Shown: in pieces, positions 1 to 64,000 of the stretch
How positions within the stretch are numbered: the stretch's first letter is position 1
How the letters are laid out: every line of letters starts with the position of its first letter
Source of the DNA: Streptantibioticus rubrisoli
GTDB taxonomy: Bacteria; Actinomycetota; Actinomycetes; Streptomycetales; Streptomycetaceae
NCBI RefSeq assembly: GCF_024436055.1
Contig: NZ_JANFNH010000028.1
Coordinates: 1-64,000 of the forward strand
DNA length: 64,000 nucleotides
Direction of reading: 5' to 3'
Notes under the pieces: generated by a model
What the model was told of the DNA's origin: nothing
Seen by the model: only the letters and a program-made list of their open reading frames with translations
Database searches by the model: none
Position numbers and translations under genes: made by a program

Positions 1-3
1 ACC

Positions 4-717
4 GTGGCCCACCCGGCTGGCGGCACCCTGCAGGAACTGCCGGACGGGACCAGGGTCTGGCTGCCCGCCCAGTACGACCGTCCGGGCGAACCGGCGTTTC
101 CGCTGGTCGCGGCCTATCTACCGGGTGATCGAGACGGCGGGCGGCTGTACGCCGCGCTGGCTGGCTCGGTTGCCCATGGGCTGGCCGATCCGCTGATCGT
201 CGTCCAGGCGCGCGACTGCGCCACCGACCCGTCCGCCGCGCTCGACGCCGCCGCCCGCCGCTACCACGCCGCCCGGGGCCGCGCCGCCCGCGCGGTGATC
301 GGCCTGGGGGACCGCGCCCAGTGCGCGGTGCGCGCCGAACTGGCGCACCCCGAGCGGTACCGCGCGGCGGCGGGCGTCTCCGGTACGTACGACGCCGTCC
401 CGCGTGTGACGCCCGGTGCCCGGCCGCGGCTGCTGCTCGCCGCCGCCGTGGACGAGGTACGGCAGCGGGCCTCCGGGCTGCGGCTGCGCGCCGCGCTGCG
501 CAGAGTAGGGGTGCGGGCCCGGTTCCTCGACGAGGTCACCCGCGACCCCGCCCTCGGCGGCGACGCCCACCGCCATCTGCTCGCCCTGGTCTCCGGCTAC
601 CTCACCGAGGAACTGCACCCGCACCCGTACCGCCACAGGCACTCGCACGGGCACCGCCTGGCGTACTTCCGCCGAAGGCACCGGCTCACCCGGATGGCCG
701 TCTTCCACATCCACTGA
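4..717 (+). CDS. degenerate alpha/beta-hydrolase (esterase-like) protein
   Basis: A 237-residue frame from a GTG three bases inside the window, so the true start may lie upstream. The chain alternates strands and helices as in esterase-family alpha/beta-hydrolases. The segment that should carry the nucleophile elbow reads GLGDRAQ instead of GxSxG, so the usual serine is absent and activity is doubtful. The C-terminus is strongly His-rich (HPHPYRHRHSHGHR, about residues 205-220), which could bind metal. There is no signal peptide or membrane segment. It precedes a secreted hydrolase on the same strand but is separated from it by about 136 bases. Codon use is typical of a real Streptomyces gene. 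Function is unknown beyond the fold guess. Confidence 0.55.
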   Translation: MAHPAGGTLQELPDGTRVWLPAQYDRPGEPAFPLVAAYLPGDRDGGRLYAALAGSVAHGLADPLIVVQARDCATDPSAALDAAARRYHAARGRAARAVIGLGDRAQCAVRAELAHPERYRAAAGVSGTYDAVPRVTPGARPRLLLAAAVDEVRQRASGLRLRAALRRVGVRARFLDEVTRDPALGGDAHRHLLALVSGYLTEELHPHPYRHRHSHGHRLAYFRRRHRLTRMAVFHIH

Positions 718-853
718 CTGGGCACCGCCCGACGGGCCCGCTGACCTTCGGTTCGATCGAAAACCCGGCCGAACAGTCACTCATAAGAACTCGCGGAAGC
801 ACGCATACCGGACGACGGTGTGGATAGGCTCGCGAAACCCGACGGGAGGACCT

Positions 854-2458
854 GTGGCACCCATGGACACCGCACGCCTGCTCCGTACCTCCACGACCGT
901 GCTCGCCGTCGCGGGCCTGCTGCTGTCCGGTTGCTCGGCGGGCGCCGGACACAGCGCCGCCGCCTCGACGCCCACCGGCGCCGTCGCCGCGTCACAGACG
1001 ACGGCCGCCAACCGGGCGGCCGCCCCCCTGGCGCCGCTACCCGCCACCATCCCGGACGCGCTCAAGCCGTACTACGAACAGAAGCTGGTGTGGCACGACT
1101 GTGGTTCCGGGGGCTTCCAGTGCACCACCATGAAGGCCCCACTCGACTATCACCACCCAGTCGCCGCCGACGACCTCACCCTCTCGATCACCCGCAAGAG
1201 GGCCACAGGACCCGGCCAGCGGATCGGCTCACTGCTGGTCAACCCGGGCGGACCCGGCGGCTCCGCGATCGACTACGCGCAGATCGCCGCCACCCACTAC
1301 CCCGCGCCGGTGCGCGCCCGTTACGACATCGTCGGCATGGACCCGCGCGGCGTCGCCCACAGCGATCCCGTCGTATGCCTGACGAACCGTCAGATGGACG
1401 CGTTCACCCAGGTCGACAACGACCCGCACAACCGGTCGGAGATCAACGCGATCAGCGCCGCCGACAAGCGCTTCGCGGACGGCTGCGAGCAGCGCGCCGC
1501 GAAGCTGCTCCGGCACATCAGCACCATCGAGGCGGCCCGCGATATGGACATCCTGCGGTCCCTGCTCGGTGACGCCAGGCTCAACTACCTCGGCAAGTCC
1601 TACGGCTCCATGCTCGGCGCCACCTACGCGGGCCTCTTCCCGTCCCGGGTGGGCCGCCTGGTGCTCGACGGCGCCATGGACCCCTCGCTGTCCTCCCTCG
1701 AAGAGAGCCGCACCCAGGCCGAGGGCTTCGAGACCGCCTTCCAGTCGTTCGCCAAGGACTGCGCGCAGCACCCCGATTGCCCCATGGGCCAGACCACCGA
1801 CGCCGCCGGCCGGTACATCGTCAGCTTCCTCAGCAGCCTCGACGCGCACCCGCTGCCCACCGGCCAGAGCCGCCAGCTCGGCGAGTCGCTGGGCACCTCC
1901 GGGCTGATCGAGGCGATGTACGCCAAGCAGCTGTGGCCGGTGCTACGGGTCGCCCTGGCCGCCGCCAACCGCGGCGACGGCGGCCCGCTGCTCGCCCTCT
2001 CCGACCAGTACTACGAACGCTCCAGCGACGGCTCCTACTCCAACCTGATGTACGCCAACGCCGCCGTGAACTGTCTCGACCTGCCCCCCGCCACCCGCAG
2101 CGTGGCCGACGTCCAGGCCGTGCTGCCCGCCTTCCGCAAGGCTTCGCCGCACCTCGGACCGGACTTCGCCTGGATGACCCTGAGCTGCGCCCCTTGGCCG
2201 GTCAAGGCCACCGGCCGACCGATGCGCATCGAGGCCAAGGGCGCCGCACCCATCCTCGTCGTCGGCACCACCCGCGACCCGGCGACCCCGTACCAGTGGG
2301 CCCGCTCGCTCGCCAGCCAGCTGTCGTCCGGACACCTGCTGACCTACCAGGGCGACGGCCACACCGCCTACGCCAGCGGCAACGACTGCATCGACACCGC
2401 CGTCAACCTCTACCTTCTGGAGGGCAGGGTCCCACCCCCCGGCAAGACCTGCTCCTGA
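854..2458 (+). CDS. secreted lipoprotein S33-type aminopeptidase (alpha/beta-hydrolase)
   Basis: A 534-residue exported hydrolase of the Streptomyces tripeptidyl-aminopeptidase (Tap/SlpD/SlpE) type, expected to cleave short peptides from the N-terminus outside the cell. The N-terminus has a charged stretch, a hydrophobic core and a lipobox LLSGC with Cys about residue 27, so it is probably a membrane-anchored lipoprotein. NPGGPGGSA near residue 135 forms the oxyanion segment. The nucleophile elbow GKSYGS (Ser about 249), Asp about 475 in TTRDPATP and His about 503 in GDGHTAY make a complete triad, the last two in the TAP C-terminal domain. GGGAGGA lies four to five bases before GTG 854; an in-frame ATG at 863 is the alternative. 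It appears monocistronic. Family call is firm, substrate unknown. Confidence 0.85.
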   Translation: MAPMDTARLLRTSTTVLAVAGLLLSGCSAGAGHSAAASTPTGAVAASQTTAANRAAAPLAPLPATIPDALKPYYEQKLVWHDCGSGGFQCTTMKAPLDYHHPVAADDLTLSITRKRATGPGQRIGSLLVNPGGPGGSAIDYAQIAATHYPAPVRARYDIVGMDPRGVAHSDPVVCLTNRQMDAFTQVDNDPHNRSEINAISAADKRFADGCEQRAAKLLRHISTIEAARDMDILRSLLGDARLNYLGKSYGSMLGATYAGLFPSRVGRLVLDGAMDPSLSSLEESRTQAEGFETAFQSFAKDCAQHPDCPMGQTTDAAGRYIVSFLSSLDAHPLPTGQSRQLGESLGTSGLIEAMYAKQLWPVLRVALAAANRGDGGPLLALSDQYYERSSDGSYSNLMYANAAVNCLDLPPATRSVADVQAVLPAFRKASPHLGPDFAWMTLSCAPWPVKATGRPMRIEAKGAAPILVVGTTRDPATPYQWARSLASQLSSGHLLTYQGDGHTAYASGNDCIDTAVNLYLLEGRVPPPGKTCS

Positions 2459-2600
2459 CACCAGCGCCCCAGCCCGAGGGCGCACTCGCGCGGACGGGCG
2501 AAGACACCCCGGATCACCGTGGACAGCCCCTACGCTCCGTAAAACACGTCCCGTGCGGAGCACCCCCGCACACTGTGTAGACTTAGCGCCGTTGCAACAC

Positions 2601-2674
2601 GCCGCCTTAGCTCAGTCGGCCAGAGCGACGCACTCGTAATGCGTAGGTCAAGGGTTCGATTCCCTTAGGCGGCT
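2601..2674 (+). tRNA. tRNA-Thr (anticodon CGT)
   Basis: A complete 74-nt cloverleaf. The acceptor stem GCCGCCT (2601-2607) pairs with AGGCGGC (2667-2673) and T is the discriminator. A D-arm, an anticodon loop CTCGTAA with CGT at 2635-2637, and a T-arm with loop TTCGATT all fold. CCA is not encoded. The 3' part from 2633 is duplicated exactly at 14818-14861, so this is the integration target of the adjacent element. Insertion keeps the tRNA intact because the element brings an identical 3' end. Confidence 0.96.
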
Positions 2675-2676
2675 CC
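2633..2676 (+). repeat. attL core (44-bp direct repeat, left copy)
   Basis: The sequence from the anticodon loop of tRNA-Thr through two bases past its end is identical to 14818-14861. It starts CTCGTAATGCG and ends GGCGGCTCC. The flanks differ on both sides (A versus G before, G versus C after), which fixes the repeat limits. The integrase reading frame ends inside this copy. Confidence 0.95.
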
Positions 2677-4096
2677 GATAAAAGCCCAGGTCAACGACGT
2701 TCGCGTCGGAGACCTGGGCTTTTTCCGTAGCAGCGCCCGTAGCAGTAGGGCCTTCGTGCGCGGCTGTGGCGATGGGTTCCGCCGTGCTCGGCTGAGGACT
2801 GGTGTTGTTGCCCCAGAGGGCCTGTCCCATCCGCCGAGCGGCTTCCTGCGCCAGCGGCGTCGCGATGTGCGTGTACCGGGTGGTGACGCGCAGATCGGAG
2901 TGACCGAGGGTCTCCATCACGATCCGGACGTCGACGCCGTATTCGAGGAGCAGCGTCGCCGACGTGTGGCGACCGTCATGCACGCGGGCGTCCCGTACTC
3001 CCGCGGCGCGTAACAGCCCTTTCCAGTCCTCCCAGTCGTCCCGAGGGTCAACCGGCCGCCCGTCCGGCTGGCAGAACACGAGATCGCGCTCCTCCCAGGC
3101 TGTGCCCGCCAAGGCACGTTGACGCTGCTGGGCGACGCGGTGCGCTTCGAGCACGGGGATGAGTTCGGGCGGGAGCGAGATGGTGCGCTTGCTCTTGCCC
3201 TTCGGCTCCCGGAAGACAAGCCCGCCACCCTTGCGCTCCGGGCACGTGCTGGCGTGGCGCACGCAGTCCTTCGGGCACGGTGGCGGGCACTTCCGCTTGT
3301 GCTGCTTGCACGTCTTCGGGCACGGCCTGGTCTTGTGGCGCTTCGCGCCGCAAGCGTGCGGGTCGTCGCACCCGTGCCGCCAGGTGTTGCGCTGGAGCTG
3401 CCACCACACGCGTACGCGGCCGGTGTTCAGGTCGAGGTACGTCCAGCGCAGCCCCAGCGCCTCGCCTTGCCGGAGCCCGAGCGCGAGCCCCACCGCCCAA
3501 CGGACCGCGCTGGGTTGGGCTTGCGCGGCTGCGAGGATCTTGCGTGTCTCCTCCCGCGTGAACGGGATGATCTCCGCCTCCCGAACCGTGGGCGGCTGGA
3601 CTAGCTGCGCTACGTTGCGCGCCACGATGCCACGCTGCACAGCGATCTTGAGCATCCGGGACAGGACGCGGTGGACCTTGAGCACGTGGCTCGGAGCCTT
3701 ACCGGCGTCGAGCATCTTGGCGTAGAGCCGATCAAGGTGCTCGGGCTGGACTCGGTCGAGCTTGTGCTGCCCGAGTCCGGGGATGATCCAGTTCTTCGCC
3801 TTGGACCGGTAGTCGTCGAGTGAGCGGGGCGCCAGGGTGCGCGGCGCGATGGTGTCGAGGTAGGCCGTGACCCACTCCTCGACGGTCGGGACGCGCCCCT
3901 TGCCGGGCACGTGGCCAGCGTCCCGCTTGCGCTCCAACTCGCGCAGCTTGTCGCGTACTTCGCCTGCCGTCTTGCCCTGACGATGCCGTCGATCGGGCGA
4001 GCCGTCGTCTTTGAGGCCGACGGTGATGAAGCCGTGGTAGTCACCGTCATAGCCAAGGAAGATCTTGGCGTTGCCGTTGGGTTGTCGTTTGCTCAT
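2648..4096 (-). CDS. int: tyrosine-recombinase integrase
   Basis: A 482-residue tyrosine recombinase that should integrate and excise the element at tRNA-Thr. It has an N-terminal arm-binding region, a SAM-like core-binding domain (about 70-165) and a catalytic domain with Arg209 ([12 protein letters not shown]), His373-x-x-Arg376 (HDGRH), His399 (LGHSD) and Tyr408. Residues about 243-285 form a Cys-rich insert that may bind zinc, as seen in other actinomycete AICE integrases. ATG 4096 has a strong AGGAGG at 4104-4109. The stop codon (2648-2650) lies within the tRNA gene, so the last eight or nine residues are encoded by the attachment core itself. The start overlaps the end of xis by 50 bases, implying co-transcription. 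Confidence 0.95.
2681..2724 (+). terminator. element-borne terminator for tRNA-Thr
   Basis: AAAGCCCAGGTC (2681-2692) pairs perfectly with GACCTGGGCTTT (2711-2722), with a small inner CGAC/GTCG hairpin in the loop and a run of five T. It lies just after the tRNA and inside the 3' end of int on the other strand. It appears to replace the host terminator now displaced to 14866-14900. Confidence 0.75.
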
Positions 4097-4304
4097 GCGG
4101 ATACCTCCTGTTCGCGTAGTCGGTCAGGTAGTCGTCGAGCGCACTGGCGGGGATCTTGCGGCTCCGGCCGATGTGGATGGATTCGATCTCACCCGAGGCG
4201 AGAAGTTCATAGAGCTTGCTCCTGCCGATCCGTAGGGCGTACGCGGCTTCCGCGACGGTGTAGACGAGGCGTTCGGTCGGGTTGGCGATGGTCGTGGTGA
4301 TCAC
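4047..4304 (-). CDS. xis: excisionase (MerR-like HTH, AlpA/Xis type)
   Basis: An 85-residue protein whose centre reads [20 protein letters not shown] followed by [16 protein letters not shown], the standard helix-turn-helix plus wing of small excisionases. It should bind the arms of the attachment site and direct the integrase toward excision. The first in-frame codon that fits the family is GTG 4304, with a purine-rich GAAAGAAG directly before it; longer open sequence upstream is low-complexity Arg/Pro and is not used. Its 3' end overlaps int by 50 bases in another frame, so the two are translated from one message. Confidence 0.85.
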
Positions 4305-4411
4305 CTTCTTTCGGGGTGTGGGGTCGTCCGTGGGCCCGTCCGCGAGCGGCGTCCGCGGCCCCATACGCGCAGGCGCGCGGGGTGGCGCGGACGTCCGGCG
4401 GACGCGGACGG

Positions 4412-6247
4412 CTATCCGGTCATGGCTGCCGCCGAGTCGCCGCCTTGGTGCGCTCGCCAGCGGCCTCGGGAGACTTGGACGACGCGTCCGGCGCTGGCGT
4501 ACTCCTGCAAACGGTCGTAGACCCACGTGCGCCCCATGCCGGTGGCCCGCATTAGCTCGGCGACGGAACGGCCTTGTGGCGGTGCGTCGTTGAGGGCATC
4601 GAGTAGTACCGCTTCTGGCCCCTGGGGCGGTGCGCTAGCCGAAACGTCGACGAGTTCGGCGTCGACGACGTCGGAGTCCTCATCAGGCGTGACGTCGGGA
4701 CGGGTGGCCGACAGCGAGAGCGAGTCGAGAGCGGTCCGACTGGGGCTGTACCGATCCACGGTGGCGTGGACATCCGCGTCCCTGACGAGGAACGCGCGAG
4801 CACGCTGCGGAGCGTCGGCACCGGGGGCGGAGAGCAGGAACTTCCCTGGCGCGTCCAGCATGTGCGCTGCCCACCCTGCGGCGAGCATCCCTTGCCCGAG
4901 TATCAGGTCGACGTCCCGCCGCTCCCGTACGCGCAGGCAGACCCGTACGTCCATCTGCGAGCGAACGGCCTTCCTGCCCATGGCCTGTTGGGTCGGTCGC
5001 TGGGTGGCGGCGAGCAGCGTCTCAGCGACGGCTCGGCCACGTCGCGCTATCGAGTCGGCGTGTACGAGCGCGTCTCCGGCTTCCTCGGCCAGCTCCGCGT
5101 ACTCGTCCACCACGATCACCAGTGCTGGAGCTGTCTCGCTCGGCTCCCAGACGCGCAGCCCACGACGGCTCAGCGCCCCCGCCCGCCCCTCCAACACCCG
5201 TACTCCGTCGTGCAGTAGGGCGGCGGCCTCTCGGGGCGTGGTCGCCAGCCTGTCGAGGCAGGCGGCCCACGGCTGGAGTTCCATGCCTCCCTTAAGGTCG
5301 ATGCCCCAGAGCACGACGTCCCGGCACGCGGCGAGATTCGCGAGGATGACATTCAGGACTCCGCTCTTGCCGGAACCGGCGATACCGCCGATCAGTGCGT
5401 GACGACGTAGGAGAGAGACTCGGACGGGAGAGGCGTCCTCGTAGACGCCGAGTTCGATGGGGTCGCAGATCGATGCCACGGACGGACCGGCCCACGGGAT
5501 GGGTTCCGCGTGCGGGTCGCGATCGAGCACCCGCAGCGTGAACCGGTCGGCCCGGCTCTCGTCCGGCGTGACGCGTACCGCCCCGGGTCGCGTCCCCAGC
5601 CCCGATTCGATGGCCGGGACGCGGCTCAACGCGTCCGCCACGGTCTGGCCCCGGCGCAGGCTGACACGGGCGCGCCAGCCCCACAGATCAACGGCAGCCG
5701 AGACGACGTGCGAGCCGACCAGGCCGATGGACTCGGCGACGTCAGGCCACGCTCGGATGGTGCGATCGACGGCGACCCGTGCCCTACGCCGCCGGTGAGT
5801 CCACCACGGCACCGCGGCTGCCAGCGTGCCGACGAGGAGCAGCCAGGGCAAGGGGAAGCAGCCCCCGCCGAGCGCCGTGGCACTGGCCAGCCAGCCACCC
5901 GCCGCGAAGGCCGTCACAGCCGCGTACAGCCGTTCCTCAAAGCGGTCGAGACGCCGTAGCAGCCACCCCTTGAGCACCGCCCCAGACAGGAGCACGGACC
6001 CAATCGCGATCAACGGCCACACACCCGGATGAGTCGAGTGCAGGACCAGGCCGGCGACTCCGACCCACAGCCCGACGACGATGGGTGCCAATTCGGAGCG
6101 ATAGCGGAACAGCCACCGCGCAACAGCCTCCAGTACGGCCCCGGAGTAGCGGTCGTTCACCACGAGCATGAACGGCGGCGCATCGGCACCTCCGATCTGC
6201 TTGCGGAGCCGCCGCGCATACCTACGAGGAGTTCGGTTCAAGTGCAT
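4412..6247 (-). CDS. TraB/FtsK-type conjugal DNA translocase
   Basis: A 611-residue membrane-anchored motor of the FtsK/SpoIIIE class. AICEs use it to move double-stranded DNA between mycelia. Three or four hydrophobic segments lie at about residues 53-70, 76-97, 112-125 and 131-148. The ATPase domain follows, with Walker A GGIAGSGKS (about 287-295) and Walker B LVIVVDEYAEL (about 376-386). The C-terminal 60 residues form a winged-helix like the FtsK gamma domain (VAELMRATGMGRTWVYDRL), which in TraB proteins recognises short repeats in the element. ATG 6247 has AAGGAGGA directly upstream. It sits in a minus-strand run with the small membrane genes before it and xis-int after it. Confidence 0.92.
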   Translation of the reverse strand: MHLNRTPRRYARRLRKQIGGADAPPFMLVVNDRYSGAVLEAVARWLFRYRSELAPIVVGLWVGVAGLVLHSTHPGVWPLIAIGSVLLSGAVLKGWLLRRLDRFEERLYAAVTAFAAGGWLASATALGGGCFPLPWLLLVGTLAAAVPWWTHRRRRARVAVDRTIRAWPDVAESIGLVGSHVVSAAVDLWGWRARVSLRRGQTVADALSRVPAIESGLGTRPGAVRVTPDESRADRFTLRVLDRDPHAEPIPWAGPSVASICDPIELGVYEDASPVRVSLLRRHALIGGIAGSGKSGVLNVILANLAACRDVVLWGIDLKGGMELQPWAACLDRLATTPREAAALLHDGVRVLEGRAGALSRRGLRVWEPSETAPALVIVVDEYAELAEEAGDALVHADSIARRGRAVAETLLAATQRPTQQAMGRKAVRSQMDVRVCLRVRERRDVDLILGQGMLAAGWAAHMLDAPGKFLLSAPGADAPQRARAFLVRDADVHATVDRYSPSRTALDSLSLSATRPDVTPDEDSDVVDAELVDVSASAPPQGPEAVLLDALNDAPPQGRSVAELMRATGMGRTWVYDRLQEYASAGRVVQVSRGRWRAHQGGDSAAAMTG

Positions 6248-6270
6248 TCCTCCTTCTACGGGTTGGGACT

Positions 6271-6465
6271 TCACGGATGGATGCCTGCCAAAAGGCGAGC
6301 CGCCGCGCGGACCGTCGCGCCGATGTACGGCGCGACGGAGCTGGACGCGAGGAAGAAGCCGAAGAGCGTGCAGAGCACGGCATGCCAGGGCGAGAGCCGC
6401 CCGAAGCGCCAGAGCGCGAAGATCGCGGCTCCGAGCAGGACGATTGCCGACATTGAGAGGAACAT
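6271..6465 (-). CDS. small Spd-like membrane protein
   Basis: A 64-residue protein starting at ATG 6465 behind a very strong AAGGAGGTGCC site. It has two hydrophobic segments (about 3-20 and 29-48) joined by a short basic turn, and the FFLASSSVAP segment is typical of small proteins next to traB in Streptomyces plasmids and AICEs. Such genes (spd) are thought to help spread of the element through the mycelium. It is 23 bases from the traB start, so it is probably in the same operon. The family assignment is by context and size. Confidence 0.8.
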   Translation of the reverse strand: MFLSMSAIVLLGAAIFALWRFGRLSPWHAVLCTLFGFFLASSSVAPYIGATVRAAARLLAGIHP

Positions 6466-6482
6466 GGCACCTCCTTCCTGGT

Positions 6483-6767
6483 TCAGCCGAGAAGCACGAG
6501 CGCGAGCACGCTGGACAGCGCAACGGCGACGGACAGCCGCTGTGGCGACGACGTCGCCCAGAGCACGACGAGAGCCATAGCCCGTACAGGCAGCACGGCC
6601 AGCCGGAACGCGAACGGGACATCTTCGGTGGCGGCGGACCACGGGCGGGTGTAGTGCACAGCGGGCCGAACCGAGATGGCACTCAGTTCGACGGCCGCTG
6701 GCTGCTTCCCCCACGGGCGGTGGCCCTTGTGCTTTGCGGGCACCAACTGGGTCGTCTGCGTGGTCAC
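6483..6767 (-). CDS. Spd-like membrane protein
   Basis: A 94-residue protein with a polar N-terminal half and two hydrophobic stretches in the second half (about 55-72 and 77-94). The GTG start at 6767 overlaps the stop of the upstream gene by four bases (GTGA), so translation is coupled and its own weak ribosome site is not needed. It lies in the transfer operon ahead of traB. I infer a role in spread or mating-complex function; no enzymatic motif is present. Confidence 0.7.
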   Translation of the reverse strand: MTTQTTQLVPAKHKGHRPWGKQPAAVELSAISVRPAVHYTRPWSAATEDVPFAFRLAVLPVRAMALVVLWATSSPQRLSVAVALSSVLALVLLG

Positions 6768-6976
6768 GATGCGCTCACCGCCTCGTTGAAGAAGAAGTTG
6801 GACCGGTTGAACTCGCGCCACTGGTCCCGCCGTTTGCCGCTCGCCCGCCGCAGCCAGCGGAGCCGACCACGGCACTTCCGGCACAGATCGCCGCTCCCCT
6901 CGACTTGCGCGCCACACAGGCAGATCCGGGGCGTATCCGGCTGTGCTTCCTGGACGTTCCTCTTCCTGGATCGCAT
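6764..6976 (-). CDS. small zinc-ribbon protein of the transfer operon
   Basis: A 70-residue basic protein with two Cys pairs, CLC near residue 20 and CRKC near residue 32, consistent with one zinc ribbon, then an Arg/Trp-rich tail. ATG 6976 is preceded by GAGGAGG at good spacing. It is the first gene of the minus-strand transfer operon and is coupled by GTGA to the next. Function is unknown; DNA or RNA binding is plausible from charge and zinc site. Confidence 0.7.
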   Translation of the reverse strand: MRSRKRNVQEAQPDTPRICLCGAQVEGSGDLCRKCRGRLRWLRRASGKRRDQWREFNRSNFFFNEAVSAS

Positions 6977-7175
6977 CGCGCCTCCTCTCCGAGATCGGAG
7001 TCGAGACCGGAGGAGCTGCGAACTTGAGCATGCGCAACATGCGCAAGTTCTAAGCGTCGCGGCAGCGCCGAGCACTGTCAACGAGGGGATCTCGACTCGC
7101 AGTTGTCGATGGATCTGTGCGGACGAATCCGCACGACAACGAGCATCCGATGAGAGGATGGGACCGGATCACCAC

Positions 7176-7985
7176 ATGACTGGACGTGTGCAAGACGTCC
7201 CCGAGGACATGGACGTCCTCAGATGTCCCAAGTGGGGGTACATGCCGAACGAGAGATTACGAGCGACCCTTCTGGAACGAGGCGTGACCCCAAACGCCCT
7301 GGCCAGTGCTGTGGACGTCGATCCGAAGTCGGTCGAGCGCTGGATAGGCGGGCGCATGCCGTACCGGCGGCACCGGTACGCCGTGGCCACTTTCCTCAGC
7401 GTCGACGAGGCGTACCTGTGGCCCGAGGCCCTGCCGCGCCAACAGGTGGCCAGCGCCTCGGAGAGCGAGATCCTGACGGTGTACCCCCATCGCTGGGCAG
7501 TGCCCAGGGATGCTTGGGGACATCTCTTCGCCACGGCGGAACACGAGATCGGCGTCCTGGTCTACAGCGGCCTGTTCCTCGCGGAGGACGCCGGAGTCCT
7601 GCGCACGTTCGCTGAGAAGGCTCGGGCGGGGGTTCACGTGCGCATCCTGTTGGGCGACCCGGACAGCCCCCACGTGGCGAACCGAGGGGCCGACGAAGGA
7701 ATCGACGACGCCATGGCGGCAAAGATCCGCAATGTGATGGTGCTGTATGAGCGTGCTGTAGGCGGTGTCTCCGGGATCGACATCCGCCTACATGACACGG
7801 TCCTGTACAACTCCATGTACTGCGCCGACGATCAACTCCTCGTGAACACGCACGTGTACGGCTTCGCCGCGTCCCACGCTCCGGTCCTGCACCTGAAGCG
7901 GATCCCCGGGGGTGAGATGGTGAACACGTACCTCGAAAGCTTCGAAAAGGTCTGGGCACAGGCGAAACCTCTTACGTGGGGATGA
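7176..7985 (+). CDS. XRE-type HTH regulator with C-terminal PLD-like (DUF5919-type) domain, copy A
   Basis: 269 residues. An N-terminal helix-turn-helix (LASAVDVDPKSVERWIGGR) is followed by about 190 residues with YPHRW, a long helix containing AEHEIGVLVYSGLFL, ILLGDPDS, and HDTVLYNS...DDQLLVNTHVYG. These are reminiscent of a phospholipase-D-like fold, but I do not see full HxKxxxxD motifs. The gene is the clear paralogue of 10644-11378. ATG 7176 is used; ATG 7209 or 7243 would still keep the HTH. Its stop overlaps the NUDIX start (ATGA), and it diverges from the transfer operon, so it probably controls that operon. The activator of pSAM2 (Pra) sits in a comparable place, but homology is not established. 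Confidence 0.75.
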   Translation: MTGRVQDVPEDMDVLRCPKWGYMPNERLRATLLERGVTPNALASAVDVDPKSVERWIGGRMPYRRHRYAVATFLSVDEAYLWPEALPRQQVASASESEILTVYPHRWAVPRDAWGHLFATAEHEIGVLVYSGLFLAEDAGVLRTFAEKARAGVHVRILLGDPDSPHVANRGADEGIDDAMAAKIRNVMVLYERAVGGVSGIDIRLHDTVLYNSMYCADDQLLVNTHVYGFAASHAPVLHLKRIPGGEMVNTYLESFEKVWAQAKPLTWG

Positions 7986-8464
7986 GCATGGCGAGCAGGA
8001 TTGACTACTTCGACGACGCGCAGGCTCCGAAGGCCAACAGCCTCGTTCCCTCGGCCAACGTCGTCGTCCTGAACGAGCACGACGAGATCCTGATGATCCG
8101 CCGAAGCGACAACGGAAACTGGGCTCTCCCTGGCGGCGCCATGGACTTGGGCGAGTCGCTTCCCACTACCGGCGTCCGAGAGGTCGAGGAGGAGACGGGC
8201 ATTACCTGCGAGATCACCGGACTCGTCGGCATCTACACCGACCCTCGGCACGTGATCCTCTACACCAGCAACGGCGAGTGCAGGCAGGAATTCTCTGTCG
8301 TCTTCACCGCTCGGGCGACCGGCGGAGAGCCAACGCCGAGCGACGAGTCACGCGAGGTGGAGTGGGTCCCGCGAGCTAGGCTCGCTGAACTCCAGATGGA
8401 CAGGTCGATGCGTATGCGCATCGAGCACTACGTGGACAACAGCGGCACTCTCCACCTCGGGTAG
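7982..8464 (+). CDS. NUDIX hydrolase (Pif-like)
   Basis: 160 residues with a complete Nudix box, GGAMDLGESLPTTGVREVEE followed by ETG, the GX5EX7REUXEEXGU signature that binds magnesium. The start ATG 7982 overlaps the upstream HTH gene by four bases. pSAM2 and related AICEs carry a NUDIX protein (Pif) that confers transfer immunity, keeping cells that already hold the element from receiving it again. The same job is inferred here from position beside the regulator and transfer genes. The substrate cannot be read from sequence. Confidence 0.9.
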   Translation: MSMASRIDYFDDAQAPKANSLVPSANVVVLNEHDEILMIRRSDNGNWALPGGAMDLGESLPTTGVREVEEETGITCEITGLVGIYTDPRHVILYTSNGECRQEFSVVFTARATGGEPTPSDESREVEWVPRARLAELQMDRSMRMRIEHYVDNSGTLHLG

Positions 8465-8472
8465 GGGGTGGA

Positions 8473-9018
8473 TCACCACCGCGCGAGCCGCGCCCGCACC
8501 GCGCTCTCCGCCGCCTGGATCTGCGGCGCAGCACGCTCGATCGACCGGCTGACGACATGCCCCGGCCCATATCGGGACAGGATCTCCGAGAGGCGTTCGC
8601 CCGCCGTTGTCTCCTGCCCATCGGGAGTCGTCGTCATATCGCAGTAGATCAGTGCATCGACCAACTCGCCGTCCTCAACGCCGAATTCCTCCGAAAGCTC
8701 ATGATCGAGGGACCGCTCCTCGGCTTCGATCAGAGCGCAGGAATGGTGCGCCACGAGATTGCACAGCTTGCGGTCGGCATGTTCGACGTCCCGCAGGTAA
8801 CGCGCGCCGTCCAACGGGTGGAATCCGGTCTTCGAGATGGTGGGGGAGTAGCCGATGTCATGCAGCCATGCGGCACATTGCAGGAGTTCGGCATCGTCCC
8901 CCAGGATCGGCGCCAGACGCTCGGCCTGAGCCGCAACGCCCTGGGAATGCGCCCAGCGACGAGGTAGCGGTTCCTCAAGCAGTCGACGTGCAAGGTCGCG
9001 AGCCCGTGTGACGTCCAT
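8473..9018 (-). CDS. HD-domain phosphohydrolase
   Basis: 181 residues with the HD signature: His in WAHSQGVA (about 23), AAWLHDIGY (His-Asp about 52-53) and a later HH/Asp set (LVAHHSCAL and YCDMTT). It is a metal-dependent phosphohydrolase of small-molecule type, possibly acting on nucleotides. It is transcribed toward the NUDIX gene and its stop is 9 bases from the end of that gene, so the two converge. HD and NUDIX genes often accompany each other in Streptomyces integrative elements. Its role there is not known to me. Confidence 0.88.
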   Translation of the reverse strand: MDVTRARDLARRLLEEPLPRRWAHSQGVAAQAERLAPILGDDAELLQCAAWLHDIGYSPTISKTGFHPLDGARYLRDVEHADRKLCNLVAHHSCALIEAEERSLDHELSEEFGVEDGELVDALIYCDMTTTPDGQETTAGERLSEILSRYGPGHVVSRSIERAAPQIQAAESAVRARLARW

Positions 9019-9027
9019 GCATCGAGG

Positions 9028-9498
9028 CTAACCGCCGCACACGAACCAGCCCTTGCCTTGCACAGATTCGACAAGTCCAGCACCGCATAGATCGGCCAGC
9101 GCTTGCCGTGCCGTGCCGCGAGAGACGCCGTAGCGGGCCGTCAGCGTGGCCTCGCTGGGAAGAGCGGCACCCGCCGCCAGTTCCCCGCTCTCGATCGCCG
9201 ACCGGAGATCCGCGGCGATCTGGCGGTACTGCGGGGGCTTGGGCCGTGCCGGACCCGCTCCCTGCTCGTCCGCCGGGCGCACCACCCGCCCACGCCCCGG
9301 AAGAGACTCGATCAGCCCCTCGCTTTCGAGCTGCGCGAGCGCCCGCCGCAGGGTGTTGCGGACGACGCCGAACTCGGCCGACAGCGCGGCCTCGGAGGGC
9401 AGCAGCTCCCCCGGGCGTACGGCCCCTGAACGGATGCGTTCCCGCAGAGCGCTCGCGATCTTCGTGTACGCGCCCCATGCCGTCGATCTCGGACTCAC
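9028..9498 (-). CDS. KorSA-like GntR regulator with two winged-helix domains
   Basis: 156 residues consisting almost entirely of two GntR-type winged helices in tandem: residues about 8-70 (LRERIRSGAVRPGELLPSE) and about 92-156 (LRSAIESGELAAGAALPSE). Each repeats the I-x-S-G-x-L-x-x-G-x-x-LPSE pattern and the R-x-T-x-R-x-A-L helix. No ligand-binding domain follows. GTG 9498 is supported by GAGAGGA seven bases upstream. pSAM2 uses a GntR protein (KorSA) to silence transfer; this gene probably plays that part. The duplicated DNA-binding domain is unusual and would let a monomer contact a two-half-site operator. Confidence 0.82.
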   Translation of the reverse strand: MSPRSTAWGAYTKIASALRERIRSGAVRPGELLPSEAALSAEFGVVRNTLRRALAQLESEGLIESLPGRGRVVRPADEQGAGPARPKPPQYRQIAADLRSAIESGELAAGAALPSEATLTARYGVSRGTARQALADLCGAGLVESVQGKGWFVCGG

Positions 9499-9608
9499 GC
9501 TGTCCTCTCGTGGGTCGTTCGCGCTCGTTGAACCTGGTGCCGAGGCCATCGTCTCGGGTCTTGGTCTGGTCGTGTAGCCGCTGGTGCGTCCCGGCCACGT
9601 GCAGGCCC

Positions 9609-10049
9609 TCATTCGCCCACCACCTTCGTTCGAGCCGACAGCGGTCCGGGATACAGGTCGACGCATGGCGGGAGCAGACCGGACTTCCGATGCGGCAGAG
9701 GCAGAAAAAGCACCTGCCTTGCCGTCCATTCAACGTGCTTGTCCGCATGTGAGATTGAGAAGGAGAACGGCTTACCGTCCCGTAGGCGGTGGATGGACTC
9801 GTGGTGCCCGAGTGCAAGCCAGTCGTGGACTCGTTCCGTCTCCTCCGGGGAGAGCACGGAAACGAGGGTCCGGAGCGCGACGCGAACCCACCGAATGGCC
9901 TGCTCGGGCCTGGTCGCGTCGAACGAGGCCACCAAGTCCACACTGTGGTCCGTGGCACCGTAGAGAAGGCACTCGCACCAATAGCCGGGCCACGCGTACG
10001 CTCCGCGGCTGGTCACGCTCACTGCCGTGGGCTTCACTGTGACCGCCAT
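9609..10049 (-). CDS. conserved hypothetical element protein
   Basis: 146 residues beginning MAVTVKPTAVSVTSRGAYAW at ATG 10049, sixteen bases inside the end of the ATPase-fold gene, so translation is probably coupled. It has no recognised motif, signal or membrane segment; it is rich in Trp and His. The last 30 residues (PLPHRKSG...SARTKVV) recur, as DNA and protein, in a relict copy at 16818-17020 outside the element, showing that the gene belongs to a circulating element family. Function unknown. Confidence 0.6.
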   Translation of the reverse strand: MAVTVKPTAVSVTSRGAYAWPGYWCECLLYGATDHSVDLVASFDATRPEQAIRWVRVALRTLVSVLSPEETERVHDWLALGHHESIHRLRDGKPFSFSISHADKHVEWTARQVLFLPLPHRKSGLLPPCVDLYPGPLSARTKVVGE

Positions 10050-10495
10050 TCCACGCGGCACTTCGTGTCCACCTCGCACCACACGCACTTGCCGTGGTTG
10101 GTGAGGTAGCTGCCCCAGCTCATCGTCAGCGCTTCGACGATCCGCAGTCCACGACCGCTTTCGTGGTCGGGACGTGCTGTGCGCGGCGTCGGCCGTCGCC
10201 GCTTCCCATCGTTCACTTCGAGGCGTAGCACAGCCCCCTGGGCCAACAGACGAACGCTGATCGGCGCGTCGCAAGAGGGCTGCGCATGGACCACCGAGTT
10301 GGTCACGAGCTCCGATGTGACCAACTCCAGGGTGCCCGTGTGGGCCTGGTACCCGCGCGCCGTCAGCGCGAGTCTCGCGAACTGACGAGCGAGAGGTACG
10401 GAAGCCGGGGCATTGTCGAGGACCAGGTAGGCAAGCAACTCATCGTGGTCCGGGTGCCCTTGGGCGGCCAGAGGCCGACTTGGGGAACTGCTCAC
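10034..10495 (-). CDS. RsbW-like ATP-binding (HATPase_c) protein
   Basis: 153 residues of the GHKL anti-sigma-kinase type common in Streptomyces. N-box residues ELVTSELVTNSVVHA (about 62-76) and a G-box (HESGRGLRIVEALTMSWG, about 112-129) are present. Such proteins bind ATP and can phosphorylate or sequester a partner protein. No anti-anti-sigma partner is adjacent; the following gene (9609-10049) is coupled and could be the partner. GTG 10495 has GAGGT upstream. Role in the element is unknown. Confidence 0.85.
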   Translation of the reverse strand: MSSSPSRPLAAQGHPDHDELLAYLVLDNAPASVPLARQFARLALTARGYQAHTGTLELVTSELVTNSVVHAQPSCDAPISVRLLAQGAVLRLEVNDGKRRRPTPRTARPDHESGRGLRIVEALTMSWGSYLTNHGKCVWCEVDTKCRVEWRSQ

Positions 10496-10643
10496 AGGGG
10501 TACCTCACAGGTTGAGGCTGTCGCCAACAGGCTCTGCATGTGCAGGAGTCTTCTGACGGCGGACCTGCTCAAGTACCGCGTTCTAGGGACGTCTTGGGAC
10601 GTCTTCGCTACATTGGAAACGTCCCTCCGGGCGGGAGCAGCCA

Positions 10644-11378
10644 ATGAACTACGCCCTGAAGCAGGCGTTTTCGCGTGCCGGTCTGGACGTCGTCAACGTG
10701 GCGGCACGGTGCGAGGTAGACCCCAAGACAGTGAGCCGCTGGCTAGGCGGCCGAGTGCCGCACGCTCGTCACCGTAGGCGTGTCAGTGAGCTGGTCGGCG
10801 TACAGGAGCCCGAGCTATGGCCAGATGCTGGCCGACGCCGCCAACCACGCTCCCTGGGCCCAGAAATCCAAGCGATCTACCCCCACCGCTGGATGGTCCC
10901 CCAGGAAGTCTGGCGCACATTCTTCGCTCGCGCAGAGCATGAGATCGGCGTCCTGGTCTACAGCGGACTTTTCCTCGTAGAGGACGCCGCCATCCTCCGT
11001 ATCTGGGCGGGCAAAGCAGCGGCAGGAGTCAGGGTGCGCCTGCTTCTGGGCGACCCAGACAGCGACTACGTCACCACCCGCGGCGGCGAAGAAGGCATTG
11101 GTGACGCTATGGCGGCACGCATACGAAATTCCTGTGTTCTACTGCACCCTCTAAGTCATGCGCCGAACGTTGTAATTCGTAAGCACAGCACGACTCTCTA
11201 TAATTCGATCTTCTGTGTCGATGATGAGATATTGATCAACGCGCATGTCTACGGGCAGCCTGCATCTCTCTCCCCAGTGGTGCACCTCAACGCGACAGGC
11301 AAGGCAGCGATAGTCAACGCCTATGAGGCAAGCTTCCAAAGGGTATGGCAAGAAGCGGGACCGATAGATTGGCTATAA
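10644..11378 (+). CDS. XRE-type HTH regulator with PLD-like (DUF5919-type) domain, copy B
   Basis: 244 residues with the same architecture as 7176-7985: HTH (VAARCEVDPKTVSRWLGGR), YPHRWMVP, AEHEIGVLVYSGLFL, LLLGDPDS, then STTLYNS...DDEILINAHVYG. Roughly half of positions match copy A through the C-terminal domain and fewer in the HTH, so the two probably sense something similar but bind different operators. ATG 10644 follows GGGAG. It diverges from the ATPase-fold gene. The third quarter of the gene has noticeably more A/T than the first half. Confidence 0.78.
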   Translation: MNYALKQAFSRAGLDVVNVAARCEVDPKTVSRWLGGRVPHARHRRRVSELVGVQEPELWPDAGRRRQPRSLGPEIQAIYPHRWMVPQEVWRTFFARAEHEIGVLVYSGLFLVEDAAILRIWAGKAAAGVRVRLLLGDPDSDYVTTRGGEEGIGDAMAARIRNSCVLLHPLSHAPNVVIRKHSTTLYNSIFCVDDEILINAHVYGQPASLSPVVHLNATGKAAIVNAYEASFQRVWQEAGPIDWL

Positions 11379-11812
11379 AGCGAGATCCGCCCCGGCTGGC
11401 CGCGCCCGGCGGCTGCGGGCAAGAAGGTGGGAGAAACCCTTTGTGGCTGAGGCGGTCGGCTCCACGACTTTTAGGCAGCCACTTTGGGGCAGAGTCTCTA
11501 AGATCACGGTTCCAACGTCGTGCTTTACCGGGGAGGTCCACAGACTGCCCTACGCGCCGGAAGCTTACGGGTCCATGATCACTCGCGCCAAAGCGGCTCC
11601 AGCCCAAAGCCGCTCCGTAAGTTGTTCGGCTGTCCGGGAGAGTCGGGTGTGGCTCTAAAGCCGCTTGCCCTCGGTGGCTCCGGCGGAGTGGCCGCCCGGC
11701 TCTCCGGGACGCCCGGCCGCCGATTGAGATGTGCGCATTGGTCGCTGTTTACGGAGCTGACGGCGGGTGTCCTCCGGACGAATGGATACTGCCCGACGGT
11801 GAGGAGATGCCC
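11379..11812. other. intergenic stretch, no gene seen
   Basis: About 430 bases between regulator copy B and the IS110 fragment. Short open frames here have no family features. It contains locally repeated GC-rich words (AAGCGGCTCC, AAAGCCGCT) and probably includes the left flank of the IS110 remnant. Confidence 0.4.
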
Positions 11813-12019
11813 ATGGCCGATCGACCAGCCCGTCTCTGGGTCGGTATCGACGCCGGTAAAGCCCATCACTGGATGACCGCCATCGATGCCACCGGGGCAA
11901 CGATCTGGAGCCGGAAAGTCCCCAACGACGAAAGCGAGATCCTGAGCGCGCTCGGCGAGATCCTGGCCTTGGCGGAAGAAGTGTGCTGGGCCGTGGGTCG
12001 CCTACCAGCGCCGCGGTAG
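11813..12019 (+). pseudogene. IS110-family transposase, N-terminal fragment
   Basis: ATG 11813 behind GAGGAG opens with LWVGIDAGKAHHWMTAID, the first catalytic Asp region of IS110-type (DEDD, RuvC-like) transposases, and continues to EEVCWAVG. After about 62 residues the similarity stops and the frame closes at 12019, where a full transposase would run about 400 residues. The break is next to the 3' end of the Mrr-STAND gene, so insertion of that cargo or a deletion removed the rest. It is not functional. Confidence 0.8.
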
Positions 12020-12025
12020 ATCGCG

Positions 12026-14281
12026 TCAACCTGAATCATCAGCCCGAAGCGAACCCATCATGTCCGCAACATCTCTCATCTCCTGAATATAGCTCATCCC
12101 GGAATCAGATCCCGATAGCTCACGCCTGCCGTAATCACCTCCGTCCTCATCAAGGTCCGCCACCTTATCTACCGCTTCACCATAGCCGGGGAAAGTTCGC
12201 TCCGGATCCTTATATTCATTCGCGAAAGCCAAGACCCCTTCCATTACCGAGTGATCAATCATCGAGTCAGGCCCCTCCTCTGCCCATGCCGCAATCGCAT
12301 CCTCGGCGTATCTCTGCATATGCTCCTCGACGTCTAGAATTGCCGAATTCGGAAAAATATCGGAGTCGCTCTCAAGGAAGCTTTTAGCAGATTCCATCAA
12401 GTCCCAGGACGACAAATCTCCCGTGATCCATTCAACCGCCATATCGACAGCGTCCGGGAGGGCGTTACGCAATGACTCCCGATCCGACTCATTCAAAAAC
12501 TGGATAATATCGATAACATCCTGTGGATCGTATGCGTCGAGAATGGCTTCGTCTTCAACGATCGCCTTTCGCGCACACTCTAGGATCGGTTCAGAGGCGA
12601 GGACTTCACCAAGGTGCAGATACATCCTCGCACGTTGCGCTGGATCGGTGCTCGTGTTTACACCGTCACTACGTAGACCCTGTGAGTCAAATGCCTTCAG
12701 CACTACACTTTCGACGATCTTCAAATTCTGCTTGAAGAACCGAAGAACTGCTTCTTGTTGATTAGCCATCACCAAGAGAGCCTCGATCTGCTCAAAATGA
12801 GAGAAGCACTTGACGAGCTGAAGGAAACTCGAGCGATCCTCAAATAGGTATTCTCGCATGAAGTCGCGAACGGATGGATTATGGAAGGCCAGGAAGATTC
12901 TATCGGATTTTCGATAGGTCCTTAACATTGTTCCGTCAAGCATGGCGAGAGAGGTTCGCAGATCTCTAGAACTTCGCCCCAAGGAAGTCCAGAGATCCTG
13001 CATATCCCCCAGGTAAACGCCGCCCATAAACGAGTAAGTGAGCGCCAGAAGTTGAACGTCAGGGTCTTTCAGTTGATGACTCACTATATGGGACCACACG
13101 CTTCGAGGGTCTCCGAGATTCTCCAGGATACGTCCCCCGATATCCTCATCGGCGGACGGGAAGCTATCCGCTTCGGCAATAGTTGCTGCCACCACGCGGG
13201 GATTGAAGTTCTGATGCTGAATAATTGGTCGATATACTGCAGGATCCGCAAAGGTTGACTTTATATCATCGCTGAGCCCGGATGCATAGACGTGATTATA
13301 GAGAATGGTTCCTCTGGCGCGATACGTGTAATCCGCCATGTCGACAACACAGGTCTGCAGATCGAAGCGGTGCCTATGGAGCTTTTCGTATCGCTGGCGC
13401 GCTTGAGCGAGAATATACTCACGCGTCGTGAGGACAAACCGCTTGTTACGAGACTTTTCAATCCTGCCCATAAAGGCAATAAGGCGGCTGTCTTCATTTT
13501 TTCCGAGCTTCTCTTCTAGAGTTGTCTGCCCTAGAAAATCGTCATAGTAGTAGATCTGCGCAACTTTGTCGTCCCAGAGAGAGTTCGCTTCCTCAAGATC
13601 CGCAGATATCTCGACTAGCTCATATCCTTCGCTCACATAGCCAGCACAGAGAACTTGCGCCAAGGTTGTCTTACCGATACCAGGGATCCCCGCTATGACG
13701 CACGTGTGCCGCGTCTCCAGAAGGTCCACAGCCCTGCCGTAGCTCTCGTTAGGCGCATATGTTCGCAGCGTGGAATCCAACTCTTCTGCGAGTTGCTGAG
13801 AGCGCGTCAAAACACTTTTGGACAGCAGTGCAGACAAGACCGAAGCACTGGTCAGCCATAGGCGGACATGACGCCTGACAACACTTTCATGTTTGCGGAG
13901 CAGTGCATTTATTTCCGTGATGCCGTAGATGTCGCTCGGCGTCTTCACGTATGGTGACAGGATATTGTATATCTTATCCTTGGCGCCCTTCGTCAACTCT
14001 ACGGAAGTGGCTAGGATATATCTATCCGGTTGCAGCCTTTGCACTTTCGGGAGTTCGGAATCCTTGATGCGCTCTATCAGCTTTGAGCGCGGCGAGCGGA
14101 CCCAGTGCTTACATTGGACCACTAGGTGAGTATTGCCTGCATGGAGATAGCGTAGATCGACTCCAGAATCGGCGCCAGGTGAGAATATTTCAAGCCTCAA
14201 CCCGTACTCTGCCTCGAAAATGTCCTTGCAGACAGCCTCGAAATCGAAGTCCGTTAGCCTAGTTAGATCGAAGTTCTCCAT
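12026..14281 (-). CDS. Mrr-like nuclease fused to STAND NTPase (candidate phage defence)
   Basis: 751 residues. Residues 1-130 fit an Mrr-type PD-(D/E)xK endonuclease: DFEAVCKDIF, SGVD (Asp42) and VVQCKHW (Gln56, Lys58). A STAND-type NTPase follows, with Walker A GIPGIGKTT (198-206) and IYYYDDFLGQ (243-252), the pattern seen in the nSTAND3 group. The rest is helical with no metal-dependent or membrane motif, as in a sensor or effector-control region. Such nuclease-STAND fusions are typical of anti-phage systems, where the C-terminal part senses a phage component and triggers DNA cleavage. GC content is visibly lower than in the flanks and codon use is mixed, which indicates transfer. ATG 14281 has GGGAG close upstream. 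It stands alone as element cargo. Confidence 0.82.
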   Translation of the reverse strand: MENFDLTRLTDFDFEAVCKDIFEAEYGLRLEIFSPGADSGVDLRYLHAGNTHLVVQCKHWVRSPRSKLIERIKDSELPKVQRLQPDRYILATSVELTKGAKDKIYNILSPYVKTPSDIYGITEINALLRKHESVVRRHVRLWLTSASVLSALLSKSVLTRSQQLAEELDSTLRTYAPNESYGRAVDLLETRHTCVIAGIPGIGKTTLAQVLCAGYVSEGYELVEISADLEEANSLWDDKVAQIYYYDDFLGQTTLEEKLGKNEDSRLIAFMGRIEKSRNKRFVLTTREYILAQARQRYEKLHRHRFDLQTCVVDMADYTYRARGTILYNHVYASGLSDDIKSTFADPAVYRPIIQHQNFNPRVVAATIAEADSFPSADEDIGGRILENLGDPRSVWSHIVSHQLKDPDVQLLALTYSFMGGVYLGDMQDLWTSLGRSSRDLRTSLAMLDGTMLRTYRKSDRIFLAFHNPSVRDFMREYLFEDRSSFLQLVKCFSHFEQIEALLVMANQQEAVLRFFKQNLKIVESVVLKAFDSQGLRSDGVNTSTDPAQRARMYLHLGEVLASEPILECARKAIVEDEAILDAYDPQDVIDIIQFLNESDRESLRNALPDAVDMAVEWITGDLSSWDLMESAKSFLESDSDIFPNSAILDVEEHMQRYAEDAIAAWAEEGPDSMIDHSVMEGVLAFANEYKDPERTFPGYGEAVDKVADLDEDGGDYGRRELSGSDSGMSYIQEMRDVADMMGSLRADDSG

Positions 14282-14817
14282 AACTCCCGTCCCCTGCTGG
14301 CGTTCCTCGTATTATGGACTGACACCGTGACAGTTCACCCAGAGATGCGCGAAGTCTGCCGCGAGTTGTCTGGACGGGGGACTTCGCGAGCAGCTAGCGC
14401 TCTCTAGGCCGGAACGCCCTCCCGGCCTGTCCTGGGGCCGTGGAAGGGCGCTCAACGATGATCAACGCCGACAGATACCGACAGCTCAGCAGCAGGTCAG
14501 GACGTTGATCGATTAGGCGGACGCAGGTCGCGGCCGCCGTTGATCCGTTGTGGCTGTACAGCAGCGAAGGCGCTAGGCAGAGCCAGCCCCCTGGATCGAA
14601 CCTGCAAAGCGGTGCTCGGTCGCGCTTGCGCTGGCACTCGCTAGTCGCTGATCGAAGCAATGAGGCGGATGCCTGCAAGTAGGCACCCGCCCCGGCAGCC
14701 TCCGTTGCAAGATCAGTAGCAGTACACCCCTGTCCAGCGGTGCCCACCACTGTCCGCCCCTTGGGCTGACCAGCGCAGATGGACACCGCCGGACGTCGCC
14801 GGACTACGTCCGGCTTG
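14282..14817. other. right-end intergenic region of the element
   Basis: About 535 bases with no supported gene. Just inside the core, CCGGACGT (14789-14796) and ACGTCCGG (14806-14813) form an inverted repeat that could be an integrase or excisionase arm site. The rest shows nothing I can assign. Confidence 0.4.
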
Positions 14818-14861
14818 CTCGTAATGCGTAGGTCAAGGGTTCGATTCCCTTAGGCGGCTCC
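14818..14861 (+). repeat. attR core (44-bp direct repeat, right copy)
   Basis: Identical to 2633-2676. It holds only the 3' half of tRNA-Thr (anticodon loop onward), so it is not a tRNA gene. It is followed at once by what looks like the original host terminator of the tRNA. Confidence 0.95.
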
Positions 14862-14865
14862 CTGG

Positions 14866-14900
14866 AAGACCAGGTCAGACAGTTTCTGACCTGGTCTTTT
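14866..14900 (+). terminator. displaced host terminator of tRNA-Thr
   Basis: GACCAGGTCAGA (14868-14879) pairs exactly with TCTGACCTGGTC (14885-14896) around a 5-nt loop, followed by TTTT. AA/TT extend the stem. It lies 5 to 7 bases beyond attR, the place the tRNA terminator would have occupied before integration. Confidence 0.8.
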
Positions 14901-15226
14901 GCTTATCCTGCAGCGCTTTCGGGAAAGGTGGCCGCGCATCAAGCCGTGCCACGGAACCCAAGGGGAGCGCGAGGGGGAGCGCGTCAGCGCACGCGCTGGG
15001 TGCTGGAAGGCCTACTCATGGGCCAAGAGTCGGGTGTTTGGTCGGTGTCGATCTTCGAAGCGCTCGTCCTCGCGCCACGCTGTGGACCCGGACGTCGTGA
15101 GACGGCTCGCCCAGGCTCATCCGCGAGAGCCCAAAAAAAATCGGACGGTGATGTCGAGAACCCGTGACCGGCTCCGTCTCCGAGGTGAAGCGGCCACAAT
15201 GGATCGCACCAGCGAGGAGAAACACG
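14901..15226. other. intergenic, no gene seen
   Basis: About 325 bases between the tRNA terminator and the DGPF gene. Open frames here have no family signal. It should hold the promoter of the DGPF-sigma operon, but I cannot point to one. Confidence 0.4.
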
Positions 15227-15634
15227 ATGGCCAAGTACTTGCTGCTCAAGCACTACCGCGGCGCCCCGGCTCCGGTTAACGACGTGCCGATGGATCAGTG
15301 GACGCCGGAGGAGATCTCGGCGCACATGCAGTACATGCGGGACTTCGCGGCCCGGCTCCAGAAGACCGGCGAGTTCGTCGACAGCCAGGCGCTCGCCCCC
15401 GAGGGCACGTTCGTGCGGTACGACGGTGAGGGGCGCCAGCCGGTCACCGACGGCCCGTTCGCCGAGACCAAGGACCTCATCGCCGGCTGGATGGTGATCG
15501 ACGTCGACAGTTACGAGCGCGCCCTTGAGTTGGCGGGGGAGTTGTCGGCCGCCCCCGGCGCGGGCGGCAAGCCGATCCACGAGTGGCTTGAGCTGCGCCC
15601 GTTCCTGGGCTGCCCGCCCACGATCACGGAGTGA
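15227..15634 (+). CDS. YCII/DGPF-domain protein
   Basis: 135 residues with the defining motif VTDGPFAETKDLIAGW (about 73-88) of the YCII-related DGPF family. ATG 15227 follows GAGGAG at good spacing. Its stop overlaps the GTG of the sigma gene by four bases, so the two are coupled. DGPF proteins are the constant partners of ECF42-type sigma factors. Their biochemical role is unsettled, and the pair is thought to form a stress-linked regulatory unit. Confidence 0.9.
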   Translation: MAKYLLLKHYRGAPAPVNDVPMDQWTPEEISAHMQYMRDFAARLQKTGEFVDSQALAPEGTFVRYDGEGRQPVTDGPFAETKDLIAGWMVIDVDSYERALELAGELSAAPGAGGKPIHEWLELRPFLGCPPTITE

Positions 15635-16818
15635 CCCCGCCGATGGATGAGGCCCTGCTCCGAAGCCTCACCCCGAAGGTGCTCGGGATCCTCGTCCGCC
15701 GCGGAGCCGACTTCGCGGCGGCCGAGGACGCCGTGCAGGACGCGCTGGTCGAGGCGCTCCGCGTGTGGCCGGCCGACCCCTCCGCGAGCTCTTCGAGCAG
15801 CGGATACCCCATGCGGGATCCCAAGGGCTGGCTGGTCACCGTGGCCTGGCGCAAGTTCATCGACGCGGCCCGGTCGGACGCCGCACGCCGCCGCCGTGAG
15901 AGCCTCGTCGAGGAGGAGCCGGTGCCCGGACCCGCGCCCGCGTCGGACGACACGCTCCAGCTCTACTTCCTGTGCGCCCACCCGTCGCTGACGCCCTCGT
16001 CCGCGGTCGCACTCACGCTGCGCGCCGTCGGCGGGCTGACCACCCGCCAGATCGCCCAGGCCTACCTGGTGCCCGAGGCCACCATGGCGCAGCGGATCAG
16101 CCGGGCCAAACGCACCGTGGCTGGCGCGCGGTTCGACCAGCCCGGCGACGTCGCCACCGTGCTGCGCGTCCTCTACCTGGTCTTCAACGAGGGCTATTCC
16201 GGCGATGTCGACCTCGCCGCCGAGGCCATCCGGCTCACCCGGCAGCTCGCCGCCCGGGTCGACGACCCCGAGGTGGCGGGGCTGCTCGCCCTCATGCTGC
16301 TCCACCATGCCCGGCGCGCCGCCCGGACCGCGCCTGACGGCAGCCTGGTACCGCTCGCCGAGCAGGACCGCGGCCGGTGGGACACCGAGTCGATCGCCGA
16401 GGGCGTCGGGATCCTGCAGGCGGCTCTCGCTCGCGACCGGCTGGGCGAGTTCCAGGCCCAGGCCGCCATCGCGGCACTCCACGCTGACGCGCCCACCGCC
16501 GAGGAGACCGACTGGGTGCAGATCGTCGAGTGGTACGACGAACTCACGCGGCTGACCGACAACCCGGTCGTCCGGCTCAACCGCGCAGTCGCCGTCGGCG
16601 AGGCCGACGGACCGCGCGCGGGCCTGGCGGCACTCGCGGCGCTGGACGCCTCCCTGCCCCGCCACGCAGCGGTGGCGGCGTACCTCCACGAGCGTGACGG
16701 CGACCTGGCGACGGCGGCACGGCTGTACGCCGAGGCGGCCCAAAAGGCACCCAACCTCGCCGAGCGCGACCACCTGACGCGCCAGGCAGCCCGGCTCAAC
16801 GCCCATCGAAGTCACTGA
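15631..16818 (+). CDS. ECF42-type RNA polymerase sigma factor with long C-terminal extension
   Basis: 395 residues. Sigma-2 (ILVRRGADFAAAEDAVQDAL) lies in the first 80 and sigma-4 (TTRQIAQAYLVPEATMAQRISRA) at about 130-160. An extension of about 220 residues contains helical repeats (NEGYSGDVDLAAEAIRLTR, LNRAVAVGEADGP), the hallmark of the ECF42 group. This group lacks a classical anti-sigma factor; the extension and the DGPF partner replace it. The start is GTG 15631 in the overlap with the DGPF gene, or ATG 15643. Targets probably include this operon. Confidence 0.9.
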   Translation: MTPPMDEALLRSLTPKVLGILVRRGADFAAAEDAVQDALVEALRVWPADPSASSSSSGYPMRDPKGWLVTVAWRKFIDAARSDAARRRRESLVEEEPVPGPAPASDDTLQLYFLCAHPSLTPSSAVALTLRAVGGLTTRQIAQAYLVPEATMAQRISRAKRTVAGARFDQPGDVATVLRVLYLVFNEGYSGDVDLAAEAIRLTRQLAARVDDPEVAGLLALMLLHHARRAARTAPDGSLVPLAEQDRGRWDTESIAEGVGILQAALARDRLGEFQAQAAIAALHADAPTAEETDWVQIVEWYDELTRLTDNPVVRLNRAVAVGEADGPRAGLAALAALDASLPRHAAVAAYLHERDGDLATAARLYAEAAQKAPNLAERDHLTRQAARLNAHRSH

Positions 16819-17020
16819 CGAACCTGGTGTGGAGGCCATCGTGTCGGGCCTTGGCCTGGCCATGAAGCCAAGTCATGTAGCCATGTGGCCACTACTGCCT
16901 CCCGGCAACGTGCGGGGTCTCCATCGCCCACCACCCTCGTTCGAGCCGACAGCGGCGCGGGATGGAGGTCGACGCAATCGGGAAGCGGACCGGACCTTCG
17001 GTGCGGCAGAGGTAGAAAGG
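16818..17020. repeat. relict copy of element DNA
   Basis: This stretch closely matches 9528-9712 inside the integrative element: GAACCTGGTG, GAGGCCATCGT, CGTTCGAGCCGACAGCGG and GGTCGACGCA recur in order with small gaps. On the minus strand it encodes LPLPHRRSG...SARTRVV, the tail of the 146-residue element protein. No start or full gene remains. It is a decayed fragment lying outside the present element. Confidence 0.75.
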
Positions 17021-17051
17021 CCGCGCGGTCATGGCACACTCTGGAAGGGTA

Positions 17052-17079
17052 AGAACTTCTACATGATCGTAGAAGTTCT
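17052..17079 (+). promoter_or_regulatory. BlaI-type operator dyad
   Basis: AGAACTTCTAC (17052-17062) and GTAGAAGTTCT (17069-17079) are perfect inverted 11-mers around a 6-bp centre, 38 bases before the BlaI-like gene. The inner CTAC/GTAG core resembles the TACT/AGTA-type operators of BlaI and MecI. It is probably the autoregulatory site. Confidence 0.75.
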
Positions 17080-17116
17080 ATGGGCTGTAGACCATGAACG
17101 GAAGGTCGACCAACCG

Positions 17117-17518
17117 ATGGCGGCAGGCGAGCACGAGTCGGCGGAACCGGCAGGCGGGCGGCGGCCCGGTGGGGCGCTCGAAGCCGAGATCCTCGGGCTG
17201 CTGCACGCGGCCCCGCAAGCCCTCTCACCGGGGGAGGTGCTGGAGCGTCTGGGCGGCGACCTGGCCTACAGCACCGTGGTGACCGTGCTGTCCCGGATGC
17301 ACGACAAGGGGCTGCTCACCCGCGCAAAGCGGGGCCGCGCCTACGCATACGCGCCGGTGGCCGACGCCCATGGGATAACCGCGCGGCGCATGCGGCAGGT
17401 CCTGGACAGCGACCCCGACCGGGAAGCGGTGCTCTCCCGCTTCATCAGCGATCTGTCGGCCGACGACGAGCAGTTGCTGCGTCAGATGCTCGACGGCGAC
17501 CTCACCGACGGCCAGTGA
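17117..17518 (+). CDS. BlaI/MecI/CopY-family repressor
   Basis: 133 residues. A winged helix (ALEAEILGLLHAAPQALSPGE...YSTVVTVLSRMHDKGLL...AYAYAP) fills residues about 20-85, and a helical dimerisation tail of about 40 residues follows. These repressors are released when a partner metalloprotease cleaves them between the two parts. The gene is directly upstream of such a protease (14 bases) and behind a matching dyad. ATG 17117 follows GGAAGG at slightly long spacing. The inducing signal may be cell-wall stress or an antibiotic; that part is inference. Confidence 0.9.
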   Translation: MAAGEHESAEPAGGRRPGGALEAEILGLLHAAPQALSPGEVLERLGGDLAYSTVVTVLSRMHDKGLLTRAKRGRAYAYAPVADAHGITARRMRQVLDSDPDREAVLSRFISDLSADDEQLLRQMLDGDLTDGQ

Positions 17519-17531
17519 GGGCCGCCCGGTG

Positions 17532-18479
17532 ATGCACCTGCTGGCGTATCTGCCGCTGCTCTTCCCGGCGTTGGCCGCGGTCGCGGCCCGGCCGCTCGCC
17601 GAACACCTGGAACCCCGCCTGGCGACCTGGCTGTTGACCGCCTCGACGGTGGCACTCGCCGCCTTCAGTACTGCCGCGCTCGGCGTCCTCGCCGTGGCCG
17701 GGCTGGTCCGCCTGCCCCTGGTCGCCTGGGTCGGCCACTGGTCGGCGACGACCGTACGCGCGGGCGACCCGGTCTCGACGGCCGAAGCCGCCCTCTCGTG
17801 CCTGCTGTTGGCCACCGCGGTGTACGCGGCGCTGCGCCTGCTGTGGCGTCGGGTACGGGCCTTGGTCGCCGCCGGGTTCGAGGCCGCCTGCCTGCCCGGC
17901 ATCGACGAACTGGTCGTACTGGAAGACCCTGCCCCCGAGGCGTACGCGCTGCCCGGTCTGCCGGGACGGGTCGTGGTCTCCACCGGCATGCTCGACGCCC
18001 TCGACGAGGCCGACCGCGAGGCCATGCTCGCCCACGAACGCGGCCATCTGGCAGCCCACCACTACGCCTTCGTCGCCGCCACCCACCTGGCCGCCGCCGC
18101 CAACCCCCTGCTGCGTCCGGCGGCCACGGCCGTCGCGTACACCGTGGAACGCTGGGCCGACGAGCACGCGGCGGCCGTGTGCGGCGACCGACGCCAGGTC
18201 GCCCGCGCGGTGGGCAAGGCGGCACTGGCCTCCAGGCACACTCCTGATCGAGGGCGGCTCTCGGCCGCCGCCCTGGGCCTGCTGGGGATGCGCCGCGACC
18301 CGGTCCGCCGCGCCGGGCCCGTCCCTCGCCGCGTCGCCGCACTGCTGAAACCGCGACCGCCGCGGTACCCGCTGCTGCCCTTGGGCGCCTGCGCCGCCGT
18401 GGTGGGCGCCAGCGGCCTGTGCGCCTTCGCCGCCGCCCACGACCTCCACGTCGTGCTCAAGCTCGCCGGTGCCGGATGA
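17532..18479 (+). CDS. M56-family membrane metalloprotease (BlaR1-like)
   Basis: 315 residues with several membrane segments: two or three in the first 110 residues, one near 170-195 and one at the C-terminus. The zinc motif HERGH lies in AMLAHERGHLAAHHYAF (about 160-176), with a downstream Glu in VERWADEHAA. It lacks the extracellular penicillin-binding domain of true BlaR1, as is usual in Streptomyces homologues. It is expected to cleave the BlaI-like repressor encoded just upstream. ATG 17532 is preferred; GTG 17529 is adjacent. Confidence 0.88.
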   Translation: MHLLAYLPLLFPALAAVAARPLAEHLEPRLATWLLTASTVALAAFSTAALGVLAVAGLVRLPLVAWVGHWSATTVRAGDPVSTAEAALSCLLLATAVYAALRLLWRRVRALVAAGFEAACLPGIDELVVLEDPAPEAYALPGLPGRVVVSTGMLDALDEADREAMLAHERGHLAAHHYAFVAATHLAAAANPLLRPAATAVAYTVERWADEHAAAVCGDRRQVARAVGKAALASRHTPDRGRLSAAALGLLGMRRDPVRRAGPVPRRVAALLKPRPPRYPLLPLGACAAVVGASGLCAFAAAHDLHVVLKLAGAG

Positions 18480-18539
18480 CCCAAGCCCCAGGACTTCAAG
18501 GGCCGATACTCGGAAGGACACCATCGGCGCCCGCTGATC

Positions 18540-18790
18540 CCACCAGCGCCGACCCCGGCCGTGGGCCACAGTGGCGGTCATCACCACCTCGTTGGTCAGC
18601 CAGCGGTCGTCGATCCAGGCGAGGCCGAAGCGGTACGTGCCGCCCAGCGTCCACCGTGGTGAGCCGAACCGGGTGGCAAGGATGTGGGCGGCCTGGAACA
18701 CCGCGGCGAGTTCCGCGCTGTCCCCCCGGACGGTCACCAGGTGGTTGCCGAGGAGGTGCTGGGTGGCGTCGAAGGCGGTGAGCAACTGGG
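18540..18790 (-). pseudogene. SnoaL/NTF2-like gene fragment
   Basis: The minus strand encodes HLVTVRGDSAEL, VFQAAH and WTLGGTYRFGLAWIDDRWL, matching the last strands of SnoaL-like/NTF2 proteins. No start codon or N-terminal half with the same character is present, and the frame continues into unrelated DNA. It is a decayed C-terminal fragment. Confidence 0.6.
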
Positions 18791-18829
18791 TCGGCCGCGC
18801 CTTGTCCCTCAACCAGGCGGCCCGGGACT

Positions 18830-19170
18830 TCCACGTCGAGTGGGAAGAGGTTGCCGCCGCAACCGTGGGACAACTACGGCTGTCCGCCGCACGCCACCCC
18901 GATGATGCCGAACTGGCGTCATTCGTCGGCGAATTGCGCCGACGCAGTGCGGACTTCCGTCGACTTTGGGATACCGGGGACGTGGAGCAGCGCACGTACG
19001 GGGCCAAGACACTTCAGCACCCAGCGGTCGGCGTGTTGAGGCTCGATTACGAGAACTTCGACTTCCCAGGCAATCCCCCGCCACCACCTGGTCACCTTCA
19101 GCCCGGGGCAGGACACCCCCACCAAGGCAGCGTTGCAGCTGCTGAAAGCCGACACTGCCCCAGCGGCAGC
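18830..19170 (+). pseudogene. XRE/MmyB-like regulator, C-terminal fragment with frameshift
   Basis: The plus strand encodes RHPDDAELASFVGELRRRSA, DFRRLWDTGDVEQRTYG and HPAVGVLRLDYENF, the MmyB-like ligand-binding half of Streptomyces XRE regulators. Near 19080 the frame shifts by one base and continues as HLVTFSPGQDTPTKAALQLL, the normal end of the family. The HTH half is missing. It is a truncated and frameshifted pseudogene. Confidence 0.75.
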
Positions 19171-19465
19171 TTTAAACCGCGGCACGCGATGGTAAGGCGG
19201 GGCCGGATGGAGGAATCCAGTGGCTGGCTTGTTCGCTGCCCATTGGGCGTCAAGTGCGAAGTGGTAGCGAAGCTTTGGTGGTCAGTGGATTCGGCAATTC
19301 CGTCCAGCGCACGTACGGTGCGGGCCCGCCCGCTCTCCAGCGCCCTTGGACCAGCCGAGCCAGAACGGAATACGGGCACCTGCCCTTTGGGGAAGGACAG
19401 GTGCCACCATAGGCACGCGCGTGTGTGTGTGAGTCAAGAGCCTTACCGAACGGGCTCCAACCGGC
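19171..19465. other. intergenic, no gene seen
   Basis: About 295 bases between the MmyB-like pseudogene and the acetyltransferase. I see no coding or structural signal. Confidence 0.4.
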
Positions 19466-19909
19466 TCAGCCCAGTTCTGCCGAGAAGTGCAGGGCTGTTA
19501 TCGAGAGCCGGTGGGCGTGGTAGAAGCGGTGGGCGCCGTGATTGGTGACTCCGGAGTCGAGTTCGATCCGGACGCATCCCGCTTTTCGGCCGCGCTGCTC
19601 CAGCTCGGCCAACAGCCGGGCGCCGATTCCGCACGAGCGCAGTTCGGGATCGGTGACGAGATCGTCGACGAACAGCAGTCGGCCACGGCTGGTTGCCAGC
19701 ACCCGGTGCGTGGCGACCCCGACGCACCGGCCGCGCCCGTCGCGTGCGACGGTGAACACCAGACCCTGCTGGTGGGCTTCGGCCGCGAACGCCATGGCCG
19801 ACTCGTGGGTAAGCGTGGGACGCAGCGCGCGGATTAACGGTGCGACCTCGGCCGCCATGGCGGAGTCGCCGGGCGCCACATCAGAGAAGATCAGCTCCAT
19901 GGCGGTCAT
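19466..19909 (-). CDS. GNAT-family N-acetyltransferase
   Basis: 147 residues with the GNAT core: VDDLVTDPELRSCGIGARLL (about 88-107) carries the R-x-x-G-x-G acetyl-CoA loop, and NHGAHRFYHAHRL is the usual final strand region. ATG 19909 is chosen; ATG 19900 is possible. Codon 25 is TTA (19835-19837), so its expression may depend on the bldA tRNA. Substrate unknown. It is divergent from nothing obvious and may or may not belong to the biosynthetic cluster. Confidence 0.85.
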   Translation of the reverse strand: MTAMELIFSDVAPGDSAMAAEVAPLIRALRPTLTHESAMAFAAEAHQQGLVFTVARDGRGRCVGVATHRVLATSRGRLLFVDDLVTDPELRSCGIGARLLAELEQRGRKAGCVRIELDSGVTNHGAHRFYHAHRLSITALHFSAELG

Positions 19910-19953
19910 GGTACGAGCGCCCTTCGCGGGCTTCGGCCAACCGCGACCGCGGT

Positions 19954-21024
19954 TCAACCGGAGTGGACGGGCGCGTCATGAGTGGCCGACAGCGCCAGGT
20001 CGAGCAGTGCGACGGCGTTGCGGTGCAGCTCGGCGGCGGAAGCGGAGGGTAGTACGCCGCTTTCCTCGAGCAGTCGGGCGAGGCGGGCGGTGAGCACGCT
20101 GAGGCGGAAGGCCGCCAGGACCTCGAAGTACGGCAGGTCCTTCACCGGGCGCCCGACGAGATCCTCATAGTGCGCGACGGTCTCGTCGCGTTCCGGCAGC
20201 CCCTCCAGCCGCGGTATCCCCATCCCCTCGCTGAGGAACCGATCCGTGTGCAGATACCAGGCCAGGTCCGCCTCGGGCCGACCCCGTTCGGCCATCTCCC
20301 AGCCGAGTACGGCGGCGGGCGTACTCCCCCGGTAGACGATGCCGCCGATCCTGGCGTCGCCCCACAGCAGATGGTCGGCCCCGCACGGGGCGGGCCGGTT
20401 GTCGCGCAGCCACCGCAACGCGGCCCGTACGGTCGGGTCGGCCCCCGCGCCGTAGAAGGCCAACTGACCATCCGCGCCATCCAGTTGCCGGTCGGATCGC
20501 GGGAGGAAGTGCGCGCCGAGCCGCAGCTGATCCAGTGTGTGGATGCGGGCCAGCACCTCCAGACCACCCAACCAGACGGTCCGCCGCTCATCCGGCCGCA
20601 GTCCGGCCAGCCAGCCGTGCTGGTGGTACGAGGGCAGATCGGACGGCGTGTTGCCGGGGGTTCGCCGCAACACCAGGAACGGCGCCCCAAGCACCGTGCC
20701 GGTGGGCTCGTGCGCCACGATCTCGGGCAGCGGTACGCCCGTGCCCCGTAAGCAGGTGTGCAGCCGGATCTGACGGGTCCAGCGTGCGGTGGGGTGGACC
20801 CGCTCCAGGGTGGGCGCGATGCGCAGCGCCAGTGGTTCCGCGCGGCGCCTGCCGTGCTGCGTCCACTCCGCGTCGAAGTGCAGGGTCTCCGCGCACCAGC
20901 CGATCGACGCGGGGAGCCGGATCGGTCCGAGATCGACGCCGGTCCACCCGGGGGAGCGCCCGGCGAACCAGTGGAAGAGCACGGCTCGGGTCAGTTCGGG
21001 ATCACGCTGAAGGAGCGCGGGCAC
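19954..21024 (-). CDS. phosphotransferase-fold protein lacking metal ligands (probable pseudo-kinase)
   Basis: 356 residues of the aminoglycoside-phosphotransferase/ACAD10-type kinase fold and a paralogue of 47661-48734. The catalytic Asp is kept (WGDAR, about 223). The Asn that binds magnesium in the partner (WGDARLGN) is Gly here (WGDARIGG, about 228), and the second metal ligand Asp (VLDWEM in the partner) is Gly (VLGWEM, about 241). Phosphotransfer is therefore unlikely. GTG 21024 has GGAGGA seven bases upstream; a TTG 20 codons earlier lacks one. Such proteins in antibiotic clusters are often called resistance or tailoring kinases; this copy may instead bind ligand. Confidence 0.8.
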   Translation of the reverse strand: MPALLQRDPELTRAVLFHWFAGRSPGWTGVDLGPIRLPASIGWCAETLHFDAEWTQHGRRRAEPLALRIAPTLERVHPTARWTRQIRLHTCLRGTGVPLPEIVAHEPTGTVLGAPFLVLRRTPGNTPSDLPSYHQHGWLAGLRPDERRTVWLGGLEVLARIHTLDQLRLGAHFLPRSDRQLDGADGQLAFYGAGADPTVRAALRWLRDNRPAPCGADHLLWGDARIGGIVYRGSTPAAVLGWEMAERGRPEADLAWYLHTDRFLSEGMGIPRLEGLPERDETVAHYEDLVGRPVKDLPYFEVLAAFRLSVLTARLARLLEESGVLPSASAAELHRNAVALLDLALSATHDAPVHSG

Positions 21025-21137
21025 GGTGGTCCTCCGATCGGCGCGGGCGGTTGGGCGATGGGGCGGCTCTCCAGCGGTACTCAAGCCCGCGGCGGCTTAA
21101 TCGGCTGGCACCTGATTCCCATCGTTGCGGAGAAGAC

Positions 21138-22073
21138 ATGCGTTCACAGGTCGGCGAGAACGGGTCGGAAGCGCGGCCCAGGACCGAGGAGATCGCCCCG
21201 GGGGTCCACGCGTACGTACAACCCCACGGCGGCTGGTGCGTCAGCAACTCCGGCATCGTGGTCGGGACCGACGCGGTGGTCGTGATCGACACCGCGGCGA
21301 CCGAGTCGCGCGCCCGCGCACTGCTCGACACCGTGCTCACCCTGGCCCCGGGCCGTAGGCAACTCGTGGTCAGCACGCACCACCACGGCGACCACACCTT
21401 CGGCAACTGGGTGTTCGCACCGCACGCGACGCTGATCGCACACGAGTTGGGACCGGCCGAAGTGGTCCGCAAAGGCCTTGGGATGCAGCGGATGTGGCAC
21501 GACGTGGCCTGGGGGCGGATCGACATCACCCTGCCCTCGGTGACCATGCGCGACCATCTCACGCTGCACACCGGCGGGCCGCGCGTGGAGCTGGCGCACT
21601 ACGGGACGGCGCACGCCCAGGACGACATCGTGGCCTGGCTTCCGGAGCACCGGGTGCTGTTCGCCGGTGACATCCTGTTCTCCGGCTGCACCCCCTTCGT
21701 TCTGATGGGTTCCCTCGACGGGTCGCTGCGGGCCATGGCGCGGCTGCGTGAGCTTGAGCCGCGGGTGATCGTGTGCGGTCACGGTGAGGTGTGCGGCCCT
21801 GAGGTCATCGACGCCAACGAGGCGTATCTGCGCTGGGTGCGGGAGACGGCGAGGGCCGCCCGCGCACAGGGGCTCACACCGCTGGAGGCGGCGCGCCGCG
21901 CCGACCTCGGCGAGTTCGCGGGACTTCGCGATCCCGAGCGGCTGGTGGCCAATCTGCACCGCGCCTACTTCGAGTTGGAAGGCGGCGCTCCCGGCGGCTA
22001 CATCAGCTCCACGCCGGTGATGCGCGAGATGGTCGAGTACAACGGAGGCCGCCCGCTGACCTGTACGGCCTGA
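21138..22073 (+). CDS. metallo-beta-lactamase-fold hydrolase
   Basis: 311 residues with a full MBL zinc set: STHHHGDHTFGN (HxHxDH, about 77-84), His in YGTAHAQDD, Asp in LFAGDILFSG and the last His in VCGHGEV. MBL proteins near polyketide genes act as thioesterases, cyclases or lactonases. In quinolone-signal biosynthesis an MBL thioesterase (PqsE) acts on 2-aminobenzoylacetyl-CoA, which is of interest because this neighbourhood makes anthranilate thioesters; that link is inference. ATG 21138 follows GGAGAA. It diverges from the pseudo-kinase gene by about 110 bases. Confidence 0.85.
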   Translation: MRSQVGENGSEARPRTEEIAPGVHAYVQPHGGWCVSNSGIVVGTDAVVVIDTAATESRARALLDTVLTLAPGRRQLVVSTHHHGDHTFGNWVFAPHATLIAHELGPAEVVRKGLGMQRMWHDVAWGRIDITLPSVTMRDHLTLHTGGPRVELAHYGTAHAQDDIVAWLPEHRVLFAGDILFSGCTPFVLMGSLDGSLRAMARLRELEPRVIVCGHGEVCGPEVIDANEAYLRWVRETARAARAQGLTPLEAARRADLGEFAGLRDPERLVANLHRAYFELEGGAPGGYISSTPVMREMVEYNGGRPLTCTA

Positions 22074-22351
22074 TGCCGGAGGGCGAGCCGGGGGGCGAGC
22101 CGAGGGGCGAGTCGGGGAGCGGTGCGGTGCCAACTTCCCCTCCCGTCTCCGCGCCTTCGTAGCGGTTCCGTGCCTTCGTGGCAGCGAGTCTCGGCACGGA
22201 CGGTCGCGTCTGGGTGGAGCGGCGCTCGGGCCGAACTCCCAGCGGCCGGTACCACCGCTCCACCAGCGCTCCGGCGGATCACCACCGCACTGGCGCACCA
22301 TCGCGGGGGACAGGGCGCGGCAGCGGCGCGGCTCATCGGCCGGGAGGAATC

Positions 22352-23074
22352 ATGCAGTTGGACGGCAGGACGGCGGTCATCACCGGTGGTGGCCGCGGGC
22401 TCGGGCGCCATGTCGCCGAGGCCCTCGCCGCGGCGGGTGCCGTCGTCGTGGCCGCGGGGCGCAACCCGGGTGAGTGGCGGACCCCGGCCGGGGTCGCGAC
22501 GCTCAAGGCCGACGTGACCGTTCCCGAGTCGATGACGGAACTGATGGCGACGGTGCAGGAGCAGTTCGGCGGGCCGCACATCGTGGTGGCCAACGCCGGG
22601 GTGAGCAGGCCAGGTCCGGTGGCGGCGCTGGCGGCCGAGCACTGGGGCGAGGTCATCGACACCAACCTCAACGGTGTCTTCCACACCGTGCGCGCCGCGA
22701 TCCCCTACCTGAAGGAGTCACCGGGCGGCCGGGTCATCACGCTCTCGTCGCTGATCGGCCGGCGTCCCATGCCCGGCGCCGCCGCCTACTGCGCGTCCAA
22801 GGCGGCGGTGGAGATGTTCACCCAGGTATGCGCCCTGGAACTGGGACCGCTGGGCATCACGGCGAACTGCCTGTCACCCGGCTTCATCGACGCTGGCATG
22901 GGGCGTCAGTTGATGGCCAACGAGGCGCTGTGGGGCCGCTTCTCCGGCGCGCTGGCCGCCGGGCGGCCGGGCACCGGCGAGGAGGTCGGCAAGGTGGCGG
23001 TCTTCCTCGCCTCGCAGGACAGCTCCTACGTCAACGGCCATGTGCTCAACGTGGACGGCGGCGTGGGATGGTGA
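22352..23074 (+). CDS. short-chain dehydrogenase/reductase
   Basis: 240 residues, classical SDR. The cofactor loop is TGGGRGLG (about 11-18), followed by ANAG (about 86-89), Ser in TLSSLIG (about 133) and Tyr-x-x-x-Lys in YCASK (about 146-150); the C-terminus LNVDGG is typical. NADH or NADPH use is not certain. ATG 22352 is preceded by GGGAGGAATC. It lies about 280 bases after the MBL gene and ends at a strong terminator, so it forms its own unit at the left edge of the cluster. Substrate unknown; oxidation or reduction of a ring hydroxyl is plausible. Confidence 0.9.
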   Translation: MQLDGRTAVITGGGRGLGRHVAEALAAAGAVVVAAGRNPGEWRTPAGVATLKADVTVPESMTELMATVQEQFGGPHIVVANAGVSRPGPVAALAAEHWGEVIDTNLNGVFHTVRAAIPYLKESPGGRVITLSSLIGRRPMPGAAAYCASKAAVEMFTQVCALELGPLGITANCLSPGFIDAGMGRQLMANEALWGRFSGALAAGRPGTGEEVGKVAVFLASQDSSYVNGHVLNVDGGVGW

Positions 23075-23082
23075 CGGAACGC

Positions 23083-23117
23083 GGGTGCCGACGCCACCGC
23101 GCGGGGCGTCGGCACCC
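23083..23117. terminator. bidirectional terminator hairpin
   Basis: GGGTGCCGACGCC (23083-23095) pairs perfectly with GGCGTCGGCACCC (23105-23117) around a 9-nt loop. It sits between the convergent SDR and OvmZ-like genes. Confidence 0.8.
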
Positions 23118-23139
23118 GGGCCGGGCGGATGCCGGGACG

Positions 23140-24006
23140 TCAGACGCTGGTAACGCGCCTGCTCAACGCGTGGTGGACGTCCGCCTCGTGGTAGTAGGTA
23201 CGGCCGGAGTGGTTACGGCGCCGCCACTGGTGCTCACTGGCGAGGCGGTAGACGCTGCCCGGCGCGACGTGCCACAGATGCGAGATGTCGGCGGCGCTGA
23301 GCCAGCGTATGGTGCGTGCGACCGATGGGACGGCGGTCCGGGTCTGCCCACGTTCCATACGGTGCCGCAACCGCAACCATTCGTGCTCCGGCCAGGCGTG
23401 GCCGTGGTCGGCGGTGCACACGATCCGGTTCGGCTCGCCGTGCTCGCGAGGCAATACGACCGCGACCAGCGTGCCGGAGCACTCCGGCTCCATGCAGGCG
23501 CCGACCACGACCCGGCGCCCGGCGCCCGGTTGCACCACCTGCTGCGCACCGCGCACCAGGTGCGCCACCTCGCGGGTGAGGTCGGCGGCCGCGAAGTGCG
23601 CCGTCAGCCAGTCGATGTGCCGGACCGCGAATTCGACCAGGCTCCGCACGGTACGCGCCGGAGGGGCAAGCTTGCGTTCCCTGGCTATTAGCCCACTCCA
23701 GGAACTGAGCACGGTCAGGATCGCGGCGCGGGCATCGGCCGCCGCGGTGTTGAACGGCATTCCCGGCAGGGGGCCGCCCGATGTCTTTTCGTTGAATTGG
23801 CGGGAGCCGCCGAGCAACTGCCCGCATTCGTCATAGAGCCTGGGCAGGCTCCTCAGTTGTGCGACGAGCCTGTCCCTGCACAGCCCGCACAGTCGGCGTC
23901 CAGCGATCACACGATGCCGAGGCTGCCCGCTGCCATCACGGAGCCGGCAGCCCTCCCCCGCGCACAACGCCCCCCCGGTCGCCGTGCGGCCCGTGTTTCG
24001 GTTCAC
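23140..24006 (-). CDS. putative Cys-containing regulator (OvmZ-like)
   Basis: 288 residues. An N-terminal Cys pattern (CAGEGC...CGLCRDRL, residues about 15-45), a helical middle with LVEFAVRHIDWLTAHFAA, a second Cys motif (ACMEPECSGTL) and a C-terminal HTH-like end (ADISHLWHVAPGSVYRLASE, then YYHEADV) suggest DNA binding. The layout resembles the OvmZ-type proteins found beside Streptomyces aromatic polyketide genes; I offer that from memory of the family, with moderate certainty. GTG 24006 follows AAGGGGG. It diverges from pccB across a 470-base region with a repeat array, so it could regulate the cluster's left operon. Confidence 0.6.
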   Translation of the reverse strand: MNRNTGRTATGGALCAGEGCRLRDGSGQPRHRVIAGRRLCGLCRDRLVAQLRSLPRLYDECGQLLGGSRQFNEKTSGGPLPGMPFNTAAADARAAILTVLSSWSGLIARERKLAPPARTVRSLVEFAVRHIDWLTAHFAAADLTREVAHLVRGAQQVVQPGAGRRVVVGACMEPECSGTLVAVVLPREHGEPNRIVCTADHGHAWPEHEWLRLRHRMERGQTRTAVPSVARTIRWLSAADISHLWHVAPGSVYRLASEHQWRRRNHSGRTYYHEADVHHALSRRVTSV

Positions 24007-24479
24007 CTGTTGTCCCCCTTAAACTCACCACGCTTCCGGCGGGCGAAGCCGATACGGCCCGGTGGAAGCCCGTTGGGAGAACTCTCGGGCCTGCCGATCC
24101 AGGGACACTGGAGAGCAACCGGTCAGCGATGGGGAAAGTGCCGATCCGTCCGGTTGGTGCGGGTAGCGATGGCGGAAATCCCTTGACTTCCCGACCAGCG
24201 CCGAAGAGGATGAGGACTAAGTTCCCTGTCATCTGTGCCGAGTTGAGACCGCCAGATGTGACCGCCAGATGGCCGTCGGATGTGGCTGCCAGATGTGCCC
24301 ATCAGATGTGGCCGTCAGATGCTTCAGGGCCTCCGGCGTCAACCAAGCCGGACCGGGCGCCAGGTGGATGGCGCTTCCGTGAATCAGCCATTGCCGCCGG
24401 TTGGCCGACCCACGCACAAGCCCCGCGCTATCGGTGCCGAACCCTGCGCTTCAGTCCCACGGATCTTTGGAGGACGCGC
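24007..24479. promoter_or_regulatory. divergent promoter region upstream of pccB
   Basis: A 473-base region with no gene. A possible promoter is TTGACT (24183-24188) with GAGGAT (24206-24211) at 17-bp spacing; the -10 match is weak. Downstream lies the repeat array at 24252-24321. Confidence 0.45.
24252..24321 (+). repeat. six tandem near-13-bp repeats upstream of pccB
   Basis: The heptamer YCRGATG occurs at 24252, 24265, 24276, 24289, 24302 and 24315 (CCAGATG, CCAGATG, TCGGATG, CCAGATG, TCAGATG, TCAGATG), with steps of 13, 11, 13, 13 and 13. Each is preceded by a CCGY- or CTG-like lead. The spacing is close to one helical turn plus two bases. It may be a multi-site operator for a regulator such as the SARP or the OvmZ-like protein, or a simple minisatellite. 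Confidence 0.7.
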
Positions 24480-26057
24480 ATGAGCAGCATTCACAAGGAC
24501 GGTACGCATGAGACGGCGAATCGGGTCGAGGAATTACACGCGATTCGTGAGCAGGTGCGGCGGGGGCCGAGTGAGCGGGCGACTGAGGCGCAGCATGCCA
24601 AGGGGAAGTTGACTGCGCGTGAGCGGATCGAGCTGTTGCTGGATGCGGGGTCGTTCCACGAGGTGGAGCCGTTGCGGCGGCATCGTGCGTCGGGGTTCGG
24701 GTTGGAGGCGAGGCGGCCGTACACCGATGGTGTGATCACGGGGTGGGGGACCGTGCATGGGCGCACGGTGTTTGTGTACGCGCATGATTTCCGGATCTTT
24801 GGTGGTGCGTTGGGTGAGGCGCATGCGCAGAAGATCCACAAGATCATGGACAAGGCGATCGCGGCGGGTGCGCCGTTGGTGTCGCTCAACGATGGTGCGG
24901 GGGCTCGGATCCAGGAGGGTGTCAGCGCTCTTGCTGGTTACGGTGGGATCTTCCAGCGCAACACCAGGGCTTCGGGTGTGATCCCGCAGATCTCGGTGAT
25001 GCTGGGCCCGTGCGCCGGAGGCGCCGCCTACAGCCCCGCGCTGACGGACTTTGTGTTCATGGTGCGGGAGACCTCGCAGATGTTCATCACTGGGCCGGAT
25101 GTGGTGCAGGCGGTGACGGGGGAGAAGGTCTCGCAGAACGGTCTGGGTGGTGCGGATGTGCATGCCGAGACCTCGGGCGTGTGCCATTTCGCCTACGACG
25201 ATGAGCAAAGTTGCCTGGAAGAGGTGCGCTACCTGCTGTCGCTGTTGCCGCGGAACAACCGTGAGAACCCGCCGGTGCTGCCCACTACGGATCCGGTTGA
25301 CCGGCGTGGTGAGGCGCTGCTGGATCTGGTTCCGGCCGACGGTAACCGGGCGTATGACATGCGCAAGGTGATCGAGGAGATCGTCGATGACGGCGAGTTC
25401 CTTGAGGTGCATGAGCGGTGGGCGACGAACATCATCTGTGCGCTGTCTAGGCTGGATGGGCAGGTGGTGGGGATTGTCGCGAACCAGCCGCAGACGTTGG
25501 CGGGTGTGCTGGACATCGAGGCGTCGGAGAAGGCCGCACGTTTTGTGCAGATGTGTGACGCGTTCAACATCCCGATCGTGACGTTGCTGGATGTGCCGGG
25601 GTTCTTGCCGGGGGTGGATCAGGAGCATGGCGGGATCATCCGGCATGGTGCGAAGTTGTTGTACGCGTACTGCAACGCCACGGTGCCGCGGATCTCGCTG
25701 ATTTTGCGCAAGGCGTATGGGGGTGCGTACATCGTGATGGACTCGCAGTCCATCGGTGCGGATTTGACCTATGCGTGGCCGACGAACGAGATCGCGGTGA
25801 TGGGTGCCGAGGGCGCGGCGAACGTGATCTTCCGTCGGCAGATCGCGGAGGCGGATGATCCGGACGCGATGCGGGCGGCGATGGTCAAGGAGTACAAGTC
25901 CGAGTTGATGCATCCGTACTACGCGGCCGAACGCGGTCTGGTCGATGACGTGATCGATCCGGTCGAGACCCGTGAGGTGCTGATCCGCTCGTTGGCGATG
26001 CTGCGTACCAAGCACGCTGATCTTCCGTCCCGTAAGCACGGCAACCCGCCGCAGTAA
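24480..26057 (+). CDS. pccB: acyl-CoA carboxylase beta subunit (carboxyltransferase)
   Basis: 525 residues, the full length of PccB/AccB carboxyltransferases that make malonyl- or methylmalonyl-CoA. Two crotonase-fold halves are visible: the N-half has VSLNDGAGARIQEG (about 138-151) and GPCAGGAAYSPALTDF (about 177-192), the C-half has DVPGFLPG (about 373-380), RKAYGGAYIVM and AWPTNEIAVMGAEGAANVIF. ATG 24480 has GGAGG at ideal spacing. The epsilon subunit follows within 30 bases, but no biotinylated alpha subunit is in the window, so a housekeeping AccA must be shared. Third positions use T and G (GGT, GAT, TTG) more than neighbouring genes, hinting at separate origin. It probably boosts extender units for the type II PKS. 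Confidence 0.95.
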   Translation: MSSIHKDGTHETANRVEELHAIREQVRRGPSERATEAQHAKGKLTARERIELLLDAGSFHEVEPLRRHRASGFGLEARRPYTDGVITGWGTVHGRTVFVYAHDFRIFGGALGEAHAQKIHKIMDKAIAAGAPLVSLNDGAGARIQEGVSALAGYGGIFQRNTRASGVIPQISVMLGPCAGGAAYSPALTDFVFMVRETSQMFITGPDVVQAVTGEKVSQNGLGGADVHAETSGVCHFAYDDEQSCLEEVRYLLSLLPRNNRENPPVLPTTDPVDRRGEALLDLVPADGNRAYDMRKVIEEIVDDGEFLEVHERWATNIICALSRLDGQVVGIVANQPQTLAGVLDIEASEKAARFVQMCDAFNIPIVTLLDVPGFLPGVDQEHGGIIRHGAKLLYAYCNATVPRISLILRKAYGGAYIVMDSQSIGADLTYAWPTNEIAVMGAEGAANVIFRRQIAEADDPDAMRAAMVKEYKSELMHPYYAAERGLVDDVIDPVETREVLIRSLAMLRTKHADLPSRKHGNPPQ

Positions 26058-26085
26058 TCGCGTAGTTATGGAGATGGAGAACGTT

Positions 26086-26310
26086 GTGAGCACTCCCGTA
26101 GATGCCGCTGCCGCGACCGTGGTGACCGTGCGGCGCGGGCACGCCGAGCCCGAGGAGCTGGCGGCGATCACCGCCGTGCTCCTGGCCCGCGCCGCCACCG
26201 CGCGCACCGCAGCCGCGGCCGACAACGACATCCGAACCGTCGCCCACTGGCGCCGACTCGAGCGTGCCCAGGGCTTCTACGCACCCCACAGCTGGCAAGC
26301 GGTCGCCTAA
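26086..26310 (+). CDS. pccE: acyl-CoA carboxylase epsilon subunit
   Basis: 74 residues with the family core VRRGHAEPEELAAITAVLLA followed by a short linker and HWRRLERAQGFYAPHSW. This small subunit is specific to actinomycete acyl-CoA carboxylases and stimulates the beta-alpha complex. GTG 26086 is chosen because GGAGA lies five bases upstream; ATG 26068 or 26074 would add a few residues. It is co-transcribed with pccB and closed by a terminator. Confidence 0.88.
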   Translation: MSTPVDAAAATVVTVRRGHAEPEELAAITAVLLARAATARTAAAADNDIRTVAHWRRLERAQGFYAPHSWQAVA

Positions 26311-26432
26311 CGCGGCCGGGGGTTGCGGGGGTTGCCCCCGGGATAACGCAGCGCACCCCAATAGCTGGCAGGCCGCAGCTCAGGCCTGGCCGACCGGGCC
26401 CGCCCCGGGAAAACACAGCCGAAAAAACAGTC

Positions 26433-26466
26433 AAGGTCCCCGCACACCCGTGCGCGGGGACCTTTT
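26433..26466 (+). terminator. terminator after pccB-pccE
   Basis: AAGGTCCCCGC (26433-26443) pairs with GCGGGGACCTT (26454-26464) around a 10-nt loop, followed by TT. It separates the carboxylase operon from the ligase operon. Confidence 0.75.
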
Positions 26467-26537
26467 CGCTGGTCGTACCACCTGGCCGTCTGTGTCCACC
26501 GTCCGTGATCCACATCTCCCAGCCAGGAGACGCACCG

Positions 26538-28241
26538 TTGAACGCTCCACCGAAACCGAGCTCCGGAACGGCTCATACCGACACGTTCGTACAAGACAAC
26601 CTGCCGCCGGAATCACTGCAACCGGAATTCCTCTTCGACGAGCCCGCGGTGCGCTTCCCGGCTCGCCTCAACTGCGCCGCGGAGTTGGTCGACCGCGCGG
26701 TCGGGCCCGCGGGATGGGCGGATCGGCTGGCGATGCTCTCGCCCGAGGGCGTGCGCTGGACGTACGCGGAGCTGGACGCCGTGGTCTCCCGGATCGCCCA
26801 TGTGCTCACCGAGGACATGGGTCTGGTGCCCGGCAACCGGGTCCTGCTCCGTGGCGTCAACAGTCCGCAGATGTCGGCCGTCTGGCTGGCGGTGATCAAG
26901 GCGGGCGGGGTGGTCGTCACCACCATGCCGCTGCTGCGCACCAAAGAGCTCGTCTACGTCATGGAGAAGGCGCGCATCAGCCACGTGCTGTGCGAACGCG
27001 CCCTTGACGCCGAGATGGTCGCGGCGGCCGCGCGGGCCCGTACCGGCGGCGCGCCCCGGATGATGTTCTTCCGCGACGAAACGGAGTCCGGTCTTGAGCA
27101 TGCCATGGCGGCCAAGCCCGACCGGTTCACCGCGGTCGACACGGCGGCCACCGACCCCTGCCTGATCGGCTTCACCTCGGGGACCACCGGAGCGCCCAAG
27201 GCGACGGTGCACTCACACCGCGACGTGATGGCCATCTGCAACTCCTTCCCGAGGCATGTCCTCAAGGCCACCTGCGACGACCGGTTCATCGGATCGCCGT
27301 CGCTGGCGTTCACCTACGGTCTGGGTGGACTGCTGCTGTTCCCGCTGCACGTGGGGGCCTCGACGGTGCTGCTCGACCGGGGCGCGCCGAGCCATCTGGC
27401 CAGGGCGATAGGCGAGTTCAAGGCCACCATCTGCTTCAGCGGACCGACGGCGTACCGGATGATCGCCGCCGACCGGGAGCAGCACGACCTGTCCTCGCTG
27501 CGCGAGTGCGTCTCGGCCGGTGAGGCACTGCTGCCGGTGACCCGCAAGCTGTGGAAGCAGCACACCGGCATCGACCTGATCGACGGCCTCGGCTCCACCG
27601 AGATGCTGCACATCTTCATCTCGATGCGCGGTGAGGAGGGTCTGAACCGGCCGGGCGCCATCGGCCGGGCCGTCCCCGGCTACCGGACCGCCGTGCTCGA
27701 CGAGGCGGGCCAGCCGCTGCCGCCGGGTGAGGTCGGCAGGCTCGCCGTGAAGGGACCCACCGGGTGCCGCTACCTCGATGACGAACGGCAGAAGGACTAC
27801 GTCCGGGAGGGCTGGAACATCACGGGCGACGCCTGCTGGGCGGACGAGGACGGCTATCTGTACTACCACGCCCGGGTCGACGACATGATCGTCTCCGCGG
27901 GGTACAACATCTCGCCCGCCGAGGTCGAGGACGCCCTGCTCGCCCACCCCGCGGTGGCGGAGTGCGCAGTGGTCGGCGTGCCCGACAGCGAACGCGGCTC
28001 CCTCGTCCAGGCCCATGTGGTCCTGGCCGACGGGCACCGGCCGTCCGGCCAACTCGCCGAGGAGCTCCAGAAGTTCGTCAAGGAGTCGATCGCGCCCTAC
28101 AAGTACCCGCGCGCCATCGAGTTCCGCGCGGAGTTGCCAAGGGCGGAGACGGGAAAGATCCAGCGTTTCCGGCTGCGTGCGGCGGTCGGTACCCAGGAGC
28201 CGAAAGAGGCGGTCAGTGCACCAGGAACCCATGGGAACTGA
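26538..28241 (+). CDS. 2-aminobenzoate/benzoate-CoA ligase-like enzyme
   Basis: 567 residues of the class I adenylate-forming superfamily. The N-terminus FVQDNLPPES...RLNCAAELVDRAV matches the start of the 2-aminobenzoate-CoA ligase group. Core motifs are FTSGTTGAPKATVHSH (A3, about 210), GLGSTEML (A5, about 354), the GDACW (A7) and DDMIVSAGYNI (A8) hinge, and the catalytic Lys in ETGKIQRF near the end. It should make anthraniloyl-CoA or another aryl-CoA. TTG 26538 has AGGAGA at 8-base spacing. It is the first gene of an operon with the thioesterase (11-bp overlap) and the second adenylate-forming enzyme. Anthranilate synthase downstream supports the substrate; benzoate or hydroxyanthranilate remain possible. 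Confidence 0.82.
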   Translation: MNAPPKPSSGTAHTDTFVQDNLPPESLQPEFLFDEPAVRFPARLNCAAELVDRAVGPAGWADRLAMLSPEGVRWTYAELDAVVSRIAHVLTEDMGLVPGNRVLLRGVNSPQMSAVWLAVIKAGGVVVTTMPLLRTKELVYVMEKARISHVLCERALDAEMVAAAARARTGGAPRMMFFRDETESGLEHAMAAKPDRFTAVDTAATDPCLIGFTSGTTGAPKATVHSHRDVMAICNSFPRHVLKATCDDRFIGSPSLAFTYGLGGLLLFPLHVGASTVLLDRGAPSHLARAIGEFKATICFSGPTAYRMIAADREQHDLSSLRECVSAGEALLPVTRKLWKQHTGIDLIDGLGSTEMLHIFISMRGEEGLNRPGAIGRAVPGYRTAVLDEAGQPLPPGEVGRLAVKGPTGCRYLDDERQKDYVREGWNITGDACWADEDGYLYYHARVDDMIVSAGYNISPAEVEDALLAHPAVAECAVVGVPDSERGSLVQAHVVLADGHRPSGQLAEELQKFVKESIAPYKYPRAIEFRAELPRAETGKIQRFRLRAAVGTQEPKEAVSAPGTHGN

Positions 28242-28719
28242 GAGAACCGGCCAAGCCGGATTCAGGCAGGACAAGCAGATCTGGTTCCACCACTGCGACC
28301 CGGCGGGCATCGTCTTCTACCCGCAGTACCTGCTGCTGATGAACGAGGTGCTGCAGGACTGGTTCCAGACCGCCCTCGGAGTCGACTACGCGGGGCTGTT
28401 CGCCGAGCGCCGGATCGGCATCCCCACCATTCGCCTGGAGTGCGACTTCCTGGCCCCCAGCAGGCTCGGCGACACGGTGGCCTTCACCCTGACCGTGCAG
28501 CGGATCGGCACGTCCTCGTTCGAGCTGCGCTTCGAGTGCACGGGTCAGGAGCCGCAGGACGTGCGGGTCAGGATCCGGGCGGTCCTGGTGACCATGTCGC
28601 TGGACGACCACCGGTCGGTTCCCATTCCGGAAGACATCAGGAAGGCCATGGAGCAGTACTGCGCGCCGTCGCAGGAATCCCGCGAAGCGTCCAACGTGAA
28701 AGAGGAAGAAGCCAAATGA
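28231..28719 (+). CDS. acyl-CoA thioesterase (4HBT/FcbC-YbgC hot-dog fold)
   Basis: 162 residues with the hot-dog active-site segment HHCDPAGIVFYPQYL (about 20-34), where the Asp is the catalytic residue of the 4-hydroxybenzoyl-CoA thioesterase group, and IPTIRLECDFLAPSRLGD downstream. It should hydrolyse an aryl- or acyl-CoA. ATG 28231 has CAGGA five bases upstream and overlaps the ligase end; GTG 28216 is possible. Its stop overlaps the next start (ATGA). Next to an aryl-CoA ligase it could proofread primers or release a free acid after modification on CoA. Confidence 0.88.
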   Translation: MGTERTGQAGFRQDKQIWFHHCDPAGIVFYPQYLLLMNEVLQDWFQTALGVDYAGLFAERRIGIPTIRLECDFLAPSRLGDTVAFTLTVQRIGTSSFELRFECTGQEPQDVRVRIRAVLVTMSLDDHRSVPIPEDIRKAMEQYCAPSQESREASNVKEEEAK

Positions 28720-30275
28720 CGACTGATCTGTTGGAGCTCGACGGTCTGGGTGCCGGGAACTTCTTCCGGTTGGCCGCCGCCTCGGCGTCGGCCGCCGCGA
28801 AGAGCGTCATCGTGCTCGACCGGCCCTACCGGGACCCGGCCGGAGGGGTCCACAACGAGCTGACCCTGGCCGAGCTCGACGAGCTGACCGACCGGGTGGC
28901 GAGCGGCTTCTACCGTGATGGGATCCGGCCCAAGGACCCGGTGGCGGTGTTCGTGGCGGAAAGCGTGCGCTACCTCGTCCACTACATCGCGCTCACCAAG
29001 ATCGGCGCGATTCCGGTCTTCCTCAACAGCCAGCTGGCGCCGGACATCGCGGCCCGGTTCATCAGCAACGTCGGCGCGGTCGCCGTGGTCTCTGACGCCG
29101 ACCGGCTGACCGAGGACCGGGTGGGCCTGCCGTACTACGCGCAGGAGCCGTACGGCACCGAGCCGTTCAAGGTCTTCACCCACCAGGACAGCGACCCCGC
29201 CCTGATCGCGCACACCTCCGGTACCACCGGTGTGCCCAAGGCCGTGCAGTTCAACCACGGCGGGTTCTTCTACGGCATCAAGCGGCAGATCAAGGCCGAT
29301 CTCGGTAGCCGTATCCTCTCCGTGCTGCCGCAGAGCCACGGCTCCGCGATCTCGGTGCTGATGTCATCGGTCGCCCGTGGCGCCACGGTGCTGCTGGCCA
29401 CCGACCGCGAACCGCACAGCCTGGCCGCCGCCATCCAGGTCTTCCGTCCGCACCTCGTCGCGGGCTTCCCCAAGACCTTCGTCGACCTGTGCCGGATCGA
29501 CCTGGACTCCTACGACTTCGGTTCGGTCTCCCGCTGGATGTCCACCGGCGACGCCAACCACGAGCGGCACATCAGGAAGCTGGTCAAGCTCGGCAACCAC
29601 ATCGACCGGGACGGTGTGCGGCGTCCCGGCTCGCTGTTCATCGACAACTTCGGCTCGTCCGAGTTCGGCTTCGCGATGTTCCGCACCGTCCACACGCCGA
29701 CCAGCAACCGCTACGGGCGGTGCATAGGCAAGCCGTTCGCCTGGGTGGACGTGCAGATCTTCGACGCCGACGACGAGCCGGTGCCGCCGATGACCGTGGG
29801 CCGTCTCGCGCTGAAGTCGCCCACCGTCACGGCCGGTTACTGGAACAACTCGGTGCTCAGCGAGAAGAACCGGGTGCGGGGCTACTGGCTGACCGGCGAT
29901 CTCGCCTACCGGGACGAGGACGGCTTGGTCTACCACGTCGACCGCACCACCGACCGCATCGTCACCCGGCAGGGCGTCATCTACAGCACCCAGACCGAGG
30001 AGTTGATCCTGCGCCGCTTCCCCGAGGTCTTCGACTGCACGCTGGTCGGCACCGAGGGGGCGGGCAAGGGCGAGGAGAAGCTGGTGCTCACCGTCGACCT
30101 GGCCGATCCCGACATCGACCTGGTGGACCTGCGCGGGCGGATCAACACCCTGCTCGCGCAGGAGGGCCAGCCGCTGGTCCAGACGATCCTGGCCAAGTCG
30201 GGCGAGGAGCACGTGGGCATCACCGGCAAGGCACTGAAGCGCACGATGCGCACCGTCTACGCCGACAAGTCGTAA
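28716..30275 (+). CDS. class I adenylate-forming enzyme, candidate CreM-type diazotase
   Basis: 519 residues. AMP-binding motifs are present: HTSGTTGVPKAVQFNHG (about 165), NFGSSEFG (A5, about 312), GYWLTGDLAY (A7), DRIVTRQGV (A8) and a C-terminal Lys in GITGKALKRTM. It is not closely like the neighbouring aryl-CoA ligase; HGSAIS replaces the usual aromatic-acid pocket sequence. In cremeomycin and avenalumic acid pathways an adenylate-forming homologue uses ATP and nitrite to diazotise an aromatic amine. With CreE- and CreD-like genes 2.4 kb downstream this is the best candidate for that step. Coupled to the thioesterase by ATGA. Alternatively it loads an acyl group onto CoA or ACP. Confidence 0.75.
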   Translation: MTTDLLELDGLGAGNFFRLAAASASAAAKSVIVLDRPYRDPAGGVHNELTLAELDELTDRVASGFYRDGIRPKDPVAVFVAESVRYLVHYIALTKIGAIPVFLNSQLAPDIAARFISNVGAVAVVSDADRLTEDRVGLPYYAQEPYGTEPFKVFTHQDSDPALIAHTSGTTGVPKAVQFNHGGFFYGIKRQIKADLGSRILSVLPQSHGSAISVLMSSVARGATVLLATDREPHSLAAAIQVFRPHLVAGFPKTFVDLCRIDLDSYDFGSVSRWMSTGDANHERHIRKLVKLGNHIDRDGVRRPGSLFIDNFGSSEFGFAMFRTVHTPTSNRYGRCIGKPFAWVDVQIFDADDEPVPPMTVGRLALKSPTVTAGYWNNSVLSEKNRVRGYWLTGDLAYRDEDGLVYHVDRTTDRIVTRQGVIYSTQTEELILRRFPEVFDCTLVGTEGAGKGEEKLVLTVDLADPDIDLVDLRGRINTLLAQEGQPLVQTILAKSGEEHVGITGKALKRTMRTVYADKS

Positions 30276-30288
30276 TCCGGCCCGGGCA

Positions 30289-30332
30289 ACGGGCGACGGG
30301 GTGGTCCGCACGGGCCACCCCGTCGCCCGTTT
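30289..30332 (+). terminator. strong terminator after the ligase operon
   Basis: ACGGGCGACGGGGTGG (30289-30304) pairs perfectly over 16 bp with 30315-30330, followed by TT. It separates the ligase-thioesterase-diazotase operon from trpEG. Confidence 0.85.
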
Positions 30333-30360
30333 CCGGCCACATCCAGACGAGGGAGTGTCA

Positions 30361-32571
30361 ATGTCCACGCTCAAGACGTCCGAGGGACGACCGGACGGCA
30401 TGGGCGCCGACGGGCGGTGGAGCACGGCGGGCGGAGTGCGGATCACCCGCGAGAGTCGGCGGCTGCCGGACGCCCGTACCGCTCGGGTCCGGTTGGAGAA
30501 CGCCCTGGACGAGCGCCGCGGGATGCTCGTCTTCCGCGGCCATGACCGGGCCGTCGGCTTCGTGGATCCGCCGGTCGAGATCGCCTTCGCCGGTGGCCGC
30601 CTTACGGTGCGGGCGCTGAACGAGCGGGGTGCCGTGCTGCTGCCCGTGTTGCGCGGCGCGCTGGACGGCGTGCTGGGCGAACCGGGGGAGGTGCCCGGCG
30701 GGTTCGGCGGTCGGGTGCTCGCCACGCAGGCCGAGACCTTCGCCGAGGAGGACCGCACACGGCATGCCGGTGTCTTCTCCGCACTGCGTGCGCTGATCGC
30801 CGCGATGGCCGCGCCCGACGACCAACTACTGGGCCTTTACGGTGCGTTCGGTTACGACCTGATCTTCCAGTTCGAGCAGATCGAGCTGCACCAGCCGCGC
30901 CGCCCGGACGACCGGGACCTGGTGCTGCAACTGCCTGACGAGATCCTTGAGTTCGATCTGCGCCGCGACGAGGTGGTCCGCCACCGGTACGAGTTCGCCA
31001 CCGAGCGAGCGCACACGACCGGACTGCCCAGGCGGACCTCCGCCGAACCGTTCGTGCCCGGCACCACCACCGAGCCGCGCGACCACCGCCCGGGCGAGTA
31101 CGCCGAGGTGGTCGAGCGGGCGAAGCCGCTGTTCCGGTCGGGGGACCTGTTCGAGGTCGTGCCAGGGCAGCTCTTCCGGCGCGGCTGCGTACAGCCGCCC
31201 TCGGAGCTCTTCCGTCGGCTGTGGCAGCGCAATCCCGCGCCGCACAGCCTGCTGGTGAACCTCGGCGAAGGGGAGTACCTCGTCGGCGCCTCGCCGGAGA
31301 TGTTCGTCCGGGTCCGGCACGACCACGGCACGGACGGTGCCGGGCTGCTGGTCGACTCCTCGCCGATCAGCGGGACCATCGCCCGTGGCCGCGACGCGCT
31401 GGAGGACGCGGCCCAGGTGCGCGCACTGCTCGGCTCCCTGAAGGAGGAGTCCGAGCTGACGATGTGCACCGACGTGGACCGCAACGACAAGGCCAGGGTG
31501 TGCGTGCCCGGTTCGGTACGGGTCACCGGCCGCCGCACCATCGAGATGTACTCCGCCCTCATCCACACGGTGGACCACGTCGAGGGGCGGATCCGCCCGG
31601 GTCTGGACGCGCTGGACGGCTTCCTCGCCCACCTGTGGGCGGTCACCGTCACCGGTGCCCCCAAGCTGGCCGCGGTGGAGTTCCTGGAGCGCGAGGAGCG
31701 CTCGCCGCGGCGTTGGTACGGCGGTGCGGTCGGCAGCGTCGGGTTCGACGGCTCGCTCGACACCGTCCTGACGCTGCGCACCATCCAGATACGCGACGGG
31801 GTCGCCACCGTTCGCGCCGGTGCGACGCTGCTGCACGACTCGTCGCCGCAGGACGAGGAGGCCGAGACCGAGTTGAAGGCCAAGGCCCTGCTGGAGGTGC
31901 TCGACCCACCCGCCCCGGTCGCCCCGACGATGGCGGTGACCCGCTCCGCGCCCGGGGCGGGAGTGCGCATCCTGCTCGTCGACCACCGGGACTCCTTCGT
32001 CCACTGCCTGGCCGACTACCTGCGGCAGACCGGTGCCGAGGTCACCACATACCGCAGTGGCCGCCATCTTCCGCTGCTGGAGCGGGAGTTGCCGGACCTG
32101 CTGGTCCTGTCGCCGGGGCCGGGCCGCCCGGCGGACTTCCAGCTGGCGGCCACCCTCAAGGAGGCCGAGCGGCTGGGCCTGCCGGTCTTCGGCGTCTGCC
32201 TGGGACTGCAGGGTCTGGTGGAGCACTACGGCGGTCAGCTCGGTGTGCTCGACGAACCGGTGCACGGCAAGGCGTCACGGGTGCGGGTGACCGACCCGGA
32301 CTGCGGGCTGTTCGCCGGTCTGCCGCAGACGTTCGAGGTCGGCCGCTACCACTCGCTGTACGCCGAAGCCGCGGCGCTGCCCGAGGAGTTGCGGGTGACC
32401 GCGACGGCCGATGACGGCGTGGTGATGGCCCTGGAGCACGTGAGCAGGCCGCTGGCCGCCGTCCAGTTCCACCCTGAGTCGATCATGACCGCCGGTGGCC
32501 GGGCCGGTCAGCGTGTCGTCGACAACGCCGTAGCGGCTCTCGGCCGCCGCTTGCTGCCCGCACCGCGGTGA
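30361..32571 (+). CDS. trpEG: fused anthranilate synthase (TrpE-TrpG type)
   Basis: 736 residues joining the chorismate-binding component I (about 1-520) to a class I glutamine amidotransferase (about 535-736). The synthase half has SSPISGTIARG, the TDVDRNDKARVC helix and WAVTVTGAPK, and ends with AGATLLHDSSP. The amidotransferase has FGVCLGLQG (Cys nucleophile) and QFHPES (His, Glu). Length and wording fit the fused Rhizobium/Streptomyces anthranilate synthases better than the shorter PhzE (aminodeoxyisochorismate synthase), though that product cannot be excluded. ATG 30361 follows GGGAG. A second copy beside secondary-metabolism genes indicates dedicated anthranilate supply. Confidence 0.88.
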   Translation: MSTLKTSEGRPDGMGADGRWSTAGGVRITRESRRLPDARTARVRLENALDERRGMLVFRGHDRAVGFVDPPVEIAFAGGRLTVRALNERGAVLLPVLRGALDGVLGEPGEVPGGFGGRVLATQAETFAEEDRTRHAGVFSALRALIAAMAAPDDQLLGLYGAFGYDLIFQFEQIELHQPRRPDDRDLVLQLPDEILEFDLRRDEVVRHRYEFATERAHTTGLPRRTSAEPFVPGTTTEPRDHRPGEYAEVVERAKPLFRSGDLFEVVPGQLFRRGCVQPPSELFRRLWQRNPAPHSLLVNLGEGEYLVGASPEMFVRVRHDHGTDGAGLLVDSSPISGTIARGRDALEDAAQVRALLGSLKEESELTMCTDVDRNDKARVCVPGSVRVTGRRTIEMYSALIHTVDHVEGRIRPGLDALDGFLAHLWAVTVTGAPKLAAVEFLEREERSPRRWYGGAVGSVGFDGSLDTVLTLRTIQIRDGVATVRAGATLLHDSSPQDEEAETELKAKALLEVLDPPAPVAPTMAVTRSAPGAGVRILLVDHRDSFVHCLADYLRQTGAEVTTYRSGRHLPLLERELPDLLVLSPGPGRPADFQLAATLKEAERLGLPVFGVCLGLQGLVEHYGGQLGVLDEPVHGKASRVRVTDPDCGLFAGLPQTFEVGRYHSLYAEAAALPEELRVTATADDGVVMALEHVSRPLAAVQFHPESIMTAGGRAGQRVVDNAVAALGRRLLPAPR

Positions 32572-32675
32572 CCAGCGGTGCGGGCGTGGGCCCGGCGGAG
32601 CCGCGTCCGGGTAGCCGGGGTCGCTCAGGCCGTACGGTACCGCGACGCCCCCTTTCCCGTGGAGTGGAGAACACT

Positions 32676-34646
32676 TTGGAGACCGGACAGTTGGAGATCT
32701 GCATCGTTGGCGCCGGACCCCGCGGCCTGTCGGTGCTGGAGCGACTGTGCGCCTGTGAGCGAAAGTCACCCTCGGCCGACCGGGTCACGGTGCACCTGGT
32801 CGACCCCGACTCGCCAGGACCCGGCCGGGTCTGGCGCACCGGGCAGTCCGGGGTCCTGCTGATGAACACCGTGGCGTCCCAGGTCACCGTGTTCACCGAC
32901 GACAGCGTGGAGATCGGCGGCCCGATCGAGGAGGGACCGAGCCTGTACGAATGGGCTCGGTCCCTGGCGGTGCACGGCGCGGCCGGGGGCTGCTCAGCCG
33001 AGACGCTGGCCGAGGCCCGCCGTCTGGGGCCCGACTCCTATCCGACCCGCGCCTTCTACGGCCACTACCTGGAATGGTGCTACCGGCGGATCGTCGCCGG
33101 AGCGCCGGACCACCTCGCGATCCGTCCGTGGCGGCTACGGGCGGTGGCGCTGTGGGACGGCGAGGAGGGACCCGGCGGGTCGCAGACCGTGCGGCTCGCG
33201 GACGGCAGCCGGTTGACCGGGCTGTCGGCGGTGGTGCTGGCCCAGGGCCATGTGGACGTGGTGCCGTCGGCGGCCGAGCAGCGGCTCGGCGCGTTCGCGG
33301 GCCGGCACGGTCTGCGGTACGTCCCACCGGCCAATCCGGCCGACCTCGACCTCTCCGCGGTCGCCCCGGGTGAAACGGTCCTGCTGCGTGGCCTCGGGCT
33401 GAACTTCTTCGACCACATGGCCCTGTTCACCATCGGCCGCGGCGGTACGTTCGAGCGGGTCGAGGACCGGCTCGTCTACCGGCCGTCCGGCAGGGAGCCG
33501 CGGATGTACGCGGGTTCGCGCCGCGGCGTCCCGTACCACGCGCGAGGGGAGAACGAGAAGGGTCCGCACGGCCGCTACCTGCCGAAGCTGCTCACCGTCG
33601 GATGGATCGAGGCCCGGCGCGCCAGGTCGAGCGCTGGTGAACCGGCCGTCTTCCGAACCGAGTTGTGGCCGCTGATAGCCAAGGAGGTGCAGAGCGTCTA
33701 CTACGCGGCTCTGCTGGCCGACTGCCAACCGGACGCGGACGCGGCCGACTTCACCGAGCGCTACCTGGCCACGGCGGACGAGGCCGCCGAGCAGGCGCTG
33801 CTGGACGCCGTGGGCATCCCCGCCGCCGACCGCTGGGACTGGGCGTGGATCGCCCGGCCGTACGGCGACCGCCGGTTCACCGGGCTCGCCGACTTCCAGT
33901 CCTGGCTGCTCGACCACCTCGACCGCGATGTACGCGAGGCCAGGGCGGGCAACGTCAGCGGCCCGCTCAAGGCGGCCCTCGACGTCCTGCGCGACCTGCG
34001 CAACGAGGTCCGCCTCGCGGTCGACCACGGCGGGCTGGACGGCGACTCGCACCGCGACGATCTGGACGGCTGGTACACCCCGCTCAACGCGTTCCTGTCC
34101 ATCGGCCCGCCGGTCTCCCGCATCGAGGAGATGATCGCCCTCATCAACGCGGGCGTCCTCACCGTGATCGGCCCGGGCCTGGCGGTGGACACCGAGGAGG
34201 ACGGCACCCAGCCACCGGCGTTCGTGGCGACGTGCGACATTCCGGGTGTGACGGTGCGCGCCTCCGTACTGATCGAGGCCCGGCTGCCCGAGCCGGACCT
34301 GCGCCGCACCGCCGACCCCCTGCTGCGGCAGCTGATGGAGAGCGGCCAGTGCCGCCCGTACCGGATCCGCTCGGCAGGCGGTGGCGAGTACGAGACGGGC
34401 GGCCTCGCGGTCTCCGAGCGCCCGTACCACCTCATCGACGCGGCGGGGCGCCGCCATCCGCGGCGGTTCGCCTACGGCGTCCCCACCGAGTCGGTGCACT
34501 GGGTCACCGCCGCGGGCATCCGCCCCGGGGTCGGTTCGGTCACCCTGGCCGACTCCGACGCCATCGCCCGTACCGTGCTCGCCCTGCCGCCCGTCACCGA
34601 GCGGGAAGCGGTGCCGGGCGGCGGCCGGACGGAGGTGGCGCGATGA
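32676..34646 (+). CDS. creE: CreE/FzmM-like FAD-dependent nitrosuccinate synthase
   Basis: 656 residues. The N-terminal dinucleotide fold CIVGAGPRGLSVLERL (about 9-24) is the NAD_binding_9 type with the G-P-R-G variant. A second cofactor segment lies in ETVLLRGLGLNFFDHM (about 232-247). The long helical C-terminal half is as in the CreE group. CreE converts L-aspartate to nitrosuccinate, the first step of the aspartate-nitrosuccinate nitrous-acid pathway. The assignment leans on the next gene, a CreD-like lyase coupled by ATGA, a pairing specific to this pathway. TTG 32676 has TGGAGA five bases upstream. It shares an operon with creD and probably trpEG. Confidence 0.82.
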   Translation: METGQLEICIVGAGPRGLSVLERLCACERKSPSADRVTVHLVDPDSPGPGRVWRTGQSGVLLMNTVASQVTVFTDDSVEIGGPIEEGPSLYEWARSLAVHGAAGGCSAETLAEARRLGPDSYPTRAFYGHYLEWCYRRIVAGAPDHLAIRPWRLRAVALWDGEEGPGGSQTVRLADGSRLTGLSAVVLAQGHVDVVPSAAEQRLGAFAGRHGLRYVPPANPADLDLSAVAPGETVLLRGLGLNFFDHMALFTIGRGGTFERVEDRLVYRPSGREPRMYAGSRRGVPYHARGENEKGPHGRYLPKLLTVGWIEARRARSSAGEPAVFRTELWPLIAKEVQSVYYAALLADCQPDADAADFTERYLATADEAAEQALLDAVGIPAADRWDWAWIARPYGDRRFTGLADFQSWLLDHLDRDVREARAGNVSGPLKAALDVLRDLRNEVRLAVDHGGLDGDSHRDDLDGWYTPLNAFLSIGPPVSRIEEMIALINAGVLTVIGPGLAVDTEEDGTQPPAFVATCDIPGVTVRASVLIEARLPEPDLRRTADPLLRQLMESGQCRPYRIRSAGGGEYETGGLAVSERPYHLIDAAGRRHPRRFAYGVPTESVHWVTAAGIRPGVGSVTLADSDAIARTVLALPPVTEREAVPGGGRTEVAR

Positions 34647-36058
34647 GCACCTCCCAAGTGCCGTGCCCCGATGCCCCGTTGGACGCCGGGTTGCTGTCGC
34701 CGGTCCGCGCGGGCACGGCGGTCGAACGGGCGACCTGCGACCGGGCGTGGCTACAGGCCATGCTCGACGCGGAAGCGGCGCTCGCCAGGGCACAGGCCAG
34801 CCTCGGCACCCTGCCGGAGCGCGCCGCCAGGGCCATCACCGCCGCCGCCGACGCCGACCGTCTCGACCTGCGCGCCGTGGCGGTGGAAGCCCGGGAGACC
34901 GCCAACCCGGTCGTCGGCCTGGTGCGGGCGTTCACCGCGGTGGTGGCCGCCGAGTGCCCGGACGCCGCCGAGTACGTGCACCGCGGCTCCACCAGCCAGG
35001 ACATCCTGGACACCGGTGCCATGCTGGTCGCCACCCGGGCACTGCGGCTCATCCGTTGCGATCTCGCCCGCGCCGCAAGCGCGTTGGCGACGCTCGCCGC
35101 CAGGCACCGGGAGACCCCGATGGCGGGTCGCACGCTGGCCCTGCACGCGGTGCCGACCACCTTCGGGTTGAAGGCGGCGGGCTGGCGTGAGCTGGTGCTC
35201 GACGCGGACGAGCGGCTGGGGCGGCTGGCCGACGGCGGGTTGCCGGTCGCGCTCGGCGGTGCGGCCGGGACACTCGCCGGGTACCTGGAGTACGCCCGCA
35301 TCGGTGCCGGTCACAACGGCGTCGTGCCGGACGCCTACCTCGACGAGCTCACCGCGGCCTTCGCCGAGCAGACCGGACTGGCCGTGCCCGTACTGCCGTG
35401 GCATGCGCTGCGCACCCCGGTCGCGGACCTCGCCGCCGCCCTCGCCCACACCGCGGGCGCCCTCGGCAAGCTGGCCGTGGACGTCCAGGTGCTGGCCAGG
35501 ACGGAGATCGCCGAGGCCACCGAACCCGGCGCCGCCGGGCGCGGTGCCTCCTCCGCCATGCCGCACAAACGCAACCCGGTACTGGCCACCCTGGTCCGCT
35601 CCGCCGCCCTGCAGGTGCCCGCGCTCGCCGCCGTGCTGACGCAGTGCCTGGCCACCGAGGACGAGCGGTCCGCGGGAGCCTGGCACGCCGAGTGGCAGCC
35701 GCTGCGCGAGTGCCTGCGGCTGGTCGGTGGCGCGGCGTCCTGCGCCGCGGAACTCGCCGAAGGGCTGTGCGTGAACCCGCAGCGGATGCGCGCCAACCTG
35801 GAGCTCACCGGCGGCCAGATCGTCTCCGAGCGCGCCAGCGCGGTGCTCGCGCCCGCACTGGGCAAGGCAGCGGCCAAACGGCTCCTGTCCACCGCGTCCC
35901 AGCAGGCGGCACAGTCCGGCACACCGCTGGGCGATGTGCTCGCCGCCCTGCCCGAGGTCAGGGAAGTGCTGAGCCCGCAGGAACTGGTCGACCTGCTCGA
36001 CCCCGCCCACTACACCGGGGCGGCCGGTGCGCTGGTCGACCGGGCGCTGCGACGGTGA
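34643..36058 (+). CDS. creD: CreD-like nitrosuccinate lyase (fumarase/aspartase superfamily)
   Basis: 471 residues of the fumarase/aspartase superfamily, closest in form to 3-carboxymuconate-cycloisomerase-like members. The three conserved regions are visible: ARETANPVVGLVRAF (about 83-97), HRGSTSQDILDT (about 113-124) and the signature GASSAMPHKRNP (about 301-312) with the catalytic serine loop. CreD releases nitrous acid from nitrosuccinate, leaving fumarate. The ATG overlaps the creE stop, so both are made together. Adenylosuccinate or argininosuccinate lyase roles are unlikely given this partner. A GC-rich hairpin follows before the DAHP synthase gene. Confidence 0.85.
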   Translation: MSTSQVPCPDAPLDAGLLSPVRAGTAVERATCDRAWLQAMLDAEAALARAQASLGTLPERAARAITAAADADRLDLRAVAVEARETANPVVGLVRAFTAVVAAECPDAAEYVHRGSTSQDILDTGAMLVATRALRLIRCDLARAASALATLAARHRETPMAGRTLALHAVPTTFGLKAAGWRELVLDADERLGRLADGGLPVALGGAAGTLAGYLEYARIGAGHNGVVPDAYLDELTAAFAEQTGLAVPVLPWHALRTPVADLAAALAHTAGALGKLAVDVQVLARTEIAEATEPGAAGRGASSAMPHKRNPVLATLVRSAALQVPALAAVLTQCLATEDERSAGAWHAEWQPLRECLRLVGGAASCAAELAEGLCVNPQRMRANLELTGGQIVSERASAVLAPALGKAAAKRLLSTASQQAAQSGTPLGDVLAALPEVREVLSPQELVDLLDPAHYTGAAGALVDRALRR

Positions 36059-36130
36059 GGCCAGCTTCGGTGCGCCCGCTACCAGCCAACGCCGTCAACC
36101 GCCTTCTCCGCAGCCAAGACAAGGGGGATG

Positions 36131-36153
36131 CGGGGGGTCGTCCCGACCCCCCG
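36131..36153 (+). promoter_or_regulatory. GC hairpin between creD and DAHP synthase
   Basis: CGGGGGGTCG (36131-36140) pairs perfectly with CGACCCCCCG (36144-36153) around a 3-nt loop, without a T-run. Its 3' foot is 11 bases before ATG 36165, so it could attenuate transcription or mask the ribosome site of the DAHP synthase. Confidence 0.55.
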
Positions 36154-36164
36154 CGAGCAACGCC

Positions 36165-37556
36165 ATGACTACCAACCAACCGAGTCAGCCCGGCCGTGAA
36201 CCGGGCCGCCCCACCGCCTCCCGAAGCGCCGCGCGGACCGTCCGCTCCTGGCGCGGCCTGCCCGCCGCCCAGCAGCCTGACTGGCCTGACCCGGCGGCCC
36301 TGGCCGCCACCACCGCCGAGCTGAGCGCCCTTCCACCGCTGGTGTTCGCCGGGGAGTGCGACCTGCTGCGCCGCCGACTGGCGGCCGTCGCACGCGGCGA
36401 GGCGTTCGTCCTCCAGGGCGGCGACTGCGCGGAGACGTTCGACGCCGTCTCAGCGGAGCAGATCCGCGACAAGCTGCAGACGATGCTGCAGATGTCGGCG
36501 GTGCTGGCCTACGGCGCGGCGCTGCCGGTGGTGAGCATCGGCCGGATCGCCGGTCAGTACGCCAAGCCGCGTTCCGAGCCGGTCGAGACGCGGGACGGGG
36601 TCACGCTTCCCACCTACCGCGGTGACGCCGTCAACGGCCTGGACTTCACGGCGCGGTCACGCACTCCGGACCCGGACCGGCTCAAGCGGATGTACCAGTC
36701 ATCGGCCGCCACACTGAATCTTCTGAGGTCCTTCACCGCGGGCGGATTCGCCGACGTGAGCCAGGTGCACGAGTGGAACCGGGAATTCGTCGCGGATTCC
36801 CCGGCCGGTCGCCGGTACGAGGAACTGGCCGCGGAGATAGACGCCGCGCTGCGCTTCATGCGGGCCTGCGGCGCCGACCCGGCCACCATGCGTTTCGACG
36901 AGTTCTTCACCAGCCACGAGGCGCTGCTGCTGGACTACGAATCCGCGCTGACCAGGGTCGACAGCCGCACCGGGAAGCTGTACGACCTGTCCGGGCACAT
37001 GGTGTGGATCGGCGAGCGGACCCGCCAACTGGACGGCGCCCACATCGAGTTCGCCGCCCGGGTGGCCAATCCGGTCGGGGTGAAACTCGGACCGGACGCC
37101 ACCGCGGATACCGCCCTGGCGCTCATCGACCGTCTTGATCCGAATCGGGAACCTGGCCGGTTGATGTTCATTACCCGCATGGGCGCGGATAAGATAAGGG
37201 ATGTGCTACCGGAACTGGTCGCGAAGGTAGCGGTTTCGGGGGCACAGGTCGTCTGGTCCTGCGATCCGATGCATGGCAACACGTTCAAGTCGGGGGGTTA
37301 CAAAACCCGCCGACTTGACCACATAGTCGACGAGGTGAAGGGGTTCTTCGAGGTGCACCGCGCCCTCGGGACACATCCCGGGGGAATTCACATCGAATTG
37401 ACGGGGGGACATGTGACGGAATGCCTTGGCGGCGCACATGAGGTCACCGACGGGGACCTCCACCTGAAGTACGAGAGCGCATGCGATCCGCGACTGAACC
37501 GGAACCAGTCCCTCGACCTCGCTTTCCTCGTCGCCGAGATGTTCCGCGGCGCCTGA
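36165..37556 (+). CDS. class II DAHP synthase (3-deoxy-7-phosphoheptulonate synthase)
   Basis: 463 residues, the usual length of class II (plant/actinomycete) DAHP synthases, which join PEP and erythrose 4-phosphate at the entry of the shikimate pathway. Typical segments are FVLQGGDCAETF (about 76-87, metal-binding Cys), VSIGRIAGQYAKPRS (about 123-137), WIGERTRQLDGAHIEF, MGADKIRDVLP, SCDPMHGNT and GGIHIELTGGHVTECLGG. A cluster-borne copy usually escapes normal aromatic feedback and feeds an aromatic precursor, here anthranilate via the fused synthase upstream. It is the last of the trpEG-creE-creD-DAHPS series. The ribosome site is weak. Confidence 0.95.
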   Translation: MTTNQPSQPGREPGRPTASRSAARTVRSWRGLPAAQQPDWPDPAALAATTAELSALPPLVFAGECDLLRRRLAAVARGEAFVLQGGDCAETFDAVSAEQIRDKLQTMLQMSAVLAYGAALPVVSIGRIAGQYAKPRSEPVETRDGVTLPTYRGDAVNGLDFTARSRTPDPDRLKRMYQSSAATLNLLRSFTAGGFADVSQVHEWNREFVADSPAGRRYEELAAEIDAALRFMRACGADPATMRFDEFFTSHEALLLDYESALTRVDSRTGKLYDLSGHMVWIGERTRQLDGAHIEFAARVANPVGVKLGPDATADTALALIDRLDPNREPGRLMFITRMGADKIRDVLPELVAKVAVSGAQVVWSCDPMHGNTFKSGGYKTRRLDHIVDEVKGFFEVHRALGTHPGGIHIELTGGHVTECLGGAHEVTDGDLHLKYESACDPRLNRNQSLDLAFLVAEMFRGA

Positions 37557-37633
37557 TCCGCCGCCGCACGCAATCCGCGATCGCTCGAGACTCCAGCGGC
37601 TTTGTCTCTGGAACAACTAGCCAGGATGTGTCC

Positions 37634-39136
37634 ATGTCTCTTGCCACGACGCGCAGTTCAGGTGTCGCACAGCACGCCCGTATGCCTCCGCAACGTCCCA
37701 CTCTGGTGCTGATGTGCGTCTGCGTGCTCACCCTGCAGTCGCTGGTCGCGGCGATCAACCTCGCGATAGCCAAGCTCTCGGCGAGCAGTCTGCATCCCAG
37801 TTCCTCGCAGATGCTGTGGATCGTCGACGCCTATGTGATCGTGTTCGCGGGGCTGCTGATACCCGCCGGAGCGCTCGGCGACCGGTTAGGCCGCAAAGGC
37901 CTGCTGCTGCTGGGAATCGGCGTCTTCTGCGCGGGGGCCGCGATGAGTGCGGCGGCGTCCGGTGTCGCCGTGCTCATCGCGGGGCGCGGCCTGGCCGGGG
38001 CCGGTGCGGCACTGGTGATGCCGGCCTCGATGTCGGTGCTGCTGCACGTGGTGCCCGCTGAGCGCCGCCCCTCCGCGATCGCCAGTTGGAGCGCGGCCGT
38101 CGCCATCGGCGGCATCGTCGGCAACGCCGGGGGCGCGGTGATCCTGCAGTACTTCTCCTGGCGGGTGCTGTTCTGGGTGTACGTGCCCGTCTCGCTGGTG
38201 CTGCTGTCGGTGGTGGCGCTGGTGACCCCGCGTACCCGCCGCAACCCGGCGTCGCTCGACCTGGTCGGGTCCGTGCTGCTGGTCCTCGGGCTGGTGCCGC
38301 TGCTGTTCAGCATCATCGAGGGGCCGGAGCTCGGCTGGGGGTCGGTGCCGGTGCTCGGCGGCTTCGCCGCCACCGTGGTTCTGCTGACCGCCTTCACCCG
38401 CTACGAACTGCGCACCGCCCACCCGCTGCTCGACCCGCGGCTGTTCAAGCTGCCGCGTCTGCGTTCCGGCACCGTCGGTGTCGGCGCCTCGTTCTTCGGC
38501 ATGTTCGCGCTGTTCTACGTCAACGCCCAGTTCCTGCAGTACGTCAAGGGTTTCTCACCGTTGCAGACCGGGCTGGCCATCGTGCCGATGGCGGTCGGGA
38601 TGATGGTGGTCACCCAGGCGAGCGTGAGCTGGGCCCGGCGGATCGGTGCGCGGACCACCATCGGCATCGGACTGCTGCTGCTGGTGGTCGGGCTACTGCT
38701 GCTGTCCACGGCGACGCGGGCCACGCCGTACCTGCTCTACACCGTCTACCTCATGGTGATGGCGCTCGGTGTCGGCATGGCCATGCCGTCGCTGTCAGCG
38801 GGCGTGGTCTCCTCGCTGCCGCAGCACCAGGCGGGCGTGGGTTCCGGACTCAACAGCGCGGCCCGGGAGTTGGGGGCGGCGCTGGGCATCGCCACCATCG
38901 GTACCGTGCTCAGCATCCGGTTCACCGATCAGCTGCCGTCCGCGCTGGCCGGGCACGTCCACTCCGCGTCGGCCGCGCTGGCCGAGGCGGCGAAGCACGG
39001 TGCCGCACTGCACTCCGAGGTGGTGGTCGACTTCGCCAACGCGGTCGCCGTCGGCTACCGGGTCACCGCCGGGCTGCTGTTCGTTCTCGCCGTGATCGCG
39101 TTCTCGGGGTTCGGCGCGCGCCGGGCCGCTCGGTGA
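37634..39136 (+). CDS. MFS exporter, DHA2 (14-TM) family
   Basis: 500 residues with 13-14 hydrophobic segments and the DHA2 signatures: GDRLGRKGLLL (motif A, about 84-94), RGLAGAGAALVMPAS (motif B, about 119-133), and the antiporter-type GGIVGNAGGAV (motif C, about 158-168). It probably exports the cluster product or an intermediate by proton exchange. ATG 37634 follows AGGA. Codon 85 is TTA (37886-37888), so translation may be delayed until bldA is expressed. It is 77 bases from the DAHP synthase gene and may be read through from it. Confidence 0.93.
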   Translation: MSLATTRSSGVAQHARMPPQRPTLVLMCVCVLTLQSLVAAINLAIAKLSASSLHPSSSQMLWIVDAYVIVFAGLLIPAGALGDRLGRKGLLLLGIGVFCAGAAMSAAASGVAVLIAGRGLAGAGAALVMPASMSVLLHVVPAERRPSAIASWSAAVAIGGIVGNAGGAVILQYFSWRVLFWVYVPVSLVLLSVVALVTPRTRRNPASLDLVGSVLLVLGLVPLLFSIIEGPELGWGSVPVLGGFAATVVLLTAFTRYELRTAHPLLDPRLFKLPRLRSGTVGVGASFFGMFALFYVNAQFLQYVKGFSPLQTGLAIVPMAVGMMVVTQASVSWARRIGARTTIGIGLLLLVVGLLLLSTATRATPYLLYTVYLMVMALGVGMAMPSLSAGVVSSLPQHQAGVGSGLNSAARELGAALGIATIGTVLSIRFTDQLPSALAGHVHSASAALAEAAKHGAALHSEVVVDFANAVAVGYRVTAGLLFVLAVIAFSGFGARRAAR

Positions 39137-39185
39137 CGGCGGGGCCGCACCGGGTCCGGCGCGCGCCGCCTCCCCCCGCGACCGG

Positions 39186-40106
39186 TCAGATGGTCAGTAC
39201 CACCTTGCCGTTGACCTGGCGCTGGGCGAGAGCGCGCAGCGCCGGTTCGGCGTCGGTCCATGGGGCGACCGTGGCCACCTGAGGGTCGAGCAGGCCGTCG
39301 GCCACCCGCTGGACGAGGAAGCCGAGGTCCCGGGTGACCGGGTGCGCCGGCAACTCGTGGAAGAGGTGGACATAGCGCAGTTGGACGCCCGGCCTGGCGT
39401 GGCCCCAGTCCACCGGCAGGTTGAGTTCGCTGCGGGTGGTGTTGCCGTAGACGATGACCTTGCCACCGGGCACCACCAGGCGGTAGGCCCGGTTCAGTAC
39501 CTGCCCGCCCACGCTGTCGACCAGTACGTCGACCGGCCCGGTCTCCTCCGCGTCGTAGGTGCTGACGGCCGCCGCGCCGAGTTCCCGCAGGCCCTTGGCG
39601 CGCTCCGCGGAGCCGACCCAGGCGACCACCCGGGCTCCGGAGGCGGCCGCCAGTTGGACCGCCATCCGGCCGACGCCGCCGCCCGCACCGGTGACCAGCA
39701 CCGTACGGCCGAGGAGCAGCCCGGCGTGGCGCAGCGCGTAGAGCGCGGTGAGGCCGACGACCGGGATCGCGGTGGCGGCGGTCCAGTCCAGATCGTCCGG
39801 TACCGGGGTGAGCCGGGCGGTGTCCGCCGCCGCCAGTTCGCTCCAGCCCGCGCCGTCGGCCAGGCCGGTGACCCGGGTTCCGGCCGCTGGTCCGCTGCCG
39901 TCGGCCGCAGGACGCAGCACGGTGCCCGCGATGTCCCAGCCGAGCTGGGAACCGGGCGGGAGCATGGCCATCATGGACAGCTCACCGCGGTTGACGGCCA
40001 CCGCGCGCACCTCGACCAGCGCCTGACCGGGGCGCGGTTCGGGCTCCGGCACATCGGCCATGCGCAGCCCGAAGCCACTGTCTTCCGTCGTGACGAGTGC
40101 CTTCAC
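39186..40106 (-). CDS. zinc-independent quinone-oxidoreductase-type MDR dehydrogenase
   Basis: 306 residues, medium-chain reductase of the quinone-oxidoreductase type. The GroES-like N-domain has AVNRGELSMM in place of the zinc-ligand set, and the Rossmann part has VLVTGAGGGVGRMAVQLA (about 135-152) for NADPH. It should reduce an enone or quinone. GTG 40106 follows AAGGTGG. It converges with the exporter and is separate from the oxidase operon on the same strand. A tailoring role on the polyketide quinone is plausible. Confidence 0.88.
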   Translation of the reverse strand: MKALVTTEDSGFGLRMADVPEPEPRPGQALVEVRAVAVNRGELSMMAMLPPGSQLGWDIAGTVLRPAADGSGPAAGTRVTGLADGAGWSELAAADTARLTPVPDDLDWTAATAIPVVGLTALYALRHAGLLLGRTVLVTGAGGGVGRMAVQLAAASGARVVAWVGSAERAKGLRELGAAAVSTYDAEETGPVDVLVDSVGGQVLNRAYRLVVPGGKVIVYGNTTRSELNLPVDWGHARPGVQLRYVHLFHELPAHPVTRDLGFLVQRVADGLLDPQVATVAPWTDAEPALRALAQRQVNGKVVLTI

Positions 40107-40230
40107 CCGGCAACCACCTTCACTCCAGTGACCAGTTGGACCGCCTCTTCGGTTCGAGACTGGGATCAGGCGCTGGTGAACCAGTGGTGCGCAGGTGAGG
40201 AGGCGATGGGAGCACGGGCGAGCCGGTGAC

Positions 40231-40271
40231 CGCGGCACCCCCGCGCGACGGGGGCGCGCAGGGATGCCGCG
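40231..40271 (-). terminator. hairpin after the multicopper-oxidase operon
   Basis: CGCGGCA (40231-40237) pairs with TGCCGCG (40265-40271), and inside it CCCCC pairs with GGGGG. It lies 8 bases beyond the stop of the oxidase gene. Confidence 0.55.
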
Positions 40272-40278
40272 GCAGATC

Positions 40279-41886
40279 TCATTCGGTGACGAAGTCGGCC
40301 ATCATGGCCATGTCCTCGTGCTCCAGGTTGTGGCAGTGCAGCATGAACTTGCCCGGGTAGTCGGTGAATCGGGTGACGACCTCGACCGCCTCCGACGGGC
40401 GCAGGCTGACCGTGTCCTTCCAACCCGCGTCGTACGGACCCGGATCGGCGTCGTTGCGCGAGACCACCTGGAAGTGCTCCAGGTGCAGGTGGACGGGGTG
40501 ATGGAAGTCGCTGACGAACCGCCACACCTCGGTGGTGCCGAGTTTCGGCCGGGCCAGGGTGCGACCGGGCTGGTACAGCTCGCCGTTGATCGTCCAGCCG
40601 CCCTTCTCGCTCTGCTGGAAGGCGAAGGTACGGGTCACCGCCGCCTTGCCCGGGTCCAGTGCGGCCAACTCGCTGAGCTGGTCGGGCACATGGGAGTCGT
40701 CGGCGGGTGGGCGCCCGGACGGGGAGAGGTCGAACCGCATCACCTCGCTGGTGGGCCCCGAGCCGAACCGGTTGATCAGCCGCACCTTCGTGCCGGGACG
40801 GTAGCGGGAGAAGTCGACCACCACGTCGAGGCGTTCGGCGGGGGAGAGCTCCAGGGCGTCGTGCCGCACCGGCCGCGCCAGCAGCCCGCCGTCGCCGCCG
40901 ATCTGTACGAACGCCGCGCCGCCCGGCGGTTGCGGGCTCAACTCCAGCCGGTAGTCGCGGGCGTTGGAGGCATTCAGCAGCCGCAGCCGGTAGCGCACCC
41001 GGTCGGCCTGGAGCACCGGCCATGGCGCTCCGTTGACCAGCACGACATCGCCGAGCACCCCGTTGGTGTACGCGTCGGTCACTCCGGCCCTGTGCATGGC
41101 GGGGTCGATCGCCGGGTACCGGAAGGAGCCGTCCGCGGCGAAGGACCGGTCGGCGATCATCAGGGGGATGTCCCGTTCGCCGCGCGGGAGCGGTAGGGCG
41201 TCCTCCTCGTCGTCGTGGACGAGGTGGAAGCCCGCGAGCCCCTTCCAGACACCCGGTCCGGTGAAGCCCATCCGGTGGTCGTGGTACCACAGGGTCGCCG
41301 CCCGCTGGTTGACCGGATAGGTGTAGCTGCGCTCGCCGTGGGCGATGTCACCGGACATCCGCGGCATGCCATCCATCCCCGGCATGTCCATACCGGCCAT
41401 CGGATCGCCGCCACCGGACACCGGCATGACCAGGTCGACCGGGTAGCCGTCGCTGGCCGCCGGGGTGTGGCCGCCGTGCAGATGCACCACGACCGGCTGC
41501 GGCAGCTCGTTGCGGTGCCGCACGACGGTGCGCCGTCCGGAGCGCGAGACGATCGTCGGCCCCGGGAAACTGCCGCCGTACGTCCAGGCCCTGGTGCGCA
41601 GCCCGGGCAGGATGTGCAGGTCGGCCTGGTGCTGGGTGATCTCGTAGCTGTCGCTCGTGCCGTCGGAACGCGCCGGTTCGAGCACCGGCGGTACCGGCAG
41701 CGGCACCTGGTACGGCCTGGGCAGCGGCACCTGGCTGGGCAGCAGATGGCCCGGCCTGCCCTGGCCCTGCAGCAACGGCCAGCCGACGGCGGCGATCGCG
41801 CCGACGCCCACCACCGCGGAGCCCGCGCCGATGAACCGGCGCCGGGTCAGCCGCCGGGCCGCCGCGGGTGTGCCGCCCGCACTCAT
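40279..41886 (-). CDS. Tat-exported multicopper oxidase
   Basis: 535 residues. A Tat signal (RRLTRRRFIGAGSAVVGVGA, about 11-30) is followed by three cupredoxin domains with all copper motifs: HLHGGH (about 137), WYHDHRMG (about 200), HPVHLHLEHF (about 463) and HCHNLEHEDMAMM near the end. The M ligand in HxxHxxM fits type 1 copper. A Met-rich insert GMDMPGMDGMPRM (about 165-177) recalls CueO. It could be a copper-handling cuprous oxidase or, like phenoxazinone synthase, couple aminophenols or phenols into dimers outside the cell. ATG 41886 overlaps the upstream membrane gene (ATGA). Confidence 0.93.
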   Translation of the reverse strand: MSAGGTPAAARRLTRRRFIGAGSAVVGVGAIAAVGWPLLQGQGRPGHLLPSQVPLPRPYQVPLPVPPVLEPARSDGTSDSYEITQHQADLHILPGLRTRAWTYGGSFPGPTIVSRSGRRTVVRHRNELPQPVVVHLHGGHTPAASDGYPVDLVMPVSGGGDPMAGMDMPGMDGMPRMSGDIAHGERSYTYPVNQRAATLWYHDHRMGFTGPGVWKGLAGFHLVHDDEEDALPLPRGERDIPLMIADRSFAADGSFRYPAIDPAMHRAGVTDAYTNGVLGDVVLVNGAPWPVLQADRVRYRLRLLNASNARDYRLELSPQPPGGAAFVQIGGDGGLLARPVRHDALELSPAERLDVVVDFSRYRPGTKVRLINRFGSGPTSEVMRFDLSPSGRPPADDSHVPDQLSELAALDPGKAAVTRTFAFQQSEKGGWTINGELYQPGRTLARPKLGTTEVWRFVSDFHHPVHLHLEHFQVVSRNDADPGPYDAGWKDTVSLRPSEAVEVVTRFTDYPGKFMLHCHNLEHEDMAMMADFVTE

Positions 41887-42332
41887 GAGGAGACCCCGAT
41901 CGGCTCGTCGGCCGCCTCGGTGTGCCGCCCGCCGTCCGCGGCCGGTAGCGGGGTCCGCCAGGACCAGCCGGTGAGCAGCAGCAGGCAGGCCACCACGATC
42001 ACGCCGAGCGTGACGTGCGCCGCCAGCACCCGGGAGAACCCGAGGCCCGTCTGTCCCACCAGTGCGATCAGCAGCAGCAGGGTGGTCGGCAGCAGCCATG
42101 CGGGAACGCGCCCGGCGCGTCGGACCAGGAAGGCGGCGACGGCCTGTACGACGGCGACCGCGACGATGACCATGGCGGTGATCCGGTGCGCCTTGAGCAT
42201 GTCGTAGTGCCCGTTGAGGAAGCTGCCCGCGAGGGACGTCTCAGCCAGGCTGAGGAGCGCTTCGAGGGTGGCGATGGTGCGGAATAACAGGAGGGGCCAG
42301 CGCGGCGGTAGCGGCGCTTGGGGCTCTTTCAC
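41883..42332 (-). CDS. four-TM membrane protein
   Basis: 149 residues with four hydrophobic helices (about 12-35, 49-70, 77-98 and 102-122) and a His near helix boundaries (GHYDMLKAHR, AAHVTLG), as in small haem- or quinone-linked membrane proteins of the DUF6220 sort. It is coupled by ATGA to the oxidase gene and follows the hemerythrin-like gene by about 110 bases. It may anchor or supply electrons or copper to the oxidase. GTG 42332 has GGAGAGAAG upstream. Confidence 0.75.
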   Translation of the reverse strand: MKEPQAPLPPRWPLLLFRTIATLEALLSLAETSLAGSFLNGHYDMLKAHRITAMVIVAVAVVQAVAAFLVRRAGRVPAWLLPTTLLLLIALVGQTGLGFSRVLAAHVTLGVIVVACLLLLTGWSWRTPLPAADGGRHTEAADEPIGVSS

Positions 42333-42443
42333 TGCTGACTTCTCTCCAACGGCCGGCCCCGGCTGCCGCCGAGGCGCCGGGGCCGGCGAAACGGAAGGGA
42401 CGGGACTGCGGTTCGCCGCCGCGAGCCGGGCTGGCGGCGGCGG

Positions 42444-43091
42444 TCAGGCGCGCGCGAGTTTCCACGGCGACTGCCGCACGTAGCGCGGACGCCACACGGC
42501 ACGGTAGATCAGCCGCAGTGGCGCGGGCAGCAGCCCCAGCACCCTGCGCTGGGTGGCCTCCGGGGCGCCGTCGAGCAGCCAGGGGAAGAACGCGGGGCCG
42601 CCCTTGATGCCGACGTTGCGCCGCTGCTCGGCGCCGAAGGACGCCCACTCCTCGGGGGTGAGCACCGACTGCAGCAGCGGCAGCGCCTCGGCCTCCTCGT
42701 GGTCGAGGTGGCCGAGCAGCGTGGTGGACAGGTCCTCCGTGTACTCCCGCAGCCTTAACCGGTTGGACTCGGCGATCGCGGTGTCGACGGCGTCCATCAT
42801 GGGGTCGAGCTCCGCGTGCTCGGCCTCCATCTCCTCCAGCAGCCGCAGGTCGTCGGGCCGGTTGGCGAGCTTCTTGCGCATGATCGGCCAGAGCGCCACG
42901 TCCTCGGCGGTGTGATGGATCGTCAGGTAGTTCTTGAACGTCTGCCAACCCGCCTTGTACGCCGCCCAGTTCTGCGTCCCGTCCGATGCCGACACCAGGA
43001 GCGTCAGGTCGCGCCGGAAAGCGTTGTGGGTGGCGTACATCATCGTCAGGTCGATGCGGCTGTTGGTGCTGGGTTCCGCGTTGGTGCTCAA
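42444..43091 (-). CDS. hemerythrin (HHE)-domain protein
   Basis: 215 residues. The HHE-type ligands for a diiron site are visible: His in ATHNAFRRD (about 21), HHTAED (about 59-64), EHAEL (about 90) and HLDHEEAEALP (about 127-137). Such proteins bind oxygen, nitric oxide or sense iron. A nitric-oxide or nitrite-stress role would fit a cluster that makes nitrous acid, but that is inference. The start is TTG 43091 with AAGGA nine bases upstream. It contains TTA at 42756-42758. It heads the operon that continues into the membrane protein and oxidase. Confidence 0.88.
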   Translation of the reverse strand: MSTNAEPSTNSRIDLTMMYATHNAFRRDLTLLVSASDGTQNWAAYKAGWQTFKNYLTIHHTAEDVALWPIMRKKLANRPDDLRLLEEMEAEHAELDPMMDAVDTAIAESNRLRLREYTEDLSTTLLGHLDHEEAEALPLLQSVLTPEEWASFGAEQRRNVGIKGGPAFFPWLLDGAPEATQRRVLGLLPAPLRLIYRAVWRPRYVRQSPWKLARA

Positions 43092-43207
43092 GGGGTGACT
43101 TCCTTGTCGTCATGTGCCCGGTGGCACGTGGGTGTTGTTCGTCCGGGCCGCTGGCTGGCACCGGCGAAGGGGGTGCCGGTGCCGCCCGTGGCCACCGCGT
43201 GCCCGCG

Positions 43208-44779
43208 TCAGATGACGACGCCGGCGTTCTTGCTCGCGGCCGCTTCCTCGGCCGAGACGCGGATGACCGCGGCGGCGATCAGGCACGCGCCGACCAGCAC
43301 GAAGCCGCCCACCAGGAACGCGATGCTCCACCCGTGGGTGAGCGAGTCGAAGATGGCGTGCTTCAACTGGGGCGGCATCGACCCGGCTTCGGAGGCGCTG
43401 TGGTTGTTCATCTGCTGCGCGGCGGCGCTGCCCAGCAGCGAGGTGACCCGGTTCTTGGTGGCGGTGGCGGCGATCGTGCCGAGCACCGCGAGCCCGAGCG
43501 CGCCACCCACCTGCTGGCCGGTGTTGAGCAGGGCGGAGGAGACACCCGACTCCTCGTCCCGCACCCCCGCGACGGCCGACAGGGTCAGCGGTACGAAGCA
43601 CAGGCCCACGCCGCCGCCGAACAGCAGCAGCGGACCGAGCAGGTCGGAGGTGTAGCCGCCGGTCGGGCTGAGCCTGGAGAGCCAGAAGAGGCTGGCCGCC
43701 GACAGCAGCGTGCCCACCAGCAGCACCGGCCGCGGCCCCGTACGGTCGAGTACCTTGCCGCACACGCCCGACATGACACCGGCGCCGACCGCGAAGGTCA
43801 GGAAGGTGAAACCGGTCTTCAGCGGGCTGTACGCGAGGACGATCTGCATGAAGAGGGTCAGGAAGTAGAAGACCGCGATCAGCGCCGCACCGAGGGTGAG
43901 CATGATCGCGTACGCGCCGGAGCGGTTGCGGTTGGCGAACAGCCGTAGCGGCATCAGTGCCGAGCGGCTGCGGGCCTCGATGAGCACGAAGGCCGCCAGG
44001 ATCAGGCCGCCGGCGATCAGCGGAACGATGGTGCCCGTCTCGCCCCAGGTGTGCGAGGCGGCGTGGATGAAGCCGTAGACCAGCAGGGTCATGCCAGCGG
44101 TCGCGGACAGGGCGCCCGCCAGGTCGAGTTGACCGCGGTTGCGCTGGGACTCGCGGAACGCCCGGGGCGCGGCGAGCAGTGAGAACAGGCCGATCGGCAC
44201 GTTGACGAAGAGCACCCACCGCCAGCTGAGCTGGTCGGTGAAGACGCCGCCCAGTACGTTGCCGAGCGCGCCGCCCGCGCCGGACACCGCCGCGTAGATG
44301 CCCATGGCGCGGTTGCGCTCGCTGCCCTCGGCGAAGGTGCCGGCCAGCAGGGCGAGCGCGGAGGGCGCCACCAGCGCGCCCGCGACGCCCTGCGCGGTAC
44401 GCGCGGTCAGCAGCCAGGCCTGGCCGGTCGCCATACCGCCGAACAGGGACGCGGCGGTCAGCACGACCAGCCCCGCGATCAGGGTCCTGCGCTGGCCCCA
44501 CATGTCGGCGATGCGCCCGCCGAGCAGCAGCAGGCCGCCGAAGGCGAGCGCGTAGGCGTTGACCACCCACTCCAGGCTGGTCGGGGAGAGTTTGAGGGCC
44601 GTCTGGATCGACGGCAGGGCGACGTTCACGATCGAGACGTCGAGCACCACCATCAGCTGGGCGATCGCGATGACCGCCAGTGCCAGGCCCTTGTGGGTAC
44701 TGGCGGTCGTGGGGGCGAGGTCCACCGGTGGTGAGGCGTTCAGCTGGGACGCCGCCGAACGGCCGCTGGATTCGGGCAC
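43208..44779 (-). CDS. MFS exporter, DHA2 (14-TM) family
   Basis: 523 residues with about 14 hydrophobic segments. It has motif A-like GRIADMWGQRRTL (about 87-99), the DHA2 opening LMVVLDVSIVNVALP (about 42-56) and motif C (SGAGGALGNVLGGV, about 165-178). This is the EmrB/QacA type that exports aromatic drugs, often the self-resistance pump of type II PKS clusters. GTG 44779 follows AGGGAG. The upstream region carries repeated GAACAG/CTGTTC words that could be a TetR operator. Confidence 0.95.
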   Translation of the reverse strand: MPESSGRSAASQLNASPPVDLAPTTASTHKGLALAVIAIAQLMVVLDVSIVNVALPSIQTALKLSPTSLEWVVNAYALAFGGLLLLGGRIADMWGQRRTLIAGLVVLTAASLFGGMATGQAWLLTARTAQGVAGALVAPSALALLAGTFAEGSERNRAMGIYAAVSGAGGALGNVLGGVFTDQLSWRWVLFVNVPIGLFSLLAAPRAFRESQRNRGQLDLAGALSATAGMTLLVYGFIHAASHTWGETGTIVPLIAGGLILAAFVLIEARSRSALMPLRLFANRNRSGAYAIMLTLGAALIAVFYFLTLFMQIVLAYSPLKTGFTFLTFAVGAGVMSGVCGKVLDRTGPRPVLLVGTLLSAASLFWLSRLSPTGGYTSDLLGPLLLFGGGVGLCFVPLTLSAVAGVRDEESGVSSALLNTGQQVGGALGLAVLGTIAATATKNRVTSLLGSAAAQQMNNHSASEAGSMPPQLKHAIFDSLTHGWSIAFLVGGFVLVGACLIAAAVIRVSAEEAAASKNAGVVI

Positions 44780-44872
44780 GAGTCACTCCCTGTCATGAGC
44801 TCTCGATACGTGGATGCGTGACGAACGTCGAAGCGGACGAGCAATGTGTGGAGCAAGAAGCTCCGAATCTAT

Positions 44873-44914
44873 GGAACAGTGTGTACCTAAAACCTGTTCG
44901 GTGCAAGCTGTTCC
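44873..44914. promoter_or_regulatory. inverted/direct repeats upstream of the exporter
   Basis: GGAACAG (44873-44879) is inverted at CTGTTCC (44908-44914), and CTGTTC also occurs at 44894-44899. The set lies about 95-135 bases before the exporter start in a locally AT-richer patch. It may be an operator, perhaps for the TetR protein of this cluster. Confidence 0.4.
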
Positions 44915-44940
44915 GGTGTGCCCGCCGCACTGATCGACAA

Positions 44941-44983
44941 GGGCCGTGCACCGCCTCCGTGAAGGGAACGCGGTGCACGGCCC
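44941..44983 (-). terminator. terminator after the aromatase gene
   Basis: GGGCCGTGCACCGC (44941-44954) pairs perfectly with GCGGTGCACGGCCC (44970-44983). It stands 42 bases beyond the aromatase stop, between that gene and the exporter promoter. Confidence 0.8.
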
Positions 44984-45024
44984 GTACGCGGGTTTCGGGC
45001 AGGACCCGACGGCTCGCGGCGTCC

Positions 45025-45978
45025 TCAGTTGGCGGCGCGGACACCGCGCCGCTCGGCGAACTCCTTGGCGTGCCGCAGCGTCGTCAGGCTGTTGGCGCTC
45101 AGCGCGCCGCGCACCAGCTCCCGCGCGTCGGCCACCGTGGCCCGCGCGCCGAGCACCTCGGTCACCGCCGACGGCTTGAGCACCACCGTGTGGCGCGAGG
45201 TGGCCGTGGTGACCCCGCCCTCCTCGCGCAGCAGCCACTCCCCGGTGTGCGCGGTCATCAGGGCGGGGACGAGCAGTTGCTTGTAGACGATGCGGCGCGG
45301 CGCGAAGCTGACCCGTATCGATCGCGTGGTGTGCTGCGATCCGTCCTTCGCCTTGGTGTCCATCTCCAGCACCTGTGTGTGCTGCGACGGCTCGGTCAGC
45401 TCCACCCGGGCCACGTGTGGCAGCCGCTCCTCCCACCGGTCCGCCCGCCAGACGAACTCGTGGACGTCCGCGGCCGAGCCCGCTATCCGCAGCTCGTCCT
45501 CGAAGCTCAGCAGCAGTTCAGGCAGGCGCCCGGCCTGCTCGGCGGTGGCCTTGAGGGTCTCCAGTTCGGCGGCGCTGTTGCGGTCCATCGCCCTGGTGAT
45601 CCAGCTGACGTGCTCGGGGTCGTCGTCGACGGCGGTGAAGTCGTGGTTGAGCACGACCTCGCAACTGGCCTCGGTCAGCGGGGTGATCAGCCAGTCGCCG
45701 CCCATCGAGGCCACGGGGTGCTGCGAGACCTCCTGGCGGAAGGCGATCCGCAGACCCACCGGATCCAGCCGCCGCCGTGAAGTCCAGTTCTTCACCTCCC
45801 CGTTGGCCGTGGCCCAGATGCGGATGATCTCCTCGCCCTCGTTGACCGGGGTGCGCTCCACATGCACCGACGGCGGGAAGACCCGCGGCCAGCTGGCGGC
45901 GTCCTCGACGATGCCGTACACGGTCCGCGCCGGGGCCGCGACGGTGATGGTGTGCTGTGCGTGATGCGTTTGTGGCAT
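45025..45978 (-). CDS. didomain aromatase/cyclase (SRPBCC)
   Basis: 317 residues made of two START/SRPBCC (Bet v1-like) halves. The first opens with HTITVAAPARTVYGIVEDAA (about 9-28), the second with LRIAGSAADVHEFVWRADRW (about 163-182). This is the ActVII/DpsF type that folds and aromatises the first ring of a C9-reduced polyketide chain. The matching ketoreductase gene is just upstream (72 bases), so they form an operon. It indicates a reduced octa- or decaketide route rather than a non-reduced tetracenomycin-type one. Confidence 0.95.
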   Translation of the reverse strand: MPQTHHAQHTITVAAPARTVYGIVEDAASWPRVFPPSVHVERTPVNEGEEIIRIWATANGEVKNWTSRRRLDPVGLRIAFRQEVSQHPVASMGGDWLITPLTEASCEVVLNHDFTAVDDDPEHVSWITRAMDRNSAAELETLKATAEQAGRLPELLLSFEDELRIAGSAADVHEFVWRADRWEERLPHVARVELTEPSQHTQVLEMDTKAKDGSQHTTRSIRVSFAPRRIVYKQLLVPALMTAHTGEWLLREEGGVTTATSRHTVVLKPSAVTEVLGARATVADARELVRGALSANSLTTLRHAKEFAERRGVRAAN

Positions 45979-46050
45979 GGTGATGACCGGCTTTCCGTGT
46001 GTCTGGGTGTCGGGGTGGGCGGAACGCGGGCGGCGGTGCGTGACGGGGCG

Positions 46051-46839
46051 TCAGTAGTTGCCCAGGCCGCCGCAGACGTTGATGGCCTGCGCGGTGATCG
46101 GCGCCGCGGCCGGCGTCACCAGATAGCCGACGAGCCCCGCGACCTCCTCCGGTGTGGAGTAACGCCCCAGCGGGATCTTGGCGTTGAACCGCTCCAGTAC
46201 GTCGTCCGTGCTGATCTGCCAGTGCGCGGCGTACCCTTCGCGCACCCGCTGGGCCATCGGCGTCTCCACGTAGCCGGGGCAGACCGCGTTGACGGTGATG
46301 CCGGTCTTGGCCAGTTCGAGGCCGAGCGCCTTGGTGAAGCCGACCACCGCGTGCTTGGAGGCCGAGTAGGGCGCGCCGAAGACGACGCCCTGCTTCCCGC
46401 CGGTCGACGCGATGTTGATGATGCGCCCGGTCGACTTCTCGCGCATGCCACCGGCGGTGAGCACCTCACGGGTCATCCGGAAGACGCTGTTCAGATTGGT
46501 CTCGATCACGTCGTACCAGAGCTCGTCGGTGATCTCCGCGGTGACGCCGCCGCCGCTGCGTCCGGCGTTGTTGACCAGGACGTCGATGGTGCCGAACCGG
46601 TCGACCGCGGTGGCCACGGCACGGGTGATGTCCGCGCCCTCGCGCACGTCGGCGGCGACGCCGTCGGCGGTGACGCCGCGCTCGGCGAGCTCCTTGACCG
46701 TACGGGTCACGTCCTCGCAGGTCCGCGCGGTGAGGAACACCTTGATCCCCGCCGCACCGAGAGTGCTGGCCACGGCGCGGCCGATACCCCTGGTTCCCCC
46801 GGTGACCAGTGCCACCCTGGCCTGCTGCTCCGTCGTCAT
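46051..46839 (-). CDS. C9-type polyketide ketoreductase (ActIII/DpsE family)
   Basis: 262 residues, SDR. It has the cofactor loop TGGTRGIG, NNAGRSGGGVTAE (about 92-104), Ser in NIASTGGKQG and YSASK, then NAVCPGYVETPMA. The PGY-TPMA stretch and the GGKQG loop are typical of the reductases that reduce C9 of nascent aromatic polyketides. ATG 46839 has GGAAGGGG upstream. It heads the KR-aromatase operon. Together they place the cluster among reduced type II systems such as actinorhodin and daunorubicin. Confidence 0.95.
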   Translation of the reverse strand: MTTEQQARVALVTGGTRGIGRAVASTLGAAGIKVFLTARTCEDVTRTVKELAERGVTADGVAADVREGADITRAVATAVDRFGTIDVLVNNAGRSGGGVTAEITDELWYDVIETNLNSVFRMTREVLTAGGMREKSTGRIINIASTGGKQGVVFGAPYSASKHAVVGFTKALGLELAKTGITVNAVCPGYVETPMAQRVREGYAAHWQISTDDVLERFNAKIPLGRYSTPEEVAGLVGYLVTPAAAPITAQAINVCGGLGNY

Positions 46840-46947
46840 GGCTGTCCCCTTCCAAAGGGTCTGTGTCGCTGCCGCTACCACTGGGAGCCTGGAGGGACGG
46901 TCTGGAGGCTTGCTGTAGACCTGGCAGGACACCGCCGGGACTACGGC

Positions 46948-47466
46948 TCAGGAGCCGGGCGCGGAGCCGTCCGCGATGGTGTGCAGGGCGCCGCGGTGGA
47001 AGACCATCGGCAACACGCCCTGCGAGGTGCCCAGGTCGGTCACCCCGGCCAGCGCGAAGAAGTGGTCGCCCAGCTTCCGGACGTCCTCGATCTCGCAGTC
47101 CAGCCAGGCGGTTGTGCCGGGCAGCAGCGGATGGCCGTGCGGCGAGAGCCGGTGGTCGAGCCCGGCGAACTTGTCCCCGCCGCTGCGCGCGAAGCGGGCG
47201 CAGACCGCCTGCTGGTCATGGGCCAGCACGTTGACCGCGAACGACCCGGTGCGGTGGATCGCCGGCCAGCTGACCGACGCCTCGTCGATGAACACGCCGA
47301 CCAGGGCGGGACGCAGGGAGATCGAGACGAAGGAGCCGACCACCAGGCCGGCCGGTCCCTCGTCGGTCCCGGCGGTGACCACGGTCACCGTGGTCGGCAC
47401 ATGGCCGAGGACCTGGCGGAACGCTTGTGGATCGACATGGGACCGGACGGGCGGAGCCGTGCCCAT
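46948..47466 (-). CDS. flavin reductase (FMN-binding split-barrel)
   Basis: 172 residues of the HpaC/ActVB type: FRQVLGHVPTTVTVVTA (about 16-32), GLVVGSFVSISLRPALV (about 40-56), SFAVNVLA and a C-terminal FHRGAL. It would supply reduced flavin to a monooxygenase, most likely the luciferase-like enzyme at 50414-51493. ATG 47466 follows GGGGAGG. Divergent from the kinase-fold gene 47661, sharing a 190-base control region. Confidence 0.9.
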   Translation of the reverse strand: MGTAPPVRSHVDPQAFRQVLGHVPTTVTVVTAGTDEGPAGLVVGSFVSISLRPALVGVFIDEASVSWPAIHRTGSFAVNVLAHDQQAVCARFARSGGDKFAGLDHRLSPHGHPLLPGTTAWLDCEIEDVRKLGDHFFALAGVTDLGTSQGVLPMVFHRGALHTIADGSAPGS

Positions 47467-47660
47467 ACTGACCTCCCCGGTGGACTCGTTGCCGAGGCAG
47501 ATGCTGACAACCGCGCATGGGGAGCGGATGGACGCTCGGTGAAGGAACCGGCGGGTACGGCTCACGGCACGGCTGGCCCGGTCCGGCCACCACCGTCCCC
47601 CCAGCGGCCGCGGCCACCATCGGACCAGTACCAAGCAGCCTGCCACGCCGAGGAGTTGAC

Positions 47661-48734
47661 GTGCCCGTTCCCCAGCAGCGCGATCGCGATGTCACCCAGC
47701 GACGGCTGGCCGCGTGGCTCACCGACCGGCTGCCGGGCGCGGCCGATCCACGGGTCGAGGTCGAACTGCCCGAGCGGTCGGGCTTCTCGCACGAGACCCT
47801 GCTGGTCGACGCGGTGTGGCCGACGGCGGGCGGTCCGCACCGCGAGCGGCTGGTCGTCCGGGTCGCCTCGCCCACGTACCAGGTCATGCCGGTCTCCCGG
47901 CTGCACGAGGAGTACCAGGTGCTGCGCGCGCTCGCCGCCACCGACGTGCCCGTCCCCGTGGTGTACGGCTACGAACCCGATCCGCAGGTGCTCGGCGCGC
48001 CCTTCTACGTGATGTCGCGGGAGGACGGCTGGGTGCCGCCGGACCTGCCGTCCTACCACCGGGAAGGGCCGGTCGCCGCACTCGACGAGGGGTCACGGGA
48101 GGCGCTGTGGTGGAGCGGGGTGGACATCCTGCACCGCGTCCACCGGCTGGACCCTCGGCGGCTGGGCCTGCGGTCCCTGGCCGACTCCGCCACCGCGCCG
48201 GTCGCACTCGCCGACCAACTCGACTTCTACGAGGAGCACTTGGGCTACTTCGGCTGCGCCGACTCGCCGCAGGTCCGCGACGCCCTGCGGCTGCTGCGCG
48301 GCGCACTGCCGCCGCAGCCCGCCGACCCCGGTCTGCTGTGGGGCGACGCCCGGCTGGGGAACATCGTCTTCCGCGGGGTACGGGCGGCCGCCGTGCTCGA
48401 CTGGGAGATGGTCTCGCTCGGCCCGGGCGAGGCCGACCTGGCCTGGTACCTGTACCTGGACCGGCACCTCAGCGAGGGCATCGGGGCCGAGCGGCTGACC
48501 GGCCTGCCGGACCGGGCCGCCACCGTCGCCCGCTATGAGGAGCTGACCGGCCGGTCGGTGGCGCCGCACCTCGGCTGGTACGAGGTCTTCGCCGGACTGC
48601 GGTTCGCCGTGATCACCGCCAGGGTCGGACGGCTGCTGGTCGAGCACTCCATCGTGGCCTGCGAGGACGACGTCCCGCTCGCCCGCAACGCGGCCCGGCT
48701 GCTCTCCCGCACGCTGGCGGCGGTGGCTGGCTGA
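47661..48734 (+). CDS. aminoglycoside-phosphotransferase/ACAD10-type kinase-fold protein
   Basis: 357 residues and the intact paralogue of 19954-21024. It has the catalytic Asp in LLWGDARLGN (Asp about 229, Asn about 234) and the metal-binding Asp in AVLDWEM (about 247). The N-lobe uses LVVRVASP. It should phosphorylate a hydroxyl on a small molecule, as a resistance or tailoring step, or act on an acyl hydroxyl. GTG 47661 has GAGGAG six bases upstream. It probably shares an operon with the GMC oxidase gene. Confidence 0.85.
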   Translation: MPVPQQRDRDVTQRRLAAWLTDRLPGAADPRVEVELPERSGFSHETLLVDAVWPTAGGPHRERLVVRVASPTYQVMPVSRLHEEYQVLRALAATDVPVPVVYGYEPDPQVLGAPFYVMSREDGWVPPDLPSYHREGPVAALDEGSREALWWSGVDILHRVHRLDPRRLGLRSLADSATAPVALADQLDFYEEHLGYFGCADSPQVRDALRLLRGALPPQPADPGLLWGDARLGNIVFRGVRAAAVLDWEMVSLGPGEADLAWYLYLDRHLSEGIGAERLTGLPDRAATVARYEELTGRSVAPHLGWYEVFAGLRFAVITARVGRLLVEHSIVACEDDVPLARNAARLLSRTLAAVAG

Positions 48735-48854
48735 CCGCTGTTCAGCCGACCCCCATCGAACCACCAACGCGCTCAGCGAACTTCGCGGTGCGCGGCCGTG
48801 TGACCGCGGCCGTGCCCGAACCCGCACACCGATTCCGATGATGGAGGCCGTCTC

Positions 48855-50336
48855 GTGGAAGTCCAGCAACACCAGGCCGACGCAGTGGTCGTAGGCAGTG
48901 GATACGCCGGGTCGATCGCCGCGCTGCGGCTCGCCGAGGCGGGAGTGGACACCCTGGTCCTGGAGCGCGGCCGCCGATGGCCGGTCTCCGAGCGCGGGGA
49001 CACCTTCACCACCCAGGCGGACCCGGGCGGCCCGGACGGGCGCGCCTCCTGGCTGAGCCCCAGCTCCCCGCTGACCGACAAGACCCTGGACGTCTACACC
49101 GGCGTCCTGGAGTCCCTGGACGGGGACGGCCTGACGATGATCGCCGCGGCCGGGGTGGGCGGCGCCTCGCTGCTGAGCAACGCCACGATGGTCGAACCGT
49201 CCGCCGAGTTGTTCCGGCAGGCGTTCGGCGATGTCCTGGACCACGAGGAGATGACCGGGACGTGGTACCCGCAGGCCCGGGAACTGATCGGCTGTAGCCC
49301 GATCCCCAAGGACGTCTACGACTCCGACTTCTACGCCGCCGCGCGGTCCTTCGCCGACCAGCTGACCAGGGCGGGCATCCCGTACGAACTGGTCGACCTG
49401 GCCGTGGACTGGGATGTCATCCGCGCGGAGATGGCCGGGACCCGGGTGGCCGCGGAGATCGCCGGGCTGAACCTCTTCGGCGTCAACAGCGGTGCGCAGC
49501 GCAGCGTCGACCGCACCATCCTCGCGCGCGCCGAGGCCACCGGCCGGGTGGAGGTCCGGCCGTTGAGCGTGGTCACCGCGATCCGTCCCGCGGGCAACGG
49601 CCATGTGGTCGAGTACGACACCATCGACGAGCGCGGCACCGTGCTGGCCCGCCACCACATCGCCACCGGGAACCTGGTCCTGGCCGCCGGAACGCTCGGC
49701 ACCACTCGGCTGCTGATGCGGGCCAAGGCGGCCGGTGCCCTACCGGACCTGCCCGACGCGCTGGGCACCAAGGTCGGGAACAGCGAGGTCATCACCGCTC
49801 GCACCGGAATGCCGGAGAACAACCCCACCCAGGGCGGTCCCTCCTCGATCCTGGTCAAGGACTGGCAGGACAACCCGTACGCGCCGGTCACCCTGCTCAA
49901 CTTCCCCTGGCCGGACGCGCCTTCGGGCCAGGGGTGGATCACCACCATCGGCGCCTGCCCGTCACCCGCGCTCGGTTCGTTCCGCTACGACTCCGCCAAG
50001 GACGACGTGGTACTGAGCTGGCCGGTGGACGATCCCCGGGTGACCCGGATGGCCAGCGCGGTCCAGGACACGCTGGAGCGGCTCAACACCGCCAACCCCG
50101 GCAGCCGCACCGCGTTCGCCAAGGTCGGCACGACCGGCGGGAACGTGGTGGGCGGCGTACCGCTGGGCATCGTCACCGACGACCGCGGGGCGGTCCGCGG
50201 CTACCGGGGCCTGTACGTGGTCGACAGCTCGCTGCTGCACGGATCGTCCGGCAGCGTGCCGCCCGCCCTCACCGTCGCCGCGGTCGCGGCCCGGGTGGTC
50301 TCCCGCCTGGTCCCGGCCGTTGTGCGGGCCAGGTAG
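48855..50336 (+). CDS. GMC-type FAD oxidoreductase (cholesterol-oxidase-like)
   Basis: 493 residues. The N-terminal FAD loop VVVGSGYAGSIAALRLAEAG (about 11-30) has the G-Y-A-G/GS variant of the cholesterol-oxidase branch. A middle AAGVGGASLLSN supports GMC, and the C-terminus has GLYVVDSSLLHGSSGSVPP (about 455-473), which closes the FAD site with the catalytic His. It should oxidise an alcohol to a ketone. GTG 48855 follows GGAGG. It ends at a strong terminator. Tailoring of the polyketide or a sugar is likely. Confidence 0.9.
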   Translation: MEVQQHQADAVVVGSGYAGSIAALRLAEAGVDTLVLERGRRWPVSERGDTFTTQADPGGPDGRASWLSPSSPLTDKTLDVYTGVLESLDGDGLTMIAAAGVGGASLLSNATMVEPSAELFRQAFGDVLDHEEMTGTWYPQARELIGCSPIPKDVYDSDFYAAARSFADQLTRAGIPYELVDLAVDWDVIRAEMAGTRVAAEIAGLNLFGVNSGAQRSVDRTILARAEATGRVEVRPLSVVTAIRPAGNGHVVEYDTIDERGTVLARHHIATGNLVLAAGTLGTTRLLMRAKAAGALPDLPDALGTKVGNSEVITARTGMPENNPTQGGPSSILVKDWQDNPYAPVTLLNFPWPDAPSGQGWITTIGACPSPALGSFRYDSAKDDVVLSWPVDDPRVTRMASAVQDTLERLNTANPGSRTAFAKVGTTGGNVVGGVPLGIVTDDRGAVRGYRGLYVVDSSLLHGSSGSVPPALTVAAVAARVVSRLVPAVVRAR

Positions 50337-50359
50337 CGCGCCCGGCGCGGCGCACACAA

Positions 50360-50395
50360 GAGCGGCTCCCCCACGGGCAGTTGGGGGAGCCGCTC
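50360..50395. terminator. bidirectional terminator
   Basis: GAGCGGCTCCCCCA (50360-50373) pairs perfectly with TGGGGGAGCCGCTC (50382-50395). It lies between the convergent GMC and luciferase-like genes. Confidence 0.85.
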
Positions 50396-50413
50396 CTCGT
50401 CGCCGGTCGCGGG

Positions 50414-51493
50414 TCAGGACGCGCCGGCCGCACCGTCGCCGCGCAGCTGAGGTATCACCTGCTCGGCGAAGAGCCGCATGGTGCGCACCGACTCCTCGAA
50501 GGTGGGGTTGCCGGAGATCACCTGTAGGCTGATGGTCACGTCCCCGTACCACTCGCGGATGGTGCGCAGCCGCTCGGTGACCTCTTCCGGGCTGCCGACC
50601 AGCACCTTGTTCTCCGCCAGTGAGCGGTCGAAGTCGGCCCTGGCGATGTTCTTGACGATGTTCTCGTAGCCCGCGTACCCCTCGCTGCGGCGCTCGCCCC
50701 AGGCGGCCACCGCGTCGCGCATCACCGCGTTGGTGCGCTCGGAGTACCGCTTGCCCTTCGCCCTGGCCTCGTCGGCGTCCTCGCTGAGGTAGCAGTTGTA
50801 ACTCATGTGGATCTCGTCACCGCCCGGCTCGTGCCCGGCGTCGGCGTACGCCTTGCGGTACAGGCCCAGCATCTCCTGCACCACCTCGCGCTTGGAGATG
50901 GACGGCACCATCATCAGGCCGTGCCCGTCCCGGCCCGCCTGCTCGCAGGACGACGCGGTCTTGGCTGCGGCCACCAGGATCTTCGGGTGCGGCTGCTGGA
51001 ACGGCCTGGGCAGCAGGGTCACCGGGCCGAACTCGTAGAACCGCCCCTTCCAGACGACGTCCCGCTCGCTCCACAGCTTCTGGCAGGCCCTCAGGCCCTC
51101 TTCGAAACGCGGACGGCTCTCGTCCATGTCGATGCCGAACGCGTCGAACTCGTCCGGCAGGAAGGCACGGCCGAAGCCCACCTGCAGCCGGCCGCGTGAG
51201 ATGTTGTCCAGCATCGCCAGCTTGCCCGCCAGCTTCACCGGGTGGCTGAACGCCGGGATGACCGCACCGGTGACCAGCTTGATCCGGTGGGTGCGCGCCG
51301 CCGCGGCGGCGAGGAAGGTCACCGGATCCGGGCTGTAGCCGCCGTACTTGAAGAAGTAGTGCTCGACCGTCTTGACGTGGTCGAAGCCGAGTTCCTCGGC
51401 CAGTTCGACGAGCCGCAGGCTCTGGCCGAAGTACTCCGCGGCGGACTTGTCGTCAGGGCCGACGGTCGGGAAGAAGTTGATGCCGAATTCCAT
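50414..51493 (-). CDS. luciferase-like (LLM) flavin-dependent monooxygenase
   Basis: 359 residues of the bacterial luciferase/F420-FMN superfamily: TIM-barrel pattern with FDHVKTVEHYFF (about 37-48), VGFGRAFLPDEF (about 106-117), PHPKILVAA, and GSPEEVTERL near the end. It should use reduced FMN from a partner reductase (46948-47466 is the obvious one) to hydroxylate or Baeyer-Villiger-oxidise its substrate. ATG 51493 follows GGAG. It is the last gene of a minus-strand run 53739-50414 with the SnoaL-like and ABM genes. Confidence 0.9.
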   Translation of the reverse strand: MEFGINFFPTVGPDDKSAAEYFGQSLRLVELAEELGFDHVKTVEHYFFKYGGYSPDPVTFLAAAAARTHRIKLVTGAVIPAFSHPVKLAGKLAMLDNISRGRLQVGFGRAFLPDEFDAFGIDMDESRPRFEEGLRACQKLWSERDVVWKGRFYEFGPVTLLPRPFQQPHPKILVAAAKTASSCEQAGRDGHGLMMVPSISKREVVQEMLGLYRKAYADAGHEPGGDEIHMSYNCYLSEDADEARAKGKRYSERTNAVMRDAVAAWGERRSEGYAGYENIVKNIARADFDRSLAENKVLVGSPEEVTERLRTIREWYGDVTISLQVISGNPTFEESVRTMRLFAEQVIPQLRGDGAAGAS

Positions 51494-51521
51494 GGGAGCT
51501 CCGTAAGGTTGAGGCCCTCGG

Positions 51522-52289
51522 TCAGAAGACGATGCCGGCGCCACCGTCGATGTGCAGGACGAGGCCGGTGGCGAAGGAGGCCTCGGGGCGGGCGAGGTTG
51601 ACCATCCACCACGCCACCTCCTCCGGCTGCCCCACGCGTCCCAGCGGCACCCGCTCGCGCTGCCGGGCCCGCACCCGGGCGATGGCCTCGGGACCGAGTC
51701 CCGCGTGCTCGCCGATCGGCGTCTCCACCGGTCCGGGCGCCACCCCGGCGACCCTGATTCCCTTGGGCGCCAGCTCAAGTGCCCAGGTGCGGGTGAGGAA
51801 GTCGAGCGCGATCTTGGTCGCTCCGTACACCGAGTGCCCGGGCCAACCGCGCTGGTTCCCGGCCGTGGTGACGTTCACGACCAGGCCCTTGGCCGCCTCC
51901 AGGTGCGGCAACGCCTCCTGGGTGAGGAAGATCGGGGCGAGCAGGTTGGTCGCCACCTGCGCCTGGGTGTTGTCCTGTTCGATGTGTCCGAGCGGCGCGG
52001 ACTTCATGGTGACCGCGTTGTTCACCAGTACGTCGATGCCGCCGAGTTCGCGTGCGGCGGCCGCCACGATGCCGCTGGCCGCGCCGGGCGCTGAGATGTC
52101 GGCTTGATGGGTACGGATGCCGGGGCGGGCCTGCGCGGTCTCGGCCAGCCGGTCGGCGTTGCGTCCGACCACCAGGACCTTGGCACCCTCGTCGGCGAAG
52201 GCGTGCGCCGCCGCTCGGCCGATGCCGGTGCCGCCACCGGTGATGACGACCGCGCGGTCCCGCACCGCGCCCTGCTGGGCTTGTGTCAT
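51522..52289 (-). CDS. short-chain dehydrogenase/reductase
   Basis: 255 residues with TGGGTGIGRAA (about 16-26), NNAV in place of NNAG (about 89-92), Tyr-x-x-x-Lys in YGATK (about 156) and LHIDGG at the end. The middle VTTAGNQRGWP replaces the standard serine motif with Thr. It is probably a ketone/alcohol oxidoreductase for polyketide tailoring. ATG 52289. It is 28 bases upstream of the luciferase-like gene and follows the SnoaL-like gene, all on one strand. Confidence 0.88.
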   Translation of the reverse strand: MTQAQQGAVRDRAVVITGGGTGIGRAAAHAFADEGAKVLVVGRNADRLAETAQARPGIRTHQADISAPGAASGIVAAAARELGGIDVLVNNAVTMKSAPLGHIEQDNTQAQVATNLLAPIFLTQEALPHLEAAKGLVVNVTTAGNQRGWPGHSVYGATKIALDFLTRTWALELAPKGIRVAGVAPGPVETPIGEHAGLGPEAIARVRARQRERVPLGRVGQPEEVAWWMVNLARPEASFATGLVLHIDGGAGIVF

Positions 52290-52393
52290 GGGGTGTGCTT
52301 CTCGCTTCCTGGACTGGGGCACGGCCGTAGCGGTACGGCCCGCGGACGGGGCCGCGGGCCGTGCGTACCGACGGCTGGCGTCGGCTGCCGCGG

Positions 52394-52855
52394 TCAGAGT
52401 TCGGTGCGCTCGCCGTCGGTGCCCACCGGGGACCACCACAGGTTCGCCCGGGTCACACCGTCCGCGAACAGCGCGCTGCGGCCCTCCACGATCCGGCCGT
52501 TCTCCCAGCGCAGTTGGTGCACGCCCTCCACCTGCAGGCGCTCGTAGGGCGAGATCGTGCCCTCCTCGGCGCCCGCCCGGTAGCCGTCCAGCCGGTAGAT
52601 GTCGACGGAGATGCCCTCTTCCTGGTTGATGAGCACGTTCAGCGTGGTGGCGGTGATCCGCCCGCCGGACGCCTCCATCAACTTGCCCATCTTGCCGAGG
52701 TAGTCGTCGAGGCCGGTGTACCAGCCGGCGAACTGGTGGTTGCCGGGCATCTGGAAGCGCACGTCCTGCGACCAGTACTCCAGGATCTTGTCCCGGTCGC
52801 CCGTCGCCAGTGCGGCGTAGGCCGCCTCCACGCGCTCCTTCGTCAGATCCGACAT
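52394..52855 (-). CDS. SnoaL/NTF2-like protein
   Basis: 153 residues, one NTF2-like barrel: YAALATGDRDKILEYWSQDV (about 13-32), MPGNHQFAGWYTGLDDYLGK and VHQLRWENGRIVEG. SnoaL-fold proteins close the last ring in anthracyclines or act as 1-hydroxylases/epoxide hydrolases in other aromatic polyketides. It sits between a second SnoaL-like gene and an SDR in one operon. The exact reaction cannot be read. Confidence 0.85.
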   Translation of the reverse strand: MSDLTKERVEAAYAALATGDRDKILEYWSQDVRFQMPGNHQFAGWYTGLDDYLGKMGKLMEASGGRITATTLNVLINQEEGISVDIYRLDGYRAGAEEGTISPYERLQVEGVHQLRWENGRIVEGRSALFADGVTRANLWWSPVGTDGERTEL

Positions 52856-52946
52856 TCGGTGTCTCCTTCTCGGCGCGGGTACCTGCCCGCCCCCGTCTCG
52901 TGGTGAAAGGTTCGGCTTGGCGCGCCCTTGAGCCGGGCGACGTCGG

Positions 52947-53387
52947 TCAGGTCGCGTCGTGGGTGATCAGCCGGTGCTTGACCCGCCACTGCCCGTCCTG
53001 CCTGACCAAAAGGTCCTCGCCGGTGGTGCTCAGATACACCGACGCCTTGCCGCCGACCGGTGTCTCGAAGACCACCGCGTAGTAGCGGGTGCGTACGGTG
53101 TCCTGGTCCCGCTGGTCGGTGGTGACCATGCCGAACCAGTGCCTGCGCTGGACGTTCTTCTGCGCGAGCCGGGCGAGCCCGCGGCGCATGTTCTCCTCGA
53201 TGGCGGAACGGCCGCGCCACGGCTCGGGCTTGACGTTCTGGGCGAAGACACCGTCCTCGGTGAAGCCGGACGCCCACAGCTCCACGGATCCCTCGTCGAG
53301 CGCCTGCATGTGACCGGCGTAGAAGTCCAGGATCTGCCCGTACGTCTCGCCGCTGACCGGGACGGTCGCCTGGCTGGTCTGTGTCAT
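52947..53387 (-). CDS. second SnoaL/NTF2-like protein
   Basis: 146 residues: ILDFYAGHMQALDEGSVELW (about 19-38), FTEDGVFAQNVKP, and GEDLLVRQDGQWRVKHRLI near the end, the SnoaL_4 or ring-hydroxylase-beta-like variant. ATG 53387. Paired SnoaL-fold proteins are common in anthracycline and angucycline clusters. It is preceded by the ABM-type gene. Confidence 0.83.
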   Translation of the reverse strand: MTQTSQATVPVSGETYGQILDFYAGHMQALDEGSVELWASGFTEDGVFAQNVKPEPWRGRSAIEENMRRGLARLAQKNVQRRHWFGMVTTDQRDQDTVRTRYYAVVFETPVGGKASVYLSTTGEDLLVRQDGQWRVKHRLITHDAT

Positions 53388-53439
53388 CACAGCTCTCCTC
53401 ACGCTTCCAACTCGCGCCTGGCGTTTGGTGGTTCAGGCC

Positions 53440-53739
53440 TCAGACCGTCTGGCGCTCGCCGGACTCGACCACGTCGCACACATGCGGCTCGCCCTTGATC
53501 ACGCTGCCCAGGGCCCGCAGCCGGTTCTTGAACTCCGGCTCCGACAGAGCGTTTTCGAACGCCTCTTGCGTCTGCCACTCCGCGACGTTGAAGTAGGTGC
53601 CCGGCTCCTTCTGCGAGCGGACCAGCTGGTAGCGGATGATCCCCGGCTGGGCCAGCATGAACTCGGCGACGTGGGCGTAGATGCGCTCCAGGTCCTCGGC
53701 CGAGCCGGTGAGCGTCAGCTTGTTGACGAAGACAACCAC
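53440..53739 (-). CDS. antibiotic-biosynthesis monooxygenase (ABM) domain protein
   Basis: 99 residues with the ABM ferredoxin-like fold: FVNKLTLTGSAEDLERIYAH (about 4-23), GIIRYQLVRS and YFNVAEWQTQEAFENAL (about 49-65). Small ABM proteins such as ActVA-Orf6 and SnoaB oxidise anthrones to quinones without cofactor; others act as cyclases. GTG 53739 has GGGAG five bases upstream. It heads the minus-strand operon and diverges from the FAD monooxygenase gene. Confidence 0.88.
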   Translation of the reverse strand: MVVFVNKLTLTGSAEDLERIYAHVAEFMLAQPGIIRYQLVRSQKEPGTYFNVAEWQTQEAFENALSEPEFKNRLRALGSVIKGEPHVCDVVESGERQTV

Positions 53740-54016
53740 GGCGTCTCCCGGGTGTGGATGGTGGGACGGCCCCTCGGTTCGCGGGACCACCGCGTCCGGT
53801 GGGCGCACAGCGCACCGGCCGCTGATCCACCCTTTCCGCCGCCGCTGATGGCGTGTTGGGGGGCCGGTGGAGGCAGGGCGCGCGGCGCCTGGCGACCGTG
53901 CCGCGGGCCGACCGGGACCGGCCATTGACGGCGAGTGGACGGCGGCTCGAGCGGGGCACCAGTTCCTGGCACCACGCTGATCAGGACTTTCCCTCGCGAA
54001 CCGACCAGGAGCGGCC

Positions 54017-55639
54017 GTGTCAGAAGAGCACGTACCCGTCATCATCGTCGGTGGTGGCCTGTCCGGCCTGACCACCGCGCTCTTCCTCGGCCTGCACGGG
54101 GTCGAACCGCTCCTGATCGAGAAGCACCCCGGAACCTCGGTGGTGATGAAGGCCCGCGGCCAGTACCCGCACACCATGGAGGCGCTGCGCATCGCGGGCG
54201 TGGCCGACCGGATCACCGCCGCGTCACCCGGCGGCACCGGCGAGTTCTACATGGCGCTCGCCGAGACCCTCGCCGGGCCGGTGCTCAAGGGCATCATGAC
54301 GCAGGGGGAGATGGCCATGGACCATGTCTCCCCGGAGCAGTGGGCCATGGCCAGCCAGGAGTTGACCGAGCAGATCCTGGCCGAGCGGGCCGTGGAGCTC
54401 GGTGCCCGGCTGAGCTTCTCCACCGAGCTGCTGTCCTTCACCCAGGACGCGGACGGCGTCACCGCGGTCATCCGCTCCACCACCACCGGTGCCAAGCGCA
54501 CGGTGCGGGCCGACCACCTGGTGGGGGCGGACGGGCGGCACAGCCGGGTGCGTACCGCGCTCGGCGTGGGCACGCACGGCCGCGGCCGACTGGGGGAGGT
54601 CTTCCGGGTCTTCTTCGACGCGGACATGAGCGGACCGCTGGCGCAGCTGCCAGGCGTCGCGGAAGGCCGCAGGTTCGCCCTGTTCCACCTGCTCTCGCCG
54701 GTACCCGGTGTCTTCTACACCACCGATGTGCCCGGCCGGTACGGCTACGGGCGCGGGCTGACCCGTGAGCAGCCCGACTTCACCGGCTACACCGAGGAGA
54801 AGTGCGCGCAACTGGTGCGGTACGGCATCGGGATGCCCGATCTGCCGCTCACCGTGGTCGGCAGTGGGAAGACCACGCTCGTGGACGAGGTGGCCGACCG
54901 GTTCACCGTCGGCCGGGCCCATCTCGTCGGTGACGCGGCGAAGGTGGTGCTCGCGCCCGGTGGGCTCGGCGGCAACACCGCGATCATGGACGGCTTCTAC
55001 CTCGCGTGGAAGCTCGCCATGGTCGTCAAGGGCCAGGCCGGGCCGCGCCTTCTGGACAGCCATGACGCGGAGCGCCGCCCGGTCTCCGACATGATCTCGC
55101 AGCAGCAGTACGCCAACACCGTCGAGCGGCTGGCGCCGGAGTTCGACGACGGTTCGCAGGTCGCGCAGATCCCACCGGTGGTCCAGGTCTTCGGCTACCG
55201 GTACGCGGGCGGCGCCGTGGTCCGCGAGCCGGACGACGACGGCGCTCTGCTGGAGGACCCGACCGCCCCCACCGGCCGCCCCGGCTCAAGGGCGCCGTAC
55301 GTACCGCTGCGGCGGCAGGACGGCGGCGCCACGTCCACCACGGCGCTGTTCGGGCGCGCGTTCGTGCTGCTCGCCGGATCCGACGGCGCGCCGTGGGAGG
55401 TGGCGGCGGCGCAGGTGGCGGCGCGGCTGGGCATCGAACTTCCGGTGCACCGGATCGGCGGCCCCGACGGGCTGGTCGATCCGGCGGGTACCTGGGAGAA
55501 GGCGTATGGCATCACCCCGCAGGGGGCGGTGCTGGTCCGCCCGGACCGGTTCGTCGCCTGGCGCTCGGCCGGGCCGCAGCAGGCCAGCGCGTTGGAGCGG
55601 GCGCTACGCACCGTGCTGGACCGCGAAGAAGCCCACTGA
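54017..55639 (+). CDS. class A FAD-dependent aromatic hydroxylase (RdmE/DnrF/TcmG type)
   Basis: 540 residues. FAD-binding loop IIVGGGLSGLTTALFL (about 8-23), the DG motif VGADGRHSRVR (about 173-183) and the GD motif VGDAAKVVLAPGGLGGN (about 309-325) are complete; the last has Lys where GDAAH is commonest, as in some polyketide hydroxylases. A C-terminal thioredoxin-like domain follows, as in tetracycline- and anthracycline-type enzymes. It should hydroxylate a ring of the polyketide using NAD(P)H. GTG 54017 follows CAGGAG. The NmrA-like gene follows by 31 bases. Confidence 0.93.
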   Translation: MSEEHVPVIIVGGGLSGLTTALFLGLHGVEPLLIEKHPGTSVVMKARGQYPHTMEALRIAGVADRITAASPGGTGEFYMALAETLAGPVLKGIMTQGEMAMDHVSPEQWAMASQELTEQILAERAVELGARLSFSTELLSFTQDADGVTAVIRSTTTGAKRTVRADHLVGADGRHSRVRTALGVGTHGRGRLGEVFRVFFDADMSGPLAQLPGVAEGRRFALFHLLSPVPGVFYTTDVPGRYGYGRGLTREQPDFTGYTEEKCAQLVRYGIGMPDLPLTVVGSGKTTLVDEVADRFTVGRAHLVGDAAKVVLAPGGLGGNTAIMDGFYLAWKLAMVVKGQAGPRLLDSHDAERRPVSDMISQQQYANTVERLAPEFDDGSQVAQIPPVVQVFGYRYAGGAVVREPDDDGALLEDPTAPTGRPGSRAPYVPLRRQDGGATSTTALFGRAFVLLAGSDGAPWEVAAAQVAARLGIELPVHRIGGPDGLVDPAGTWEKAYGITPQGAVLVRPDRFVAWRSAGPQQASALERALRTVLDREEAH

Positions 55640-55670
55640 CGCCCGCCCGGCCCCCGACAAGGAGATGACG

Positions 55671-56552
55671 ATGATTCTGGTTACCGGTGCCACCGGCAAC
55701 ATCGGCGGCAAGGTGCTGGCCCGACTGCGGGCGGCCGGACACCCGGTCCGTGCGCTCACCCGGGACCCCGACCGCGCCCAACTGCCCACCGGTATCGAGG
55801 TGGTCGGCGCGGACCTGGGCAGACCCGAGACGCTGCCCGCCGCGCTCGACGGTGTACGGAAGGTCTTCTTGATGTCGCTCGGGGCCGACAAGACGGTCCA
55901 CGACGCCAATCTGGTGGCCGCGGCCGGGAAGGCCGGTGTCCAGCACATCGTGCAGTTGTCCACCCTCGGGGTGGAGACCGCCGCGGGCGAGGGCCGTTAC
56001 CCGATCGGTGACTGGCACCGCAGCGCCGAGGAGGCACTGCGGGCGTCCGCGGTGCCGTGGACGATCCTGCGGCCCAACGGCTTCATGAGCATGGCGTTCG
56101 CCTGGGCGCCGTCCATCCGGGCCGAGGGTGTGGTGCGCGCTCCGGTGGCCGATGTGCCGGAGGCGGTGGTCGATCCCCGCGATGTCGCGGAGGCCGCCGC
56201 GCGTGTGCTGACCTCTCCCGGGCACGAGGGCGCGGTGTACTCGCTCACCGGCCCGGCCGGGCTCACCGTTCCGCAGCAGGTGGAGATCGTCGGCCAGGTG
56301 CTGGGACGTACCCTGCGCTTCGAGACGGTCACCCTTGAGGAGCAGCGCGAGGTGATGCTGCGGTACTTCTCCGCGGAGACCGTGGACGGGGTGATCCGGT
56401 CGATCCGGTATGTGATCGAGTCCGGGGACCGGCTGGCGGGTACGGTTTTCGACGATGTGCGGCGGCTGCTCGGCAGGGCGCCGCGCTCGCTGCGGGAGTG
56501 GGCCGAGGACCACAAGGACGCGTTCTTGGCGCACAGTGCCGCGGGCGCCTGA
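55671..56552 (+). CDS. NmrA-type NAD(P)-binding reductase
   Basis: 293 residues, atypical SDR. N-terminal LVTGATGNIGGKVLARLRAA (about 3-22) binds NADP, and LRPNGFMSMAFAWAPSIR and DPRDVAEAAARVL are usual for the NmrA/QOR2 group. There is no clear Tyr-x-x-x-Lys. ATG 55671 is chosen because AAGGAG is six bases upstream; ATG 55665 would overlap the site. In polyketide clusters such proteins reduce quinones or ketones. It is in one operon with the FAD hydroxylase. Confidence 0.9.
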   Translation: MILVTGATGNIGGKVLARLRAAGHPVRALTRDPDRAQLPTGIEVVGADLGRPETLPAALDGVRKVFLMSLGADKTVHDANLVAAAGKAGVQHIVQLSTLGVETAAGEGRYPIGDWHRSAEEALRASAVPWTILRPNGFMSMAFAWAPSIRAEGVVRAPVADVPEAVVDPRDVAEAAARVLTSPGHEGAVYSLTGPAGLTVPQQVEIVGQVLGRTLRFETVTLEEQREVMLRYFSAETVDGVIRSIRYVIESGDRLAGTVFDDVRRLLGRAPRSLREWAEDHKDAFLAHSAAGA

Positions 56553-56714
56553 TCCCGCTTCACCAGGCACGGTGCGCCGCACGGCCCGCGGCCTGGGGAG
56601 AACCGCAGGTGTGTCTCATGCCCGTATGACGGAGTAAGCTCTGGGGCAGATTGTACCGTAACTTCTCCGGCGGCTCGCTTGCCCGCGGCCGTGATCGATG
56701 GATGGGAGCCGCGA

Positions 56715-57338
56715 TTGACCACGCAGGCCGGTACGGAGGGCGCCTTTGGAGGGCCGCCTCGCGGTCCCGACCCCCGCGCGGCGCGCAGCCGGGCGGCGGC
56801 CCTCGCCGCGGCCCAGGAACTGCTCGTGGAGCAGGGCTGGTCGGCGGTCACCCATGTGGCGGTCGCCGCCCGCAGCGGCATCGGCCGCACCACGCTCTAC
56901 CGCCACTGGCCGGACGCCGCCTCGCTGATCCACGACGCGATCGCCCAGCGGATGTCGGTGGTCCGGCCCGAGCCCACGGGCGAGCTTCGCGGCGACCTGG
57001 TCCGTGAGCTGGACGCGTTGCGGGTGCTGCTGCACGAGCCGGTGAGCGAGCGCGGAATGCGGGCGGTCATCGAACGCGCTGCGGTCGACCCGGCGTTCAC
57101 CAAACTCAAGGAGGCGCTGTACCGGGCGGGCTCGGATGGGTTCCGGTCGATCCTGGAGGGCGCCCGCAAACGCGGTGAGCTGGTCGCCGATCTCGACATC
57201 GACCTGGCGATCGACCAGTTGGCCGGTCCGTTGATGTTCCGCCGGCTGCTGGCCGAGCGCACGTTCAGCACGGAGTACGTACACGCCGTGGTCGAGTCGT
57301 TCCTGCGGTTGTACGCGACCCAGGGGTCCGGCCGCTGA
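56715..57338 (+). CDS. TetR-family repressor
   Basis: 207 residues with a TetR HTH (VAVAARSGIGRTTLYRHWPD, about 46-65) and a helical ligand-binding domain of about 130 residues. TTG 56715 with GGGAG upstream is preferred; a TTG 12 codons earlier is possible. It likely represses export or tailoring genes until product appears. The repeats upstream of the exporter at 44779 are a candidate target. It converges with the SARP gene at a strong terminator. Confidence 0.9.
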   Translation: MTTQAGTEGAFGGPPRGPDPRAARSRAAALAAAQELLVEQGWSAVTHVAVAARSGIGRTTLYRHWPDAASLIHDAIAQRMSVVRPEPTGELRGDLVRELDALRVLLHEPVSERGMRAVIERAAVDPAFTKLKEALYRAGSDGFRSILEGARKRGELVADLDIDLAIDQLAGPLMFRRLLAERTFSTEYVHAVVESFLRLYATQGSGR

Positions 57339-57339
57339 T

Positions 57340-57380
57340 CCTCCCGCGGACGGCGGCGCGACACCGTCGTCCGCGGGAGG
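57340..57380. terminator. bidirectional terminator between tetR and SARP genes
   Basis: CCTCCCGCGGACG (57340-57352) pairs perfectly with CGTCCGCGGGAGG (57368-57380) around a 15-nt loop. Confidence 0.85.
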
Positions 57381-57386
57381 CGCCGG

Positions 57387-58223
57387 TCAGGACCGCTGCG
57401 CGGTGGCGAGGTCGGCCGCGTCGAGCCGCAGGAGCGACTCGGTGTGCGCCGGTACGTCGAGCGCGGGGTCACACGCGAGGATGGCCTGGTGCAGGCTGCG
57501 GATCCGGGGCGACGGTTCGAGCCCCAGTTCGTCGTTGAGCACCTGGCGCAGTGTGTGCACCACCTCAAGGGCCTGGGTGCGGCGGCCCGAGCGGTACAGA
57601 GCCAGCATGAGCTGGCTCTGCAGGCCCTCTCGGGTCGGGTACTTCGTGGCGAGCGTGCTGAGTTCACCGATCAGGTCGTGGTGCCGGCCCAGTCGCAGGT
57701 CGGCGTCGATGCGCTGCTCCTGCACGCTCATGTGGTCCTCCTCCAGCCCCACCAGGTGGGCCCGCAGGACCGGGCCGACCTGTACGTCGGACAGGGCGGA
57801 CCCCTTCCACAGGGCCAGCGCCTGGCCGAGCAGCGAGGAGGCGATCGCGTCGTCCCGGCGGAGTTCCGCCCTGCCCTCCCTGACCAGGGACTTGAAGATG
57901 TTGGTGTCCAGCTCGTCGTTCCGAACGGTCAGCATGTAGCCGCCGTCGCGGGTTTCCAGCACGCGTCGGGCCGCCTGCAGGCTGCCGATCCACGGAACGC
58001 GGCGCAGACTGCGGCGCAGCTGGAGGACGTAGGACTGCAGGGTGGAAAGCGCGCTGTTCGGTGGGGAGCTGTCCCACAGCTCCTCGATGCACGTTCCGGT
58101 TGATACCACCTGGTTCGCGTTGAGAAGTAACAGTGCGAGCAGTTGGCGCTGCTTGGGTGCGGTCGGTGTGTAGTTACGTCCCTGCTCCTGCATGCGGAGT
58201 GGACCCAGCACGGCGAATTCCAT
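57387..58223 (-). CDS. SARP-family pathway activator
   Basis: 278 residues, the length of ActII-ORF4/DnrI-type activators. An N-terminal OmpR-like winged helix (LGPLRMQEQGRNYTPTAPKQ onward, to TLQSYVLQLRRSLRR near 73) is followed by the bacterial transcriptional activation domain (LRRDDAIASSLLGQALALWK ... LGRHHDLIGELSTLATKYPT). It should switch on the PKS operons. Codon 32 is TTA (58128-58130), so production of the activator should depend on the bldA tRNA and thus on development. ATG 58223 has only a weak ribosome site. A 440-base region upstream is available for control. Confidence 0.95.
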   Translation of the reverse strand: MEFAVLGPLRMQEQGRNYTPTAPKQRQLLALLLLNANQVVSTGTCIEELWDSSPPNSALSTLQSYVLQLRRSLRRVPWIGSLQAARRVLETRDGGYMLTVRNDELDTNIFKSLVREGRAELRRDDAIASSLLGQALALWKGSALSDVQVGPVLRAHLVGLEEDHMSVQEQRIDADLRLGRHHDLIGELSTLATKYPTREGLQSQLMLALYRSGRRTQALEVVHTLRQVLNDELGLEPSPRIRSLHQAILACDPALDVPAHTESLLRLDAADLATAQRS

Positions 58224-58664
58224 AACGGTTCTCGTACACCTTTCGAGGAGTAACGAGAGGATTTATGAACGAAGCATCTTTCGGGCGGACGCGACAATGA
58301 TCATCCTGGGGTTGTCGGCGGCCCCCAGGGACCATGGCGGATCACATGACTCCGATGATCGCGACGCCCGGCGCAATCCGCGCAGCCCGCGCGGCAGCGG
58401 CGGTACGCGATGCCTGTTCACCTCCCCCGTGGCCGACAGGCTATCTCGGGCATTCTAAGTGAAACATTTGTTGCCATCAAACACTTGCAAGGGAAGGATT
58501 AATTCCGTTTGACGTTGCGGCGGAGGAGTCGCCCGTGGGGGATTTGCCCCTTTGGTATTGGGCGCAAAAGGCCGCCGGGAGAGACCTTCGATGGGGTGCG
58601 GGAGGGAATGCTGATCGCCCGCTCACATGTTCCGGCGTGATCGTCCTTCCTTGGTGGGTCGCAT
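58224..58664. promoter_or_regulatory. upstream region of the SARP gene
   Basis: 441 bases with no gene. It contains an AT-rich island at about 58453-58506 (ATTCTAAGTGAAACATTTG and GGATTAATTCCG), unusual for this genome and a good place for the SARP promoter or a regulator site. No exact operator can be named. Confidence 0.5.
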
Positions 58665-59411
58665 TCAACCAGGCCAGTACCGCCAGACGACCGGCCGCAC
58701 CGGTACGTCGGCCGGGACCGCCAACGCCGCGTGGCGGCCCGATCCGACCGGCAGGTCGCGCACCCGCCACCATCGCCGAGCGCCGCACCCCGTGCCATGG
58801 CCGACCAGCACCGGCCCCGGGCGGTGCGCGGACACCTCCACCTGCCGTAGGTCGGCGCTGACCCCGGCACCCCACGCCTTCACCACGGCCTCCTTCCGCG
58901 TCCAGCAGCGGAAGAAGCACTCCGGGCAACCCCCGGGCCGGTGACCGCAGTTGAGCAGGGCCTTGCGCTCCGCGTCGGACAGCGCGGCTCTGCAAACCGC
59001 GTCAACATCCGTCCGGCGTACCCGTTCGAGGTCCACGCCGAGGGCGTGCCCGCGGCCGATGCCCAGCAGCCACTCGGCGCCGGAGCGCGCCAGGCTGAAG
59101 GTGAGGTCGCACCCGGGCTCCGCCAGCACCGGCGGGCCGTGCCGGGTGAGCCCGCACAGCGGGCACGGTCCGCGGCCGATGCGCACCCGCTCCGGTGCGG
59201 TCCCCAGATGGCCGCCGAGGATCCGGCGCAGCGCGGCGTGCGCCGTGACATAGCACCGCGCGGCGACCGGGTTGGGCAGCCGTGCCGCCCGCTCCCGTTC
59301 CGCCGGGGACAGCACGCGCGTGTCATCGGGGCCGCACCTGGCGTTCGAGCCCTGCCACAGATGCACTTCGGCACGGGCCGACGGCACCGGCGGCGTCACC
59401 TTCACGGGCAC
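58665..59411 (-). CDS. Sfp-type 4'-phosphopantetheinyl transferase
   Basis: 248 residues. The PPTase signature pair is present: GVDLERVR (about 131-138) and FFRCWTRKEAVVKAWGAG (about 169-186), with the basic LPNPVAARCYVTAHAALRRI earlier. It transfers phosphopantetheine from CoA to the carrier protein, here the ACP expected just outside the window. Extra Cys (PCPLCGLTRHG and NCGHRPGGCPECF) could hold zinc, which is unusual for the family. GTG 59411 has GGAG eight bases upstream, and the gene starts one base after the KSIII-like stop, so the pair is co-transcribed. Confidence 0.93.
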   Translation of the reverse strand: MPVKVTPPVPSARAEVHLWQGSNARCGPDDTRVLSPAERERAARLPNPVAARCYVTAHAALRRILGGHLGTAPERVRIGRGPCPLCGLTRHGPPVLAEPGCDLTFSLARSGAEWLLGIGRGHALGVDLERVRRTDVDAVCRAALSDAERKALLNCGHRPGGCPECFFRCWTRKEAVVKAWGAGVSADLRQVEVSAHRPGPVLVGHGTGCGARRWWRVRDLPVGSGRHAALAVPADVPVRPVVWRYWPG

Positions 59412-59412
59412 G

Positions 59413-60444
59413 TCACACGCTCCACGACGGCACGTCCTGTATTTCCAGCACGCAGCAGGTCCACGTGTACCCCGCGCCCACACCGGCCATCAGGCACAGG
59501 TCCCCCGGCTTGACCCTCCGCTCCTCCACCAGGTGCGCCAGGCCCGCGAACTGGTCGCCCGCGCCCAGATGGCCAACGGTCCGTCCCCACGGCCACGTTG
59601 TGACCGCCGGGTCCAGCCCCCACGGCCGCAGATAGGCCGAGGTGAGCCTGCGCAGCCCGAACTGCGGCAGGACGAACACCGCGATGTCGGACAGTTCGGC
59701 CTCGGCCGCCGCCAACGCCCCCTTGAGCGCCTCAGATTGACCGGCGGACACCCTGGCGACGCCGTACGAGATGCCCACCTTGCCGATGAAGTCCCGCTTG
59801 AGCACTTCCAGGTCCATCGGGCGCCGCACGCTGAACGGCGCCGGACCGAACGGGTCGTCTCCCCGGTGTATGCCCTCCAACTCCGGTTCCGAGACAGTCA
59901 CGAGACTGCGAACGCGGGCGAAACCGCCGCCGCGGGAGAGCACGAGCGCGGTGCCCGCGTCCCCGTACACCGTGCCCGGATCGCTGCCCCAACGGTCGAA
60001 ACCCGGGCCGCAGAACCGGTCGCCCGTCGTCAGCAGCGCACTGCTCGTACCGTCGCCCGCGGTGAGGTATCCGGCGGCCAACTCCACTGCGGCCATACCG
60101 CCGTTGGACAGCTGCCGGACCTCCACCGCCGGGCAGCGGTTGCCCACGGCCTCGCGCTGGATGTAGGAGGCGGGCGCCCACAGGTCGTGCCCCTGGTAGT
60201 AGACGGTGGCGTGCAGGATCAGGTCGATGTCGTGCGGGCCGGCGCCGGAGCGGTCGAGCGCGGTCCTGGCGGCCTGGACGGCCATCTCCGGTGCGGATTC
60301 GCCTTCGGAGAAGGCGACGGAGACCACACCGGTGCGCTCCGCGATCCGCGCATCGCACAGCCCGCCCGTCACGGCATCCGCCATGGCGAAGCGGCCCGGG
60401 AAGTGGGCCGCGGCGCCCGCGACGTACAGATCGTCGAACCTCAC
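59413..60444 (-). CDS. KSIII-like acyltransferase with active-site serine (DpsC/CerJ-like)
   Basis: 343 residues of the FabH fold. Where FabH has the nucleophilic Cys the sequence is EVRQLSNGGMAAV, with Ser113. The HQAN helix is replaced by LPQFGLRRL, and the Asn region is GHLGAGDQFAGLAHL, giving His292 and Asp297. This Ser/Cys-His-Asp arrangement is that of KSIII-like acyltransferases (DpsC, CerJ, ChlB3 groups), not of condensing enzymes. It may prime the PKS with a short acyl group as DpsC does, or transfer an acyl such as anthraniloyl. GTG 60444 follows AGGAC. Divergent from the acyltransferase gene. Confidence 0.88.
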   Translation of the reverse strand: MRFDDLYVAGAAAHFPGRFAMADAVTGGLCDARIAERTGVVSVAFSEGESAPEMAVQAARTALDRSGAGPHDIDLILHATVYYQGHDLWAPASYIQREAVGNRCPAVEVRQLSNGGMAAVELAAGYLTAGDGTSSALLTTGDRFCGPGFDRWGSDPGTVYGDAGTALVLSRGGGFARVRSLVTVSEPELEGIHRGDDPFGPAPFSVRRPMDLEVLKRDFIGKVGISYGVARVSAGQSEALKGALAAAEAELSDIAVFVLPQFGLRRLTSAYLRPWGLDPAVTTWPWGRTVGHLGAGDQFAGLAHLVEERRVKPGDLCLMAGVGAGYTWTCCVLEIQDVPSWSV

Positions 60445-60806
60445 GTCATGTGTCCTTCCTGGAGGCGGCCCGCCCTGCGGGACGGTCCGGTCATACGGGG
60501 AACGGCCGTCGGCGGCGACGTGATGGGGCGCCCCCGACGGCCGGGAGCGGACCGCCGTCGGCCTGCACGAGCGGTTCTCGCCCTTCAGGCCTGGTGACTT
60601 GATGATTGGAGCGGCTGCTGGGAGCGGGATACAGGGGCGCTGGAGCCAGCCGGTGGCCGCCGGGGCACTCGTGCCCGTCCCGCCCGATCCGCGCCCTGGC
60701 GACGAGCGATCCTCCAGCCGTGCGTGCCACGGTGCCGCCGTGCCCTCCGCACGCCGTGCCGACCGCCCGGCGGTGCGGCCAAGCGATCGCTCATCAGGAG
60801 GCAGGC
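60445..60806. promoter_or_regulatory. divergent promoter region of the PKS core
   Basis: 362 bases between the KSIII-like and acyltransferase genes, which are read in opposite directions, so both promoters must lie here. It is uniformly GC-rich. I see no clear SARP heptamer pair. Confidence 0.5.
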
Positions 60807-61862
60807 GTGCGCTCCACCCCACCCTCGGACACGGTGCCCTACGCACGTCGCGGCGTGGCGCTGCTGTTTCCCGGTCAGGGCTCGCAGCAGGCCGGGATGG
60901 CCGTCGGGCTCTACCGCCAGCACCCCGGATTCCGCGACCTGGTGGACCAGGTGTTCACGGCATGGGGGCCCGGCGCGAAGGCGGTGCGCGACGACTGGCT
61001 CACCGACACCCCGCGGGTCCCGCTGGACAGCGTCGGCCGGGCGCAGCCGCTGTTGTTCGCCATCGACTGGGCACTGGGCCGGATGGTCCTGGACTGGGGC
61101 ATACGCCCGGTGGGCCTGCTCGGGCACAGTGTGGGCGAAGTGGCGGCGGCCACCTTGTCCGGGGTCTTCACCCTGGACGAGGCGGTCGCCGTGATGCGCG
61201 ACCGCGTCGAGCACATCAGTGGGGCACCGTCCGGCGGGATGCTCGCCGTCCGCGCCTCCGCGGAACAGATGGCCCCGTATCTGCACGCGGACGTGGTCGT
61301 GGGCGCGGTCAACGGGCCGCGCCAGGTGATGCTCACGGGGTCCACCGAACCCCTGGCGGAGTCGGAACGGCGGTTGCGGGCCGACGGGTTCACCTGCATG
61401 CGGGCCCGCGCGGTCAACCCGTTCCACAGCCCCGCACTCGAACCGGCGGCCCTGCGGGCGGTGCCCGCGCTGTCCGCGCTGCCGCTGCGCGCACCCCGTC
61501 TGCCGCTGTACTCCGGCTACAGCGGCGCTCCGATGACCGGCGCCGAGGCAACCGAACCGCGCTTTTGGGCCCGGCAGCCCGCGGCGCCCGTACTCTTCGG
61601 GCCCGCTTTGGACCGGCTGCTGTCCACCGGTGACCTGCTGCTGGTCGAGGCCGGTCCGGCGCAGGGCCTGACCGCCCTGGCCAAGCGCCACCCCGCGGTG
61701 GCCAGCCGCCGATCCGCCGTGGTCAGTCTGCTTCCGGCACGTCCCGGCGACGGAAGCGGTGACCTGGCGGCGGTGCGCTCGGTGCTCGAACAACTCGTGG
61801 CCGAAGGGCACTTGGCGTCCGGAGCCGAAGCGGAGCTGGTCGGCGCGGGTGATTCACGGTGA
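60807..61862 (+). CDS. malonyl/acyl-CoA:ACP acyltransferase (DpsD-like)
   Basis: 351 residues, FabD fold. LLFPGQGSQQAGM (about 19-31), nucleophile elbow GHSVGEVAAA (Ser108) and NPFHSPAL (His207) are complete; QQAG and the Arg region (MRDRVEHI) fit malonyl-type enzymes. A dedicated acyltransferase next to a KSIII-like gene is characteristic of clusters with a non-acetate starter (daunorubicin, aclacinomycin, R1128 types). GTG 60807 follows AGGAGG. It probably heads the operon with KS-alpha and KS-beta. Confidence 0.92.
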   Translation: MRSTPPSDTVPYARRGVALLFPGQGSQQAGMAVGLYRQHPGFRDLVDQVFTAWGPGAKAVRDDWLTDTPRVPLDSVGRAQPLLFAIDWALGRMVLDWGIRPVGLLGHSVGEVAAATLSGVFTLDEAVAVMRDRVEHISGAPSGGMLAVRASAEQMAPYLHADVVVGAVNGPRQVMLTGSTEPLAESERRLRADGFTCMRARAVNPFHSPALEPAALRAVPALSALPLRAPRLPLYSGYSGAPMTGAEATEPRFWARQPAAPVLFGPALDRLLSTGDLLLVEAGPAQGLTALAKRHPAVASRRSAVVSLLPARPGDGSGDLAAVRSVLEQLVAEGHLASGAEAELVGAGDSR

Positions 61863-61968
61863 AGTCCTCCGAATGTTCAGAGGGGCACGATCACCTCTCC
61901 AGTTGGGACTGCCAACGTTACCGGCCGGGGCCAATTGGCGGACCCCGCCGACTGCGAGTGAGGATGTC

Positions 61969-63237
61969 ATGAACCGTCGCGTCGTCATCACGGGAATAGG
62001 TGCTGTGGCCCCGGGGGAAAGCGGGGTCAAGAAATACTGGGAACTCATTTCCTCGGGCCGCACGGCCACCCGCATCATTTCGTCGTTCGATTCCACCGCG
62101 TTCCGCTCCCGGGTCGCCGCCGAGTGCGACTTCGACCCCGTGGAGTCGGGGCTCGGCCAGCGCGAGATCCGGCGGATGGACCGGGCCAGCCAGTTCGCCG
62201 TCGCCGCCACCCGCGAGGCGCTGGCCGACAGCGGCCTGGACCTGGCCCACGCCGACCGCGAGCGGATCGGGGTGTCGTTCGGCAGCGCCGTCGGCTGCAC
62301 CACGAGCATGGAACGGGAGTACGCCGTCCTCAGCGACGGCGGCGCCGAGTGGCTGGTGGACCACGACTACGCCATCACCCAGCTCTACGACCACTTCGTA
62401 CCGAGCTCCATCGCCGTGGAGGTGGCCCGGGTCGCCGGTGCCCAGGGTCCGGTGACGCTGGTGTCGGACGGCTGCACCTCCGGTCTCGACGCGGTCGGCC
62501 ACGGTGCCGACCTGATCAGGGAGGGCAGCGCGGACATCGTGGTGAGCGGCGGCACCGACGCCCCCATCTCCCCGATCACCGTGGCCTGCTTCGACGCGAT
62601 CAAGGCCACCACCCCGCGCAACGACGAACCCGGCCAGGCGTCCCGGCCCTTCGACGCCACCCGCAACGGCCTGGTGCTGGGCGAGGGAGCGGCCGTGCTG
62701 GTCCTGGAGGAACTGGAACACGCCAGGCGGCGCGGCGCCACCATCTACGCCGAGGTCGCCGGGTTCGGCACCCGCTGCAACGCGTACCACATGACCGGTC
62801 TGCGCGCCGACGGGACCGAGATGGCCGAGGCCATCCGCCTCGCCCTGACCGAGGCCCGACTGGCCCCGGAAGCGATCGGCTACGTCAACGCCCATGGCTC
62901 CAGCACCAAGCAGAACGACCGGCACGAGACCGCCGCCATCAAGACCGCCCTCGGCGAGCACGCCTACCGGGTCCCGGTCAGCTCCATCAAGTCCATGATC
63001 GGCCACTCGCTGGGCGCCATCGGCGCGCTCGAACTGGTCGCCTGTGTACTGGCGATGCAGTACAGCCTGATCCCGCCCACCGCCAACCTGCACGAACCCG
63101 ATCCGGTCTGCGACCTGGACTACGTCCCGCTGACCGCCCGGGAGGCGCGGGTCGACGCCGTGTTGAGCGTGGGCAGTGGATTCGGTGGCTTCCAGAGCGC
63201 GGTCGTGCTCGCCCGTCCCGAGCGGACCGCCGCATGA
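61969..63237 (+). CDS. type II PKS ketosynthase alpha
   Basis: 422 residues. It has the Cys-His-His triad: Cys169 (VSDGCTSGLDA), His309 (NAHGSSTKQND) and His346 (MIGHSLGA). The opening MNRRVVITGIGAVAPGESG and SFDSTAFRSRVAAECDFDP are close to anthracycline-type KS-alpha (DpsA/AknB). With KS-beta it builds the poly-beta-keto chain on the ACP. ATG 61969 follows GAGG. Its stop overlaps the start of a 36-codon frame that in turn overlaps KS-beta. Confidence 0.97.
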   Translation: MNRRVVITGIGAVAPGESGVKKYWELISSGRTATRIISSFDSTAFRSRVAAECDFDPVESGLGQREIRRMDRASQFAVAATREALADSGLDLAHADRERIGVSFGSAVGCTTSMEREYAVLSDGGAEWLVDHDYAITQLYDHFVPSSIAVEVARVAGAQGPVTLVSDGCTSGLDAVGHGADLIREGSADIVVSGGTDAPISPITVACFDAIKATTPRNDEPGQASRPFDATRNGLVLGEGAAVLVLEELEHARRRGATIYAEVAGFGTRCNAYHMTGLRADGTEMAEAIRLALTEARLAPEAIGYVNAHGSSTKQNDRHETAAIKTALGEHAYRVPVSSIKSMIGHSLGAIGALELVACVLAMQYSLIPPTANLHEPDPVCDLDYVPLTAREARVDAVLSVGSGFGGFQSAVVLARPERTAA

Positions 63238-63344
63238 GTTCCGCACGTCGACTTCCATACCGCTTCGGCCCGCGCGGCGGCCTTCTCGGCCTTGCCCGCG
63301 CCCTGGCACCGGCGCGTCGCGCAGAAGGGATGTTCCCGCAATGA
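63234..63344 (+). CDS. 36-residue linking ORF between KS-alpha and KS-beta
   Basis: The frame starts at ATG 63234, overlapping the KS-alpha stop as ATGA, and ends with TGA 63342-63344, overlapping the KS-beta start ATG 63341 again as ATGA. The peptide is basic (SSARRLPYRFGPRGG..., ending MFPQ) with no known motif. In most type II PKS loci KS-alpha and KS-beta overlap directly. Two exact overlaps suggest that this ORF carries ribosomes from one to the other and so keeps their ratio equal. It may be only a translational bridge. Confidence 0.55.
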   Translation: MSSARRLPYRFGPRGGLLGLARALAPARRAEGMFPQ

Positions 63345-64000
63345 GCACCGCATCGGCAGTGGTGACCGGCCTCGGTGTCGTCGCGCCCAACGGCATGGAC
63401 ACCGAGGCCTACTGGACCGCGGTGCTCGACGGCCGCAGCGCGATCGCGCCGATCACCCGCTTCGACGCCTCCCGGTACCCCGTCAGCCTGGCCGGTGAGG
63501 TCCGCGACTTCACCGCCAAGGACCACATCCCCTCTCGACTGCTGCCGCAGACCGACCACATGACCCGGCTGTCGCTGTACGCCGCGGACAAGGCGCTGGC
63601 CGACAGCCAGGTCGACCTGGGCGGCCTGCCGGAGTTCGCGGCCGGGGTCTCCAGCGCTTCGACCATGGGCGGCTTCGAGTTCGGCCAGCGCGAGCTGGAG
63701 AACCTGTGGAGCAAGGGCGGGCAGTTCGTCAGCGCCTACCAGTCCTTCGCCTGGTTCTACGCCGTCAACACCGGCCAGGTCTCGATCCGGCACGGCCTGC
63801 GCGGCCCGGGCTCCGCGCTGGTGACCGACCAGGCGGGCGGTCTCGACGCGGTGGGCAACGCGCGTCGGCAGATCCGCAAGGGCGCCACGCTGATGGTCAC
63901 CGGCGGCGTCGACGGAGCGTTGTGCCCCCTCGGGCTGGTCGGCCAGCTCACCTCCGGCGAGCTGAGCACCAGCACCGACCCGGCCCGCGCCTACCTGCCC
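63341..64000 (+). CDS. type II PKS ketosynthase beta / chain-length factor (partial at window edge)
   Basis: The first 220 residues of a protein expected to be about 410. The position of the active-site Cys is Gln164 in VTDQAGGLDA, the mark of KS-beta, where decarboxylation of malonyl-ACP replaces condensation. Neighbouring TMGGFEFGQRELENLW (about 108-123) and FAWFYAVNTGQVSIRHG line the dimer channel that sets chain length. ATG 63341 overlaps the small bridging ORF. It continues beyond the window, where an ACP gene is expected. Confidence 0.96.
   Translation, partial: MSTASAVVTGLGVVAPNGMDTEAYWTAVLDGRSAIAPITRFDASRYPVSLAGEVRDFTAKDHIPSRLLPQTDHMTRLSLYAADKALADSQVDLGGLPEFAAGVSSASTMGGFEFGQRELENLWSKGGQFVSAYQSFAWFYAVNTGQVSIRHGLRGPGSALVTDQAGGLDAVGNARRQIRKGATLMVTGGVDGALCPLGLVGQLTSGELSTSTDPARAYLP

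Follow-up and report, generated by a model that had tools for sequence, protein, structure and literature searches.

What product arises at a locus where genes for nitrous acid formation lie among those of a type II polyketide synthase (PKS), and which amine is diazotised there? We addressed this for the window, that is, the whole stretch of 64,000 nucleotides analysed (Table 1). The probable answer (about 0.6) is that a diazo operon makes anthranilate and diazotises its amine inside a rishirilide-type cluster, and that the resulting diazonium couples to the polyketide.

Table 1. Predicted features of the diazo operon and surrounding polyketide genes. Percentages refer to homologues in six related loci of other genomes, unless a PDB entry is named.
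Feature	Position	Strand	Evidence
APH-type phosphotransferase-like protein, probably marking the left edge of polyketide part	19954..21024	-	Pfam APH; 53-54% in G366 and G396
Metallo-beta-lactamase-fold hydrolase, polyketide part	21138..22073	+	Pfam; 56-63%, 5/6 related loci (exception G163)
SDR/3-oxoacyl-ACP reductase, polyketide gene left of diazo operon	22352..23074	+	Pfam
Acyl-CoA carboxylase carboxyltransferase (malonyl-CoA supply)	24480..26057	+	Pfam Carboxyl_trans 686 bits
Acyl-CoA carboxylase epsilon subunit	26068..26310	+	Pfam ACC_epsilon
Aryl-CoA ligase, probably anthranilate-CoA ligase; operon's first gene	26505..28241	+	PDB 4wv3 288 bits
4HBT hot-dog thioesterase	28231..28719	+	Pfam 4HBT_2; overlaps ligase and diazotase genes
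ATP-dependent aryl-amine diazotase, uncharacterised clade (AvaA6/CreM type)	28716..30275	+	NF058622 404 bits
Fused TrpE-TrpG anthranilate synthase	30301..32571	+	likely start ATG 30361; NF010081, TIGR01815
CreE-type L-aspartate N-hydroxylase (nitrosuccinate synthase)	32676..34646	+	8cp2 706 bits; 61.5% identity
CreD-type nitrosuccinate lyase	34643..36058	+	NF052556 above cut-off; 70.9% to 5xny
Class II DAHP synthase (shikimate flux to chorismate)	36165..37556	+	TIGR01358 717 bits, cut-off 615
MFS exporter, operon's last gene	37682..39136	+	Pfam MFS_1
Quinone reductase-like protein, polyketide gene flanking diazo operon on the right	39186..40106	-	Pfam; 55-67%, 5/6 related loci
Multicopper oxidase with distant likeness to o-aminophenol oxidase PhsA	40279..41886	-	Pfam
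Hemerythrin-like protein	42444..43091	-	Pfam; 50-54%, 4/6 related loci
MFS exporter of polyketide part	43208..44725	-	Pfam; 64-67%, 4/6 related loci
Polyketide aromatase/cyclase	45025..45978	-	two Polyketide_cyc stretches (Pfam); 57-69%, 5/6 related loci
Polyketide ketoreductase	46051..46839	-	Pfam; 71-78%, 5/6 related loci
Flavin reductase, probable partner of 50414-51493	46948..47565	-	Pfam Flavin_Reduct
Second APH-type phosphotransferase-like protein	47661..48734	+	Pfam APH; 61-63%, 3/6 related loci
GMC-type oxidoreductase	48855..50336	+	Pfam; 70-81%, 4/6 related loci
RslO1-type luciferase-like monooxygenase	50414..51493	-	7bip 526 bits, next 115 (PDB)
SDR oxidoreductase	51522..52289	-	Pfam; 75-80%, 5/6 related loci
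SnoaL-like protein	52394..52855	-	Pfam
SnoaL-like protein	52947..53387	-	Pfam
RslO4-type ABM monooxygenase	53440..53808	-	9vah 148 bits, 7bio (RslO4) 106, SnoaB 55
RslO9-type FAD monooxygenase	54017..55639	+	9qm3 600 bits, next enzyme 339
NmrA-like NAD(P)-binding protein	55665..56552	+	Pfam; 62-67%, 5/6 related loci
TetR regulator	56691..57338	+	Pfam
SARP-type regulator (BTAD)	57387..58223	-	Pfam
Phosphopantetheinyl transferase	58665..59411	-	Pfam ACPS
DpsC-type priming ketosynthase III (KSIII), motif QLSNGG	59413..60444	-	4xs7 424 bits
Priming acyltransferase	60756..61862	+	Pfam Acyl_transf_1; 68% in G366, 58% in G396
KS-alpha of type II PKS	61969..63237	+	Pfam; 82% in G366, 80% in G396
Chain-length factor	63359..64000, on to 64561 of contig	+	74% in G366

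An earlier note had placed a CreE/CreD pair at 32676-36058. These coordinates were exact, and the ATG of the lyase gene indeed sits in an ATGA overlap with the CreE-type gene. The latter starts at a TTG with GGAG six bases upstream and stops at a TGA; translation might instead begin at an in-frame GTG at 32664. As the note had described, its product carries an NAD_binding_9 domain (Pfam, 135 bits, residues 10-192) with a G-A-G-P-R-G loop. The sole PDB match at E<=0.001 was 8cp2, the L-aspartate N-hydroxylase of Streptomyces sp. V2 (passages of PMC10404684). Ten of 11 residues named for 8CP2, with roles in aspartate binding and at the flavin site taken from the same passages, were identical: R13, N62, R266, R276, R409, R412, N413, R416 and R577 (all nine) and R593, the only change being the peripheral R597 to Ala. 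The lyase, which includes RGASSAMPHKRNP, scored 785 bits with the NCBIfam nitrosuccinate lyase model NF052556 (curated cut-off 650), compared with 411 bits for the second-ranking model, carboxymuconate cycloisomerase, and 598 bits with CreD (5xny) in the PDB (runner-up 292). All 17 named positions were identical to ScCreD, among them the fingerprint E49/H118/D125/H253/R341, the loop SSxMPxKRNP and Leu170 in place of His, as given in the excerpted text of PMC13411527. The matches exceed chance by a wide margin; with the residue-level tests they confirm the pair at family level, and assignment of the two proteins as a CreE-type aspartate N-hydroxylase and a CreD-type nitrosuccinate lyase is well supported.

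The suggestion of diazotisation was strengthened by a gene not mentioned in the earlier note, the diazotase. NF058622 (AvaA6) was by far its best NCBIfam model, the second giving 175 bits; the specific assignment as the AvaA6 equivalog (3-aminoavenalumate diazotase) was rejected, as the score lay far below the cut-off of 975. Three other members of its clade scored similarly (392, 419, and 400 bits). In the PDB, the four top sequences gave 353-275 bits, followed by a drop to 113 bits for ordinary ligases. In a tree built without the characterised CreM, Aha11, and AvaA6 sequences, and with a long branch of three CoA ligases as the only outgroup, 48 diazotase-like rows were split from these ligases with 100/100 support, and the diazotase fell into a clade of five, also with 100/100 support. 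It was 32-42% like the less related diazotases examined. Membership of the ATP-dependent diazotase superfamily (AvaA6/CreM/Tri17 type) is thus well supported for the family.

The remaining operon genes point to anthranilate. The fused TrpE-TrpG exceeded two curated NCBIfam cut-offs (NF010081, 967 bits, cut-off 645; TIGR01815, 935 bits, cut-off 739), in agreement with the anthranilate genes proposed earlier. In the PDB, the ligase matched best to an anthranilate-CoA ligase, 4wv3, which we take to be AuaEII of aurachin, followed by benzoate-CoA ligase (257 bits); the NCBIfam benzoate-CoA ligase family gave 339 bits, under its cut-off of 375. For the thioesterase, the match was 3ck1, a "putative thioesterase" (98 bits), and named aryl-CoA thioesterases reached at most 47 bits. 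Together, ligase, thioesterase, diazotase, TrpE-TrpG, CreE, CreD, DAHP synthase, and exporter appear to form a single anthranilate-diazotising operon (26505-39136).

Ligase and thioesterase accompanied the diazotase in all four other clade members. Among 20 neighbourhoods of less related diazotases, none had a thioesterase or TrpEG match at E<=1e-5, and the ligases near them were at most 32% alike to that of the window. In a Nocardia metagenome-assembled genome, the genes stand in one line as DAHP synthase, ligase, thioesterase, diazotase, TrpEG, a 72-codon ORF, CreE, and CreD, the DAHP synthase being class I there and class II in the window. S. musisoli has TrpEG and the trio of ligase, thioesterase, and diazotase, its best CreE homologue being just 41% alike. 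S. melanogenes and ERV7 hold the trio with no anthranilate synthase relative at E<=1e-60 genome-wide, so a partnership with TrpEG is not obligatory for the trio.

The surrounding genes are best read as a rishirilide-type type II cluster of about 20-65 kb, a PKS type supported by the sequence tests. RslO1, RslO9, and RslO4 were the best or second-best PDB matches of the three tailoring oxygenases, and the KSIII, acyltransferase, and minimal PKS were also present, an acyl carrier protein gene following the chain-length factor at 64697-64960 of the contig, beyond the window. Judged by its relatives, the KS belongs to the aromatic type. The earlier label "daunorubicin-like" holds for the priming KSIII, which is of DpsC type; the three oxygenases are of rishirilide type. 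The SDR and SnoaL-like proteins are candidates for orthologues of RslO5, RslO8, RslC2, and RslC3. The multicopper oxidase scored 257 bits with the PhsA model (cut-off 950), and none of the six related loci contained a match to it. The diazo operon was likewise absent from the 40 kb read in each of these loci.

We propose that DAHP synthase and TrpE-TrpG would lead from the shikimate pathway to anthranilate, which is probably the amine diazotised. CreE would convert L-aspartate to nitrosuccinate, CreD would split this into nitrite and fumarate, and the diazotase would activate nitrite with ATP and pass it to the aryl amine. Its substrate may be anthraniloyl-CoA, or CoA activation may come just before or after diazotisation, as the ligase/thioesterase pair suggests; diazotisation in the CoA-bound state is suggested because these two enzymes constantly accompany the diazotase clade. 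A thioester would hide the ortho carboxylate. The aryl diazonium (2-diazobenzoate or its CoA ester) would then couple, by azo or Japp-Klingemann coupling, to a nucleophilic carbon of a rishirilide-type, anthracene-type tricycle, either C-10 of an anthrone or a carbon between two carbonyls (1,3-dicarbonyl), giving a dye-like product with an aryl-hydrazone or azo group of the katorazone/murayaquinone C kind. What sequence comparison supports is the identity of CreE, CreD, and the anthranilate synthase, the family of the diazotase, and the type of the PKS; from these we infer the exact amine, the role of the CoA step, the coupling, and the product. Several findings weigh against the proposal: the shortfall of the diazotase from the AvaA6 cut-off, the sparse outgroup of its tree, the trio without TrpEG in S. 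melanogenes and ERV7, the low CreE likeness in S. musisoli, and, as described below, the hydroxyl said to be needed by other diazo-forming enzymes and the view of such hydrazones as artefacts.

Other explanations were weighed against this coupling. The diazo group could serve as a leaving group only, anthranilate or its CoA ester being diazotised and reduced with loss of N2 to a benzoyl unit without an N-N bond. This would be in line with AvaA6, the best model of the diazotase, which acts in an avenalumic/p-coumaric-type deamination pathway, and with the NmrA-like protein of the window, AvaA7 having been likened to sugar epimerases (PMC10777205). However, the NmrA-like gene is kept in five of the six related loci without the diazo operon and therefore seems part of the polyketide set, no reductase lies within the operon itself, and the KSIII resembles DpsC, which, like AknE2, starts from propionate according to passages of PMC7221717. 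We regard this route as quite unlikely. The KSIII speaks equally against anthraniloyl-CoA as the PKS starter, as in aurachin, with nitrite kept for closing a ring at a later stage, for example that of a cinnoline. The anthranilate-CoA ligase match and the type II PKS genes in the same cluster would suit such priming; yet, over the 40 kb read, the PKS relatives, including G366 with its close KS-alpha, lack genes for anthranilate, and the 20-60 kb of surroundings read in the four other genomes bearing the trio held no match to an aromatic KS. We consider this starter very unlikely. Loss of the amine in the manner of avenalumic acid is a less likely outcome, and so is a cinnoline.

The two parts could also be chance neighbours, a rishirilide-type cluster beside a separate anthranilate-hydrazine pathway, with products that meet only chemically or never. 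Either half is found elsewhere without the other, each has its own MFS exporter, and such hydrazones are interpreted in the consulted part of PMC9225364 as artefacts of Schiff-base formation. Against this, the operon lies inside the cluster rather than at its edge: homologues of the flanking SDR and quinone reductase genes are only 79 bp apart in G366. We consider mere proximity unlikely. Within the preferred reading, coupling of the diazonium to the polyketide, a more specific version can be put forward tentatively. A transferable anthranilate-diazotising cassette may have been inserted into the rishirilide-type cluster, converting anthraniloyl-CoA to 2-diazobenzoyl-CoA with release by the thioesterase; coupling in the cell might then make hydrazones like katorazone and murayaquinone C true enzymatic products, not possible handling artefacts of N-aminoanthranilic acid, as the authors of PMC9225364 put it in the section consulted.

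Compared with known systems, the locus shares with cremeomycin and other ANS-pathway clusters CreE and CreD with all or nearly all tested residues and an ATP-dependent diazotase nearby, the likeness to CreM being at family level, with the CreM sequence itself outside the comparison. It differs in its probable amine, anthranilate, and in the extra CoA ligase, thioesterase, and anthranilate synthase. The ava/cma (avenalumic/p-coumaric acid) clusters also combine CreE, CreD, and an AvaA6-type diazotase with type II PKS genes, but the PKSs there are of the highly reducing kind and draw on 3,4-AHBA; the locus does not fit a deamination cluster of this type, as its KS is of the aromatic type and a Pfam scan of 40 window proteins gave no AHBA synthase-like match. 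The daunorubicin cluster has the DpsC-type KSIII in common. Glycosyltransferase and deoxysugar genes are a feature of that cluster; no glycosyltransferase match was found in the same 40 proteins.

In penzonemycin (pzm) and tasikamide (aha) biosynthesis, according to the portions of the accounts available, a chorismate-derived hydroxyanthranilate is diazotised by a CreM homologue, and Japp-Klingemann coupling is proposed. The pzm cluster, as described there, holds DAHP synthase, anthranilate synthase, CreD, CreE, an acyl-CoA ligase, and the CreM homologue. Its 3-hydroxyanthranilate arises by way of a dehydrogenase and an isochorismatase, and for the latter the 40 scanned proteins gave no match. 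Those portions mention no aromatic polyketide partner. A hydroxyl ortho or para to the amine is required by other diazo-forming enzymes, SpiA7 being the stated exception (excerpts of PMC11705231). Anthranilate carries none in either position. The uncharacterised diazotase clade may thus use an amine without the hydroxyl said to be necessary, and could offer a biocatalytic route from plain anthranilate to aryl diazonium reagents.

The rishirilide (rsl, sxr) and tatiomicin (tat) clusters share, in the parts of the literature searched, RslO1-, RslO4-, and RslO9-type oxygenases, KSIII and AT priming, ketoreductases, and cyclases, and sxr also includes a phosphopantetheinyl transferase; the words hydrazone, diazonium, and nitrosuccinate did not occur in the rishirilide papers searched. 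Katorazone and murayaquinone C, aromatic polyketides with a 2-hydrazinobenzoate hydrazone (passages of PMC9225364 and PMC13266690), represent the product class predicted here. Our literature search found neither a gene cluster for their hydrazone arm nor a description of a gene set for the predicted product. The locus may provide specific genes for this class of 2-hydrazinobenzoate-bearing aromatic polyketides, about which it is disputed whether they arise by biosynthesis or as artefacts.

The CreE/CreD pair was located exactly where the earlier note had set it, and the ATGA junction between the two ORFs was confirmed. Pfam assigned NAD_binding_9 to the FAD protein and Lyase_1 and ADSL_C to the lyase. 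A profile search of the lyase gave 785 bits to the NCBIfam nitrosuccinate lyase model (cut-off 650), as against 411 bits for a carboxymuconate cycloisomerase, the second-best model. The lyase was 70.9% identical to Streptomyces cremeus CreD (5xny), and all 17 looked-up positions among those named in the available text of PMC13411527 were kept, including E49/H118/D125/H253/R341, the loop SSxMPxKRNP, and Leu170. In that text, the five residues are a proposed nitrite fingerprint and non-nitrating members carry His at the Leu170 position. An adenylosuccinate lyase or carboxymuconate cycloisomerase identity was rejected on the NCBIfam, PDB, and residue checks. The sole PDB match of the FAD protein at E ≤ 0.001 was 8cp2 (61.5% identity), described in the accessible part of PMC10404684 as the aspartate N-hydroxylase of Streptomyces sp. 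V2, and of the 11 residues assigned there to the flavin site, entry chamber, and tunnel mouth, 10 were kept and only the peripheral R597 was changed. These results support, at the family level, the prediction that the pair produces nitrite from aspartate; the nitrous-acid observation is real and its core reading correct, with better support than reading the sequence had provided.

Genes of the diazo operon and other features of the window
Feature	Position	Strand	Remarks
Tyrosine-type integrase	2648-4096
FtsK/SpoIIIE protein	4412-6169
Candidate defence protein	12026-14281		Mrr nuclease and nSTAND3 domains; PADLOC PDC-S73, 492 bits
256-aa ORF	23140-23910	-	between reductase gene and operon; no Pfam match
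Aryl-CoA ligase	26505-28241	+	top PDB match 4wv3 'Anthranilate-CoA ligase', 288 bits
4HBT thioesterase	28231-28719	+	overlaps diazotase and aryl-CoA ligase genes
Diazotase	28716-30275		best NCBIfam model AvaA6 (3-aminoavenalumate diazotase), 404 bits, cut-off 975; next model 175
Fused anthranilate synthase (TrpEG)	30301-32571	+	above two curated cut-offs; 3' of diazotase
FAD protein, CreE-type	32676-34646	+	TTG start, GGAG six bases upstream; GTG at 32664 a possible other start
Lyase, CreD-type	34643-36058	+	ATGA overlap with FAD protein gene
Multicopper oxidase	40279-41886		257 bits to o-aminophenol oxidase PhsA model (cut-off 950); distant
Luciferase-like monooxygenase	50414-51493		RslO1-like
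KSIII	59413-60444		DpsC-like, 424 bits

The inference of diazotisation is strengthened by the diazotase gene, which was absent from the earlier note. The four best PDB sequences for its product, including 8tf7, which we take to be Tri17, scored 353 to 275 bits, and ordinary acyl-CoA ligases scored 113 bits, supporting assignment to the diazotase family, although not as an AvaA6 equivalog. Clade-specific residues occupied 34 positions along the whole protein; five lay at 311-321 around the motif GSSE, a segment that may line the acceptor pocket. The anthranilate synthase gene is followed on the + strand by CreE, CreD, a DAHP synthase of class II, and an exporter of the MFS type, and the sequence tests support predicted anthranilate synthesis by the operon. 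The alternative amine 3,4-AHBA was rejected, as a scan of 40 window proteins found no AHBA synthase.

A search of the genome collection with short peptide patterns, by which only close kin are detectable, gave four near relatives of the diazotase: 72% identity in both S. melanogenes and Streptomyces sp. ERV7, 70% in S. musisoli, and 56% in a Nocardia MAG; a Sphingomonas MAG sequence (22%) was left out of this clade. At E ≤ 1e-70, homologues occurred in 120 of 394 genomes of the family, with only the window's genome (100%) and G319, judged to be S. musisoli (70%), better than 1e-110 and the others at no more than 42% identity among the matches listed. The corresponding count for the class was 14 of 394 genomes, none above 40% except the window's own. 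The five clade members grouped together with 100/100 support on a long stem in a tree built from 48 diazotase-like sequences and three CoA ligases, the latter an outgroup on a long branch. A tblastn search of the plasmid collection with the diazotase matched 1701 of 72,556 records (best among the matches listed, 36.9%); because all were below 60% identity, none is as close as the Streptomyces members of the clade. Plasmids of Sinorhizobium medicae carry a diazotase homologue of 37% identity, matching over 98% of the diazotase's length.

The ligase and thioesterase accompany the diazotase in all four other clade members, at least 53.8% identical to those of the window; in S. musisoli, the ligase lies approximately 6 kb from the diazotase and adjoins TrpEG. 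With the window included, TrpEG is linked to the diazotase in three of five members and CreE-CreD in two. S. melanogenes and ERV7 carry a CreE-CreD pair (63/70% identical) elsewhere in the genome, and no TrpEG relative was found in either genome at E ≤ 1e-60; the best CreE homologue of S. musisoli was 41% identical. Less related diazotases were surveyed in 20 neighbourhoods of 20 kb, picked largely from the best-ranked matches rather than at random: CreE and/or CreD occurred in 7 and a KS-like gene in 18, ligases were no more than 32% alike to that of the window, and no thioesterase or TrpEG match was seen at E ≤ 1e-5. In the Nocardia MAG, the ligase, thioesterase, diazotase, and TrpEG genes come in this order after a DAHP synthase gene and are followed by a 72-codon ORF, CreE, and CreD; the contig stops 2 kb farther on. 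Its DAHP synthase belongs to class I, whereas that of the window belongs to class II, a different Pfam family. Since the same role is filled by two different enzymes, there is good evidence that the operon was built to make and diazotise anthranilate.

Several related arrangements were also observed. S. melanogenes (L071:5521-11867) and ERV7 (L072:2534-8905) each carry two closely spaced CreE-like genes (approximately 54% and 33%), with no CreD match there among the matches listed. One S. musisoli cluster (L073, L074, L075) contains the diazotase, thioesterase, CoA ligase, TrpEG, and a short class II DAHP synthase, together with an RslO1-like monooxygenase (52%), a flavin reductase, a mycothiol-dependent nitroreductase homologue, and very large ORFs (3561, 2185, and 1739 aa; perhaps NRPS/PKS); it is possibly a peptide-hydrazone pathway, in which the monooxygenase could be an anthranilate hydroxylase. 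The window's genome has a second CreE/CreD pair (L005:6708-10240, G000:C75; 54/58% identical) near genes for an FAD-linked oxidase and for proteins resembling ornithine/aspartate carbamoyltransferase and ThiF; this may be a further pathway that uses nitrite. The stretches L092 and L093 have an aromatic-type KS-alpha (61-62%) with a chain-length factor (44-48%), and next to them KS genes of 33-41% and a diazotase homologue (37%), a possible further combination of diazo and aromatic polyketide genes.

On the polyketide side, the contig extends to 84,442 bases, with the chain-length factor ending at 64561 and the ACP at 64697-64960. The KSIII carries the motif QLSNGG, where DpsC also has Ser. PDB searches gave 526 bits between the luciferase-like monooxygenase and 7bip (RslO1; next 115), 600 bits between an FAD monooxygenase and 9qm3 (RslO9; next enzyme 339), and 148 bits to 9vah and 106 bits to RslO4 (7bio) for an ABM protein; the names of the rishirilide entries follow the available portions of PMC8093152 and PMC12903851. 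RslK4 was likewise compared with DpsC, according to the text available for PMC7221717. The description "daunorubicin-like" therefore holds for the priming enzyme, and the cluster as a whole is rishirilide-type; a daunorubicin-like product was rejected, as only the priming KSIII fits.

We compared six related loci in other genomes, reading 40 kb around RslO1 homologues of 67-86%. G366, G103, G054, and G046 share with the window the minimal PKS and most tailoring genes, the identity of KS-alpha being 82% for G366 and 70-71% for the others; among these four, AT was present only in G366 and KSIII was seen in none. G396 has KSIII, AT, the minimal PKS (KS-alpha 80%), and some tailoring genes, and G163 has the tailoring block and no type II PKS match. 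Across the six 40 kb stretches there was no match to TrpEG, to either enzyme of the CreE/CreD pair, to the thioesterase, or to the DAHP synthase, and the sole diazotase/ligase match (25-30%, G103) was at the level given by any ligase. In G366, the reductase and quinone reductase genes that flank the operon here (at 22352 and 39186) are separated by 79 bp. Most simply, this can be read as the entry of the diazo operon into a cluster of the rishirilide type, or its assembly within one. Because 81-86% homologues of the luciferase-like monooxygenase occur in loci lacking the operon, this enzyme belongs to the polyketide half and was rejected as an anthranilate hydroxylase. The multicopper oxidase, a candidate late oxidation enzyme, is only distantly like PhsA and had no match in the six loci.

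S. melanogenes (L097) and ERV7 (L101) carry a tailoring block orthologous to that of the window (up to 84% identity; luciferase-like monooxygenase 81%), distant from the ligase, thioesterase, and diazotase genes. No type II KS match was found near it in the 80 kb read; their type II PKS lies elsewhere and is less similar (KS-alpha 69%). These two genomes hold an RslO1-like gene and a member of the diazotase clade, unlinked. No firm association between them can be drawn: of 394 family genomes, 35 have an RslO1-like gene at E ≤ 1e-90 and only 2 have the clade. Next to the cluster, the integrase, FtsK/SpoIIIE, and candidate defence genes, with GC down to 58% at 12-16 kb, make 2648-14281 look like an integrated mobile element.

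Free benzenediazonium-2-carboxylate is unstable. We infer that anthranilate or its CoA ester would be the amine diazotised, that the thioester would mask the ortho carboxylate, and that the polyketide would be coupled to the diazonium at an anthrone carbon or a 1,3-dicarbonyl carbon; that both halves meet on one molecule is likewise a proposal. This best explanation has points against it: the diazotase does not qualify as an AvaA6 equivalog; its trio with the ligase and thioesterase can occur without TrpEG or CreE/CreD alongside; and, in the text available for PMC11705231, an ortho or para hydroxyl is given as a requirement of other diazo-forming enzymes, SpiA7 excepted.

There are precedents in tasikamide and penzonemycin, for which the available accounts describe or propose a CreM-type enzyme and Japp-Klingemann coupling giving hydrazones. 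Katorazone and murayaquinone C are aromatic polyketides with a 2-hydrazinobenzoate arm, possibly N-aminoanthranilic acid artefacts according to the accessible part of PMC9225364. The earlier note knew of no described cluster with its exact combination; our searches of open-licence PMC papers gave none that joins the aspartate-nitrosuccinate pair, the ligase-thioesterase-diazotase trio, and a rishirilide-type PKS. Diazotisation dependent on the aspartate-nitrosuccinate pathway is known; here its company is a diazotase of an uncharacterised clade, a CoA ligase with a thioesterase, and a polyketide partner of the rishirilide type.
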